Source: Nymphaea colorata (taxonomy: Eukaryota; Streptophyta; Magnoliopsida; Nymphaeales; Nymphaeaceae). Taken from it: DNA of 64,000 bases. The position numbers were made by a program, and so were the translations under genes. Positions 1 to 64,000 of the stretch are shown here, in pieces (the first letter of the stretch is position 1; every line of letters begins with the position of its first letter). Location: positions 17,673,354 through 17,737,353 of the forward strand of contig NC_045142.1 of the NCBI RefSeq assembly GCF_008831285.2, written 5' to 3'. Below the pieces are notes generated by a model, which saw only the letters and a list, made by a program, of their open reading frames with translations, ran no database searches and had not been told where the DNA came from.

Positions 1-12
1 AAAGCCTATAAG

Positions 13-3000
13 CAGGGGCGGAGGGAGACCCGGGCCCGCCTGGGCCATGGCCCGGGTGAGCTTGTGAGGAAAAAAAAAAATCAAATTAAAAAAATTAGTT
101 TTTTTTACTCTGGCCCAACCCGTAGATGGACTTGGCCCGACCCAAGATGGTCTTGGCCCGACCCGTCTTTCATCTTTTTCTCTCTCGCAATCTCGCTCAC
201 TCCGTCTGTGCCCTACCCTGTCCTTTCGCCCCTCTCTCTCCCGTTCGGATGGTCCCCTCCTCTCTGGCCCCTCTTTCTCCCCCTTGCTCGGATGGTCCCC
301 TCCTCTCTGGCCCACAACTGTAGAAGATAGCAGGGCCCTTTCTCTCACAGTCTCACGCCCTCTCTCTCGCTGGCTCCTCTTTCTCTGCCCTGGCCCACAG
401 GCCACAATCACACATCTCGCTAGATGCTAGCTCCTCCTTCCTGACTCACTGGCTGCCCTGGCCCACAGCACAAATCCACAATCACAGCTCTTGCTTGCTA
501 GTCGTTGCCCGCTGGCTCCCTCTCTCATTGCCCTGACCTGGCCGGCTGGCCCACAATCTGTTGCTTGATTTTGGAGACTGATGAAGCAGGGTTTGGGAAT
601 TTCTTCTTGGTTGTTTTGATCCAAATAGCACATTTGAGGAGAGAAATCAGATAAGGCAGCGCAGGAGGTACTCTAGTTTTCTGTAGCTAATTAATATTTT
701 CCCTATGTTTCTTATCTACACTAGAGTAATTTCTTGAAGAAGTTTAGAGGATATTTCTTCAAGTGAAGCGTTGCAAACATTAAAACTTTAGCACTGTGGA
801 TTCATGCTTTCAGACCATGCACTTTAGCATAATTTATTTCGTGGATGGTTTCCATTTTGTAAGATTTAAGTAAAATTAAACTCTCCTGTATATAACACTA
901 AAATTCAGTTTCTGTTGGACTAAGGGCGAAAGGTCTGACCAGGACTGCTCTTAACAGTTAACCCCAACACTGGTGGTCACTCTTCTACCAGGTGTGCATA
1001 CGCATGCACAGACACGGGCTGAGAGAGAGAAAAAAAAATGGAAAAGGAGAGAGAAGTTCGTAAAGGAGACAAAATCTAGATCCACGTTTTTTATGCAATC
1101 TAATATTGTAGATATGATCTTAAGAAGAAGAACATGTATAAATTACACATTTATGGACTTTAATAATGTTTTTTAATAATAAAAAATGAACGGCTCTTAT
1201 AATACTAACATTTTCATAGTCGAAATATTAAATTATGTACAAAAATAACTTGAATTAAATATGATTTGTGTTGAACTAGTGTTTATGAATATATTGTGAT
1301 CTTCACTATATTTTTAAATGCAAAATTAAGAGGTTGGCTTTCGTCCCTTACCTAAATAATTTGGGAGATATCAGTAAATGAGAGAGATGAAGTTAGGCGA
1401 GCATATATTAATTATGGGCCATATCAACACAAACTTCATAGATATCCAATGTCAGGTCCTTCAAGTCATCCTCGTAAATTTCAAGCTTCATGGTTTCAAA
1501 AATTTTCATGGTTAGAATATTCTCCTAAGACAGACAGTGCATATTGTTTGCAGTGTTATCTCTTCAGTACTCCATATTCAAATGACAGTCCATTTATTAC
1601 TGAAGGATTCAGAGTTTGGAAGAGGGTGGGTGGTAATGAGAAACAATGTGCATTTCGTATTCATGAAGGGACAAGTCAAAATTCACCTCATAATATAAAT
1701 GTGAGTGCATTTAATGACTTAAGTCGTCAAAGCAAACACATAGATAAAATGATTGGAAAGCAAAGTTCAGAGCTTGTTCACAACAACCGCTTGAGATTGA
1801 AGGCATCTGTAGACGCAATTCGTTGGTTAGCATTTCAAGCTTGTGCTTTTAGAGGCCATGATGAAAGTTCAAGTTCAATGAATCAAGGTAACTTTATTGA
1901 GTTCATTAAAACTTTAGCTAGTTATAATGACAAAGTTGCACAAGTTGTCTTGGATAATGCTCCAAAGAATGCTAAATATACATCACCAACAGTTCAGAAA
2001 GAAATTTTACATGTTTTTGCAAGTAAAGTGAGAGCTAAAATTATAGAAGAAATTGGTGATGCTAAATATTGTATTATTATTGATGAAGCTCGAGATGAGT
2101 CCAAGAGAGAGCAAATGGCTGTTGTTCTTAGATTTGTTAACAAGCAAGGTCAAGTTCAAGAGCGATTTTTAAGTGTTGTGCATGTAAGGGATACTACAGC
2201 AATTACTTTGAAGAATGCAATTTGTACTTTGTTATCTCAACATAATCTTAGCATTCAAGATATACGGGGTCAAGGATATGATGGTGCTAGTAATATGCGA
2301 GGTGAATTAAATGGATTGCAAGCATTAATTTTGAATGAATGTCCTTATGCATATTATGTTCATTGTTTTGCTCATAGATTACAACTTGCACTTGTTGCAA
2401 CTTCAAAAGAAGTTGGTCATGTTCATAAATTTTTTGAACAGTTAACATATGTAATTAATGCTGTTAGTGCAAGCAGTAAACGTAATGATGAATTGCATGA
2501 AGCTCAAGCAAATGAATTTGCATTCAGAATTGCTATAGATGAACTTGAAACTGGAAGAGGACTTAATCAAATTGGATCACTACAGCAGCCTGGTGATACT
2601 AGATGGGGATCTCATTTTGTGTCTGTGTGCAGTTTATTAAAAATGTTCAATGCAACATGTGTAGTATTGGAAAATTTAAGAGACAATGGATCAACATCTC
2701 AAATACGGGGTGAAGGTCTTTCAGCTTATGACATGATCACATCCTTTGACTTTGTATTTATTTTACACTTGGTACAACAAATTTTGGGACAGAGTGATAC
2801 TCTTTGTCAGTCATTGCAAAGGCAAAGACAAGACATTTTAAATGCAATGACTATGGTTGATAATTCAAAAAAGTTCCTACAAGAACTCAGGGAGAATGGT
2901 TGGGATTTATTTATAGAAATTGTGGGAGCATTTTGTGTGACACATGATATCCCTATTCCAGATATGGATGCTCAATATTTTGTCAGAGGATCACGTTCTC

Positions 3001-4167
3001 GTCGTGAATGCAATTTTATTACAGTGAGACATCATTATCATGTCGATATTTTTATTGCTGCTATTGATTCTCAACTGGTAGAGTTGAATAGTAGATTTAA
3101 TGAAAATTCTATGGAAATACTACGTTTGATGTCGACATTCGACCCTAGAGATCAATATGAGTCATTTAATGCACAAGATGCATACACTCTTGCAGAGAAG
3201 TTTTATCCTGAAGATTTTCTAGACTGTTTAAATTATCAGTTGATGCATTATAAAAATGATATTTGTCATCATCCAAGTTTTCAAAATTTGGGTACACTAT
3301 CAGATGTATGTCAAGCAATGATACATAGTAGAAAAAGTGAAGGATATCCTTATGTATACAGGTTGCTTAGTCTGATTTTAACGCTTCCTGTCTCCACAGC
3401 AACCACAAAAAGGGCATTCTCTGCTATGAAGCTTATTAAAACAAGGTTGCGTAACAAAATGGAGGATGAATTCTTTGCTGATTGTTTGCTTTTGTATATT
3501 GAGAAAGAAATTGCCCAAATGTTTGATTCCAATGATATTATTGATGCCTTTTACAAGATGAAAAGCCGTAGAGCACAATTGCAATAGGTAAAGTATTTTG
3601 TTGCATCATTTTTATGTTAATGTTTATTTGAGTCATTATTTAGTTTCAATAATAAATGATGTAGTTTTTGTTTATATTTTATTGTGCAGGTGAATGAATG
3701 ATGATATGTAACTATTTTCAATAAAAACAGAAGAAACAACGGATTGTGTTACATAGAAAGAATACAAAACGGCTTGTTTTAGGTAAGTAACATGTTTTGA
3801 TTTTGGGGTTTATATATATATTTGTTTGCTATATTTTGAGTTGTGATATTTGCATGTCCACCTTATACTCACTGTTTACACTTACGCCACTGTAATAGAA
3901 ATAGAGCACCTTATCTGCTGAGGACAGATCGCGCTTTGTGTTAATGACACAAGCAATTATTAAATGTGCCGTAGGACAGGTCGCGCTTCACGTTCATGAC
4001 GTGGGCAATTATATACGACATATGTTCAGTTTTACTATCCTGTCGTTTGCAAATATTATCTAAAGTGTATAAGTATATATAATAATAATAATATAATATA
4101 ATATATTATATTATAGTTCATTAGACTGTTTGGCCCGCCCCTGAGAAAAATCCTGCCTCCGCCCCTG
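13..4167 (+). mobile_element. Complete hAT-superfamily DNA transposon, apparently autonomous
   Basis: The element begins CAGGGGCGGAGGGAG at 13 and ends with the inverse, CTGCCTCCGCCCCTG, at 4167. These terminal inverted repeats match over about 15 bases with one or two mismatches. It is flanked by a perfect 8-bp direct repeat CCTATAAG at 5-12 and 4168-4175, and an 8-bp target duplication is diagnostic of hAT. Inside lies one long transposase frame (1449-3587). The first 650 bases are CT-rich, C-heavy leader/promoter sequence, and 3588-4140 is an AT-rich 3' region. The paralogous L2 locus has no element: CCGATAGT at 37144-37151 sits where the insertion would be, although that alignment is loose. 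The perfect target repeat and open frame suggest a fairly young insertion. Confidence 0.93.
1449..3587 (+). CDS. hAT transposase, TTF zinc-finger / DUF4371 / hAT C-terminal dimerisation (zinc finger MYM-type 1-like)
   Basis: The 712-codon frame has no internal stop. Domain order fits the plant TTF-type hAT family. A TTF-type finger lies at about residues 15-90, with WF..FSWLEY and C33xxC36. A DUF4371/RNase-H-like catalytic part lies at about 120-400, with IIIDEARDES (D212), GYDGASNMRG (D278), the VHCFAHRLQL C-x-x-H motif and GDTRWGSHF (D383). The hAT dimerisation region is at about 640-690 (LPVSTATTKRAFSAMK). The product would cut and paste this element in the nucleus. The annotated ATG is probably not the true start: the frame is open back to a stop at 1353-1355, and the upstream codons 1383-1409 read RDEVRRAYI, a block conserved in this family before the finger. 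The native N-terminus probably comes from an unidentified upstream exon. The stop is followed by an AT-rich 3' region with a possible intron acceptor near 3687. Confidence 0.92.
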   Translation: MSGPSSHPRKFQASWFQKFSWLEYSPKTDSAYCLQCYLFSTPYSNDSPFITEGFRVWKRVGGNEKQCAFRIHEGTSQNSPHNINVSAFNDLSRQSKHIDKMIGKQSSELVHNNRLRLKASVDAIRWLAFQACAFRGHDESSSSMNQGNFIEFIKTLASYNDKVAQVVLDNAPKNAKYTSPTVQKEILHVFASKVRAKIIEEIGDAKYCIIIDEARDESKREQMAVVLRFVNKQGQVQERFLSVVHVRDTTAITLKNAICTLLSQHNLSIQDIRGQGYDGASNMRGELNGLQALILNECPYAYYVHCFAHRLQLALVATSKEVGHVHKFFEQLTYVINAVSASSKRNDELHEAQANEFAFRIAIDELETGRGLNQIGSLQQPGDTRWGSHFVSVCSLLKMFNATCVVLENLRDNGSTSQIRGEGLSAYDMITSFDFVFILHLVQQILGQSDTLCQSLQRQRQDILNAMTMVDNSKKFLQELRENGWDLFIEIVGAFCVTHDIPIPDMDAQYFVRGSRSRRECNFITVRHHYHVDIFIAAIDSQLVELNSRFNENSMEILRLMSTFDPRDQYESFNAQDAYTLAEKFYPEDFLDCLNYQLMHYKNDICHHPSFQNLGTLSDVCQAMIHSRKSEGYPYVYRLLSLILTLPVSTATTKRAFSAMKLIKTRLRNKMEDEFFADCLLLYIEKEIAQMFDSNDIIDAFYKMKSRRAQLQ

Positions 4168-4175
4168 CCTATAAG

Positions 4176-5187
4176 TAAAGGCCTAAAGGGTCCATCTTAT
4201 TGGAACCCGATCCCTTGACATTACTCACAAAAAACTTTTGATGTTTTTATTTATTGGTTATAATAAGTCAAGCTTGAAGAAGACGAAAAAAAATGTGGTA
4301 ATTTTTTTCAAAAAATTAAATAATTAAAAGTAAAGGAAAAATAAAATATGTAAACAACTAAGAACAGGGGCAGAAAAAAAATAGATTTACATCAGATAAA
4401 AATAGAAAATAAAAAAAAAAGTCTAGCACCATGAAAACGTGAAAAGAAAAATAAAATGAAAAAACCATGCTTTCCCTTCGTGGTTTTCTGTTTTTTCAAA
4501 AAAATATTGTTCTTTTAAATTTTAAACAGCTAATTTCTTTATCGTATTCCTTTCATAAAAAAATCTATTTTTTTTTGTAATGATGCTTGACATTATGGGT
4601 AGGGGTGGAGGGAAGGGGGAGGTTCTTGGCCCCACCCAATTGCCGTTGCCAAGATAGGGTCCACATCTCAAATTTTAAAAACTTTCAAAATTTATATGTA
4701 AATATAAAAAAAATTGTTTAATGTATATAAAAAAAATTAAAAAATTTTATTTTAGTTACTATTAAAATTTTGAAACTATAATTTAGTCCCTGCAATAAAA
4801 AATCACCTTTAAGTGTCGACTTTTAAATATTAAGGGGTTCTTAGATTCTAAAAGAAGATCCGATAAAATGTCTCTAATATAAAGGTATGTATATATGGCT
4901 TTTGGAAAAAACAAAAAAAGGTAACACCAAAAGTTGACGTGAAACTTGTTTTGACCTACTTACTTACTTTATGCGTATGGTGACATTTTTTATTTTTCAA
5001 GTTTAGATTAGCACTTCAATATGGTCGCTTTTCAAAATAAAAAAGCAAAAATCCATAAAATCAGCTCAACTTTTGATCTTGAGAACAATGAGTCTCGTTC
5101 TCTTAACCACGCAATTTTTTTTTTTGTAATGTACAGTTAAATGTAATATATTCACTAGTTAGCTGACTTTGATTTTCATGAGCTCTG
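4176..5187. other. Non-coding flank of block L1
   Basis: No gene is visible. The sequence is AT-rich and aligns with 37152-37830 in L2, for example the shared CATCTTATT and CCCTTGACAT strings. The stretch at about 4602-4830 resembles a transposon tail (GGGGTGGAGGGAAGGGGG followed by AT-rich sequence and a TAGTCCCTGC-like end). The same tail occurs at 37303-37487, where it ends GGCTCCGCCC. Confidence 0.6.
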
Positions 5188-5190
5188 TTA

Positions 5191-6270
5191 GGCCCTGTTT
5201 GATGCACAGACATTTTACTGTACATGGGGTTGAATTTGCCTTTTCACGATTAAAACAAACGCAGGAAACTTTTTTCTGCCCAATTCAATTAACCATGCTA
5301 AATTTACCCTCGAAAAAAAAAGTCCAAACATGAAGGGGGAAGACTTTTTACCACCGATTTGCCCGTCAGGGCTTTCTCATCTCCTTCGGTTGATCCCCTG
5401 CTCGTGTAGCGTAGCCGTCCTTTTCATCCGCATCTGCAGCCGCCAGGACGCCGCGTAGCAGGCCGACGCCGGATCGCCTGAGCCTGCCATCAACCCCGTG
5501 GAGTGGGCGGAGCAGGACCGCGTCGCCGTCGCCGTTTCTTGGCGTCCCAGCGATCTTCCGGCGGGATTCCGGTGGCTGGAGCGAAAGAACTGTCGACGCT
5601 TTCTGGCGTTGGGCACACTTCTACTGGGCGCCATACGACGAGATGTCATACCGGGCAAGAATGCGACCGCCGGGGGGACTGATCCCCATCATCTCCCCTG
5701 ATCTGAACCGCCGCTTCAGACCCCAACCTGAATTAAACACCCTTCATTCTTTCTCGTAAATTTTTGCCTTCTTAAGAACGAGGTCTTGTCTTCTGCTTTC
5801 GCTATGTGTAGTCATGGATTTTCATAATAAAGGCGCGGTGAATTTTGAACATACATGGGTACTGCTAAATTTCAGGCTTCCGAGCTTAATCTGGCTCGAA
5901 TTGAAGTGAAATCGTTATGTTCAACGATCTTATGCAACAGATATCACAAGCATGTAACAAGTTCTTAGAATGGAGCGTCTTTACCCTACCCCACCAGAAC
6001 AAATTAATGTATTAACTTCATGTTAGTTAACACGTTAATGAACCCCAACTTTTCTGCTTCAAATGTTCTGTCCGAATAGTTCGATGCAACGGTCAAAAAT
6101 TTTATCCATAAAAAATTTTTCGTGTTCAGCAAACACCCAAGTTTTTTTCTAGAAAAAATATCCTAAGCCATCAAACATGGCCTGGTTTTGGAAATGGTAA
6201 ATTTTTCCCTAGTGTATACTTACCTAGCATTTTTTTTCTCAAAAAAAAATTTGTGCCATCAAACGGGGCC
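5191..6270. mobile_element. Non-autonomous PIF/Harbinger-like element (1080 bp, TTA target duplication)
   Basis: The ends are GGCCCTGTTTGATG at 5191 and CATCAAACGGGGCC ending at 6270, which are inverse repeats with one mismatch in 14. TTA flanks both sides (5188-5190, 6271-6273), as expected for PIF/Harbinger. L2 carries the unoccupied site with a single TTA (37827-37829) between recognisably matching flanks. L3 keeps only the 3' end of the same insertion (56104-56289). The core at about 5377-5720 is strikingly GC-rich compared with its AT-rich ends and may be captured host sequence, but I could not identify it. No transposase is present. Confidence 0.85.
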
Positions 6271-7205
6271 TTAAAGCTGAAGGCACAATACAAAGTTGAC
6301 GGCACATTAATAATAGACAAGAAGAAAACATGGACTTTTCTTTTCATTTGGAGAAGTGGGATGAAAACCCCGCACCCACTCCGAAATCAGAATGTAATAT
6401 ATTTACTTTTATAATTTTTTTAAAATTTAAAAATTGAAATAAAATGGGAGAAAGGTTAGGGGTTAGCTTGCGCTCTCTGTTGGACAGTAGTATGATGAAA
6501 TAATGCTCTTGTTCACCTAAAAATAGAATCTTTCTTTTTAGTGTAAATAGAAAACGTTGAACCATTGATTGTCATATTCTTAATAAAGTTGTGGCTTCAT
6601 TTGCTTAAAATAAAAGTGCAAGACCAATTTAAAAATTTTGAAAACTGAATACATACATGTGTGATTGGAACTGAATGCTTCATCAAGCTTACTTCATTAG
6701 AGATCAAAGTCAACATTTCATAAAGGAGTCATAAAATGCATCTACCTGAATTTTTTTTTCCCAAACGTGAAGGTTTTAACTGGTGGCCAAGCCAGGATTT
6801 TTAGTCGTGACACAGACTTGGTGTGGGGATTGCACATATTTAGAGTTATAGCAAGGTGTTGAGACATTGTTATTCAAATTTTTGATGGGCTGGGGTGGGA
6901 TTCAAAAAATAAAGGCCTCAATGTAAAGCGGGAGTAAGGAATGTTTCGTCGCAAGAGCTGAATTATAATTTCAAAATTTTAACATGAGCTGAAATAAAAT
7001 TTTTCAAATTTTTGATGTAAGTTAAACTAGAAATTTTAAACGGGGGAGCCAAGTCCCCTGGCGGCCCCCTCCCTCTGCCCAAGGTGCGGGTTGCACGTAC
7101 GGATAATGGCAAGCCCCTCATTGTTGGCGGAAATCAGCCCCTCGACATTTTGACAGTAACTTTTGCCTTATAAAATCTTTAAAAATCTTAATTTGGCTTT
7201 ATAAA

Positions 7206-7223
7206 ATTTGAAATATATATATA

Positions 7224-7262
<39 letters not shown>

Positions 7263-7310
7263 GGATAGAGAGAGAGATTGGGAGATCAGAAAGAAAGAGA
7301 GAGAGAGACC
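7206..7310. repeat. (TA)n microsatellite followed by GA-rich tract
   Basis: Alternating TA runs to about 7258, then GA-rich sequence (GAGAGAGAGA) follows. This is a simple repeat prone to slippage. Confidence 0.9.
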
Positions 7311-7955
7311 CAACTAGATTTATATCAAGAATAGCAACTCTCAATTGAAATTAACATTTCTCAATACCATAGGATAGCACCATTTGGGTGGTGAAAGTAG
7401 TTATATTATACAATGATGGAAGAGTTGGAAAAAGAAAAAAATTATGCACTAACCAAATGGAATCTGTGCTCAAACCGTCGGCGCTTTCTCTCTCTAAGTC
7501 GGAAATTTTAACGCGGGTCCAAGATTCAAAGAGTCTCCACGTTTATCGTGGTCATGGAATCTCTCTCGCTGTCTCCTCTTCTTGGCTGCCAAGTTAATGA
7601 GCGGAGCTTCTCCTGCTTCCGGTCTGCTGCCTCTAATCATTCTCTTTGATGAACAATATACAAATAAAAAAAAATTATAATACTTCGTATATATGTATAT
7701 ATATAACTATACGTCCACTGTTTGATTAAAATACTAAATAATATTTTTCATTGGAGAACTTGTCGCGACGCTAATATTTGTACCGATGTTATAAATGTCA
7801 GTTTTTATCCCAAACGGAAACACTAAAAAATCTGCCCATATATATCGGCCTACAATATGGGTTTTGAAAACATTGTGTATCTCTTATAAATATTAATTAG
7901 TTTCTAGCTATTATAAATTGATCAGGGTTGGATACAGTATTTTTCCTCTAAAGAT

Positions 7956-8700
7956 GGCCATTGTACAATTTCTAAAAAATTCTTGTGAGGCTAAACTAAA
8001 TTTTTGGAAATGTCAAGCAGTACAAGGATCCATGGCTCCTGCTATCTAGCTTTTCTCAAAAGGGTGTAGGTAACTGGTTAGGTTAGTAGATCAATGAAAG
8101 TTTTGTCATCAGTTTCATTTTCATTGATATTAATATTTTGGACTATAAACAATCGATATGCAACACTTTAGTTGACAGATGTATCACTTTCCACATTACG
8201 TCCTAATGCAATTCTAGACCCATAAAATCCTGAAACTGAAAGAAAAGAAAAGAAAAGAAGCTTCGATCAAGAATTTTTTAATATTCCTCTAACCCACACA
8301 ACTAAAGTCACAGGGTGCGGCAGAAATGGCCGTTGTATAATTTCTAAAAAATTCTTGTGAGGCTAAACTAAATTTTTGAAAATGTCAAGCAGTAAAAGGA
8401 TTCATGGCTCCTGCTCTCTCGCTTTTTTCTAAAAGGTGTAAGCAACTCGTTAGGTTAGAAGATCAATGAAAGTTTGGTCATCGTTGCTCTCTCGCTTTTT
8501 TCTAAAAGGTGTAAGCAACTCGTTAGGTTAGAAGATCAATGAAAGTTTGGTCATCGTTAGGTCAATAGATCAATGAAAGTTTGGTCATCAGTTTGATTTT
8601 CAAAGGTACTAATATTTTGGAATGCAACCAATCGACATGCAACACTTTAATTGACGGATCTATCACGTCCCACGTACGTCCTAATGTAATCCTAGACTCG
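7956..8700. repeat. Imperfect tandem duplication, 372-bp unit
   Basis: A segment beginning GGCCATTGTACAATTTC at 7956 recurs at 8328 as GGCCGTTGTATAATTTC. It continues through the same words (CTTGTGAGGCTAAACTAAA, GGCTCCTGCT). L2 shows a separate duplication of the same segment near 39017 and 39165. Confidence 0.8.
8412..8557. repeat. 73-bp tandem repeat, two copies
   Basis: Units 8412-8484 and 8485-8557 both start TGCTCTCTCGCTTTTTTC and look identical by eye. They lie inside the second 372-bp unit. L3 has one copy of this segment plus a shorter partial repeat. Confidence 0.88.
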
Positions 8701-8999
8701 TAAAATCCCAAAAAGAGAGAAATAAAAAGAAGCTTGGGCCTAAAAATTTTTAGTATTCCTCTCCCCGAGACAACTCTTCTTATCTCTGCACTTGTTATTA
8801 TAATACATCGTCCAATCTGCCTCATATATACTGAATATTTTTTTGCAGCGGACACCAATGACATAGCCACATTGTAACTGTCACTTAAAAGTTTTTTATT
8901 TTTAAATAAGAATCTTAAATATTTATGTTTATATATATATAAGTACTTCACCAGATTTGAATATTTTTAAACAAGTACGCATTCAATAAATTTTTTTAG

Positions 9000-9001
<2 letters not shown>

Positions 9002-9053
<52 letters not shown>
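9002..9053. repeat. (TA)n microsatellite
   Basis: An uninterrupted TA run of about 50 bases. Confidence 0.93.
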
Positions 9054-9059
<6 letters not shown>

Positions 9060-10548
9060 AAATAGTGTTCCACGAGATTTGAATATTTTTAAACAAGTAC
9101 CCATTCAATAAATTTTTCCACCTCCATTACTACCTAAGACCTACCAAACCAATACCAATACCTTTGGAATGGCTAAAATACACCAAAATTGGTCACGTCC
9201 TCTGCGTCAGTAGGGGTGCACAACGAGTCGAGTTACTCGAACTCCACTCGTTTAACTCAACTCGTAAGTTTAAACGAGTTGCTTATTTAGTTAAACGAGT
9301 CGAGCTCGAGTTGACGAGCCGACTCGTTTAATTAATCGAGTCGAGTTCGAGTTCATTTGACTGAACTCGTTAAAGCTCGTCTCGGCTCGTTTAGTTAATG
9401 AACCGGTTTTTTTAAAACCGATTCAGACGAAAAAGCGGGAAGAACCAGTTTTTTTTTAGGGTTTCCTTGCTTAAGCTACTTTCGTTTTCGTTCTCACTTC
9501 TCCCTCTGATCCTCTCTGAGCTCTCTCCGAGACTCCGACTCCGACTCTCCCTTTCTCGCCTCTCGCCTCTCGGTCTCTCCATCTTCTCCTTCTCTTCTCT
9601 TCTCTAGTTCTCCCGTCTGGGAGTCTCTGACGTCTGCAGGAGGAACCAGTCGTCTGCGGCCGTGGGCAACTTCAGCTCGAGTTCAAGGTCAGCCGGCTGC
9701 TCCGCCTTCAGCTCAAGGTGAGGTACCCATGGTCGCTCCCCAAAAGAAACTTGTACTTTCTCCTGAATCTGCTGGATAAAGTCCTCCATGGTCGTTTTTC
9801 ATTAGCTTTCTCTTCGTTTCTTGGTTCAACCTTTCTTCTTTTGCTTTTCCCTCTCCGTCTCCTCGGTCACATCCGAACGCCTCTCCCTGGTTCGCACGAA
9901 GAACTAGATACACGCTCTGCTCATCTCTTTTGCAGCGTGAGGTGAGGTTTTGCTTACTTGTGGGGTTGTTGACTTGTCAGTTTTGATTTCTCTCCCTTTG
10001 CCTCGCTCTTTCTCTGTATCTCTGCCTCTCTTTTTCTGTTTCTCTATTTCTGTTTCTCAGTTTCTTTTCGCAGTTTCAAAGTTCCACTCATTTTTTTATT
10101 TGAATATGACTGCAGGAACTGTGTGCGTTCTGTGTTTGTATACATGTATAAGGTGGACTCTGGAAACACATGGATATGATCATGTGACTTGGGAACTGCC
10201 CCAGTATTCAGTACATATAAGGTTTTCCGTTTATATTTTTACTCTTCATCAGCGGAATATGTAATTTTGAACTCTGTTAGTGTTTTTATCATGTGAATAT
10301 GATCTGATTTGACACTCGTGAGTCATGGTCATATTTTTTGCAGAGAGTTCTAGAAAAGTATGTGAGGTGGGGAACAAGAGAAACCCCTATAGGAAGTGTC
10401 TCACTGGTGGACATAATTCTGTTAATATGAGAGCAATTTCTCTTTTTATTGCATGTCTTCGTAGCAATAGCATGTCTTTTATGAACATTTTGTCCTGCTT
10501 TTTTTTTTTCTTATGTAGATGTAACCTGAAAAGGAACAAAGAAGGGGG

Positions 10549-10612
10549 TACAGTTTTGGTGCAATATTGTGGGAGCTTGTAACAATGCAACAACCATGGG
10601 TTGAGCTTAGCT
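10549..10612 (+). pseudogene. Partial duplicate of a Raf-like kinase exon inside the hAT element
   Basis: In frame, the sequence reads YSFGAILWELVTMQQPWVEL, the kinase subdomain IX region of CTR1/EDR1-type Raf-like MAPKKKs. It is nearly identical to part of the longer fragment at 11136-11272, so one copy was probably duplicated within the element. Flanking bases do not continue the kinase match. Confidence 0.7.
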
Positions 10613-11135
10613 TTCTCAGCAGAAGTTGTATTTAGCAGTTGATGTTCCTTGACTAGTTGAATTCTTAGTTCTTAGTAGTTGTCCATTGCAATCGCCAATT
10701 TCTTTTTAGAGTTGTTTGCCAATTTATGTTTGTGGTGTTATGCAGTTACATATGCTTACATAAGCTTACTTTTTCAATCAACAATTTCGTACATAGTACG
10801 TGAAAATGTGATAACCATGAGCTCATGCAGTTTTCATATAATGATTCCTTATTGTTGGTTTTGTTGTTTGATGTTTTTGTTGACTTTTGTCCTCCCTGTA
10901 TTGTTCAAAACTTGCCCATATTTTCTAAAAGAAACATTTGTTTATCCATGTGACAAACCAATGCGTGGTACACTTGTTTGTACTATGAATGTGATGCATG
11001 ATGAGTACTGTTGATTGTAATATAAGTTGAAAATTATGAATATGCTCTCATAGTTCGGAGCTAGAGGTTACATGGTTTTTCAGTTTAATTATGAGAGAGC
11101 CTCCTAATGATCATATGTTCATACTGTCCCTGCAG

Positions 11136-11272
11136 CCTGAGTAGATGGCTCTCGAGTTCCTCCGTGGAGAGCCTTCGAATGAAATTCTGATGTATACGGT
11201 TTTGGTGCAATATTGTGGGAGCTTGTAACGATGCAACAACCATGGGTTGAGCTTAGCCCTGCACAAGTCATC
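11136..11272 (+). pseudogene. Captured exon fragment of a Raf-like MAPKKK (CTR1/EDR1 family)
   Basis: The fragment follows an acceptor-like CCCTGCAG. It reads PE-stop-MALEFLRGEPSNE, then after a one-base deletion SDVYGFGAILWELVTMQQPW, then VELSPAQVI. This matches the kinase activation-loop end and subdomain IX of Raf-like MAPKKKs (family pattern PEWMAPEVLRxEPSNEKSDVYSFG). The TGG of PEW has become TAG and there is a frameshift, so it cannot encode a kinase. The adjoining 11275-11351 stays open (LLHVEDESPSLLVKLL) and ends before a GT; it may belong to another captured exon, but I cannot assign it firmly. Confidence 0.8.
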
Positions 11273-11930
11273 TAAAGCTTCTGCATGTGGAAGATGAGTC
11301 ACCGTCCTTGCTTGTGAAGCTTTTGCAATTGGGAAATGACATAATCTCTATGTTAACAGGTAATTGAAAGTCATCTAATCTGCAGCTAGCTTCTGTGCAC
11401 TTCACTATGAAGGCTCTGTTTGGTTGGTTAGGATAAATTTCTGTTGCTTCTTCAGATGGGTAGATCTCTGATAAATTTCTGTTCCCTCTTCTGGTCTCCT
11501 GGTTGTTGACTGCCTCATGACTTCTAATAGAGAAGTAAATTTTGACAAAATAGAGCGCAAGTAGAATAAAGAACAGGGTGGAAATCATTGTAAAGAGTTC
11601 GGGAAACCAGGTGAGACCCTTTAGTCCTGTAAGAGGGGCTTTTCCACTTTTTCATTCATAGAGTATTGAGCTTCATTGCCAAACCTTCAGGTTGGTACAA
11701 GTTCTGTTAGTAGCCTAGTGGCCTTCAGTCAATGACAGTTATTGGCCCTAACCATGTAGATTTCTGCAGCTAGCTTCTGTGCACTTCATTATGAAGGCTC
11801 TGTTTGGTCGGTTATGAATTTAGGATAAACCCAGTTCTTTACTGGTTTTTTAATTGATGTTTTCACATAGTAGTTAGAAGTTCAGGTTTTTAGATACTAA
11901 CCCTGGATCTTGAAATGTTCATACTTGCAG

Positions 11931-12153
11931 AATCAAGAATGTGTCTCCTGCTTCCTACAGGCTTGCGGTCTCTGTCATCCAAAATTGCATAGAAACGCTT
12001 GAGCCTTTTGTCTGAATGTTCTTGGCATCATCATTTATTGATAGAGGAGCTAGAGGCAGTGAACTTGGAGAAGTTTATCACGAACTTGAAATTTTCCACT
12101 GTGCCCTTCAGATTTTTTTTGCTGTGATCTCGAACTTGATACAGTCATTGCTT
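11931..12153 (+). pseudogene. Captured exon of a PDS5-like sister-chromatid cohesion protein
   Basis: The exon is bounded by an acceptor-like CTTGCAG and a donor-like GTATGT. It reads NVSPASYRLAVSVIQNC and IETLEPFV, then a stop, then FLASSFIDRGARGSELGEVYHELEIFHCALQIFFAVISNLIQSLL in pieces. The pattern matches plant PDS5A-type HEAT-repeat proteins (LEPxVCxFLTSC, then YHEIIFxI...APQMLLAVIPxLTQELL). PDS5 is a cohesin regulator. One in-frame stop (TGA) follows EPFV, so this is a decayed exon carried by the transposon. Confidence 0.75.
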
Positions 12154-12599
12154 GTATGTATAATGTATTCCAAAAATTGTTGACAATGTGAACATAATTA
12201 ATGCCAGGTGGTTTTACATATCTTTTTGATGAAACTGTTAGCAGTAGTACAATTGATTTGATTCAGTAAACGAGTCGAGCTCGACTATTGGTTTAATTCT
12301 TAAACGTTAAACGAGTCGAGCTCGACTGATGGTTTAATTCTTAAACGTTAAACGAGTCGAGCTCGTGTTAGGGAACTCGACTCGAGTTCCCCTTTGAGCC
12401 GAGTCGAGTTCGAGCTGGGCAAGCTCGGGCTCGACTAGCTCGTGTGCAGCCCTATGCGTCAGCCATATGAGAACCAGCTTATTCGTCGGCTCGGTTCGGC
12501 CCCCTTTGACAAATTTGTGCACATTGTCTTGCTTCTAGCTTTGAACCCCAACGAAACATGTGGGCCCCACTCACACTGTCTCTCTGTTTCTTGCCTCTT

Positions 12600-12607
12600 C
12601 ATAAATA
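12600..12607 (+). promoter_or_regulatory. Degenerate TATA-like box of LOR1
   Basis: CATAAATA here corresponds to TATAAATA in L2 (39844-39851) and L3 (57619-57626). All three follow a CT-rich stretch and lie about 100 bp upstream of the LOR start region. LOR1 has lost the first T. Confidence 0.6.
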
Positions 12608-12699
12608 TCCAAACGTAAGCGCAGCCCTCTCATAAGACACCTGATCTTTCCGTTCCGGTTAGAGAGAGAGGAAGGGCAGAACTGAAAACACTGCACCAG

Positions 12700-13059
12700 A
12701 ACGCTGCAAATTCTGTGAGCACTACCCCCTTTACGTCTCCCGGCGAAGCCTCTCCCTTTGTCCCAAAGAGTCGCAGGCGGCTTTCCCGTCCTGGTGACGA
12801 TGTGGCCTCCATCGCCGCCGCCGCCGTGAACGCCATCCTCTTCCCTCAGTTCTGCTCCACCTCCCCCTCTTCCCTCACCATCTGGCGGAGGTCGCTGCTG
12901 TTCCACGGCAAGGGCTACACCGTCTACGACTCCACCGGCAGCGTCGTCTTCCGGGTCGACAACTACGCGTCGGACCGCCCCCGAGAGACCCACCTCATGG
13001 ACCTCTCCGGCAACGTCCTCCTCACCATCAAGACCAGCAGGGTAACGTTACTGCATCAC

Positions 13060-13101
<42 letters not shown>

Positions 13102-15124
13102 TACCAACCATGCCACTATGCTTGATGAAACTACTACCTACCACTACTCTGAATTTGCTAAGATCTTGGATGGTGTCGTGCATTTCTTGAGCAGGCAAGA
13201 TGCGGATGAGGCTCTAAGCCCCTCCTTCCCTGTGCCTCTGCGGTCTTGGGACCAAGGTAGATAGCACGCAAAATGAAATGATAACACAATTAATGACTGA
13301 TGAGAAAAACAATCCAAATATTATGCAGAGTTTTTCTTACAGAATCCAATTGATATTTGATGTTCACCTCTATCTGATTCCGGTTATGGATTCAATAAGG
13401 CGACCCATTTCCGATTAGTAATCAAATGCAAATATGGTGTACAGTTTTTCTTACCAAATTCAATAGATATTTGATTTTCACGTGTATTTGAGAACCAAGG
13501 GTCTGAAATATTCCACTGTTTGTTTGAACCTTGGCGACTAGATGGATGTCGAGTGACTTTGAATTTTTCTTTTTTTCCCAAAAAATAAAAGAATAACTCT
13601 GTTTCTTTAAATTTTCATAATAAGAATTTTTAATTTGTTAAGGATGCGTTTTTGTCACATATTAATACATGAACATCCATTGCATCATGTGTGTAATGAG
13701 CAACAATAGCACTCTTGATCTCATCTCATGCGAGTTATGCATGGACTAGTAATTCAAAAGATCAAGCGTTAAATTTCATGATCTTGGTCTCGATAAACAT
13801 GATGTCAAACGCAACTGTGCATCATAGCCTTATCTCTATTCATGCAATCCAGTTTCATGTTAAGGGAAGCAAGTTAGGGATGTCATGACTGGACTAGAAC
13901 CGATAGTATCACTGGCCCATCTCCAAATCTGACCATAGTCTTGTTTAATAAAGATAACAAAGTCTGAGAGTAATAGTCAGATCTGAATCTTTTAATGATC
14001 TGAACCGGATTCTGTTTCAGAAAAGACATACTAGATTTATACTTGTACTACCATTGTGCATCTCCTAACCTTTGCTCATGGTGTGTGTGTGTGTGTGTAT
14101 TTCCTAGCTCCTTTGATCTTAGGCTCATGCATGTTGACAGAAACTGGGCATCTTAGAGAGATGGGAAGCCTTCAAAGGAGATGGAGATCGTGAAGATGGA
14201 TCAGTGCAGAAAGCTAAGCCACTGTTTACAGCCACAAAGGGCCTGGTTGGAAACTCAAAGTACAAAATCACTGTGAGTGGCACCCAGATGGACTATCTCA
14301 TCGCCTGCACTCGCGGCCAAGGCTGCTACAAGATCTACCATAGAAACTCCCTCACCAACCCACTTGCAGAGGTATTATACAAGCATATTCATGTAAACCA
14401 TTGCTTATGTTCAACCCCTTCCAGGATTTGAATCGTCGAATCAATGGCAAACACCAATTAGATTCAGTGGCTGATTCGATTAACTATTTTTTAAGCAATT
14501 TTAAGATTTTTTGTATTTTTAATTGATTTGTATATTTAAAAAAATACATGTGATTTTTTTTTTTGGCAGATTCACATGATTTCATGCATGTCCTTGTAGG
14601 CTACTTAGACTTGGAACCATATATTGCTTTTCAACTTTTCCATACTGCAGTATTAGTGATTATTTATGAACTAGAGAGTTGTCCCTCTTTAAGTCATTTG
14701 AAAACAGCAAGGGTTCTTCAGACTTCTTGCTCTATTTTAGTTATCTTTTAGTATTCAAACTGTGCTTTTGTTTGTTGTTTAGCAAGGAGAACAGCAACAA
14801 ACTGTTCATGAACCTTCCTCAATGTGTCACGAATCTGTCTATTTACCGTTTCTTTTGCAAGAAACTAAACTTATACTTGAACCCTTTTAACATCAAGATA
14901 TAATATATATATATATATATATACATATATACATATAGATCACAAATTAAAATGAATATTAACGAGATGGTGATTATGAATTATTTGATTGACAGGTCAA
15001 CCAGAAGTGTGTGATTGAACCAAAAATCACTTTGGGGAAAGATGTCCTCAGTTTGTGCATCCAACCGGGAATCGACCAAGTGATCGTGATGGGACTCGTC
15101 ATCATCAACCATGCAATGAGATGA
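12700..15124 (+). pseudogene. LURP-one-related gene copy 1 (LOR1), start codon deleted
   Basis: Three exons are supported by reading-frame continuity and GT-AG sites: 12700-13041 (114 codons), 14141-14371 (77) and 14996-15124 (42 plus stop). Exon 1 holds SSLTIWRRSLLFHGKGYTVY and VFRVDNYAS..ETHLMDLSGNVLLTI, the hallmark of the LOR/DUF567 Tubby-like barrel. Exon 2 begins KLGILERWEAFKGDG, and exon 3 carries ITLGKDVLSLCIQPGID and ends NHAMR. The total of about 233 residues is normal for the family. LOR proteins relate to Arabidopsis LURP1, which acts in defence against oomycetes; this copy's role is unknown. The fault is at the start: relative to LOR2 and LOR3, about 12 bases containing the ATG are missing before AACGCTGCA at 12700. 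No in-frame ATG lies between an upstream TAA and late exon 1. Otherwise the frame is intact. It could still use an unrecognised upstream exon. Confidence 0.85.
13061..13098. repeat. (CT)n microsatellite in LOR1 intron 1
   Basis: About 18 CT units lie just inside the intron donor side. The corresponding LOR3 tract near 58091 is much shorter. Confidence 0.9.
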
Positions 15125-18100
15125 TCCATTGCTTAGCTGAACACCCACTCAGGATCAACAACTGCATTGTTCTTCCTCCTGCATTAGTCTAATTCATGTG
15201 TTCTCTTGATCAAGCTTAACATATACTACCTCGGTGGAAATTTTGTGGCCTAACTTTTGTGTTGGACAAGGAAGGCCAAACATGAAACATGTTTGTTTCG
15301 TTCTTCTTGCTATATTGGTCAGCTCCACTGTTGGTAATTGAACAAATTATGACCTGCTACCAGACGATTAATATAATGTGTAAGAGTAGGTCATGTACTT
15401 TGTTTGGTACATGAAGTGTGTAATCAACCTCCTTGGGACCGGGCCATTTGTCGCATGCACAGCCAGCCACCTCGATTCCATAGTGGGTCCAACCACCATT
15501 AGGCACATGGCATTTACCTTTTGGGAGGTTTAATTGCATTAGGTGAGAAATAAATTGGCTTGGGATGTGGTACTTGCTTTATTTCCAAGTTTTTACCTGT
15601 GTAACTACCTCCAGAATATCAAATTTTTGTGTTTTTACTAAAATTGAAAAGTTGATAGAATTAACAAAAAAATATAGTCACAATTTTTGTGTTATTATTT
15701 TCTCACGTATTTTATTTTTTCCAATTTTAGTTTTTTAATTTTTAAAAAAATACTATTTTTTTCTTGTATTTTTCAAGTCCGCCGTCCGTATCATACCCAA
15801 GAAAAACTTCGCCGTTTAAAACTCCGAGACGTTATTTGTGACTATTAAAAAAATCGATTTTGTCAAATCGAAGAAATGTGTTTGCCCAATTAAAAAGGTG
15901 TAATTCAAGGATCAATTCTCATCAAATCAACCATGTAAATCGCAATTTTATGATTAATTAAATTTGACAAGAAGCATATTTCAAGGTACTAATTTTGCAT
16001 AAGTTTGTAGTGGATTCTAGCTGCGCTAGATCTACTCTCCATTCCTGTAGGCTAAAGGTTAGGTGACAATATGACGTCAGTATTAACAGGGTTTTTACAC
16101 TGGAGGCGATTTCGCAAAGTAAACATTAAAAAATAGTGTATCACCTTTGTCATTTTCATACCTATTAGGGCCTGCTTGGTAGTTCAACATTTCTACCAAA
16201 GTGGAGTGCAGTTCTTCTACATGTATGCTTACCACCAAGGAAATCCAGATAAAGTCATGTTGAAGTTCGCGTTTGAGACTGAGAACTTACCACCAAGCAA
16301 TTAGCAAGCATACCGCTCATTTCTATATATTAGTGCCTTTAAAGGTTTAAAGTTTTTTGAATTAAAACCCTCATGTCAAAAAATTATGGCTAGCACTGGC
16401 TTTCGGTTTGGCTCAACAGACTTTATCAAACTTTTGCCTTATCAAACTGATATGCAAGATTAAGTATCGTGGAGGCATCACCTTGAGGTGCCGAAGCAGT
16501 CTTGGACCCTGAAGAGATAGGAAAAAAGGAAAAAGCTTTGGCTTTCAAACAGATTGTAGGATTACGTAGTGTGGGCACTGCTGATAACTTCTCTACAATA
16601 TCAAACACTTATATGAAAAATGCATCCAACTTCAACCTTAGTGGTAATAAATGCATGTTCATGGACTTCATGTTCATGACATCTCTTCCAGTCCATGAGC
16701 AGCGATCTACTAGACGTATGATGCTCAACGATCTCATGAACAAGAAATGTCACTTGATTCTTCCTTACAGAGGGTTAATTTTCACGATAAAGAACAAAGG
16801 ATCGCCCCTTGCTAGTTGCTAGTGTCCAAGAGGGAAGCACACATCCTACTACATTATTGAATTTGGAAGAAGCACATTAATTTTTGGAATAAAAGTTGTG
16901 GACAAAACATCTTTCTTGGATTTTTTTTTTCTTAAGGCAATGGATCATCAGATTTCAAATAAGACTGCATTAATTAATGAAATTTAGGAATAGCATACTA
17001 CCACTTTTTGAATCGTTTCTACTCTAAATCCAACTGTTTTCAAGAAACTTGCTATTTGACCTATAGTTATTTTGCTCATCATCATTCTTCTTGTGTGCAG
17101 TTGCCGGTCATCTTTCAAAATCAAGCAGCCATCATCTCGAGATCCCTAACAAATTAATAAGCATCCCAACAAGACTTTTTTTTCCTTATTGCAAAGCATA
17201 CACCATTAAATAAAATCTCATAAATTTTAACTGCCCTCATCCACAAAATATGTGAACATTAAATTACAAAAACTTAAGTGCCACCATTCATTTTGCCACG
17301 TTATGTCGATGCATACTTTAACCGAATCTCCCTTCCAACATGCTTCACTTGAACACGTTTGCATGTACTGGGCATTGCTAATTAACATATCACCAGAAAG
17401 CATACTTTGCTTGCATCATCTATCACCACATGTATAACATATCATTAAAAAAAGTGCATGTTTTTAGGGATATCAATTGATCCAATTTGAATCCCATACG
17501 CCTTTAGTTGTCTCTGCTTTTTCGGATATTCACATATTCAGTTTCGAATTTGGATTCAAATAAAATACAAAGAAAATTATATCTGAATCCGAATCCGAAA
17601 TCCAATTTCACAATCCAAATCTGATTTTTTCATTTATATCTGAATCCAAATCCAAAATTTTTTACCAAATTTGGCTGATTTTCGAAATATAAGTGCATCA
17701 TATGTATGTTATTTATTTAAAACTAAATCTGATCCTAATCTGAATCAATTTGGATATTTATGGGTACCTGAAACTGAATTCAAATCCGATCTGATGTCAT
17801 TTCTTAAATTTGAGTCTGAATTGATTTTTTAACAAGATATTAAATGTTTTTCCATATCCTATTTTATTCAAACGGTTCATTTGAATATCCAATCCAAGTC
17901 AAATATATTGATATCCCTACCTCTTTTTATCCACTTCAAAAAAGAAAAAAGACTTGAGGAAATTGAGAAGCCAAAGAACTAATTGCATCTTTTTTGTTCC
18001 TCTTCTTTTGATGATTATGGATCCATTGATTGGATACATGCTTCTGGAACACAACTTGGCAAGCTTTTGGTTGGTAAAATCTTTGAGGTCCCCCTTCAAG

Positions 18101-18441
18101 TACACTTAATTTCTACACCCAATTTCTCTGCTTGCATATCTCATGCCTTTGGAGCTTTTTCAAAACAATATTTATTGCTCACTAGGTGCAAGATACTGTT
18201 CCATATGGCCATTTGGCAGAAAGATTCATAGTTGTTAGATATTACAAACTTTGTCTTTAGTGGCACATTCATTAGTGTGCAGTACCAAGTTGTCATGTTT
18301 GCATCTATGTGTTCATTTTTTCTAATGAGAATCTGCTACAAGACTGTTGACTCACTTCATCTTTGTCCTTTCTGAGATGAATGAAAGTGGACCAATGCTG
18401 TTTTTCAAAAGGTATAGGCCCATGCTAATAAGATAAAGTTG
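15125..18441. other. 3' flank of LOR1, no recognised gene
   Basis: The region aligns with 60227-64000 (L3). Indels include about 220 bp of T/A-rich sequence present only in L3 (about 60780-61000) and about 630 bp present only in L3 (about 62585-63215). A TA run lies just upstream in intron 2 (14900-14935). A paralogue-conserved open frame at 16502-16822 is listed separately. The 17460-17900 stretch is rich in repeated TGAATCC/AATCCAAAT words, a local low-complexity array. Confidence 0.6.
16502..16822 (+). other. Unassigned open frame shared by L1 and L3
   Basis: A 106-codon frame whose C-terminal two thirds reappears at 62022-62303 with similar sequence (for example TSLPVHEQRSTRRMM). The reverse strand is also open over 16426-16608 (containing VEKLSAVPTLRN), so the coding strand is uncertain. 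I recognise no domain. Conservation here follows trivially from block duplication, so it is weak evidence for a gene; an eroded fragment of a transposon or host gene is possible. Confidence 0.2.
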
Positions 18442-18638
18442 CGCACCAAATTGCTTCACATGGTACATCACTAAGATCTTGTTCATCCTCCGTGAAGATC
18501 CTCCTGTTCCGATTTCCAAGATAAAGGGAAAAGGCAAAGAAAGATTATTGTGATGGCATACATCATTCCTTGTGCAGATTTTCTTCCCTCCTCCATGCCA
18601 TATGGATAAAATTTACCTAATTAAGACATGTGGAAATT

Positions 18639-18640
<2 letters not shown>

Positions 18641-18713
<73 letters not shown>
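18641..18713. repeat. Compound (TA)n(GA)n microsatellite
   Basis: About 20 TA units run directly into about 16 GA units. The M2 copy at 40809-40870 has the same structure but is shorter. Confidence 0.93.
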
Positions 18714-18715
<2 letters not shown>

Positions 18716-20161
18716 GAATTGAAAAGAGTCATCCAACTTACTCACAGGGGTTCACTGGTCTATCATGATAGACTGTTGAGGGAAAAAAAAAGTGACAAAC
18801 ATTTTCTTCATTTAGTATTACTTTGCATCTTTTTCTCTCTTTTTTTTCTCAACCGTCCATCATGATAGATCAAACTGCGAGTGAACTTGATACCAAAAGT
18901 GAAACAGAGAGCCTCTTTTGTGATAAGTGTTAAGATATTATTGGACATCCATTACCATGGGAGTTATGCCTCAGTTTTCTGTTTTGCCTATGGAACCACA
19001 TTGTTTAGACCTAAACAATGTTTGTCCATCTAATTAACAGTCATGACCTGCACTTCTTTTATCATTTAAAATTTGATTCTAGTGATAAGAGGTACCCTTA
19101 CATTCAAACAACATTTGAAAGCTTTGGATCTCAGAGTCAACGTGTTTTGGCATCCACCCTTTGTCTTAAATCTATAGATCTGTCGACCGACTCCACCCCC
19201 AACAAGGCACATGATCAATGATTTTTGTGTTCAACCCTGGTTTCTAAATCTACTAATTTTGTCTAAACAATAGTTTCCAAAGCAACATTGATCTTAGATC
19301 ACCTCATATTACCTATCAAACAAAGAGAATACCCTCTCCCCAAGCAAGTGTGCATCATTTTTTTGGAATTCATGTATTATCATATGAATAAGAGGCGGAG
19401 GCAGGTGTGGCCAATTGCCCACAGGGATCCCAAAACTTCTTATTTCCTATTGATATTTGTAGACAATTTTTCTAGTTTACATATTGGTGCCCCTTAAAAA
19501 TTTAAAACCTTATGTGGCTCTCCGCCCTGACATGAATATTCTCGAGATTCGCAAGGCCAATGTCAACCTCATATTTCCTAATTTGGGACCGCCTCATTCT
19601 AACATATACAAGATTCGGTGTGGGCGTCATGGGAGATTTGACATTAAATTGAGCTTTGAAGCCTTTCAAAGGCCCTCTAGACAAGTGACATAAACAAGCT
19701 TGTCATACATTCTAAATGCATAATGTTGCCCTCTTTATATGCCAAGTTGGGCAATGAACTCTCTAGAAAAGTGGTAGAAAAAGGAAAGGAACTGGTAGAG
19801 CATAATTGAAAGCCCCTCCCCCCATCCTTCCCATCCCTGGAAAAAACAAACAAGGTTGGTTTCCTATTCATTCATCTTTATGAGTAATAAATGCATTTAT
19901 CCCCACTTACAGTTGCTCATCCCTTTCATGGATAATGGTACAAATTGCTTTTCTTCTAATAAAATAGGATAAATGAATGTCTTTACACTGAAAAGAACGG
20001 GTCAGACTCGGATTGGTATACAAGTAAATCCCACATGATGTAAGCTCATTGCAGTAGCCACAGCAAGTTGTTAAAACCATAAGGGAATCCAAGAAAAATA
20101 AATAAATAAATAAAAGGCTAGTCCCAAAAGAAGGCCTACTACACACCCATACCAAAGTAGA

Positions 20162-20554
20162 CAGCGCTGTTCAATGTGTCGAGCCAATTCGAGCCCGAGT
20201 TGAACTCACTCAGTTAAGTTTGACTTGAGAACGATTTGAGCACGAGCTTAACTAAAAATTCAAGTTTATAAACAACTTGTGTTTGAGTTACATAAATTCC
20301 ACTCGATTAAACTTGAGTAAGGCTCGTTTAATCTAGGTTTATTCTTTTCTTTTTGTAATTTTCAAAAGTAAACCAAAGAAAGGGACCACGTCAAATGTGG
20401 ATTTGGTAAACGAGTCAATCTGTGACCCAGCCTACTGAGTCATGCTTGAGCTGACCTTGTACATCTCGATTTGAGCTCAAGCTGAGCAATATATGAGTCG
20501 AGTTGAGTCGAACTGACCGAACTCAACCACAACTTGACTCACGTACAGCCCCAC
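20162..20554. mobile_element. Degenerate hAT-like MITE in M1
   Basis: The ends CAGCGCTGTTCAATGTGTCGAG-like and CTTGACTCACGTACAGCCCC are imperfect inverse repeats. Both ends are crowded with GAGTCGAG-type words like those of the hAT element at 9211. Possible flanking repeats are AAGTAGA (20155-20161) and AAGCAGA (20555-20561). No coding capacity. Family assignment is tentative. Confidence 0.5.
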
Positions 20555-23500
20555 AAGCAGATAGGTTGGGAATAAATAAAAAAAAAAACTTAAAAAATTA
20601 GTTCCTTACAGTTGTCGTTGTGTATGGAAATTCATGGCACAAGAGATAAACACTGACTGAACTTTTCTTTTCCTGGTGGGGCCCACTCTTGATATATAAG
20701 CGTATCGATATGTGACCCACCAAATATAGGTATATGTGTGTGGATTACCAACTTCTTTTAAATTTAAATTTGAACAAAAAGCACCAATTTTTTTTTTGGG
20801 GGGATGTATTGGCTGACTGTGGAAGGTGGATTTGTGATGCCTTAAAATGGCTGCTCAGTGGTGGAGTTACCACAATAGAAAGTCTCCCCATTGTTCACCT
20901 ACTCGGAGAATCCATCAAGTGGCGAAGCTAGAATTTTTTGGCTCAGAACTTAGATTCGCTGACGCAGGTTGTGGGCACCGTATGCCACTGGACGTGGGTC
21001 TTGCTTCACTACAATGGGATTTTGGAAGAGATGAGGTGGGTACTAGCTCTCATCAGCCACACTATCGGTCCGTTACACGTGTAAAAACCCCAACGGTTGA
21101 CCTTATAAATAGATGTCTTGTCTTCACCTTTTAGGTTAGTTTGGTCTTTGACCATGGGGATGTAAGCTTTCGTCCTTCTTTTAGATAAGAATTGAGCTTT
21201 GGAGCCACATATTTATGATCCAGGGGACACCAACCCTCATGACTTGTCAAAATCTCAATGTAGAGATCATGCAAATGGCCTCTGCCTTACTAGACAACTT
21301 GTGCTCCGCCAATGGCAAAGCCAAATGTGGGCTTGTGTGGGCAGTACCCCACTCAGAGCCACATAAATTAATTTATTAGATATTGGTGAGTTTATTAGAT
21401 GTTGATGTCCTGTTTTACTATGAATTTACGGGGTTTAAGATTCCTTTAAGGGTTTAAATTTGGATTGCAATGTTCTTAGCGTACTCATGTCGATGTATAC
21501 CCTTATTTAAAACCCTTAACATTTCTTTTTCTAATATCTCAAAAACCCTCAGCGATACATCAAAAGTTTATAACTCAATCTTGATTATTGTACTAAGTTT
21601 CTGGGCCCAACCACTACTTTAGATCATGTTTTGCCAATAGATATTAGGACGAGGTTTTCTTTGGAAGAAGATTTTTCATTTTGATTCCATGGCTATCCAC
21701 GGTTTAATTTAGGTGTCTATCAAAATTTAGTTAAAGCAACTAAAATAAGTTAAGGATAATCGTACACAAAAGTTTGTGTGTGTGTGTGTGTATTATATGA
21801 CACAAACAGATAGAATATGGATGGGAAGAGTTTTCATTGAGTACTTGGGTTGTGCCAAAGGGTCTTGTTAAAGTATGGACCAAGCGTGGTTTATGACCAT
21901 CCAGTTCTGATTCAAAAAAACATGACATGGAACATTTTCTCGATGAAGTTCGTCATTGTTGTCAACTGGTGTTGGTGTATGGTAGTTAGGACTAGGCATC
22001 TGGCCAGGGCTCGTAGCCCAGGCACTTTGCTGGCAGCCCAAGCTGGGCCTGTATAGTTATTCCGACCACCAACTTTATCCCCGTTGGGTACCCAGTTCGA
22101 TGTACACCCTTATTTAAAACTCTGAACATTTCTTTCTCTAATATCTCAAAAGCCCACAGCGATACATAAAAAGTTTGTAAGGAAGGAGCTAGCTGGAGGC
22201 ATCACGGTGAAGAGAAAGAAAGAAAAAGAGAGAGAGAGAAAGATGTTATGTAGTGACGGGCTGCCTACTAGCCCAACCAAGAGCTCCTCAGCCAAAAAAT
22301 TCTGGGTTGGTGACTCGAAGTGCCCCTCGACCAAAAAATTCCAGCTCAGCCATGGGTTCAATTTGAATTCTTGAAATATGAAGAGTCCTTTTGGGTCTAT
22401 CACCAGAGAAAAAAATGACGAGCAGGTTCCTGCTCTAAAGGTCACTTTAATAAAATTCTTAGTAACGCCTATCTAATCTTTTTCTACATGCTCGATCAAT
22501 TTTTGCCGCATCATGGATGAATCCGATTATTCTGCCCCCTTACTCTTTTCTTTGTTTTCCATTTTGTAAATTTTCTATTTATAATCATATGTAATCATAG
22601 AGGATAACTCCATATTCAAACCTTATGCTGATGTTCGTTTATGAGTTTATGTTAATTGCTCAAGTTTAAACATATAAGTGAAGAAGAAATAAATTGAGTT
22701 AACAAATATAAGCACATGTAATGAGCACTAACATAACAAAAGCCAACAACGTTCAGCTTTTATCCCTCTGTCTAGAGCACACACGAGTCGAGCAACTCAC
22801 TAATGCCTCGTTTGATTGTCAAGTCTGAGCGAGTTAACTTCGATCAATTACAACTTGTCATTGCTCGCAGCAGCTCATGTTCAACTCACCACCTTATTGA
22901 ACCGAGTGAGACAAGCATGAAAAGAGCAGAACCTAAGTCAAGCGATGAGACACTTGGCCAAGCTTAACAAAAGTTTGAGCAAAAGAGACACTGGAAAAGG
23001 TTCTAAAATTTTCTGTTGGAAGACTTTATCTTTGTTAACAAGCCTAATCAAGCCAAATTAAGTTCAAATGGCTCACTCAAAACTTGACTCAATAAACAAG
23101 CTCAAAAGATCAGCTCCAGCTCAACCCAATCATCATCTGAGTCGAGCTCAAGCCCAGCTTACAAAACCTACAGGTAAAGACCAACACTCAAGAGTTTTCT
23201 ATACACCATGCATTAATCAACCACACACCAAAATGATGCAGCCCCTTTCGTTTACCTGTCGATTCTCTTCTGAACAAGCCTGCTAATTGAAACCATATTG
23301 CTTACCAGCCTTACTTAACAACGTACTGTCTTGACACTTTTAAGTAAACTTAGTAAAGGCGCCATTTTTTGCAAGTGCTGATAAGGCAAACTCAATAGGC
23401 AGTATAGGCTACTTCCCTGGATTGTTCTACAAACCATTTACTCCTGCCAATTTGAATTTATCTGGACTGTCATTGACAATATTGTGTAGGACGTAATGTA

Positions 23501-23803
23501 TGGTATACCCATCTGTTGCATCATCAGCTGATGTATACAGCATTACGACATACAAATGAAACCACGGAAGGTGATGAAAGAGTGAATCCTCAGAGCAGGA
23601 AGAAAGCTGACCGAAGGAGTGCGGGTGCCATGATTCAGATAATAGGTTCTCCTGACTATTATGACACACGGCGCTAAAAAGTCCCACAAACCAGATCTTC
23701 GCTCAGATGCACATCCATACTGCGTTTGTTTGCGCGCATGTTTCCATGCTTTTGTGTGGAGGGAGAAGGGGAGAGAGACAGCTGATTTAAAGTTGGATAC
23801 TTA

Positions 23804-24184
23804 TGTTGGATAGTGGCCATTTAGCCCTATTTGGATTTCTTGTAACTACAAGGCAGTTAGGAGATTAACTTTGAAACCTTATCACGAGACAAAGATTCAT
23901 CTTTATCTTGCTCCTTCCTAAAAACTCTCACCCTAACTGCCCGCTGGGTTTTGGGGAAACCTAAGGGGCTGTTTTACGGTTTAACCTTAAAGGAGCCCCT
24001 TAGAAGGAAACCCCTGAAGTTTCTTCTTTCTCTTCTTCTTCTTGCTTTATTTTTTTTTCAACTTGGAGTTGTCGCTGCTTCTTTCCTTGCAATCTGGAGC
24101 CACTGGTGAACATACTATGCAGGCGACATACTACGGAGGAGACGACTTGCTAGAGGCCTCTGTCCTACTTCAATTAATCCAACA
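23804..24184 (+). repeat. Ty1/copia LTR in M1
   Basis: This 381-bp unit begins TGTTGGATAG and ends GATCCAACA-like (AATCCAACA), so it has the canonical TG...CA ends within the inverted repeat TGTTGGA/TCCAACA. It is followed at once by TTGGTATCAGAGC (24185-24197), the primer-binding site complementary to initiator tRNA-Met. Leader sequence continues to the gap. Confidence 0.85.
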
Positions 24185-24547
24185 TTGGTATCAGAGCTTT
24201 ACTTTTCGAACTCCAATAAGTGAAATTCGACTTCTGTCGTGCTTGTGCAGATTATACTACCTGCGTATGCATGTATGCATGTGTGTCGTCTGTGTATCAT
24301 GCTCTTTTAAGATCTATTTCCTGAGATGAAAATAAAGCATGCTAGGCTATACTGAGTTGAAGCGTGTAGCATGCTAGTCTTAATTGGTTTTGAAACTATC
24401 TGGTTTCTATATTATGTCGTTCTTCTTTTTTTTCTCTCTGTGTCTGCGAGAGACCGAGACCAGAGCCAAGCCTAAAATTAAGCAAGCATACCCAAGTTAA
24501 GGGCTCTGTCTGAGAGTTCCGACCTACTGTAGATAGTAATTGTAAAC

Positions 24548-24647
24548 NNNNNNNNNNNNNNNNNNNNNNNNNNNNNNNNNNNNNNNNNNNNNNNNNNNNN
24601 NNNNNNNNNNNNNNNNNNNNNNNNNNNNNNNNNNNNNNNNNNNNNNN
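24548..24647. other. Assembly gap of 100 Ns
   Basis: One hundred Ns, probably a placeholder of unknown length. Sequence resumes with AATTGAAACCATATTGC, which already occurred at 23285, so the assembly steps back about 1.26 kb across the gap. The M2 paralogue reads straight through at the equivalent point (about 46637). Confidence 0.98.
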
Positions 24648-25166
24648 AATTGAAACCATATTGCTTACCAGCCTTACTTAACAACGTACTGTCTTGACAC
24701 TTTTAAGTAAACTTAGTAAAGGCGCCATTTTTTGCAAGTGCTGATAAGGCAAACTCAATAGGCAGTATAGGCTACTTTCCCTGGATTGTTCTACAAACGA
24801 TTTACTCCCTGCCAATTTGAATTTATCTGGACTGTCATTGACAATATTGTGTAGGACGTAATGTATGGTATACCCATCTGTTGCATCATCAGCTGATGTA
24901 TACAGCATTACGACATACAAATGAAACCACGGAAGGTGATGAAAGAGTGAATCCTCAGAGCAGGAAGAAAGCTGAACCGAAGGAGTGCGCATGCCGTGAT
25001 TCAGATAATAGGTTTTCCTGACTATTATGACACACGGCACTAAAAGTCCCACAAACCAGATCTTTGCTCAGATGCACATCCATATTGCATTTGTCTGCGT
25101 GCATGTTCCATGCTTTTGTGTGGAGGGAGAGGGAGAGAGAACAGATGATTTAAACTTGGATACCAC
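24648..25166 (+). repeat. Second partial copy of the M end
   Basis: The stretch aligns with 23286-23803 and 45389-45904 but carries more differences than those two show to each other. It leads into the next LTR. No gene is present; antisense frames here simply recur in all three copies. Confidence 0.85.
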
Positions 25167-25544
25167 TGTTGGATAGTGGTCATTTAGCCCTATTTGGATA
25201 TCATGTAACTACAAGGCAGTTACGAGATTAACTTTGAAACCTTATCACGAGATAAAGATTCATCTTTTATCTTGCTCCCTCCTAAAAACTCTTTCACCCT
25301 AACTGCCCGCTGGGCTTTTGGGAAACCTAAGGGGCCGACCTATTTATGCCCAGCAACTCTCTGTTACGGTTTAATCTTGTATTCCCTAGGCCCGTTTGAT
25401 GGCTAGAATATATTTCTGAAAAAAAATTCCAGAAATAAATTTTTGTTATTGAAGAATGGGAAATATTTTCCGTTTTTCCAAAACCAGCTTTTGTTTGTTA
25501 TAGAGGAAATATTTTCTGGAAAAAAAATTCTTCGTTTGGGTGAA

Positions 25545-25735
25545 ATGGTGAGGAAGAACGAGGAAGAAGGAGGAGGGAAGAAGGGAGCCAGGGAGGAAGA
25601 AGAAGGAGGAAGAAGGGAAGGGAGGAGGAGGAAGGAGGAGGAAGAAGAAGGGAGGGGAAGGAAGGAGGACGAAGAAGGAGGAGGAGGAAAAGGGTGAGGG
25701 AAGGGAAGGGAAGAGAGGAAGAAGGAGGAAGAGGG
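25545..25735. repeat. Polypurine (AGG/GAA)n tract
   Basis: About 190 bases are almost pure purine on the plus strand, dominated by GGAGGAAGAAGG words. This strong strand asymmetry produces long but meaningless frames on both strands. Such tracts can form triplex DNA. Confidence 0.9.
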
Positions 25736-25744
25736 CCATCCCCA

Positions 25745-26356
25745 ATGATGGCGACGATGCCAAATACGCCAAATAGATCGTGCTAGCAGCATCAGCAGCA
25801 GCGGCAGCAGTACAAATCACCGACTCCCATCTCTTTTCATCTTCAACGTGCTGATAATGGGGAAAAAATTCAAATGCCGCCGGTAGCTTCTATTGAGAAG
25901 GACCCCAGGGAATACAACGCATCGTCTTTCAGACAAATGCAAACCGATCAAAAAACAAAAACCATCCAAAATAAACCGATGTCGTGAAACTTCGGTAACA
26001 AAAGTGCCAAAAGACATCCAACTACTATTTCCCACATGAATCAACGAAAAGAAAATGCACAGAATCAATTAAGCAAATAACATAGCTGCTAACGACAACC
26101 AGATCCCATGGTGGTCGGATTTCTCGATCCCAGCATCATGCCGAGAAATTCCTCCGCGAACATAAAAATCTAGGGCTTCCACCGAGATGATAACATAAAA
26201 TAAGCAGTTATGGTCATAAGACAGAGCAACACGACCATACCCATAGAGCCATTTGTTCTCTTTGTGGACGGAGAGGCAGAACTTCTGGTGACGGACGACT
26301 GCACCGTAGCTCTCCGGCTTCTGCTCCTCGCTCTTCGCCTTCTGAGCTTTCGCCAT
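25745..26356 (-). pseudogene. TAF2: Captured 5' fragment of TAF2 (TFIID subunit 2)
   Basis: On the minus strand an ATG at 26356 opens MAKAQKAKSEEQKPES, then VVRHQKFCLSVHKENKWLYGYG. This matches the start of plant TAF2 (MAKARKPKxEE..., HQKLxLSI, IxGYTEL). Reading then passes into intron-like sequence. At about 25877-25745 a second piece reads FEFFPHYQHVEDEKRWESV and ICTAAAAADAASTIYLAYL, matching the next TAF2 segment (FEYYPH...AAxAADAA). So the capture holds exon 1, an intron and a decayed part of the following exon. TAF2 is a large, usually single-copy core transcription factor subunit; this piece is a non-functional fragment with stops and frameshifts between the exons. Confidence 0.8.
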
Positions 26357-27073
26357 CCCTTGGTGTGCAAAGAGGAACTCAGTACTGCACCAATGGCACC
26401 ACCGCCATATAACGAGCACCAAAGCCTTCCCCTGGTAACAACAGAGAGAGAGAAATGGGGAAAATGGGAGCAAAACCTCGAACGTGATATGACTCGTGTT
26501 TTTCCTTCTCTTTCTTTTTCTTTGATACCTTTTTCGCCTTTCATCTCTCTTTTTCTGCCGCTTCAATAAAATGAGAACGAGCCAACGGTGGAGGACGAAG
26601 ATGAGAAGAGGAAGACGAAGCAGCAACGTGAGGCAGCGGCGGAGGACGAAGGTGAGAGACGAAGACGAGGGTGCCTGAAGTGAAGAGCCCTAACGGGCAA
26701 AAAAATAATTCCGGAAACATGTTTCCACCTCTCGCGGTGGAAACATTTTTCCAGAAACAAATTTCCAATTCCACCATCAACGGTAAAAAAAAAAAAATTC
26801 ACATTTCATAAAACCGGAAATTTTTAAGAATTTGAAATATATTTCCTAAGCTACAGGAAATTTCCAGCCCGTCAAGCCCTAAAGGAGCCCCTTAGAAGGA
26901 AACCTGTGAACTTTCTTCTTCTCTTCTTCATCTTCTTCTTGCTCTGTTTTTTTTTTTCAACTTGGAGTTAAAGCTGCTTCTTTGCTTGCAATCTGGAGCC
27001 ACTGGTGAACATACTATGCATGTGACGACTTGCTACAGGCCTCTGTTCCGCTGCTACTTCAATTGATCCAACA

Positions 27074-29062
27074 TTGGTATCGGAGCTTTACTTGTCAAAC
27101 TCCAATAAGTGAAATTTGACTTCTGTGGTGCCTGTGCAGATTATACTAACTGTGTATGCATGTGTGTCATCTGTGTATCATGTGTGTATCATGCTGTTTC
27201 AAGATCTATGTCCTGAAAATAAAGCTTGCTAGGCTATACTGAGTTGAAGCGTGAAGCATGCTAGTCTTAATTGGTTTTGAAACTATTTGGTTTCTATATT
27301 ATGTCGTTCTTCTTTTTTTTCTCTCTGTGTCTGCGAGAGACCGAGACCAGAGCCGAGCCTAAAATTGAGCAAGCATATCCAAGTTAAGGGCACTGTCAGA
27401 GAGTTCCGAACCTACTGTAGGTAGTAATTTTAAACCAGAACCTTCGTAGGAGGCCTGTCCAAAGGACACACCATTGCTAAAGTAGACTGATACAGAGGCA
27501 GTTCAGCACCTCAGACGACAGAGAATGAGCTTGCTCTGCTCGACATACAATTGAATACTAAGGGAAAGAGGGAAGAGAAGGGACTTTACATGAAGAAATT
27601 AACTTTGCTCCCTCTTCCATTGGACCCCAAATGACTGTTTTCTTAATCCTAGACCTCCCTGCTCCAGCCTTCTTCTGCCTACTAGCGTCAAGTTGTTTTC
27701 GTCACCCTCCCTTTCCAGGGACACGCAGAGACGTGTGCGAAGGCTCAGTCTGTGCTAGGTGGTCGTCCCTTTTTCCTCTTTTTTATCTTCTTCCAGTGTC
27801 GACCCTGACCCACCCAGAAGGCCTGATGGCATAAGGCGCATAGTCTGCCTTCTTCCTCGCCCTGTCAAGAAGAGAAGATTTAGCATGCTTCGGTAAGTTT
27901 TTTTCTTCTTTTGTAACAACCCAAGACTGCTGCTTCCATAGCACCTACTGCTTGTCGGAGGCAGTTTCTGTCTCGCGGTAGCAGCAGGGGACACTCTCTA
28001 GCCATCCTCCTTACAGTGGCATTGAATATTCTACCCTCTAGCAGGCTGAAAAAAAGTCGATTGTCGCCATGGATACCCTCAGAATTTGGCTGGAAAACAC
28101 CGCCCAAACCCCAGTTTCTATCGAAATCACCAGGCAGCCACCACATCCGAAGAAAACTTCAATGGCATGACCTCAGGCTGCGTTAGGATTTGCCAATAGC
28201 AGGCACGGCTTCGTTCTGCCGACCATCTAACTCAGACCCCAGTCACCAGCAACCACCAAAGAGGATCAATATGAGACCATGGCCTCGATCGGTCGCTGGT
28301 TGGACGAAGCCAGGCAGGTTGCCTCCTACCTCCCCGAGAGCCACCGGGTACAGTGGAAGTGGAAGAGGGGAGGAGACTTGCCGCAAGTTTTCACCGCACC
28401 GGTAGAAAGGCCTTCCTCATGGTGGTGGTGAGAAAACACGGCAGTGGCAGTGGCAGTGGCGGGGGCGCGGGGGACAAATCATAGCAGAGCTCTTGCGAGA
28501 GGAGAGAGATGCTCTCGAGAGGAGAGAGAATGGAACAGAGAAACGTGGGAAAATCACGACGGAGGGTTTGTATACAAAAATTTGAAAATTACAGAATCAG
28601 TCCACTATTTTTGCACCCTTTTCAAAACGGCTGTCATACTTTTAACAAATTTATGACACAGCGTTTTTACTAAAAACTTCTTCAAAAAGAGGCTTTAGAA
28701 AGTTAATTTCAGTAAAAACCCAGGATTTTATATGATATTGCTTAGAGATACCCTCAGATTTATTGTAAATTTTTGAAAGAGGGTTCCAGGAAATTCTTTT
28801 GCAATATCTGCGCAAAACCGAGATTTTATGTACAATTACGTACTGGTACCCTTAGGCTTATTAAAAATTGTTGAAAAAATGTTCTGAATATAAATTTGAA
28901 AAGCAATGGGAAATTCACGTTCTAAATTTAAGTTTAAATTTGAAATTTTTGTGGGTGCTTTAGAATATTGTTGGAGATCTCCTCATATGATATTCTTTTG
29001 TTGTTCTTCTTTTATTGTTCTTTACTTGCCATGAAAATTAATTTAAAAATGACATCAAGAGT
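27074..29062 (+). other. Copia leader and unassigned GC-richer segment, R1
   Basis: The primer-site leader (27074-27440) is followed by about 1.1 kb of higher-GC sequence (27440-28560) that is not typical copia leader. It contains many short frames and looks like untranslated or first-exon sequence of an unknown host gene. R2 carries the same segment (46640-48960), with one Mutator-like insertion and about 280 bp more near 48640-48920. AT-rich sequence then leads to gag. I could not identify the captured or rearranged source. Confidence 0.5.
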
Positions 29063-29519
29063 GAGAGCATCAAAATTAGCAAAGACTAAGAAATTAAATT
29101 GAACAAACTTCCATGCATGGAAACATAAGATCATGTTGGCCTTGACTCTTGAAAGGCTGGTTTATGTAGTCAACGAGCCCTTTCTCATTTTAGGAGACAA
29201 ATCTTCAGTTGAGGAAAGAAGCGCATATAAGTCCTTTACAATGATGACTTGATAGCTAAAACCAACATGTTAGCCTTCATGGAAGGTAATTTGATCATGG
29301 TATTTGAGGATTGTCCAATGGCCAAAGAAATGTTTGACACTTTCTCACTTAAATACAACACCATTACTACGATGCACCTACAATTGCTAGTAGAACAATA
29401 CAATTCGTATAAAATAAAGGAGTCAGACAATGTAGTATACCATGTTAACAAGATGTTGGTCATGGCTAAAGATATAGCTGTAGTGAGAAATGTCATATCT
29501 GACAACATGCCGATCAGCA
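29063..29519 (+). pseudogene. gag: Copia gag relic, R1
   Basis: The frame reads KLN..NFHAWKHKIMLAL, then after frameshifts MLAFMEGNLIMVFEDC, MAKEMFDTFS and VNKMLVMAKDI. This is the gag (UBN2-type) capsid region of Ty1/copia. It is broken by a stop-creating change near 29245 and ends abruptly at the join to the integrase relic. Confidence 0.8.
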
Positions 29520-29534
29520 CAATTCGAACAGCAA

Positions 29535-32500
29535 CACACAATGCATAGAACACCACAATAGAATGGTATTGCTGAGAGGTGTAACAGAACTCTCTTGAAC
29601 ATGGTGAAATCCATGTTGGCGGGTGCACAATTACCAAAAGAATTTTAGGGTGAAGCTGTGTTAACAGCTCAACCGCTCCTAATGAGAGATAGACTAGCGT
29701 AAAACCATATCTAAGACATCTGAAGAGATGAGGATCTATAGCACACATGAAAATTTTAGATCCATAAATAGATAAACTAGATAACAGATCAGTAATATGT
29801 GTGTTTATTGGATATCTAAAAGGATCTAAAGGTTACAGTCGTCATTGGGACTTATAGGAAGTAGAAATGTAGAGTTCTTAGAAAAATAGCCTGCTAATAA
29901 ACCGACTGGAGAACAGTTTGGTAACAAACCAACTAAGCATAAAACGTCTGAGGAACAGTCTAGTAATGAATCGATTAAAGATTAGTTAGGTAATAAACCA
30001 ACTGATCCAACTAGTTCGTCATTTCAGACTTTGTTAGGTCATAAAAGAGCTAGAGCTCCTTCTTCATATTTAATCAATTACTATATATATCTTGCGGATG
30101 AGTTATACTATTTAGCATATACTGACTAAATATCTGACAATCTGACATATGACGAATTCATAAACTCGCATGAATCGTCAGATTGGTTAAATGCTATGGA
30201 TAAGGAAATTGAATTCATAAAAAAGAATAAAGACTCAGAATTAGTAGATCTTCCTAATAATAAAATACTCATTGTATGCAAACGGGTACTAACTAAGTCA
30301 CCGGGGTGCGTCTTTTGGGCCCCCGCACCCGCGTCGACACGATGCTGGTGCCGGTACGGGTGCGGGTGCGACCCAGATTCGCACCCGACTACCATTTTGC
30401 AGGTGGCACTTTCCTTCTTCTTCCTTGCTGCCCACTCCAACATCATCTCATTCACCACCGGAATCGTCAATCCCAAACCCTCATTTCCAGCTTCTTCCAC
30501 CCCCAGATCTCCTCCCAGCTCCTCCTCTTGAGCTCCACCATTTCCCTCCTCTGCTCCACCATGAAACACATGGTCAGAAACCCAAACTGGCGTTCCAGCC
30601 ACCTGCCGAAAGATGCATTCAATTCTCTAGCCGGTTCTCCCACCGACGACCGTGCCCCCTTCTATAAGATCTGCCATTCTGCAAAGAGAGAGAGAGAGAG
30701 GGAGCGGCGCTTGTTGAAACTTGAAAAGAGGAGGAAGAAGACCACGGCATAAGATTGGGGCTAGGGTTAGCTACTTAAAATTGTCGTTCCTTATAAGCCC
30801 TCCAACTTTTTAGCATTTACCCAATAAAAGCCATTCTTATGAAACCCACTGATTTCAATGGCAATACTGATCTCGGATCAAATCCGAGTCTACCCAACTT
30901 AGCCTTAATCCCCATAAAATTATCCAATGCTTCATTAATTGCTCAGCACTGGTTTGGTTAGTGGCTTGAGTTACACTTGTCTTGTTAAATTGTTAATGCA
31001 GGGTCATCATTATTAATATATATTATGTTATTAAAATAAAATAATAATAATAATAATAAATACTCTCGCCGCACCTAAATTTTTTAAGATGTGGTGCACC
31101 GGCACCAACACCCGCACCCCTCATTTTGGTGACATAGGGTACTAAGGAGGAAGTATAAAGCTAATGGATCAGTCGAAAAATTCAAATTAAGACTTGTGGT
31201 GAAAGATTTTTCCCAAAAGGAATAAATTGATTACTAAGAAACCTACTCGTCGGTTGCAAAGTTTGCATCAATTAGAATAATTTTGGCTATCGCAGTATTT
31301 TTGACTTGGATATTTGTCAAATGGATGTGAAAACTGCTTTTCTAAATGGTGAGTTAAAGGAAACCATACATATTACCCAACCACAAGAGTATATCATCAA
31401 AGAAAAAGATGACAAAGTGTACAAGCTGAATAAATCATTGTACGGATTAAAGCAATCACCAAAATAGTGGTATTTTGCTTTTCACAAAACAGTTACAAAA
31501 CTTGGGTTTGTTGCAAACCAGCTAGACCATTGTGTACATGTCTAGAAAAGTGAAAGCCTTTTTTGTATTCAATCATTATATGTCGATGACATCTTATTAA
31601 CAGGAAATGATAATGACATGATATTCAAAACAAAGACTTATTGAACAATAACTTTGAAATAAAATACTTGGATGAAGCATCGTATATATTAGGAATAAAG
31701 ATCACTCGAGATAAAAACTCGAGAATTCTAAGTTTAAGCCAAGAACGATATATTGATAATATATTAAAGAAATTACGAACGGTAGACTGTAAATCAATTG
31801 GGACTCAAATTGCTATGGAGCAAATTTAAGTATGAGTGATTGTCCTGGTGAAGGACAACAAAAATTAAATGTTTCATATGCACAAGTTGTTGGCAGATTG
31901 ATGTATTTAATACTTTGTACCAGACCAGACATGTGATTTCCTTTCGGTCTGGTAAGCCGTTATCAAAGCAATCATGGTTGGCCTCACTGGCAAGCAATTA
32001 AAAGAATTTTTCAGTACATTAAAGAAATGAAAGGACTGAAATTGTCCTATCAAGCCGATGAGCTAACTCTAGTTGGCTATTCCAACGCTGATTTTATAGG
32101 TTGCAAAGGTGGTAGTACGTCTAGCTCTAAATATGTATTCCTCTTTGGAGGTGGAGCGATAGCCCGGTCCTGTAAGAAACAGGGACGTGTTGCTCAGTAC
32201 AATCAAGAAGCAGAGTATGTAGCATATAATGTTGCAACTGCTTTTGCTATCTAGATAAATCGGTTTTTGAAAGACTTGAAATTAGATCTTGAGCATGAAT
32301 CAGTTCAACTGTACTGTGATAATCAGGCAGCAATATCCCTTACAAAAAGTGAAGTTGTTAGTTCAAAAACTAAACATATAATGGGGAAATACCATTATGT
32401 TCTCGAAATGATTGAGAAAATTGAAATCTCAGTTGATTATATGTCTAACAATGATATGGTAGCTGATCCTTTAGCTAAGAAAATATCTGAATACTTGTTT

Positions 32501-32539
32501 TCAAAACATGCAGCCCATATGGGATTAAGATATATTTAA
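29535..32539 (+). pseudogene. pol: Copia pol relics (integrase end, reverse transcriptase, RNase H), R1
   Basis: An integrase C-terminal segment (HNGIAERCNRTLLNMVKSML) is followed by reverse transcriptase from about 30180 (WLNAMDKEIEFIKKN). The RT is interrupted by the 844-bp element at 30293-31136 and resumes with KTAFLNGELKE and the active-site motif YVDD at 31579-31590. RNase H follows (LYCDNQAAISL near 32309, ADPLAKKI near 32464). Multiple stops and frameshifts include a TAG after SPK near 31467. It cannot make a functional polyprotein. Confidence 0.85.
30293..31136 (-). mobile_element. Mutator-like non-autonomous element inside copia R1 (844 bp)
   Basis: It is flanked by a perfect 9-bp repeat GGGTACTAA (30284-30292, 31137-31145). 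R2 has the single unoccupied version GGGTGCTAA at 50687-50695. The ends TAAGTCACCGGGGTG and CATTTTGGTGACATA are inverse repeats. The interior begins and ends with CACCCGCACCC-type repeats, has an (AAT)n tract at about 31035-31060, and contains CT-rich, first-exon-like sequence. The same family, inverted, sits at 47664-48542. Nine-base duplications suggest Mutator-like elements. Confidence 0.85.
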
Positions 32540-32703
32540 AGTGTTGCGAAGGAAAAACTATTGAATGGAAAACATCGCTGTAAACTTTGAACAAAGTTTA
32601 AGTTACGATGGACAAACCAATTATGAAAAACCATCCAACTGATCCAACAAGAAAACTCACACATAGTGGAAGCAAACTGGCGGTCTCATGGCCAAGTGGC
32701 AGA

Positions 32704-33119
32704 TGTCGGATAGTGGCCATTGAGCCGTATATGGATCTCTCGTAACTACAAGGTAGTTACGAGACAAGATTAACTTTGAAACGTTATCACGTAGATAAAG
32801 ATTCAACTTTATCTTGCTCCTTCCTAAAAACTCTCTCACCCTAACCGCCCTCTGGGCTAAGGGGATGGCCTATTTATGCCCAGCAACTCTCTGTCTTAGG
32901 GTTTAATATCTTGGTCGATTTCCCTAAAGGAGCCCCTTAGAAGGAAACCCGTGAACTTTCTTCTTTCTCTTCTTCTTCTTCTTCTTGCTCTGTTTTTTTT
33001 TTTCAACTTGTAGTTGTTGCTGCTTCTTTGCTTGCAATCTGGAACCGCTGGTGAACATACTACCCATCCGACGACTTGCTATGGGTCTCCGTTCCATTGC
33101 TACTTCAATTGATCCAACA
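32704..33119 (+). repeat. Copia 3' LTR of R1, followed by another primer site
   Basis: Begins TGTCGGATAG and ends GATCCAACA (416 bp). Unusually for a 3' LTR, it is followed by TTGGTATCAGAG and about 100 bases matching copia leader, so a further internal region once lay to the right. Confidence 0.85.
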
Positions 33120-33131
33120 TTGGTATCAGAG

Positions 33132-35857
33132 TTTTAGTTGTCAAACTCCAATAAGTGAAATTCGACTTTTGTGGTGCCTATGCAGATTATATTTGCCAAA
33201 GGACAAGTCATCTCGAAATTTAGTGTTTTGCATAGAAGAAAGTGAACCTACAGATAAGGGCAGAACTATGTTGCCCAACAAAAAGAGAAAAGGAAAGAAT
33301 AGATGCCTTCAATAATATTCTCTCTCCTCCACTCTCTTCACAAGAAGCATAGCATAACTACCAAGGCAAGGGATGCAAAAGAACGGCATGTCTCATGTGG
33401 ACACTAATTGTTTTGGAGAGTTGAGGTTGAGTAGAGAAGTGGGTACCCAATACCTGGCCCGACTCGGGCTCGGGCTCACACCGGGTGAGCCCGATAAATT
33501 TTTTTTATATTTATTTTATTAATTTATATATATAATTTTATTAAGAGTAATTGTATTTATATATTATTTTATATAAAATATTTTTTTAATTTAATCGGTC
33601 GGGTTCGGGCTTTAATGGTCGGACCGGCCCAGTTTTCGAGTGTCGGGCCAGCTCGAGCCTGGCCCCTTATCAGGCCGGGCCGGCCCGATGCCCAAACTTA
33701 TACATCATCACTGCTCTAGGTAGTGACATTCAATCACTGACTTGATGATAAAATGGTGAAGTCTCTTCAATTATTGAAGATGAAATTGAAATTAAAAGAA
33801 ATTGACCTAGTGTAAACGACAAAAATGCTTCTTTGCTAAAAGCAGGTGAAACACTGGCTCTGTTTTAGCTAGTGTAAACAAAGGCAATGTTGAATTTCTT
33901 TAACAAGTTATTTGTTATATGTTAGGCCCCAACATGAGGCAGCATATTTAAAATAAGTCAAAAATGTGTACTCTTTAACGTGGAGTTGGAATTAATTTTT
34001 ACTCTTAAATTTGAAGGCTGAATCGCCTCTGAAGAGACCCAAAAAAATGTAAGAATTAATAATTTCACAAAAAATAATTGAAAACTTAAAAAATATTAAA
34101 ATATGCATTTTAAAATAGCTGAAATTTAGCACATGACACTCTCAATCGGCTGCCCAATTGAATCCGCCATCAATTCGATATGAATTAGCTGATTCTCTGT
34201 ATGGCATATTCCTTACGCTTCCTCTGTCTGTTCGATTGGAATTTTAGCATGACACGAATTTTGTGAAAGGTGTTTGATTGTTTAATATATATATATATAT
34301 CGGAGTCAAGCTCACCTGAGCCGGCCCAACACTTAATTTTTGGGCTGGGTACCGAGTATCCATCAATACCGAGTAGCACACTTAATTATATATAGTCCTT
34401 AGAATTTGAGTACTGCTGATTTCATACAAACTCTTCCTCTCCAACAAATTCTACCTTTTCTCAACGTAAAGAAAAAAAATCAATTAGTAAACTTAAGTGC
34501 GGATCTTAAGTCTCACTTAAGATTCATAGTTTGATGAACCATGAATTTTACGATAAATTTTTTGTCACTTCAAAATCTATTGACCAATCGTCCATACGTT
34601 TTGGCTTTATAAATGCAAAAATTGTTGTCAAATATAAGACTGGGCATCAGGCTGGCCTGGCTCCTTACTACAGCCCAGCATGGTTAAAATAAAAAAATAC
34701 AGTTTTTGATATAAAATAATTTATAAATATAATTAAACATAACAAAATATATATAATTACATATATAAATTAAAAAAATAATTAAAAATAAGTTATGGGA
34801 GTCAAGCTCACCTGGGTCGGCCCGACACTTAATTTTTGGGCCGAGTACCAAGTATCCATCAATTCCCAGCTGATGCCCACCCTTACTCGAACAATTTGAA
34901 GGGAGAGTGTGGCGTAGTCGCTTGGACCAATGAGGACTTGCAAGATGCTAAACACCAATTGGATTTCTTTAGGCGTCAACTCTAGACAACAGACACAAGA
35001 AAACTAAGATAGCTTGTAAACTTAATTGAAGAACAGGGTGGGTGCATGTCTCAATCTCTCAAAGAATTTTGATCTGACAAATTAAATATGTGTACGTTCT
35101 GATAAGGAATCAAGGAAGCCTTTACACAGTATGGCGTCACTTATCGTGCGTCATTTACATGACATGAGTTCATTACCAATTCAAAAATGATCATGCAAAA
35201 GCGGGAGAGTACTACGTCCTGACAACAACAGGAATGACTATCAGTGTATCTACAGCAGAAAAATCAGATGGAAAACGAGGGAGGTGTTTTACCTCTTTTT
35301 CTTGGGTTTAAGATTGCTTCGGAACTTGAATTGGTTAGTTATGTTACATGCGTCAAATTAGACGGGAAGGCTGAATTTACATTCTCACACATGTAGGCCG
35401 TGCAGCCTGTAGATTGGATCCACTCTTACGCATGGCCAGAAATTCTTTGACCGTAAACCAGACATTGCAGTTATGACACCTTGAAATTTGAGCATTGGAG
35501 ACTAGGGACAAAACCCAGACCTTTTAAATGTGACATTTGAAGTGTTTTTTTTTTTTAAATATAACCGTACAAATATGACCTTAAGGATTGGTGGATGCAA
35601 AATGTGTATTAAGTTGACCATTTTTTTGGGTTTTAGCAGTGTTTTTATAGCAAGCAAAAAAGAATAGCTCTCATAGCATCTACATTTTGATCCTAGAAAA
35701 ATCAACATTCTTCATAAAAAACAACTAGATTCAAAGCATTTTTATGTTAAAATAGTTTTTATAAATATATTAGGATGTTTATATTTCATTTACAACAACT
35801 TTTTAGCAAAAAATTAAGGGGTCTGGTTTTTGTTTCCGACCTAAGTGTTTAGTTTTT

Positions 35858-35897
<40 letters not shown>

Positions 35898-37140
35898 AAG
35901 AGATAGAGAGAAAGTCAATGTTGTTGGCTGTGCTAAAACTTAAAATTTGTGTTTAAGTTTATGACTACCGCACATATGGACTATCGAAGAGGTTTAATTT
36001 ATGACTGATTTGATTTTCATTTTATTTTCTTTTCCCAATTGAGGGTCCTATATATAATTTTTTTTTTGTCATAATTTTTTTCTGATTAGTCTCTTACATA
36101 CTTTTTTTTCCTTGCCTCAATTTGTTTCCCTCATCTTAAAACTGGTGAATCTTAAATAGAAAAAAAAAAGAGAGAGATCTGAAATGCCAGTCTTTTCTTA
36201 ATTAATATAATTGCCCCAAAAAAAATGGTACTAATATTCCATGAAAGGGCCCATACATTGAACGAGATTCATGGGAGACTCTATGAGTGTCCCATCTGCC
36301 GAACGGTTCCCCAAGGTAGGGCATACTTTCTGTGCTCTAGGGTTCCACCCTTATCATGATTGAACTTGCACATTCATTGCCCCTCTTTTGTAGCACACAG
36401 AATTAATGCACCTAGGATCCAAAACGAGAACTGGCTGCTTACCAACTCCTAGTTAAACAAACCCCATCAGTGATGAGCTAAGCTCATGGCTATTCTTTTT
36501 GCTAACATATTGGTGCTCTTTAAAAATCTAAAATTTAAGTACTTAGTGCTTCTTAACTACAAATTTTTAACTCTACCACTGTTCCTTACTGAAGATGTAA
36601 TTGAATGGTTTGGAATATTGGAGCTAGAATGAGCTTTACCAAATTCAACATAGTTGTATTCCATGATATTTGATTCATTTTTATTATTTTATCTATTAAA
36701 AATTATTTGTTTAATATTATTGCTTAACTCGTCATCTAAATTTGGCCGATTCACCAAATCCGCAGCCTGGCCGATTTAGTTCTTAAACTGATTCTAATGA
36801 CACCAGGTATCTGTTTGAGTTGTTCCAAAAAATTAAATAAATGCGGAAAAATTAACATCTAATTAAAAAATCACATGAGATTAAAAAATTACGAGAAGTC
36901 ATCCAACTGAATTCAGATTTAAGTAAATGTTGAATTAAATTTGGATTTAAAAATTTATTTTAAATGCATGTCCTATATCTAATATGGTTTCGGTTGGAGG
37001 CCGGTTCTTAACATACTGCAATGCGGTTCAAATCAATTTTAGAACTGCATTGGGATTCAATTTAGATTGCGAGTTCAAATTTAGATTCAAATATCGTTCA
37101 TGTTTTTCTTCATTTGTATTTAGAATCCAAACATGTGACA
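33132..37140. other. Non-coding flank R1/L2 with small element remnants
   Basis: No gene is visible. The region aligns with 52749-56103 with many indels. Probable small transposon remnants rich in GGCCCGAC/GGGCTCGGGCTC words lie at about 33425-33705, 34305-34375 and 34648-34885. The first is also present at about 53040-53310. R1 has about 160 bp (about 35076-35230) that R2 lacks. Confidence 0.55.
35862..35889. repeat. (AT)n microsatellite
   Basis: A short AT run followed by ACACAC and GAGATAGAGAG, matching a shorter run near 55220 in the paralogue. Confidence 0.85.
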
Positions 37141-39843
37141 AAGCCGATAGTACAGTGAAGCAGACAATAGAGAAAAAGGTGCATCTTATTAGAATCCAAT
37201 CCCTTGACATCCCTAAAAACTACATGATTTGTATGACTCTACTTGCTTGACAAAACTAAAGATAAATGAGACCAACAAACGTCGTTTTGAATATATGGGC
37301 AGGTGCGGAGGAAGGGGGGCCTTCGCCCCACCTCAAATTTTAAACACTTTAAAAACTTATATATAAATGTAAAAAAATGTAGTTTAATATACGTAAAAAA
37401 AATTAAAAAATTTCATTTCAGTCATTGTTAAAACTTTGAAACTATAGTTTGGCTCCTGCGACGAAAAATTCTTGGCTCCGCCCTTCTTTATGGGCCTTTA
37501 AATATTAATGTCGTTCTTAGGTTGGAAAAGAAGATCCAATAAAAGGTCTCTAATATAAAGCGATGTATATGTTGCTTTTGGGGAAGGCAAAAAAGGTAAC
37601 GCCAAAAGTTGACATGAAGCATATTTTGATGTACATACTTTATTCATATGGTGATATTTTTTTATTTTTCAATTTTAGATTAGCACTTCATTCTCGTTCT
37701 CTACGCAATTTTTCTTAATATACTGTTAAATGTAAAATACTCACCCCGGAAGACATAGCATAGTTAGTTGAACTAGAGCCGTGTGAGTCTCATCTTCCAT
37801 CATCAATTTGATTTTCATGAGCGATATTAGAGTTGAAGGTACAATAAGAAGTTGACCACATATTAGGAAACAGACAAGAATAAAAAATGGACTTGTTTTT
37901 CATTTGAAAAAGTGGGATGAAAACTCCTCACATACCCAAAATGTAATATATTTACTTTTATATATATTTTTTTGAAAACTTAAAATTTGAAATAGAATGG
38001 GTGAAAGGGTAGAGGCTAGCTTCCACTCTGGATGAAATATTATTTTTGTTCACCTAGAAATAGATTATCCCTTTTTCATGTAAATTAGAAAATGTTGAAC
38101 CATCGATTGTCATATTCTTGACAAAGTTCTGGCTTTATCTGATGAAAATAAAAGTGCAAGTTTAGAACTTTGAAACTAAAATTTTAATGAGAGCCGAAGT
38201 ACAATTTTTCAAATTTTTTTATATAAATTAAACTAGAAATTTTAAAATTTTAACAAGGCTAGTGGCGGCCCCATCCCTCTGCCCATGGTGCGAGGTGCAC
38301 ACACACATACAGAGAAAAACCCCTCAAGATTTTGACAGTAAATTTTGCTGTCCAACTTAGTTGCACAACCAATCATTGGAGAGGAGAGGGAAAGGAACAA
38401 TTTAACTGGTGAGAGGTAGTTAGGAAAGGATGGAAGAGTAAGAAAAAAGAAAAATTATGCACCAACAATTCTCTTCCTCCGCGTAACCAAATGGAATATG
38501 TGCTCAAACCGTCGGTGCTTTCTCTCTCTAAGTCGTGCACTTTCTCTCTCTAAGTCGGAAATCTTAACGCGGGCTCAAGAATCAAGATGCAAATAGTGTC
38601 CACGTTTATCACGGGTCATGGAATCTCTCTCTCTCTCCTCTTCTCTGGCTGCGAAGTTAATAAGCCGAGCCGAACTTCTCCTGCTTCAGCTCAGCTGCCT
38701 CTAATGAAGCTCTTTGATGAACAATATACAAATAAAAAAAATTATAATACTTTGTACATATATATATATAACTATACGTCCACTATTTGATTAAAAGGCT
38801 GAATAACATTTTTTATTGAAGAACTTCTCGCGACGCTAATATTTGTACCGATGTCATAAATATTAGTTTTGTCTCAAACGGAAACAGTCACTAAAAGCTG
38901 CCCATATATATCGGCCTACAATATGGGTTTTGAAAACATTCTGTATCTTATAAGTATTAATTAGTTAACCTATTATGCAGTCATCAGGGTTGGATACGGT
39001 ATTTTTTTCTCTAAAGATGGCCATTGTATAATTTCTAAAAAATTCTTGTGAAGCTAAACTAAAATTTTTAGAAATGCCAAACAGTAAAAGGATCCATGGC
39101 TCCTGCTATCAGGCTTTTTTTTAAAGGGTGTAGGTTTGGATACAGTATTTTTTTCTCTAAAGATGGCCATTGTATAATTTCTAAAAAATTCTTGTGAGGC
39201 GAAACTAAAATTTTTGGAAATGCCAAGCAGTAAAAGGACCCATGGTTCCGGCTATCTCGCTTTTCTTTAAAGGGTGTAGGTAACTAATTAAAGTTTAGTC
39301 ATCAGTTTGATTTTCATAAATATTAATATTTTGAACTGCAAACAGACGATATGTAACACTTTAGTTGACACATGTATCACCTCCCACATTCGTCTTAATA
39401 TAGCCCTAACTCGTAAAATCTTGAAACAGAGAGAAATAAAAAGAAACTTTGCTTAGAATTTTTTTAGTATTCCTCCCACCCATACGACTCTCCTTATCGC
39501 ACTTGATATTTCGTCCAATCTGCCTCTTAAAAGTTCTTTATTTTTACATGAAAATCTTAAATATTTATCATTATATGTATATATACTTAATATTTTTTCC
39601 TACGAGAGACCTACAAACCGATACGTCTCGGATGGTTAAAATTAGTAACGTCCTCGATATAAGCAAGCCATTAGAAAACCAGCTTCTACGGCTCAGCTCG
39701 GGTCGGTTCGTCTCCTTTTGACAAATTTGTGAACATCTCTGAGGCTGACCTCCAAAAAAACGTACACATTGCCATGCTTCTAACCCTAACGAAACATGTG
39801 GGCCCCAATCACACACACTCTCTCTCTCTCTTCCTTCCCTCCA
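37141..39843. other. Non-coding 5' flank of LOR2 with two unoccupied insertion sites
   Basis: No gene is visible. The region is paralogous to 4176-9200 and 56290-57460 but more diverged from both than they are from each other. It preserves the pre-insertion state of the PIF-like element (TTA, 37827-37829) and probably of the autonomous hAT (37144-37151). It has its own local duplication of GGCCATTGTATAATTTC-containing sequence (about 39017 and 39165). Confidence 0.6.
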
Positions 39844-39851
39844 TATAAATA
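39844..39851 (+). promoter_or_regulatory. TATA box of LOR2
   Basis: TATAAATA, 102 bp before the ATG at 39953, preceded by a CT-rich stretch. Its position is conserved with LOR3. Confidence 0.65.
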
Positions 39852-39952
39852 TCCAAACATAAGCGCAGCCCTCTCATACGGCACCTGATCTTTCTTTCCG
39901 TTCAGGTTTAAGAGAGAGGAAGGGCAGAACACTACTGCACCAGACAGACAAC

Positions 39953-40077
39953 ATGAACGCTGCAAATTCTGTGAGCTCTACCCCCTTTACGTCTCCCGGC
40001 GAGGCTTCTCCACTTGTCCCAAAGAGTCTCCGGCGACGTTCCCGTCCTGGCAACGATGTGGCCTCCGCCGCCGCCAA
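39953..40077 (+). pseudogene. LURP-one-related copy 2 (LOR2), truncated in exon 1
   Basis: The ATG is followed by NAANSVSSTPFTSPGEASPL and RPGNDVASAAA, matching the first 40 or so codons of LOR3. At about 40077 the LOR sequence stops. The frame runs on through unrelated filler to a TAG at 40163-40165. The rest of exon 1, both introns, exons 2-3 and the 3' flank (equivalent to about 12840-18441) are missing. The promoter and start codon remain, so a short aberrant transcript is possible. Confidence 0.9.
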
Positions 40078-40080
40078 GTG

Positions 40081-40610
40081 TTGCATAGGTAGTACAAATT
40101 GCATAGGTAGTACAAATTCCATTTCTTGCCAAGTCATTGGAATTTTCGGAAAGTCAAAATACTAGGTTATAAACATTTCTTGCATGATAGTTAGAGCTGA
40201 GCAAATTGGCAAGAAATGGCAATTTGTACTACCTATGCAACAATTTTAACACTCCTTCTAAAATACAAATACCAGGTTATAAACAATTACTGCATGAGGG
40301 TTTATCCTAACTCTCCATGTTCAAACTCCAGGTTATAAACAATTACTGCAGGAGGGTTGATGGTGCGAGGGGCCCCATATATCATCCCTCTAATTATTAC
40401 TACTGCATCTACAATCTACCAACTCTCTAAACTACCATCCCTCTAATTATTACTACAGCATCTAGAATCTATCAACTCTCTAAACTACCATCCCTCTAAT
40501 TATTACTACAGAATCTAGAATCTACCAACTCTCTAAACTACAATCTCTCTAATAATAATGTCCAAGTTATAAACAATGTCCATAATCCTAACTCTCTTAT
40601 GGACATACAG
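40081..40610. repeat. Filler sequence with inverted and direct repeats at the LOR2 breakpoint
   Basis: About 530 bp has no counterpart in L1 or L3. It includes an inverted repeat with arms 40099-40132 and 40206-40240 (one 1-base indel) around a 73-base loop, and an 18-base word TTGCATAGGTAGTACAAA used twice at the start. It also has three related copies of a GGTTATAAACA-containing segment (about 40163, 40275, 40330) and three 53-bp tandem units (40383-40435, 40436-40488, 40489-40541) beginning CATCCCTCTAATTATTACTA. No coding sequence is evident. Confidence 0.85.
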
Positions 40611-40805
40611 CACCAAATTGCTTCACATGGTACATCACTAAGATCTTGTTCATCCTCCGTGAAGATCCTCCTGCTCCGATTTTCAAGATAAAGGGAAAAG
40701 GCAAAGAAAGATTATTGTGATGGCATACATCATTCCTTGTGCAGAATTTCTTCCCTCCTCCATGCCATATGGATAAAGTTTACCTAATTAAGACATGTGG
40801 AAATT

Positions 40806-40808
<3 letters not shown>

Positions 40809-40870
<62 letters not shown>
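40809..40870. repeat. Compound (TA)n(GA)n microsatellite in M2
   Basis: Counterpart of the tract at 18641, with fewer units in both parts. Confidence 0.92.
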
Positions 40871-40874
<4 letters not shown>

Positions 40875-42315
40875 ATTGAAAAGAGTCATCCAACTTACTC
40901 ACAGGGGTTCACTGGTCTATCATGATAGATGGTTGAGGAGAAAAAAAAAGTGACAAACATTTTCTTCATTTAGTATTACTTTGCATCTTTTTTTCTCTTT
41001 TTTTTCTCAACCGTTCATCATGATAGATCAAACTGCGAGTGAACTTGATACCAAAAGTGAAACAGAGAGCCTCTTTTGTGATAAGTGTTAAGATATTATT
41101 GGACATCCATTACCATGGGAGTTATGCCTCAGTTTTCTGTTTTGCCTATGGAACCACATTGTTTAGAACTAAACAATGTTTGTCCATCTAATTAACAGTC
41201 ATGACCTGCACTTCTTTTATCATTTAAAATTTGATTCTAGTGATAAGAGGTACCCTTACATTCAAACAACATTTGAAAGCTTTGGATCTCAGAGTCAATG
41301 TGTTTTGGCATCCACCCTTTGTCTTAAATCTATAGATCTGTCGACCAACTCCACCCCCAACAAGACACATGATAATGATTTTTTTGTTCAACCCTGGTTT
41401 CTAAATCTACTAATTTTGTCTAAACACTGTTTCCAAAGCAACATTGATCTTAGATCACCTCATATTACCTATCAAACAAAGAGAATACCCTCTCCCCAAG
41501 CAAGTGTGCATCATTTTTTTGGAATTCATGTATTATCATATGAATAAGAGGCGGAGGCAGGTGTGGCCAATTGCCCACAGGGATCCCAAAACTTCTTATT
41601 TCCTATTGATATTTGTAGACAATTTTTCTAGTTTACATATTGGTGCCCCTTAAAAATTTAAAACCTTATGTGGCTCTCCGCCCTGACATGAATATTCTCG
41701 AGATTCGCAAGGCCAATGTCAACCTCATATTTCCTAATTAGGGACCACCTCATTCTAACAAATACAAGATTCGGTGTGGGCGTCATTGCAGATTTGACAT
41801 TAAATTGAGCTTTGAAGCCTTTCAAAGGCCCTCTAGACAAGTGACATAAACAAGCTTGTCATACATTCTAAATGCATAATGTTGCCCTCTTTATATGCCA
41901 AGTTGGGCAATGAACTAGAGAAAAGTGGCAGAAAAAGGAAAGGAACTGGTAGAGCATAATTGAAAGCCCCTCCCCCCATCCTTCCCATCCCTGGAAAAAA
42001 CAAACAAGGTTGGTTTCCTATTCATTCATCTTTATGAGTAATAAATGCATTTATCCCCACTTACAGTTGCTCATCCCTTTCATGGATAATGGTTCAAATT
42101 GCTTTTCTTCTAATAAAATAGGATAAATGAATGTCTTTACACTGAAAAGAACGGGTCAGACTCGGATTGGTATACAAGTAAATCCCACATGATGTAAGCT
42201 CATTGCAGTAGCCACAGCAAGTTGTTAAAACCATAAGGGAATCCAAGAAAAATAAATAAATAAATAAAAGGCTAGTCCCAAAAGAAGGCCTACTACACAC
42301 CCATACCAAAGTAGA

Positions 42316-42708
42316 CAGCACTGTTCAATGTGTCGAGCCAATTCGAGCCCGAGTTGAACTCACTCAGTTAAGTTTGACTTGAGAACGATTTGAGCACGAG
42401 CTTAACTAAAAATTCAAGTTTATAAACAACTTGTGTTTGAGTTACATAAATTCCACTCGATTAAACTTGAGTAAGGCTCGTTTAATCTAGGTTTATTCTT
42501 TTCTTTTTGTAATTTTCAAAAGTAAACCAAAGAAAGGGACCAAGTCAAATGTGGATTTGGTAAACGAGTCAATCTGTGACCCAGCCTACTGAGTCATGCT
42601 TGAGCTGACCTTGTACATCTCGATTTGAGCTCAAGCTGAGCAATATATGAGTCGAGTTGAGTCGAACTGACCGAACTCAACCACAACTTGACTCACGTAC
42701 AGCCCCAC
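42316..42708. mobile_element. Degenerate hAT-like MITE in M2
   Basis: Second copy of the element described at 20162, inherited through the block duplication. The ends read CAGCACTGTTCAATG and CGTACAGCCCC. Confidence 0.5.
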
Positions 42709-45700
42709 AAGCAGATAGGTTGGGAATAAATAAAAAAAAAAACTTAAAAAATTAGTTCCTTACAGATGTCGTTGTGTATGGAAATTCATGGCACAAGAGA
42801 TAAACACTGACTGAACTTTTCTTTTCCTGGTGGGGCCCACTCTTGATATATAAGCGTATCGATATGTGACCCACCAAATATAGGTATATGTGTGTGGATT
42901 ACCAACTTCTTTTAAATTTAAATTTGCACAAAAAGCACCAATTTTTTTTTTGGGGGGATGTATTGGCTGATTGTGGAAGGTGGATTTGTGATGCCTTAAA
43001 ATGGCTGCTCAGTGGTGGAGTTACCACAATAGAAAGTCTCCCCATTGTTCACCTACTCGGAGAATCCATCAAGTGGCGAAGCTAGAATTTTTTGGCTGAG
43101 AACTTAGATTCGCTGACGCAGGTTGTGGGCACCGTATGCCACTGAACTTGGGTCTTGCTTCACTGCAATGGGATTTTGGAAGAGATGAGGTGGGTACTAG
43201 CTCCCATCAGCCACACTATAGGTCCGTTACACGTGTAAAAACCCCAACGGTTGACCTTATAATAGATGTCTTGTCTTCACCTTTTAGGTTAGTTTGGTCT
43301 TTGACCATGGGGATGTAAGCTTTCGTCCTTCTTTTAGATAAGAATTGAGCTTTGGAGCCACATATTTATGATCCAGGGGACACCAACCCTCATGATTGTC
43401 AAAATCTCAATGTAGAGATCATGCAAATGGCCTCTGCCTTACTACCCAACTTGTGCTCCGCCAATGGCAAAGCCAAATGTGGGCTTGTGTGGGCAGTACC
43501 CCACTCAGAGCCACATAATTAATTTATTAGATATTGGTGAGTTTATTAGATGTTGATGTCCTGTTTTACTATGAATTTACGGGGTTTAAGATTTCTTTAA
43601 GGGTTTAAATTTGGATTGCAATGTTCTTAGCGTACTCATGTCGATGTATACCCTTATTTAAAACCCTTAACATTTCTTTTTCTAATATCTCAAAAACCCT
43701 CAGCGATACATCAAAAGTTTATAACTCAATCTTGATTATTGTACTAAGTTTCTGGGCCCAACCACTACTTTAGATCATGTTTTGCCAATAGATATTAGGA
43801 CGAGGTTTTCTTTGGATGAAGATTTTTCATTTTGATTCCATGGTTAAAGCAACTAAAATAAGTTAAGGATAATCGTACACAAAAGTTTGTGTGTGTGTGT
43901 GTATTATATGACACAAACAGATAGAATATGGATGGGAAGAGTTTTCATTGAGTACTTGGGTTGTGCCAAAGGGTCTTGTTAAAGTATGGACCAAGCGTGG
44001 TTTATGACCATCCAGTTCTGATTCAAAAAAACATGACATGGAACATTTTCTGGATGAAGTTCGTCATTGTTGTCAACTGGTGTTGGTGTATGGTAGTTAG
44101 GGCTAGGCATCTGGCCAGGGCTCGTAGCCCAGGCACTTGCTGGCAGCCCAAGCTGGGCCTGTATACCGACCATCAATTTTATCCCCGTTGGGTACCCAGT
44201 TCGATGTACACCCTTATTTAAAACTCTGAACATTTCTTTCTCTAATATCTCAAAAGCCCACAGCGATACATAAAAAGTTTGTAAGAAGGAGCTAGCTGGA
44301 GGCATCACGATGAAGAGAAAGAAAGAAAAGAGAGAGAGAGAGAGAGATGTTATGTAGTGACGGGCTGCCTACTAGCCCAACCAAGAGCTCCTCAGCCAAA
44401 AAATTCTGGGTTGGTGACTCGAAGTGCCCCTCGACCAAAAAATTCCAGCTCAGCCATGGGTTCAATTTGAATTCTTGAAATATGAAGAGTCCTTTTGGGT
44501 CTATCACGAGAGAAAAAAATGACGAGCAGGTTCCTGCTCTAAAGGTCACTTTAATAAAATTCTTAGTAACGCCTATCTAATCTTTTTCTACATGCTCGAT
44601 CAATTTTTGCCGCATCATGGATGAATCCGATTATTCTGCCCCCTTACTCTTTTCTTTGTTTTCTCTTTTGTAAATTTTCTATTTATAATCATATGTAATC
44701 ATAGAGGATAACTCCATATTCAAACCTTATGCTGATGTTCGTTTATGAGTTTATGTTAATTGCTCAAGTTTAAACATATAAGTGAAGAAGAAATAAATTG
44801 AGTTAACAAATATAAGCACATGTAATGAGCACTAACATAACAAAAGCCTACAACGTTCAGCTTTTATCCCTCTGTCTAGAGCACACACGAGTCGAGCAAC
44901 TCACTAATGCCTCGTTTGATTGTCAAGTCTAAGCGAGTTAAGTTCGATCAATTACAACTTGTCATTGCTCGCAGCAGCTCATGTTCAACTCACCACCTTA
45001 TTGAACCGAGTGAGACAAGCATGAAAAGAGCAGAACCTAAGTCAAGCGATGAGACACTTGGCCAAGCTTAACAAAAGTTTGAGCAAAAGAGACACTGGAA
45101 AAGGTTCTAAAATTTTCTGTTGGAAGACTTTATCTTTGTTAACAAGCCTAATCAAGCCAAATTAAGTTCAAATGGCTGACTCAAAACTTGACTCAATAAA
45201 CAAGCTCAAAAGATCAGCTCCAGCTCAACCCAATCATCATCTGAGTCGAGCTCAAGCCCAGCTTACAAAACCTACAGTAAAGACCAACACTCAAGAGTTT
45301 TCTATACACCATGCATTAATCAACCACACACCAAAATGATGCAGCCCCTTTCGTTTACCTGTCGATTCTCTTCTGAACAAGCCTGCTAATTGAAACCATA
45401 TTGCTTACCAGCCTTACTTAACAACGTACTGTCTTGACACTTTTAAGTAAACTTAGTAAAGGCGCCATTTTTTGCAAGTGCTGATAAGGCAAACTCAATA
45501 GGCAGTATAGGCTACTTCCCTGGATTGTTCTACAAACGATTTACTCCTGCCAATTTGAATTTATCTGGACTGTCATTGACAATATTGTGTAGGACGTAAT
45601 GTATGGTATACCCATCTGTTGCATCATCAGCTGATGTATACAGCATTACGACATACAAATGAAACCACGGAAGGTGATGAAAGAGTGAATCCTCAGAGCA

Positions 45701-46285
45701 GGAAGAAAGCTGACCGAAGGAGTGCGGGTGCCATGATTCAGATAATAGGTTCTCCTGACTATTATGACACACGGCGCTAAAAAGTCCCACAAACCAGATC
45801 TTCGCTCAGATGCACATCCATACTGCGTTTGTCTGCGCGCATGTTTCCATGCTTTTGTGTGGAGGGAGAGGGGGAGAGAGAGCTGATTTAAAGTTGGATA
45901 CTTATGTTGGATAGTGGCCATTTAGCCCTATTTGGATTTCTTGTAACTACAAGGCAGTTAGGAGATTAACTTTGAAACCTTATCACGAGACAAAGATTCA
46001 TCTTTATCTTGCTCCTTCCTAAAAACTCTCACCCTAACTGCCCGCTGGGTTTGGGGAAACCTAAGGGGCTGTTTTACGGTTTAACCTTAAAGGAGCCCCT
46101 TAGAAGGAAACCCCTGAAGTTTCTTCTTTCTCTTCCTCTTCTTGCTTTATTTTTTTTTTCAACTTGGAGTTGTCGCTGCTTCTTTCCTTGCAATCTGGAG
46201 CCACTGGTGAACATACTATGCAGGCGACATACTACGCAGGAGACGACTTGCTACAGGCCTCTGTCCTACTTCAATTGATCCAACA

Positions 46286-49200
46286 TTGGTATCAGAGCTT
46301 TACTTTTCGAACTCCAATAAGTGAAATTCGACTTCTGTCGTGCTTGTGCAGATTATACTACCTGCGTATGCATGTGTGTCGTCTGTGTATCATGCTCTTT
46401 TAAGATCTATTTCCTGAGATGAAAATAAAGCATGCTAGGCTATACTGAGTTGAAGCGTGTAGCATGCTAGTCTTAATTGGTTTTGAAACTATCTGGTTTC
46501 TATATTATGTTTTCTTCTTTTTCTCTCTGTGTCTGCGAGAGACCGAGACCAGAGCCAAGCCTAAAATTAAGCAAGCATATCCAAGTTAAGGGCTCTGTCT
46601 GAGAGTTCCGAACCTACTGTAGATAGTAATTGTAAACCAGTACCTTCATAGGAGTCCTGTCCAAAGGACACACCATTGGTCAAGTCAACTGATACAGAGG
46701 CAGTTCAGCGCCTCAGACGACAGAGAGCAGAGATTGCTCTGCTGAGTCTGCTCGACATACAATTGAATACTAAGGGAAAGAGGGAAGAGTAAGGGACTTT
46801 ACATGAAGAAATTAAATTTGCTCCCTCTTCCATTGGACCCCAAATGACCGTTTTCTTAATCCTCGACCTCTCTGCTCCAGCCTTCTTCTGCTTACCAGCG
46901 TCGAGTTGTTTTCGTCGCCCTCCCTTTCCAGGGACACGCAGAGACGCGTGCGAAGGCTTAGTCTGTGCTAGGTGGTCGTCCCTTTTTCCTCTTTTTTATC
47001 TTCTTCCAGCGTCGACCCTGACCCACCAGAAGGCCTGACGGCATAAGGTGCACGGTCTGCCTTCTTCCTCGCCGTGTCAAGGAGAGAAGATTTAGCAGGC
47101 TTCGGGGCGCGCCAGCCTAAGTTTTTTTTCTTCTTTTGCAACAACCCAAGACTGCTGCTTCCATAGCACCTGCTGCTTGCCGGAGGCATTTTCTGTCTGC
47201 CGTAGCAGCAGGGGACACTCTCTAGCCATCCTCCTTACAGCGGCATTGAACATTCTACCCTCTAGCAGGCTGGAAAAAAAGTCGATTGTCGCCATGGATA
47301 CCCTCAAAATCTGGCTGGAAAACACCTCCCAAACCCCAGTTTCTATCGAAATCACCTAGCAGCCACCACATCCGAAGAAAACTCCAACGGCAAGACCTCA
47401 GGCTGCATTAGGATTTGCCAATAGCTGGCACGGCTTCGTTCTGCGGCTTCTGCCGACCATCTAACTCGGACCCCAGTCACCAGCAACCACGAGAGAGCAT
47501 CAATATGGGACCGTGGCCTCGATCGGTCGCTGGTTTGACGAAGCCAGGCAAATTGCCTCCTGGACTCCCCGAGAGCCGCCGGGTACAGTGGAAGTGTAAG
47601 ACGGGAGGAGACTTGCCGCAAGTTTTCACCGCGCCGGTAGGAAGGCCTTCCTGTGGAGAAAACATATGTCACCAAAGTGCGGGGTGCGGGTGCGGGTGCC
47701 AATGCACTACGTCTCAAAAAATTTAGGTGTGGCGGTGCGACGAGAGTATTTAGTATTATTATCAATTTATAATAATAATAATAATAATATAATATATATA
47801 ACATTATGACCTTGCATTAACAATTTAACGAAGACAAGTGTAACTCAACCTCTGCCACCGAAAACCAAACCAGGGCTCGGCGATTAAAGAAGCATTGGAT
47901 GATTTTCTAAGGATTAAAGCTAAGTTGGGTAGACTCGGATTTGATCCGAGATCTGAATTGCCACTGAAATCAGTGGGTTTCATGACAATGGCTTTTTTGG
48001 ATAAATATTAAAAAGTTGGAGGGCTTATAAGTACAACCATATAAACATTAACTAGCTAACCCTAGCCCCATTCTTAGTGCCCGTGGTCTTCTTCCATCTT
48101 TCAAGTTTGAACAAGTGCAGCTCTCTCTCTCTCTCTTTGCAGAATCGTGGGAGGAGGCACAGTCGTTGGTGGGAGACCCGGTGGGGGAACCGAATGCGTC
48201 TTGCTCAGCAGGCGGCAGAAACGCCGGTTGGGGTTGAGGAGGCTGACCGTGTGCTTTGTGGTGGAGCAGAGGAGGGAAATGACAGAGAAGAGAGGAGGAG
48301 GCGGGAGGAGAACCGAAAGCCGGTGGGGTGGAAGAAGCTGGAAATGATGGAAATGAGGGTCTGGGATTGACTCTTTCCATGGTGAATGAGAGAATGCTAG
48401 AGCGGGCAGCAAGGAAGAAAAAGAAAGAGCCACCTAGTATAACTTCAGTCGGGTGCTTGTGGGGTGCGAATCTGGGTCGCACCAGCACCCGCTTCGTGTC
48501 GACGTGGGTGCGGGTTCCCAAAAAACACACCATGGTGATTTAGGAGAAAACTCAGCAGTGGCAGCGGCGGGGGCGCGGCAGACGAATCCCTAGCAGAGCT
48601 CTTGCGAGAGGAGAGAGATGCCCTCGAGAGGAGAGAGAATGGAACTGGAAGGGTAGGTTTAGGGCGTCTTAGCTAGGTGGGAATGGAAATGGGTGGGGAT
48701 GATGTCCAAATGCAAATGGCGGCTGGCTATGGAGGAGTGAGGGGACTTGGGTGATGAACTAGGAGAGAAATCCGACTAGGGATTGGGCCCCTAAAATCTT
48801 GGCTGAGGTGTATGGTGCGTGGCGGCTACCTTCCTCGAGTTTAGGAAGGGAAGCTAAGGTGTCGCCAACAAATGTGGGCGACTAGGCTAAGGTGGGTCAC
48901 ACGAAAGTGGGGCTAGGGACAAGTGGTGGGAGAAACGCGAGAAAATCGCAAACGAGGGGTTTGTATACAAAAATTTGAAAATTACAGAATCAGTCCACTA
49001 TTTTTGCATCAGTTTCAAAATGGCTGTCGTAACTTTCACAAATTTATGCCACAACGTTTTTGCTAAAAACTTCTTCAAAAAGAGGCTTGAGAAATTTAAT
49101 TTCAGCAAAAACCAGGGATTTTACACGAAATTACTTAGTGATACCCTCAGATCTATTGTAAATTTCTGAAAGAGGTTACCAGAAAATTCTTTTGCAATAT

Positions 49201-49479
49201 ATGCGCAAAACCGAGATTTTATGTACAATTACGTATCGGTACCCTTAGGCTTATTAAAAATTGCTGAAAAATGTTCTGAATATAAATTTGAAAAGCAATG
49301 GGAAATTCACGTTCTAAATTTAAGTTTAAATTTGATACTTTTGCGGGTGCTTTAGAATATTATTGGAGATCTCCTCATATGATATTCCTTATGTTGTTCT
49401 TCTTTTATTTTTCTTTAGTTGCCATGAAAATTAATTTAGAAATGACATCAAGAGTGAGAGCATCATAATTAGCAAAGAC
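46286..49479 (+). other. Copia leader and unassigned segment, R2
   Basis: Counterpart of 27074-29062. The GC-richer part includes short frames such as 47092-47355 on the minus strand, with no domain I recognise. About 280 bp at 48640-48920 is absent from R1. The 3' part is AT-rich and joins gag. Confidence 0.5.
47664..48542 (+). mobile_element. Mutator-like non-autonomous element inside R2 (879 bp)
   Basis: A perfect 9-bp repeat GGAGAAAAC flanks it (47655-47663, 48543-48551). R1 has the unoccupied site GGTGAGAAAAC at 28427-28437. The ends TATGTCACCAAAGTG and CACCATGGTGATTTA are inverse repeats. It is the same family as 30293-31136 in the opposite orientation, with GGGTGCGGGTGCG repeats at both ends and an (AAT)n tract near 47768. 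The antisense frame 48048-48533 is proline/serine-rich and probably not translated. Confidence 0.88.
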
Positions 49480-49916
49480 TGAGAAACTAAATGGAACAAA
49501 CTTCCATGCATGGAAACATAAGATCATGTTGGCCTTGACTCTGGAAAGGCTGTCTGAAACATAAGATCATGTAGTCAACGAGTCGTTTTTCATTTTAGGA
49601 GACAAATCTTTAGTTGAGGAAAGAAGGGCATATAAGTCCTTTACAACTGATGACTTAATAGCTAAAACCATCATATTAGCCTTCATGAAAGATAATTTGA
49701 TAATGGTATTTGAGGATTGTCCAATGACCAAAGAAATGTTTGACACTTTCTCTTTTAAATACAACACCTTACTACGATGCACCTACAAATTGCTACTAGA
49801 ACAATACAATTCGTATAAAATAAAAGAGTCAGACAGTGTAGTAGACCATGTTAACAAGATGTTGGTCATGGCTAAAGATATATCTGTAGTGAAAAATGTC
49901 ATATCTGACAACATGT
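49480..49916 (+). pseudogene. gag: Copia gag relic, R2
   Basis: Matches the R1 gag relic: KLNGTNFHAWKHKIMLALTL, then after changes MVFEDCPMTKEMFDTFSFKY and VDHVNKMLVMAKDI. It ends in a TAG directly at the integrase join. Inactive. Confidence 0.8.
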
Positions 49917-49929
49917 AGATCAACACAAT

Positions 49930-52090
49930 TCAGAACAGCAACACACAATGCATAGAATACTACAACAGAATGGTATGGCCGAGAGATGTAACAGAACTTC
50001 TTAAACATGGTGAAATCCATGTTGGCAGGTGCACAATTACCAAAAGAATTTTAGGGTGAAGCTGTGTTAACAACTCAACCATTCTTTATGGGAGATGGAC
50101 TAGTGTAAAACCAGATCTGATACATCTAAGGAGATAGGGATCTGTAGCACACATGAAAATTCTAGATCCATAAATTGATAAACTAGATAACATATAAGTT
50201 AGATGTGTGTTTATTGGATATCCAAAAGAATCCAAATGCTACAGTCGTCATTGGAACTTATAGGAAGTAGAGATGTAGAGTTCTTAGAAAAATAGTTTGG
50301 TAATAAACCGACTGGAGAACAGTTTGGTAACAAACCAACTGAGCATAAACTGTCTGATGAACAGTGTTGTAATGAACCGATTGAAGATCAATTAGTAGTA
50401 AACCAACTGATCTGAGTACTTCGTCATCTCAGACTTTGTTAGGCCATAAAAGACATAGAGTTCTTCCTTCATATTTAAGCAATTACTATGTATATTTTGC
50501 GGATGATCTATACTATTTATCATATATTGACTAAATATCTGACAATCTGACATATGACGAATCCATAAACTTGCATGAATCGTCAGATTGGTTAAATGCT
50601 ATGGGTGAGAAATTGAATTCATAAAAAAGAATAAAGTCTGAGAATTAGTTGATGTTCATAATGATAGAAAACTCATTGGGTGCAAAGGGTGCTAAGGAAG
50701 AAGTATAAAGTTGATAGATTAACCGAAAAAATCAAATTAAGACTTGCAGCGAAAGGTTTTTCCAAAAAGGAATGAATTGATTACTAAGAAACCTATTCGT
50801 CGGTTGCAAAGTTTGCATCAATTAGAATAATTTTGGCTATCGCAACATTTTTTGACTTAGATATTTGTTAAATGGATATGAAAACTTTCCTAAATAGTGA
50901 GTTGAAGGAAACCATAGATATTACCCAACCACAGGAGTATATCATCAAAGAAAAAGAAGATAAAGTGTACAAGCTGAATAAATCATTGTACGGATTAAAC
51001 AATCGCCAAAACAGTGACATTTTGCTTTTCACAAAACAATTACAAAACTTGGGTTTGTTGCAAACCAAGTAGACTATTGTGTATATGTCTGAAAAAATGG
51101 AAGTCTTTTTTGTATCCAATCATTATATGTCGATGACATCTTATTAATAGAAAATGATAATGACATGATATTCAAAACAAAGACTTGGTTGAACAAGAAC
51201 TTCGAAATAAAAGACTTCGATGAAGCATCGTATATGTTAGGAATAAAGATCACTCGATATAAAAACTCGAGAATTCTGAGTTTAAGCCAAGAACGATATA
51301 TTGATTATATCTTGAAGAAATTTTGAATGGTAAACTGTAAATCAATTGGGACTCAAATAGTTATGGAGCAAATTTAAGTATGAGTGATTATCTTGGTGAA
51401 GGACAACAAAAATTAAATGTTCCATATGCACAAGTTGTTGGCAGTTTGATGTATTTAATACTTTGTACCAGACCAGACATCTGCTTTCCTATCGGTGTGG
51501 TGAGCCATTATCAAAGCAATCCTGGTTGGCCTCACTGGCAAGCAGTTAAAAGAATTTTTCGGTACATTAAAGAAACGAAAGGACTAAAATTGTCCTATCA
51601 AGCCGATGAGTTAACTCTAGTTGGCTATTCCGATGCTGATTTTATAGGTTGCAAAGGTGGTAGTAAGTCTACCTCTAGATATGTATTCCTTTTTGGAGGT
51701 GGAGAAATAGTCTGGTCCTGTAAGAAACGGAGATGTGTTGCTCAGCTCAGTACACTCAAGAAGCAGAGTATGTACCATCCAATGTTGCAACTACTTTTGT
51801 TGTCTGGATAAATCGGTTTTCGAAAGACTTGAAATTAGATCTTGAGCATGAACCAGTTCAACTGTACTGTGATAATCAGGCAGCAATATCCTTATGAAAA
51901 TGGAAGTGTTAGTTCAAAAACTAAATATATAATGGTGAAAACCTTTATGTTCTCGAAATGATTGAGAAAAATGAAATCTCAGTTGATTATATGCCTAATA
52001 ATGATATGGTAGTTGATCCCTTACCTAAGAGATATCTGAAGACTTGTTTTCAAAACATGTAGCCTATATGTGGTTAAGATATATTTGAAA
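49930..52090 (+). pseudogene. pol: Copia pol relics, R2
   Basis: Integrase-end, reverse transcriptase (YVDD at 51126-51137) and RNase H (LYCDNQAAIS near 51866) segments are in the same order as R1. A longer open piece, 51380-51811, holds VGSLMYLILCTRPDICFPIG and IFRYIKETKGLKLSYQ. Frameshifts and stops elsewhere (for example TAA in the RT near 50821) make it non-functional. Confidence 0.85.
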
Positions 52091-52251
52091 GGTTGCGAAG
52101 GAAAAACCATTGAATGAAAAAAATCGCTGTAAACCTTTAACAAAGTTTAAGTTACGATGGATAAACCAATTATGGAAAACCATCTAACTAATTAAACAAA
52201 AAAACTCACACATAGTGGAAGCAAACTGGTGGTCTCGTGGCCAAGTGGAAA

Positions 52252-52672
52252 TGTTGGATAGTGGCCATTGAGCCCTATCTGGATCTCCCGTAACTACAAG
52301 GTAGTTACGAGATTAACTTTGAAACCTTATCACGTAGATAAAGATTCATCTTTATTTTGCTCCTTCCTAAAACTCTCTCACACTAACCGCCCGCTGGGCT
52401 TTGGGGAAACCTAAGGGGATGGCCTATTTATGTCCAGCAACTCTCTGTCTTAGGGTTTATAATCTTGGTTAATTTCCCTAACGGAGCCCCTTAGAAGAAA
52501 CTCGTGAACTTTCTTCTTTCTCTTCTTCTTCTTCTTCTTGCTTTGTTTTTTTTTTTCAACTTGTAGTTGTCACTGCTTCTTTGCTTGCAATCTGGAACCG
52601 CTGGTGAACATACTATGCAGGCGACGACTTGCTATAGGCCTTCGTTCCATTGCTACTTCAATTGATCCAACA
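52252..52672 (+). repeat. Copia 3' LTR of R2, followed by a primer site
   Basis: TGTTGGATAG to GATCCAACA, 421 bp. Like its R1 counterpart it is followed by a primer-binding site and leader rather than by host flank. Confidence 0.87.
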
Positions 52673-52748
52673 TTGGTATCAGAGCTTTACTTGTCGAACT
52701 CCAATAAAACATTGGTATCAGAGCTTTACTTCTCGAACTCCAATAAGT
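52671..52748 (+). repeat. 39-bp tandem duplication of the primer-binding site
   Basis: Units 52671-52709 and 52710-52748 both begin CATTGGTATCAGAGCTTTAC. The R1 paralogue at 33118 has one copy. The duplication is therefore specific to R2. Confidence 0.9.
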
Positions 52749-53889
52749 GAAATTCGACTTTTGTGGTGCCTGTGCAGATTATATTTGCCAAAGGACAAGT
52801 CGTCTCGAAATTTGGTGTTTTGCATAGAAGAAAGTGAACCTACAGATAAGGGAGGGCAGAACTGTGTTGCCCAACAAAAAGATAGAAGGGAAGAATAGAT
52901 GCCTTCAAAAATATTCTTCCTCCCCCTCTCTCTTCACAAGAAGCATAGCATAACTACCGAGGCAAGGGATGCAATAGAATGGCATGTCTCATGTGGACAC
53001 TAATTGTTTTGGAGATTTGAGGTTGAGTAGAGAAGTGGGTACACGATACCTGGCCCGACTCGAGCCCGGGCTCACACCAGGTGAGCCCGATAAATTTTTT
53101 TAATATTTATTTTATTAATTTATGTATATAATTTTATTACAATTAATTGTATTTATATATTATATTATATAAAAATATAAATATTTTTTAAATTTAATCG
53201 ATTGGGCTTGGGCTTTAATGGTCGGACCAAGCGGAGGCCCAGGTTTCGCTTGTCGGGCCAGCTCGAGCCTGACACCTTATCAGGCCGGGCCGGCCCGATA
53301 CCCAAACTTATACATCATCGCTGCTCTAGGTAGTGACATTCAATCAGTGACTTGATGATAAAATGGTGAAGTCTCTTCAATGGAAGATGAAATTGAAATT
53401 AAAACAAATTGACCTAGTGTAAAGGACAAAAATGCTTCTTTGCTAAAAGCAGGTGAAACACTGGCTCTGTTTTATCTAGTGTAAACAACGGCAATGTTGA
53501 ATTTCATTAACAAGTTATATGTTATATGTTAGGCCCCAACATGAGGCAGCATATTTAAAATAATTCAAAAATGTGTACTCTTTAACATGGACTTGGAATT
53601 AATTTTTACTCTTACATTTCACGGCAGAATCGTCTCTGAAGAGACCCAAAAAAATATAAGAATCAATAATTTCTCAAAAACTAGTTGAAAACTAAAAAAA
53701 TATTAAAATATGTATTTTTTTAAAATAGCTGAAAGTTAGCACATGACACTCTCAATCGGCTGCCCAATTGAATCTGCCATCAATTCGATATGAATTAGCT
53801 GATTCTGTGTATGGCATACTCCTTACGCTTCCTCTGTCCATCCGATTGGAATTTTAACAATACACGAATTCTGTGAAAGGTGTTTGATT

Positions 53890-53891
<2 letters not shown>

Positions 53892-53933
<42 letters not shown>
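53892..53933. repeat. (TA)n microsatellite
   Basis: A TA run of about 42 bases. In R1 the corresponding place (about 34283) has a shorter run followed by a GGCCC-rich insertion. Confidence 0.92.
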
Positions 53934-53937
<4 letters not shown>

Positions 53938-54764
53938 CTTAGAATTTGAGAACTGCAGATTTCATACAAATTCTTCCCCTCCAACAAATTCTACCTTTTC
54001 TCAGTGCAAAAAAAAAAATCAAATAATGAACTTAAGTGTGGATCTTAAGTCTCACTTAAGATTCATAGTTTGATGAACCTTGAATTTTACTATAATTTTT
54101 TTGTCACTTCAAAATCTATTGATCAATAGTCCATATGTTTTGGCTTTATAAATGCAAAACATGTTGTCAAATATAAGACTGGGCATCGGGCTGGCCTGAC
54201 CCTATCCAGCTCGTGACTACAGCCCAGCATGGTTAAACTAAAAAAATACAGTTTTTCATATAAAATAGTTTATAGATATCATTAAACATAACAAAATATA
54301 TATAATGACATATATAAATTAATAAAATAAAAAAAAGTTATTGGAGTCAAGCTCACCAGGGCCGGCCCGACCCTTAATTTTTTGGACCGAGTACCGAGTA
54401 TCCATCAATACCCAGCCGATGCGCACCCTTAGTCGAACAATTTGAAGGGAGAGTGTGGCAAAGTCGCTTGGACCATTGAGGACTTGCAAGACGCTAAACA
54501 CCAATTCGATTCCTTTAGGCGTCAACTCTAGACAACAGACATAAGCACTGGAAAACTAAGATAGCTTGTGAACTTAATTGAAGAACAAAGTGGGTGCATG
54601 TCCCAATCACTCAAAGAAGGAATGACTATCAGTGTATCTACAGCAGAAAAATCAGATGGAAAACGAGGGAGGCGTTTTACCTCTTTTCCTCGGTTTAAGA
54701 CTGCTTCGAAACTTGAATGGGTTAGTTATGTTACACGCGTCAAATTAGACGGGAAGGCTGAATT

Positions 54765-54852
54765 TTACATTCTCACACATGTAGGCCATGCAGCCTGTAG
54801 ATTGGGTCTTACATTCTCACACATGTAGGCCATGCAGCCAGTAGATTGGGTC
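54765..54852. repeat. 44-bp tandem repeat, two copies
   Basis: Units 54765-54808 and 54809-54852 both begin TTACATTCTCACACATGTAG and differ at one base. R1 has a single copy near 35380. Confidence 0.9.
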
Positions 54853-56103
54853 CACTCATAGGCATGGCCGAAAATTCTTTGACCTCATACCAGACATAGC
54901 AGTTATGACACTTTGAAATTTGAGCATTGCAGACTATGGACAAAAACCTGACCTTTTAAATCTATTGGTGGATGAAAAATGTGTATTAAGTTCACCATTT
55001 TTTTGGCTTTTAGCAGTGTTTTTATATCAAGCAAAAAATAATGGCTCTCAAAGCATCTACATTTTGATAATAGAAAAAACAACATTCTTCATAAAAACAA
55101 CTTGACTCACAGCATTTTTTATGTTAAAATAGTTTTATAAATATAGTATGATGTTTATATTTCATTTACAATAATTTTTTAGCTAAGTGTCTAGTTTTTA
55201 CTGATCCCTCTCTCTTTCCTTATATATATATACACAAAGAGATAGAGAGAAAGTCAACGTTGTTGGCTGTGCTAAAACTTAAAATTTGTATTTAAGTTTA
55301 TGACTACCGCACATATGAACAATTGAAGCTGTTTAATTTATGACTGATTTGATTTTCATTTTAGTTTCTTTTCCTAATTGACTGTCCTATATATAAATTT
55401 TTTTGTCATAATTTTCTTCTCATTAGTCTCTTACATACTTTTTTTTCCCTTGCCTCAATTCGTTTCCCTCATCCTAAAACTGGTGAATCTTAAATAAAAA
55501 AAAATAGATTTGAAATGCCAACATTTTCCTCATTGATACAATTGTCTGCAAAGACCCCCAAAAAAATGCTTATTTCTATGTTGATAGCTATCTCTAGGAT
55601 ATTTTTTTCTAAGTGATCAGTAAAAATATTTCATCCTACCATTTAGAAGAGAGCTGAAGCTCCTATCCAACCTCTCATCTTCTAAGGGTCGGTTGGCTGG
55701 CCTAGAGATTGAGACAAATTTATAAAACATTGTACTAATATTCCATGAATCTACCCCACATATTGGACCAGATTCATGGGACACTGTATGAGTGTCCCTG
55801 CTGCCAAACGGTTCCATAGGGTAGCGTATGCTTTCGGTGCTTTAGGGTTCCACCCTTGTCGTGCTTGAACTCGCACGTAAATTGTCTTCTTTTGCGGCAC
55901 ACAAAATTAATGCACCAGCAATTCAAAACGAGAACTGACTACCTACCAACCCCTCGTTAAACCAACCCCCTCAGAGATGAGCTAACCTCATAGCTATTCT
56001 TTTGGTTACTATATTAGTGCTCTTTAAAAATCTAAAATTTAAGTACGTAGTGCTTCTGAACTTCAAATTTCTGACTCCACCACCGTTCCTTACTATAGAT
56101 GTA

Positions 56104-56289
56104 ATTTTATCCATAAAAAATTTTTCGTGTTCAGCAAACACCCAAGTTTTTTTCTCGAAAAAATATACTAAGCCATCAAACATGGCCTGGTTTTGGAAAC
56201 GGTAAATTTTTCCCTACTGTACACTTACCTAGCATTTCTTTTCCTTCAAAAATCTCCAGTCAAAAAAAATTTGTGCCATCAAACGGGGC
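56104..56289. mobile_element. 3' remnant of the PIF/Harbinger-like element in L3
   Basis: Matches the last about 170 bases of the element at 5191-6270 and ends CATCAAACGGGGC followed by TTA (56290-56292). The rest of the element and about 1.2 kb of upstream L sequence are deleted. It shows that L1 and L3 share the insertion that L2 lacks. Confidence 0.85.
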
Positions 56290-57618
56290 TTAAAGCTGAA
56301 GGCACAATACCAAGTTGACGGCACATTAATAATGGACAAGAAGAAAAAATGGACTTTCCTTTTCATTTGGAGAAGTGGGATGAAAAACCCGCACCCACTC
56401 ATAATGTAATATATTTACTTTATAATTTTTTAAAATTAAAATTTAAATAAAAAGGAAGAAAGGTTAGGGGTTAGCTTGCGCTCTCGGCTGGGCAGTAGGA
56501 TGAAATAATGCTCTTCTTCACCTAAAAATAGAATCTTTGTTTTTCGTGTAAATAGAAAACGTTGAACCATTGATTGTCATATTCTTAATAAAGTTGTGGC
56601 TTCATTTGCTTAAAATAAAAGTGCAAGACCAAATGCATCTACCTGAATTTTTTTTTTTCCAAACGTGAAGGTTTTAACTGGTGGCGAAGCGAGGATTTTT
56701 AGTCGTGAGGCACTTGCATTGGTGACACAGATTTGGTGTGGGGATTACACATATTTAGAGTTATAGCAAGGTGTTGAGACATTGTTATCCAAATTTTTGA
56801 TGGGTTGGGGTGGGATTCAAAAAATAAAGGCCTGAATGTAAAGCGCAAGTAAGGCATGTTTCGTTGGAAGAGCTGAATTATAATTTCAAAATTTTAATAA
56901 GAGCCGAAATAAAAAATTTCAAATTTTTTATATAAGTTAAACTAGAAATTTTAAACTTTATATTTTATTTTTTTATTTTTTGGAAATGTCAAGCAGTATA
57001 AGGATCCATGGCTCATGCTATCTCGCTTTTCTCTAAAAGGTGTAAGTAACTCATTAGGTTAGTAGATCAATGAAAGTTTGGTCATTGTTAGGTTAATAGA
57101 TCAATGAAAGTTTGGTCATCAGTTTGATTTTCAAAGGTACTAATATTTTGTATTGCAAACAGTCGACATGCAACACTTTAGTTGACAGATCTATTACGTC
57201 CCACGTACCTTCTAATGTAGTCTTAGACTTGTAAAATACCGAAAAGAAAGAAATAAAAAGAAGCTTGGGCCCAGAAACTTTTAGTATTTCTCTACCCCAC
57301 ACAACTCTTCTTATCTGTGCACTTGGTATTATAATGCATCGTCCAATCTGCCTCATATATACTGAATATTTTTTTGCACCTAAAACCAATGGCATAGCCG
57401 ACTGTCACTTAAAACTTTTTTATTTTTAAATGAAAATCTTTTATATATTAGCAACGTCCTCTGCGTCAGCCATTAGAGAACCAGCTTGTTCGGCCCCCAT
57501 TGACAAATTTGTGAACATCTCTGACTTCCCAAAAAAACGTACATGCCATGCTTTTAACTTTGAACCCCAACGAAACATGTGGGCCCCACTCACACTCTCT
57601 CTCTCTTTCTTGCCTCTT

Positions 57619-57626
57619 TATAAATA
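57619..57626 (+). promoter_or_regulatory. TATA box of LOR3
   Basis: TATAAATA, 95 bp before the ATG, preceded by a CTCTCTCTCTC stretch. Confidence 0.7.
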
Positions 57627-57720
57627 TCCAAACGTAAGAACAGCCCCCTCATAAGACACCTGATCTTTCCGATCAGGTTTGAGAGAGAGGAAGTGCAGAA
57701 CACTGCATCAGAGAGACAAC

Positions 57721-60226
57721 ATGAACGCTGCAAATTCTGTGAGCTCTACCCCCTTTACGTCTCCCGGCGAGGCCTCTCCCCTTGTCCGAAAGAGTCGCCG
57801 GCGGCTTTCCCGTCCTGGCGACGATGTGGCCTCCATCGCCGCCGCCGCCGTGAACGCCATCCTCTTTCCCCAGTTCTGCTCCACCTCCCCTCTTCCCTCA
57901 CCATCTGGCGGAGGTCGCTGCTCTTCCACGGCAAGGGATACACCGTCTACGACTCCACCGGCAGCGTCGTCTTCCGGGTCGACAACTACGCGTCGGACCG
58001 CCCCCGAGAGACCCACCTCATGGACCTCTCCGGCAACGTCCTCCTCACCATCAAGCCCAGCAGGGTAACGTTACTGCATCTGCACCACCCTTCTCTCTCT
58101 CTCTCACCTACCAACCATGCCACTATGCTTGATCAAACTACCAGTACTCTAAATTTGCTAAGATCTTGGATGGTGTCGTGCATTTCTTGAGCAGGCAAGA
58201 TGAATACTGGGTGAGCCAGTGGTTATCCATCACCCGGAATCCGGATGAGGCTCTAAGCCCCTCCTTCCCTGTGCCTCTGCGGTCTTGGGACCAAGGTAGA
58301 TAGCACGCAAAATGAAATGATAACACAATTAATGACTGATGAGAAAAACAATCCAAATATTATGCAGAGTTTTTCTTACAGAATCCAATTGATATTTGAT
58401 GTTCACCTCTATCTGATTCCGTTTATGGATTCAATAAGACGACCCATTTCCCATTAGTAATCAAATGCAAATATGGTGTAGAGTTTTTCTTACCAAATCC
58501 AATAGATATTTGATTTTCACGTCTATTTGAAAACCATGGGTCTGAAATATTCCACTGTTTGTTTGAACAAAACAATGAATCTCTGGGAGCACTGGTCTCA
58601 GATAAGCCTCAGATCTTAACTTGGCGACTAGATGGATGCCGAGTGACTTTGAATTTTTCTTTTTTTTCCCAAAAAATATAAAAGAATAACTGTGTTTTCT
58701 TTAAATTTTCATAATAAAATTTTTAATTTGTTACGGATGAGTTTTTGTCACATATTAATAAATGAACATCCATTGCATCATGTGTGTAATGGGCAACAAT
58801 AGCGCACTTGATCTATCTCTTGCTAGTTATGCATGGACTAGTAATTCAAAAGATCAAGCGTTAAAATTCTTGATCTTGGTCTCGATATACATGATGTCAA
58901 ACGCATCTGTGCGTCATAGCCTTGTCTCTTTTCATGCAATCCAGTTTCATGTTAAGGGAAGCAAGTTAGGGTGTCATGACAAGACTAGAACTGATCGTAT
59001 CACTGGCCCATCTCCAAATCTGGCCATAGTTTTCTTTAATAAATAAAACAATGTCTTAGAGTAATAGTCAGATCTGAAACTGATAATGGTTCGAACCGGA
59101 TTCTGTTTCAGAAAAGACATACTAGATTTATACTTCTACTACCATTGTGCATCTCTTAACCTTTGCTCATGATGGGTGTGTGTGTGTGTGTGTATTTCCT
59201 AGCTCCTTTGATCTTAGGCTCTTGCATGTTGACAGAAACTGGGCATCTTAGAGAGATGGGAAGCCTTCAAAGGAGATGGAGATCGTGAAGTTGGATCAGT
59301 GGAGAAAGCTAAGCCACTGTTTACAGCCACAAAGGGCCTGGTTGGAAACTCAAGGTACAAAATCACTGTGAGTGGCACCCAGATGGACTATCTCATCGCC
59401 TGCACGCGCGGCCAAGGCTGCTACAAGATCTACCATAGAAACTCCCTCACCAACCCACTTGCAGAGGTATTATACAAGCATATTCATGTAAACCATTGCT
59501 TATGTTCAACCCATTCCAGGATTTGAATCGTCGAATCAATGGCAAACACCAATTAGATTCAGCGGCGGATTCGACAGAGTTATGTGTCGGCTTTAAACTA
59601 TCTTTTAAACTCTTTTACAACTTTTTGTATTTTTAATTGATTCGGATATTAAAAAAAATACATGTGAATTTATTATTTTTTGGCAGATTCACACGATTTC
59701 ATGCATGTCCTTGTAGGCTACTTAGGCTTGGAACCATATATTGCATATCAACTTTTCCATACTGCAGTATTAGTGATTATTTATGAACTAGAGAGCGGTC
59801 CCTCTTTAAGTCATTTGGAAACAGCAGGGGTTCTTCAGACTTCTTGCTCTATTTTAGTAATCTTTTAGTATTCAAGCTGTGCTTTTGTTTGTTGTTTAGC
59901 AAGGAATACAGCGACAAACTGTTTCATGAATCTTCCTCAATATGTCATGAATATGTCTATTTACTGTTTCCTTTGCAAGAAACTAAACCTAGACTTGAAC
60001 CTTTTTAACATCAAGATATAATATATATATATATATATATATCACAAATTAAAATCAATATTAACGAGATGGTGATTATGAATTATTTGATTGACAGGTC
60101 AACCAGAAGTGTGTGAATGAACCAAAAATCACTTTGGGGAAAGATGTCCTCAGTTTGTGCATCCAACCGGGAATCGACCAAGTGATCGTGATGGGACTCG
60201 TCATCATCAACCATGCAATGAGATGA
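57721..60226 (+). CDS. LURP-one-related gene copy 3 (LOR3), three exons, one-base frameshift in exon 1
   Basis: Exons 57721-58064, 59236-59466 and 60098-60226 have GT-AG borders and match LOR1. The ATG is present (MNAANSVSSTPFTSPGEASP). The LOR barrel begins at SLTIWRRSLLFHGKGYTVY, with FRVDNYAS and LMDLSGNVLLTIK, then KLGILERWEAF in exon 2 and GKDVLSLCIQPGID..MGLVIINHAMR in exon 3. Exon 1 is 344 bases instead of 345: the run CCCC at 57887-57890 is CCCCC in LOR1 (12863-12867). That deletion puts the first 56 or so codons out of frame with the rest. It is either a real inactivating change or a homopolymer error; if corrected, the product would be about 234 residues. Its core promoter is the best preserved of the three. 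A regulatory role in defence is known for family members (Arabidopsis LURP1) but is not shown here. Confidence 0.85.
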
Positions 60227-63200
60227 TCCATTGCTTAGCTGATCACCCACTCAGGATCAACAGCTGCATTGTTCTTCCTCCTGCATTAGTCTAATTCATG
60301 TGTTCTCATGATCAAGCTTAACATGTACTACCTTGGTGGAAATTTTGAGGCCTAACTTTTGTGTTTGACAAGGGAAGCAGAACATGAAACATGTTTGTTT
60401 CGTTTCTTCTTGCTATATTGGTCAGCTCCACTGTTGGTAATTGAACAAATTATGACCTGCTACCAGATGATTAATATAATATGTAAGAGTAGGCCATGTA
60501 CTTTGTTTGGTACATGAAGTGCGTAATCAACCTCCCCGGGACCAGGCCATTTGTCGTACGCGCAGCCGGCCACCTCGATTATGTAGTGGGTCCTACCATC
60601 ATTAGGCCCATGGCATCTACCTTTTGGGAGGTTCATTTGCATTAGGTGAGGAAAAAATTGACTTGGGATGTAGTACTTGCCTTATTTCCAAGTTTTTATC
60701 TGTGAAACTACCTCCAGAATATCAAATTTTTGTGTTCTTACTAAAATTCAAAAGTTGATAGAATTAACAAAAAAAATATCATCTCAAAAAACGCGTTATT
60801 TTCGAAAACAACCAAAAAAAAACGAGAGAAAATGAAATGACGTTTAAAACTTCAAAAAATGCATTTTTTGAAAAAAACGTAAAAAAACAAAAACTTTTTT
60901 TTCATTTTTTTCATTTTTTTGATGCCAAACAGTTTTTTTTTCATTTTTTTATTTTTTACTTGTTACAAATCTACTTATCTTTTGATGTTTGTGTTATTAT
61001 TTTCTCACTTATTTTATTTTTCCTCATTTTAGTTTTGTAATTTTAAAAAAAATACTGTTTTTTTTCTTGTATTTTTCAAGTCTGTGGTATCATACCCAAG
61101 AAAAACTTCGCCGTTTAAAACTGTGAAACGTTATTTATGACTATGAAAAAAAAACAATTTTGTCAAATCGGAGAAATGTGTTTGTCCAATTAAAAAGGTG
61201 TAATTCAAGGATCAATTCTCATCAAATCTACCATGTAAATCGCAATTTTATGATTAATTAAATTTGACAAGAAGCATATTTCAAGGTACTAATTGTGCAT
61301 AAGTTTGTAGTGGATTCTATCTGCGCTAGGTCTACTCTCCATTCCTGTAGGCTAAAGGTTAGGTGACAATATGAAATCAGTATTAACAGGGTTTTTACAC
61401 TGGAGGCGATTTCGCAAAGTAAACATTAAAAAATAGTGTATCACATTTGTCATTTTCTTACCTGTTAGGGCCTGTTTAGTAGTCCAACATTTCGACCAAG
61501 GTGGTGTGCAGTTTTTCTACATGTATGCTTACCTGGACGTGGTTTCTCCAGAACTAAAAATCCAGAAAAAATCATGTTGAAGTTCACATTTGAGACAAAG
61601 AACTTACCACCAAGCAATTAGCAAGCATACCCACACCTTCAACTATTTGCTCAGTTCTATATGTTGGTGTCCTTAAAGGTCTAAAGGTTTTTTTGAATTA
61701 AAACCAGCAGCTCAAAAATTTATGCTAGCGCTGGCATTCGACTTGGCCCTAGCCTTGTAGTGTGATTCGCATGGAGGTTAGTACAACAGATTGAGAGAGG
61801 GCCGTTAGGTGGCCAGTCTTCATTTCAAACTTTTGTCTTGTCAACTTTCTGTGCTGTAAATGGTGGCAGGATTGCACCAATATGCAAGATTAAATACAGT
61901 GGAGGCATCACCTAGGGTGCTGAAATCAGTCCTGGACGCTGAATGGATAGAGAAAAATGAAGACGCTCTGGCTTTCACTCGGATTGTAGGATTAGCCTCC
62001 TGCTAGCCTGAATTACGGAGTGTGGGCACTGCAGATAACTTCTCTACAATATCAAACACGTATATGAAAAATGCATCCAACTTGAACCTTAGTTTTAATG
62101 AATGCTTGTTCATGGACTTCATGTTCATGACATCCCTTCCAGTCCATGAGCAGCGATCTACTAGACGTATGATGCTCGACGATCTCATGAACAAGAAATG
62201 CCACTTGATTCTTCCTTATGGAAGGTTAATTTTCACGATAAAGAAGAAAGGATCACCCCTTGCTAGTGTCCAAGAGGAAGCACGCATCCTACTATATTAT
62301 TGAATTTGGAAGAAGTACATTAATTTCTGAAATAAAAGTTGTAGGCAAAACATCTTACTTGGAGACTTTTTTTTCTTAAGGCAAAGGATCATCAGGTTTC
62401 ACAAAAGATTGCATTAATTAATGAAATTTAGAAATAGCATAACTACCACTTTTTGAATTCGTTTCTACTCGAAATCTAACCGTTTTCAGGAAACTTGCTA
62501 ATTGATCTATAAATATTTTTCTCATCATCATTCTTCTTGTGTGCAGTTGCCGGTCATCTTTCAAAATCAAGCAGTCATCATCATCCTCCTCCTTAAATGA
62601 TTTTGGCAATCTTCTTGCCGAAGCAAACAAGTTTGCTGCGGCAAGGAGATAAAGAAAGTGTATCTTATCTTTCCATCTCTCGTGTCCACACGGTTCCCTC
62701 GTTCTTAATATGAAAGCTTTTGGTTTGCTGCTTATCTTTCTCTACATGCTGTTCAAAAATTATTGCAAGCTTCTGGGTATTAGGTGCACCCCCTTTTTAG
62801 CATATATATGACAAATAATAGGAATGTCAACAGATTATATTCGGATTGACTATACAACAGAACTACTTTCAAAAGATCACACACACACACACATATATAA
62901 TCGGAGTTAATAAATGGCATCTGGTCAGATTCAAATTTAGTTCTAAACAGACATCTCTGAGCTTCCAAATTCAGATGCAGTTCTAAATGGATCATAATGC
63001 AGTTCAGATTCAATTGTGTATGTAAAAGTTTGACTTGAATTACGATGTAATCAAATTAATTGTCGGATCCAGTTCAGATACAGATTGTGAATTTAAAAGT
63101 TGGATATATTTTTGCTGTAGAATTTAACTCATTCATATTAATTTGAATCTAAATATGTGAATGTTCGATGAATTGGATATGGTGAAGGGTACATCTGCTT

Positions 63201-64000
63201 CGAATCCAATCGGTCGAGATCCCTAACAAATTAATAAGCATCCAAACAAGACTTTTTTTTTTCCTTATTGCAAAGCAAACACGATTAAATAAAATCTCAC
63301 AAATTTTAACTGCCCTCATCGACAAAATAAGTGAACATTAAATTACAAAAACTTAAGTGCCACCATTCGTTTTGCCACGTTATGTCGATGCATACTTTAA
63401 CCGAATCTCCCTTCCCACATGATTCATTGGAAGACGTTTGCATATACTGGGCATTGCTAATTAACATATCACCAGAAAGCATACTTTGCTTGCATCATCT
63501 ATCACCACATGTATAACATATCACAAAAAAAGTGCATGTTCTTAGGGATATCAATTGATCCAATTTGAATCGCATATGCCTTTAGTTGTCTCTGCTTTTT
63601 CGGATATTCACATATTTAGTTTCGAATTTGGATTAAAAAAAATACAATGAAAAGTATATCTGAATCCGAATCCAAAATCCAATTTCACAATCCAAATCCA
63701 AATTTTTTAACCAAATTTGGCTGATTTTCAAAATATAAGTGCATCATATGTATGTAATTTATTTAAAATTAAATCTGATCCAAATTTGAACCAATTTGGA
63801 TATCTATGTATATCTGAAACTGAATTCACATCAGATCTGATGTCATTTCTTAAATTTGAGTCTGAATTGATTTTTTAACTAGATATTAAATGTTTTTCCA
63901 TATCCTATTTTATTCAAATGGTTCATTTGAATATCCAATCCAAGTCAAATATATCGACATCCCCACCTCTTTTTATCCACTTCAAAAAAAAAAAAAAAAA
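60227..64000. other. 3' flank of LOR3, no recognised gene
   Basis: Aligns with 15125-17945. The T/A-rich block about 60780-61000 and the block about 62585-63215 are absent from L1. The open frame 62022-62303 is the partner of 16502-16822. Block M3 would be expected just beyond the window edge. Confidence 0.6.

Follow-up and report, generated by a model that had tools for sequence, protein, structure and literature searches.

A hAT-type element in Nymphaea colorata with fragments of a Raf-like kinase gene and a PDS5 gene

Positions 9211-12454 of the window, the 64,000-nucleotide stretch of Nymphaea colorata DNA analysed here, make up a single inserted unit of 3,244 bp, as seen from its terminal inverted repeats (TIRs), its target site duplication (TSD) and a matching empty site. 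We are confident that this unit is a non-autonomous element of the Pack-hAT kind, in which genomic pieces from two or more plant genes are present, among them one encoding a CTR1/Raf-like MAPKKK and one encoding the chromosome-cohesion protein PDS5. The unit combines hAT hallmarks with two gene fragments, splice-like signals, signs of decay and two short internal duplications. Hence it represents a compact and well-bounded plant hAT element with pieces of two unrelated genes, for which an empty site is available within the same window. Since gene capture by hAT elements has been published for grapevine, maize and animals, the kind is already known, and the element, a well-bounded new Pack-hAT-like unit, is a clear though unexceptional instance of it.

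Boundaries and terminal structure of the element

The element is flanked by a flush 8-bp TSD, TGCGTCAG, which was located by sequence and by a boundary scan at 9203-9210 on the left and at 12455-12462 on the right. The left TIR, TAGGGGTGCACAACGAG, occupies 9211-9227 on the forward strand, and the right TIR occupies 12438-12454 on the reverse strand. When the first 45 bases of the two ends were aligned, the left end TAGGGGTGCACA and the reverse-complemented right end TAGGGCTGCACA agreed in 11 of their first 12 bases.

The strongest evidence for these boundaries comes from a tandem array within the window, whose copies L1 (~12.5-18 kb), L2 (~39.7-40.1 kb, among the matches listed) and L3 (~57.5-64 kb) share segments of ~82-97% identity. 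Once joined, the flanks of the element align cleanly across the junction to L3 (57458-57480), where the element is absent and one copy of TGCGTCAG is present. L2 is likewise without the element near 39.65-39.7 kb, at a site with four extra bases and changed letters. The boundaries had been called firm in the first-pass annotation, and all three of their supports, the TIRs, the TSD and the empty site in L3, hold.

To place the element among similar structures, the whole window was scanned for arms alike in at least 11 of 12 bases, lying 0.3-10 kb apart and flanked by a flush 8-bp repeat. Apart from many AT-dinucleotide pairs, which were set aside, the scan returned three pairs, at 13-4167, 4772-6972 and 9211-12454. 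The same scan of ten Markov-resampled windows, with pairs counted irrespective of composition, gave none in seven windows and one in each of the other three. The A+T-rich pair at 4772-6972, with its duplication AAAATTTT, is probably due to chance. For the boundaries of 9211-12454, the empty site is stronger proof than the resampling scan. Together, the TSD and the empty site indicate one insertion, either of the present element or of a shorter ancestor, and gene capture may have followed the insertion into this site.

Both ends are rich in subterminal repeats, as revealed by repeat comparison and motif counts. On the left, direct and inverted repeats of the CGAGTCGAG type extend over 9224-9400, and on the right, 12261-12422 contains three copies of CGAGTCGAGCTCG spaced 41 bp apart and one more. 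All nine matches to ACGAGTCGAGYTCGA in the window (up to two mismatches; 0.05 expected) lie in the element ends. Of ten occurrences of the shorter CGAGTCGAG, eight are in the ends and two elsewhere (22784 and 44888). Counts of CGAGT/ACTCG follow the same distribution, with 13 in 9211-9450 (240 bp), three in 9451-12260 (2,810 bp) and eight in 12261-12454 (194 bp), so the repeat-rich zones are restricted to approximately the terminal 200 bp of each end. Repeat-rich ends are usual in hAT elements, and TAGGG or CAGGG is their usual start. Short TIRs with subterminal repeats at both ends and the 8-bp TSD thus provide the features of hAT-type ends. The 12-base TIR itself gave eight raw matches in the window (up to two mismatches), namely the two ends, one internal site at 11254 and five outside the element, while a 17-base version gave five matches against 2.91 expected.

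Gene fragments and duplications in the interior

The first gene fragment is an exon piece on the forward strand at 11136-11272, preceded by a splice-acceptor-like CTGCAG (11130-11135, forward strand, recognised by eye). With X placed at its stop and frameshift, it matches PF07714 at E 7.3e-7 and 29.2 bits, above the cut-off of 23.1, and it stays under the cut-off of PF00069. Its best match among PDB sequences is Arabidopsis CTR1 (3ppz, 3p86), at E 1.1e-16 over all 46 residues; MAP3K12 is far behind at E 8.3e-6 (both among the best 60 of 658 matches with E up to 1). The wide lead of CTR1 leads us to read the piece as a Raf-like MAPKKK (CTR1-type) fragment, in line with its initial assignment. 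As few plant kinase structures have been solved, a gene other than CTR1 may be the parent. The piece is decayed, with a TAG at codon 3, a frameshift after residue 16 and a TAA directly 3' at 11273-11275.

The second fragment lies on the forward strand at 11931-12153 and consists of 74 whole codons, one TGA among them, between an acceptor-like TTGCAG and a donor-like GTATGT. Its assignment to PDS5 agrees with a match to PF20168 at E 9.8e-8 and 30.7 bits, above the cut-off of 27, with X placed at the TGA. The similarity stops at profile positions 251-252, that is, in the final one or two codons ahead of the donor-like GTATGT. A search against PDB sequences gave no match up to E 10, so that its identity as PDS5 comes from Pfam only. 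The neighbouring stretch 11276-11359 was considered as a further PDS5 exon, but two of its frames joined to the PDS5 exon scored 31.1 and 29.8 bits against 30.3, and the candidate is unsupported. Due to the two internal stops and the one frameshift that they contain between them, neither the kinase nor the PDS5 piece can give a normal product. The spacing between the two exons is 658 bp, close to the 660 bp originally proposed.

When the whole element was translated in six frames, with X at stops, and scanned against Pfam up to E 1, protein kinase and PDS5 were the sole two families recovered. The PDS5 match (E 6.5e-6, 24.7 bits, under the cut-off of 27) falls in one forward frame and the kinase match (E 5.8e-4, 19.7 bits, under the cut-off of 23.1) in another, while the other four frames, including all three reverse ones, gave no family up to E 1. 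Eight short frames chosen from 70 gave the kinase at 9e-5 and PDS5 at 0.037, and in addition an OAR match (0.099) that looks like chance. The first-pass annotation had proposed that two unrelated host genes contributed fragments, all in the same orientation, a reading that depended on similarity to MAPKKK and PDS5 proteins; this similarity is found for both in the Pfam profile searches and for the kinase also in PDB, and both pieces lie in forward frames.

No family of transposases was among the matches of the six-frame scan, which extended to E 1. In addition, tblastn of the transposase from the other hAT element of the window (13-4167) against this one yielded only four matches, at E 2.3 to 8.1. 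With no transposase recognisable by either approach, the description of the element as non-autonomous stands, although it may still hold a much diverged transposase remnant. With low-complexity sequence masked, a search at E 1e-3 found no second copy of any part of the interior in the rest of the window.

Comparison of the interior with itself revealed two duplications that were absent from the first-pass annotation. Part of the kinase exon recurs upstream of it on the forward strand at 10549-10611, with identity at 61 of 63 bases. The duplication has sharp ends, and the copy alone reaches only E 0.22 against PF07714. At one site the upstream copy has Ser, as CTR1 does, and the exon copy has Gly; the upstream copy would therefore have been duplicated before that change or captured apart. 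The second duplication is a 55-bp block present on the forward strand at 11379-11433 and 11763-11817, its copies alike at 52 of 55 bases. Further to the left, at 9421-9720 on the forward strand, we found a pyrimidine-rich block with a G+C content of 0.537, which composition and sequence suggest to be similar to a plant 5' UTR. A third capture is one possible origin of this block; it may also have been the leader of a transposase gene since lost.

Route of capture and known cases

AG and GT signals, recognised by eye, adjoin the exons. For this reason, intron-containing genomic DNA rather than mRNA is the likely source of the fragments. We propose that they would have been copied as genomic DNA during the repair of a break, either one left by excision or one inside the element, and that the copying would have switched between templates. 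Short, sharp-ended duplications may be filler scars of such template-switching repair, in which case the 63-bp and 55-bp duplications would be filler from template switches; for breaks in maize, filler lengths of 1-131 bp are cited (PMC2686159). For its movement, the element would have depended on an autonomous relative acting in trans. This repair route, which we judge separately from the identity of the element, has in our estimate slightly better than an even chance of being correct.

Alternatively, two related elements near each other around host DNA could have been re-mobilised, with their outer ends moving together with the contents. Such a route has been proposed across all DNA superfamilies of Pack-TYPE elements, hAT examples among them (PMC8903248). 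However, no clear internal end is present, the sole internal TIR-like site (11254) is weak and sits in the kinase coding sequence, and repeats of the end type are sparse in the middle of the element. Furthermore, one such event would take up one neighbourhood, yet the two genes here are unrelated, unless they had been neighbours. We consider re-mobilisation unlikely. Given the parental loci, the two duplications are scars that could help to choose between it and repair-based capture.

The blocks of differing base composition within the element could suggest two separate or nested elements that only look like one, but there is one flush TSD pair, and the empty site in L3 lacks the whole 3,244 bp, which contradicts this for the outer unit and makes it highly improbable; a later insertion may nonetheless be nested within the element. 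A working chimaeric gene is just as hard to credit: although both pieces lie on the same strand, which in the first-pass annotation was taken to make chimaeric transcripts possible, and a donor ACAG/GTAATT at 11359/11360 could, by eye, join the acceptor at 11930/11931, the two pieces cover only short portions of their families (profile positions 171-213 of 258 and 178-252 of 1053), and a protein from both pieces joined would meet the TAG and frameshift of the kinase and the TGA of PDS5.

We compared the element with cases described in the literature. Close to it in structure, the feature compared here, are the Pack-hAT elements of maize, one of which extends the exon of a gene, from a study in which rice was also surveyed (PMC8903248). 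These are likewise non-autonomous, with TIRs, an 8-bp TSD and captured coding DNA, whereas the element described here combines two unrelated genes with internal duplications. Also in maize, two Ds2 and nine Ds-l4 elements with gene fragments were reported in 2011, when such cases were called rare for hAT; two of the Ds examples keep intron sequence, and errors of post-excision repair were suggested (PMC3260210). They share with our element hAT ends and a filler interior with gene fragments, but have Ac-type ends, and for some of them the source genes were located. The grapevine Hatvine-6 elements also have host-gene interiors, which are variable and often match host exons and introns (PMC2528002). 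In contrast to 9211-12454, where no transposase was recognised, they share transposase coding sequence.

Among animal Pack-TIRs, 208 of 370 are of the hAT type, and gap filling with template switching has been proposed (PMC8277862). Template switching is proposed for both; the animal cases, apart from their hosts, are mostly single-copy and attributed to gap filling in resident elements; most single-copy captures are ascribed to breaks inside the resident element, not to excision (PMC8277862). A paper on flax states that gene shuffling by hAT elements was reported in maize (PMC3544724), and in a 2026 review of gene capture the whole word "hAT" is absent from the main text (PMC13317346). The earlier view that capture is less often documented for hAT elements fits the literature of 2011, but cases of hAT capture have since been listed for grapevine, maize and animals. 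The combination of a kinase and PDS5 in a hAT element was not met in the literature searched, with search terms that did not include these gene names. Four TIR strings were also looked up; one or other of them occurred in 14 papers, none of them on transposons, as judged by title and the start of the abstract.

Surroundings of the element

The element lies upstream of L1, ~245 bp before the position where the L1 start codon would be expected. The L1 gene to its right encodes a LURP-one-related domain (PF04525, E 4.2e-21). At 12690-12710, L1 lacks the ATG that L2 (39950-39960) and L3 (57718-57728) have just before AACGCTGCAAATTC; L1 is perhaps a pseudogene, or starts elsewhere. One could imagine that L1 received splice sites from the element, together with a promoter and the 5' UTR-like block at 9421-9720, and that a new chimaeric transcript serves or silences the LURP-one-related family, a scenario that we regard as very improbable.

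A second, full-length hAT element occupies 13-4167, with TIRs of CAGGGGCGGAGG alike in 12 of 12 bases, a flush TSD (CCTATAAG) and a 743-codon stop-free frame containing DUF4371 and hAT dimerisation domains, and it may be intact. We considered it as the autonomous partner of 9211-12454 and rejected it because its TIR differs and the ends are unlike.

Elsewhere in the window, two stretches of ~6 kb, 18443-24547 and 40610-46637, are 98% identical, a closer match than between segments of the LURP array. An assembly gap of 100 N (24548-24647) borders the right end of the former, and on the far side of the gap 24648-25335 is a 95% repeat of 23285-23969. This near-identical pair may reflect a recent duplication or an assembly artefact. 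Two further related stretches, at 29231-32536 and 49565-51808, contain frames that we take, from their translations judged by eye and recall, to be those of a copia-like retrotransposon.
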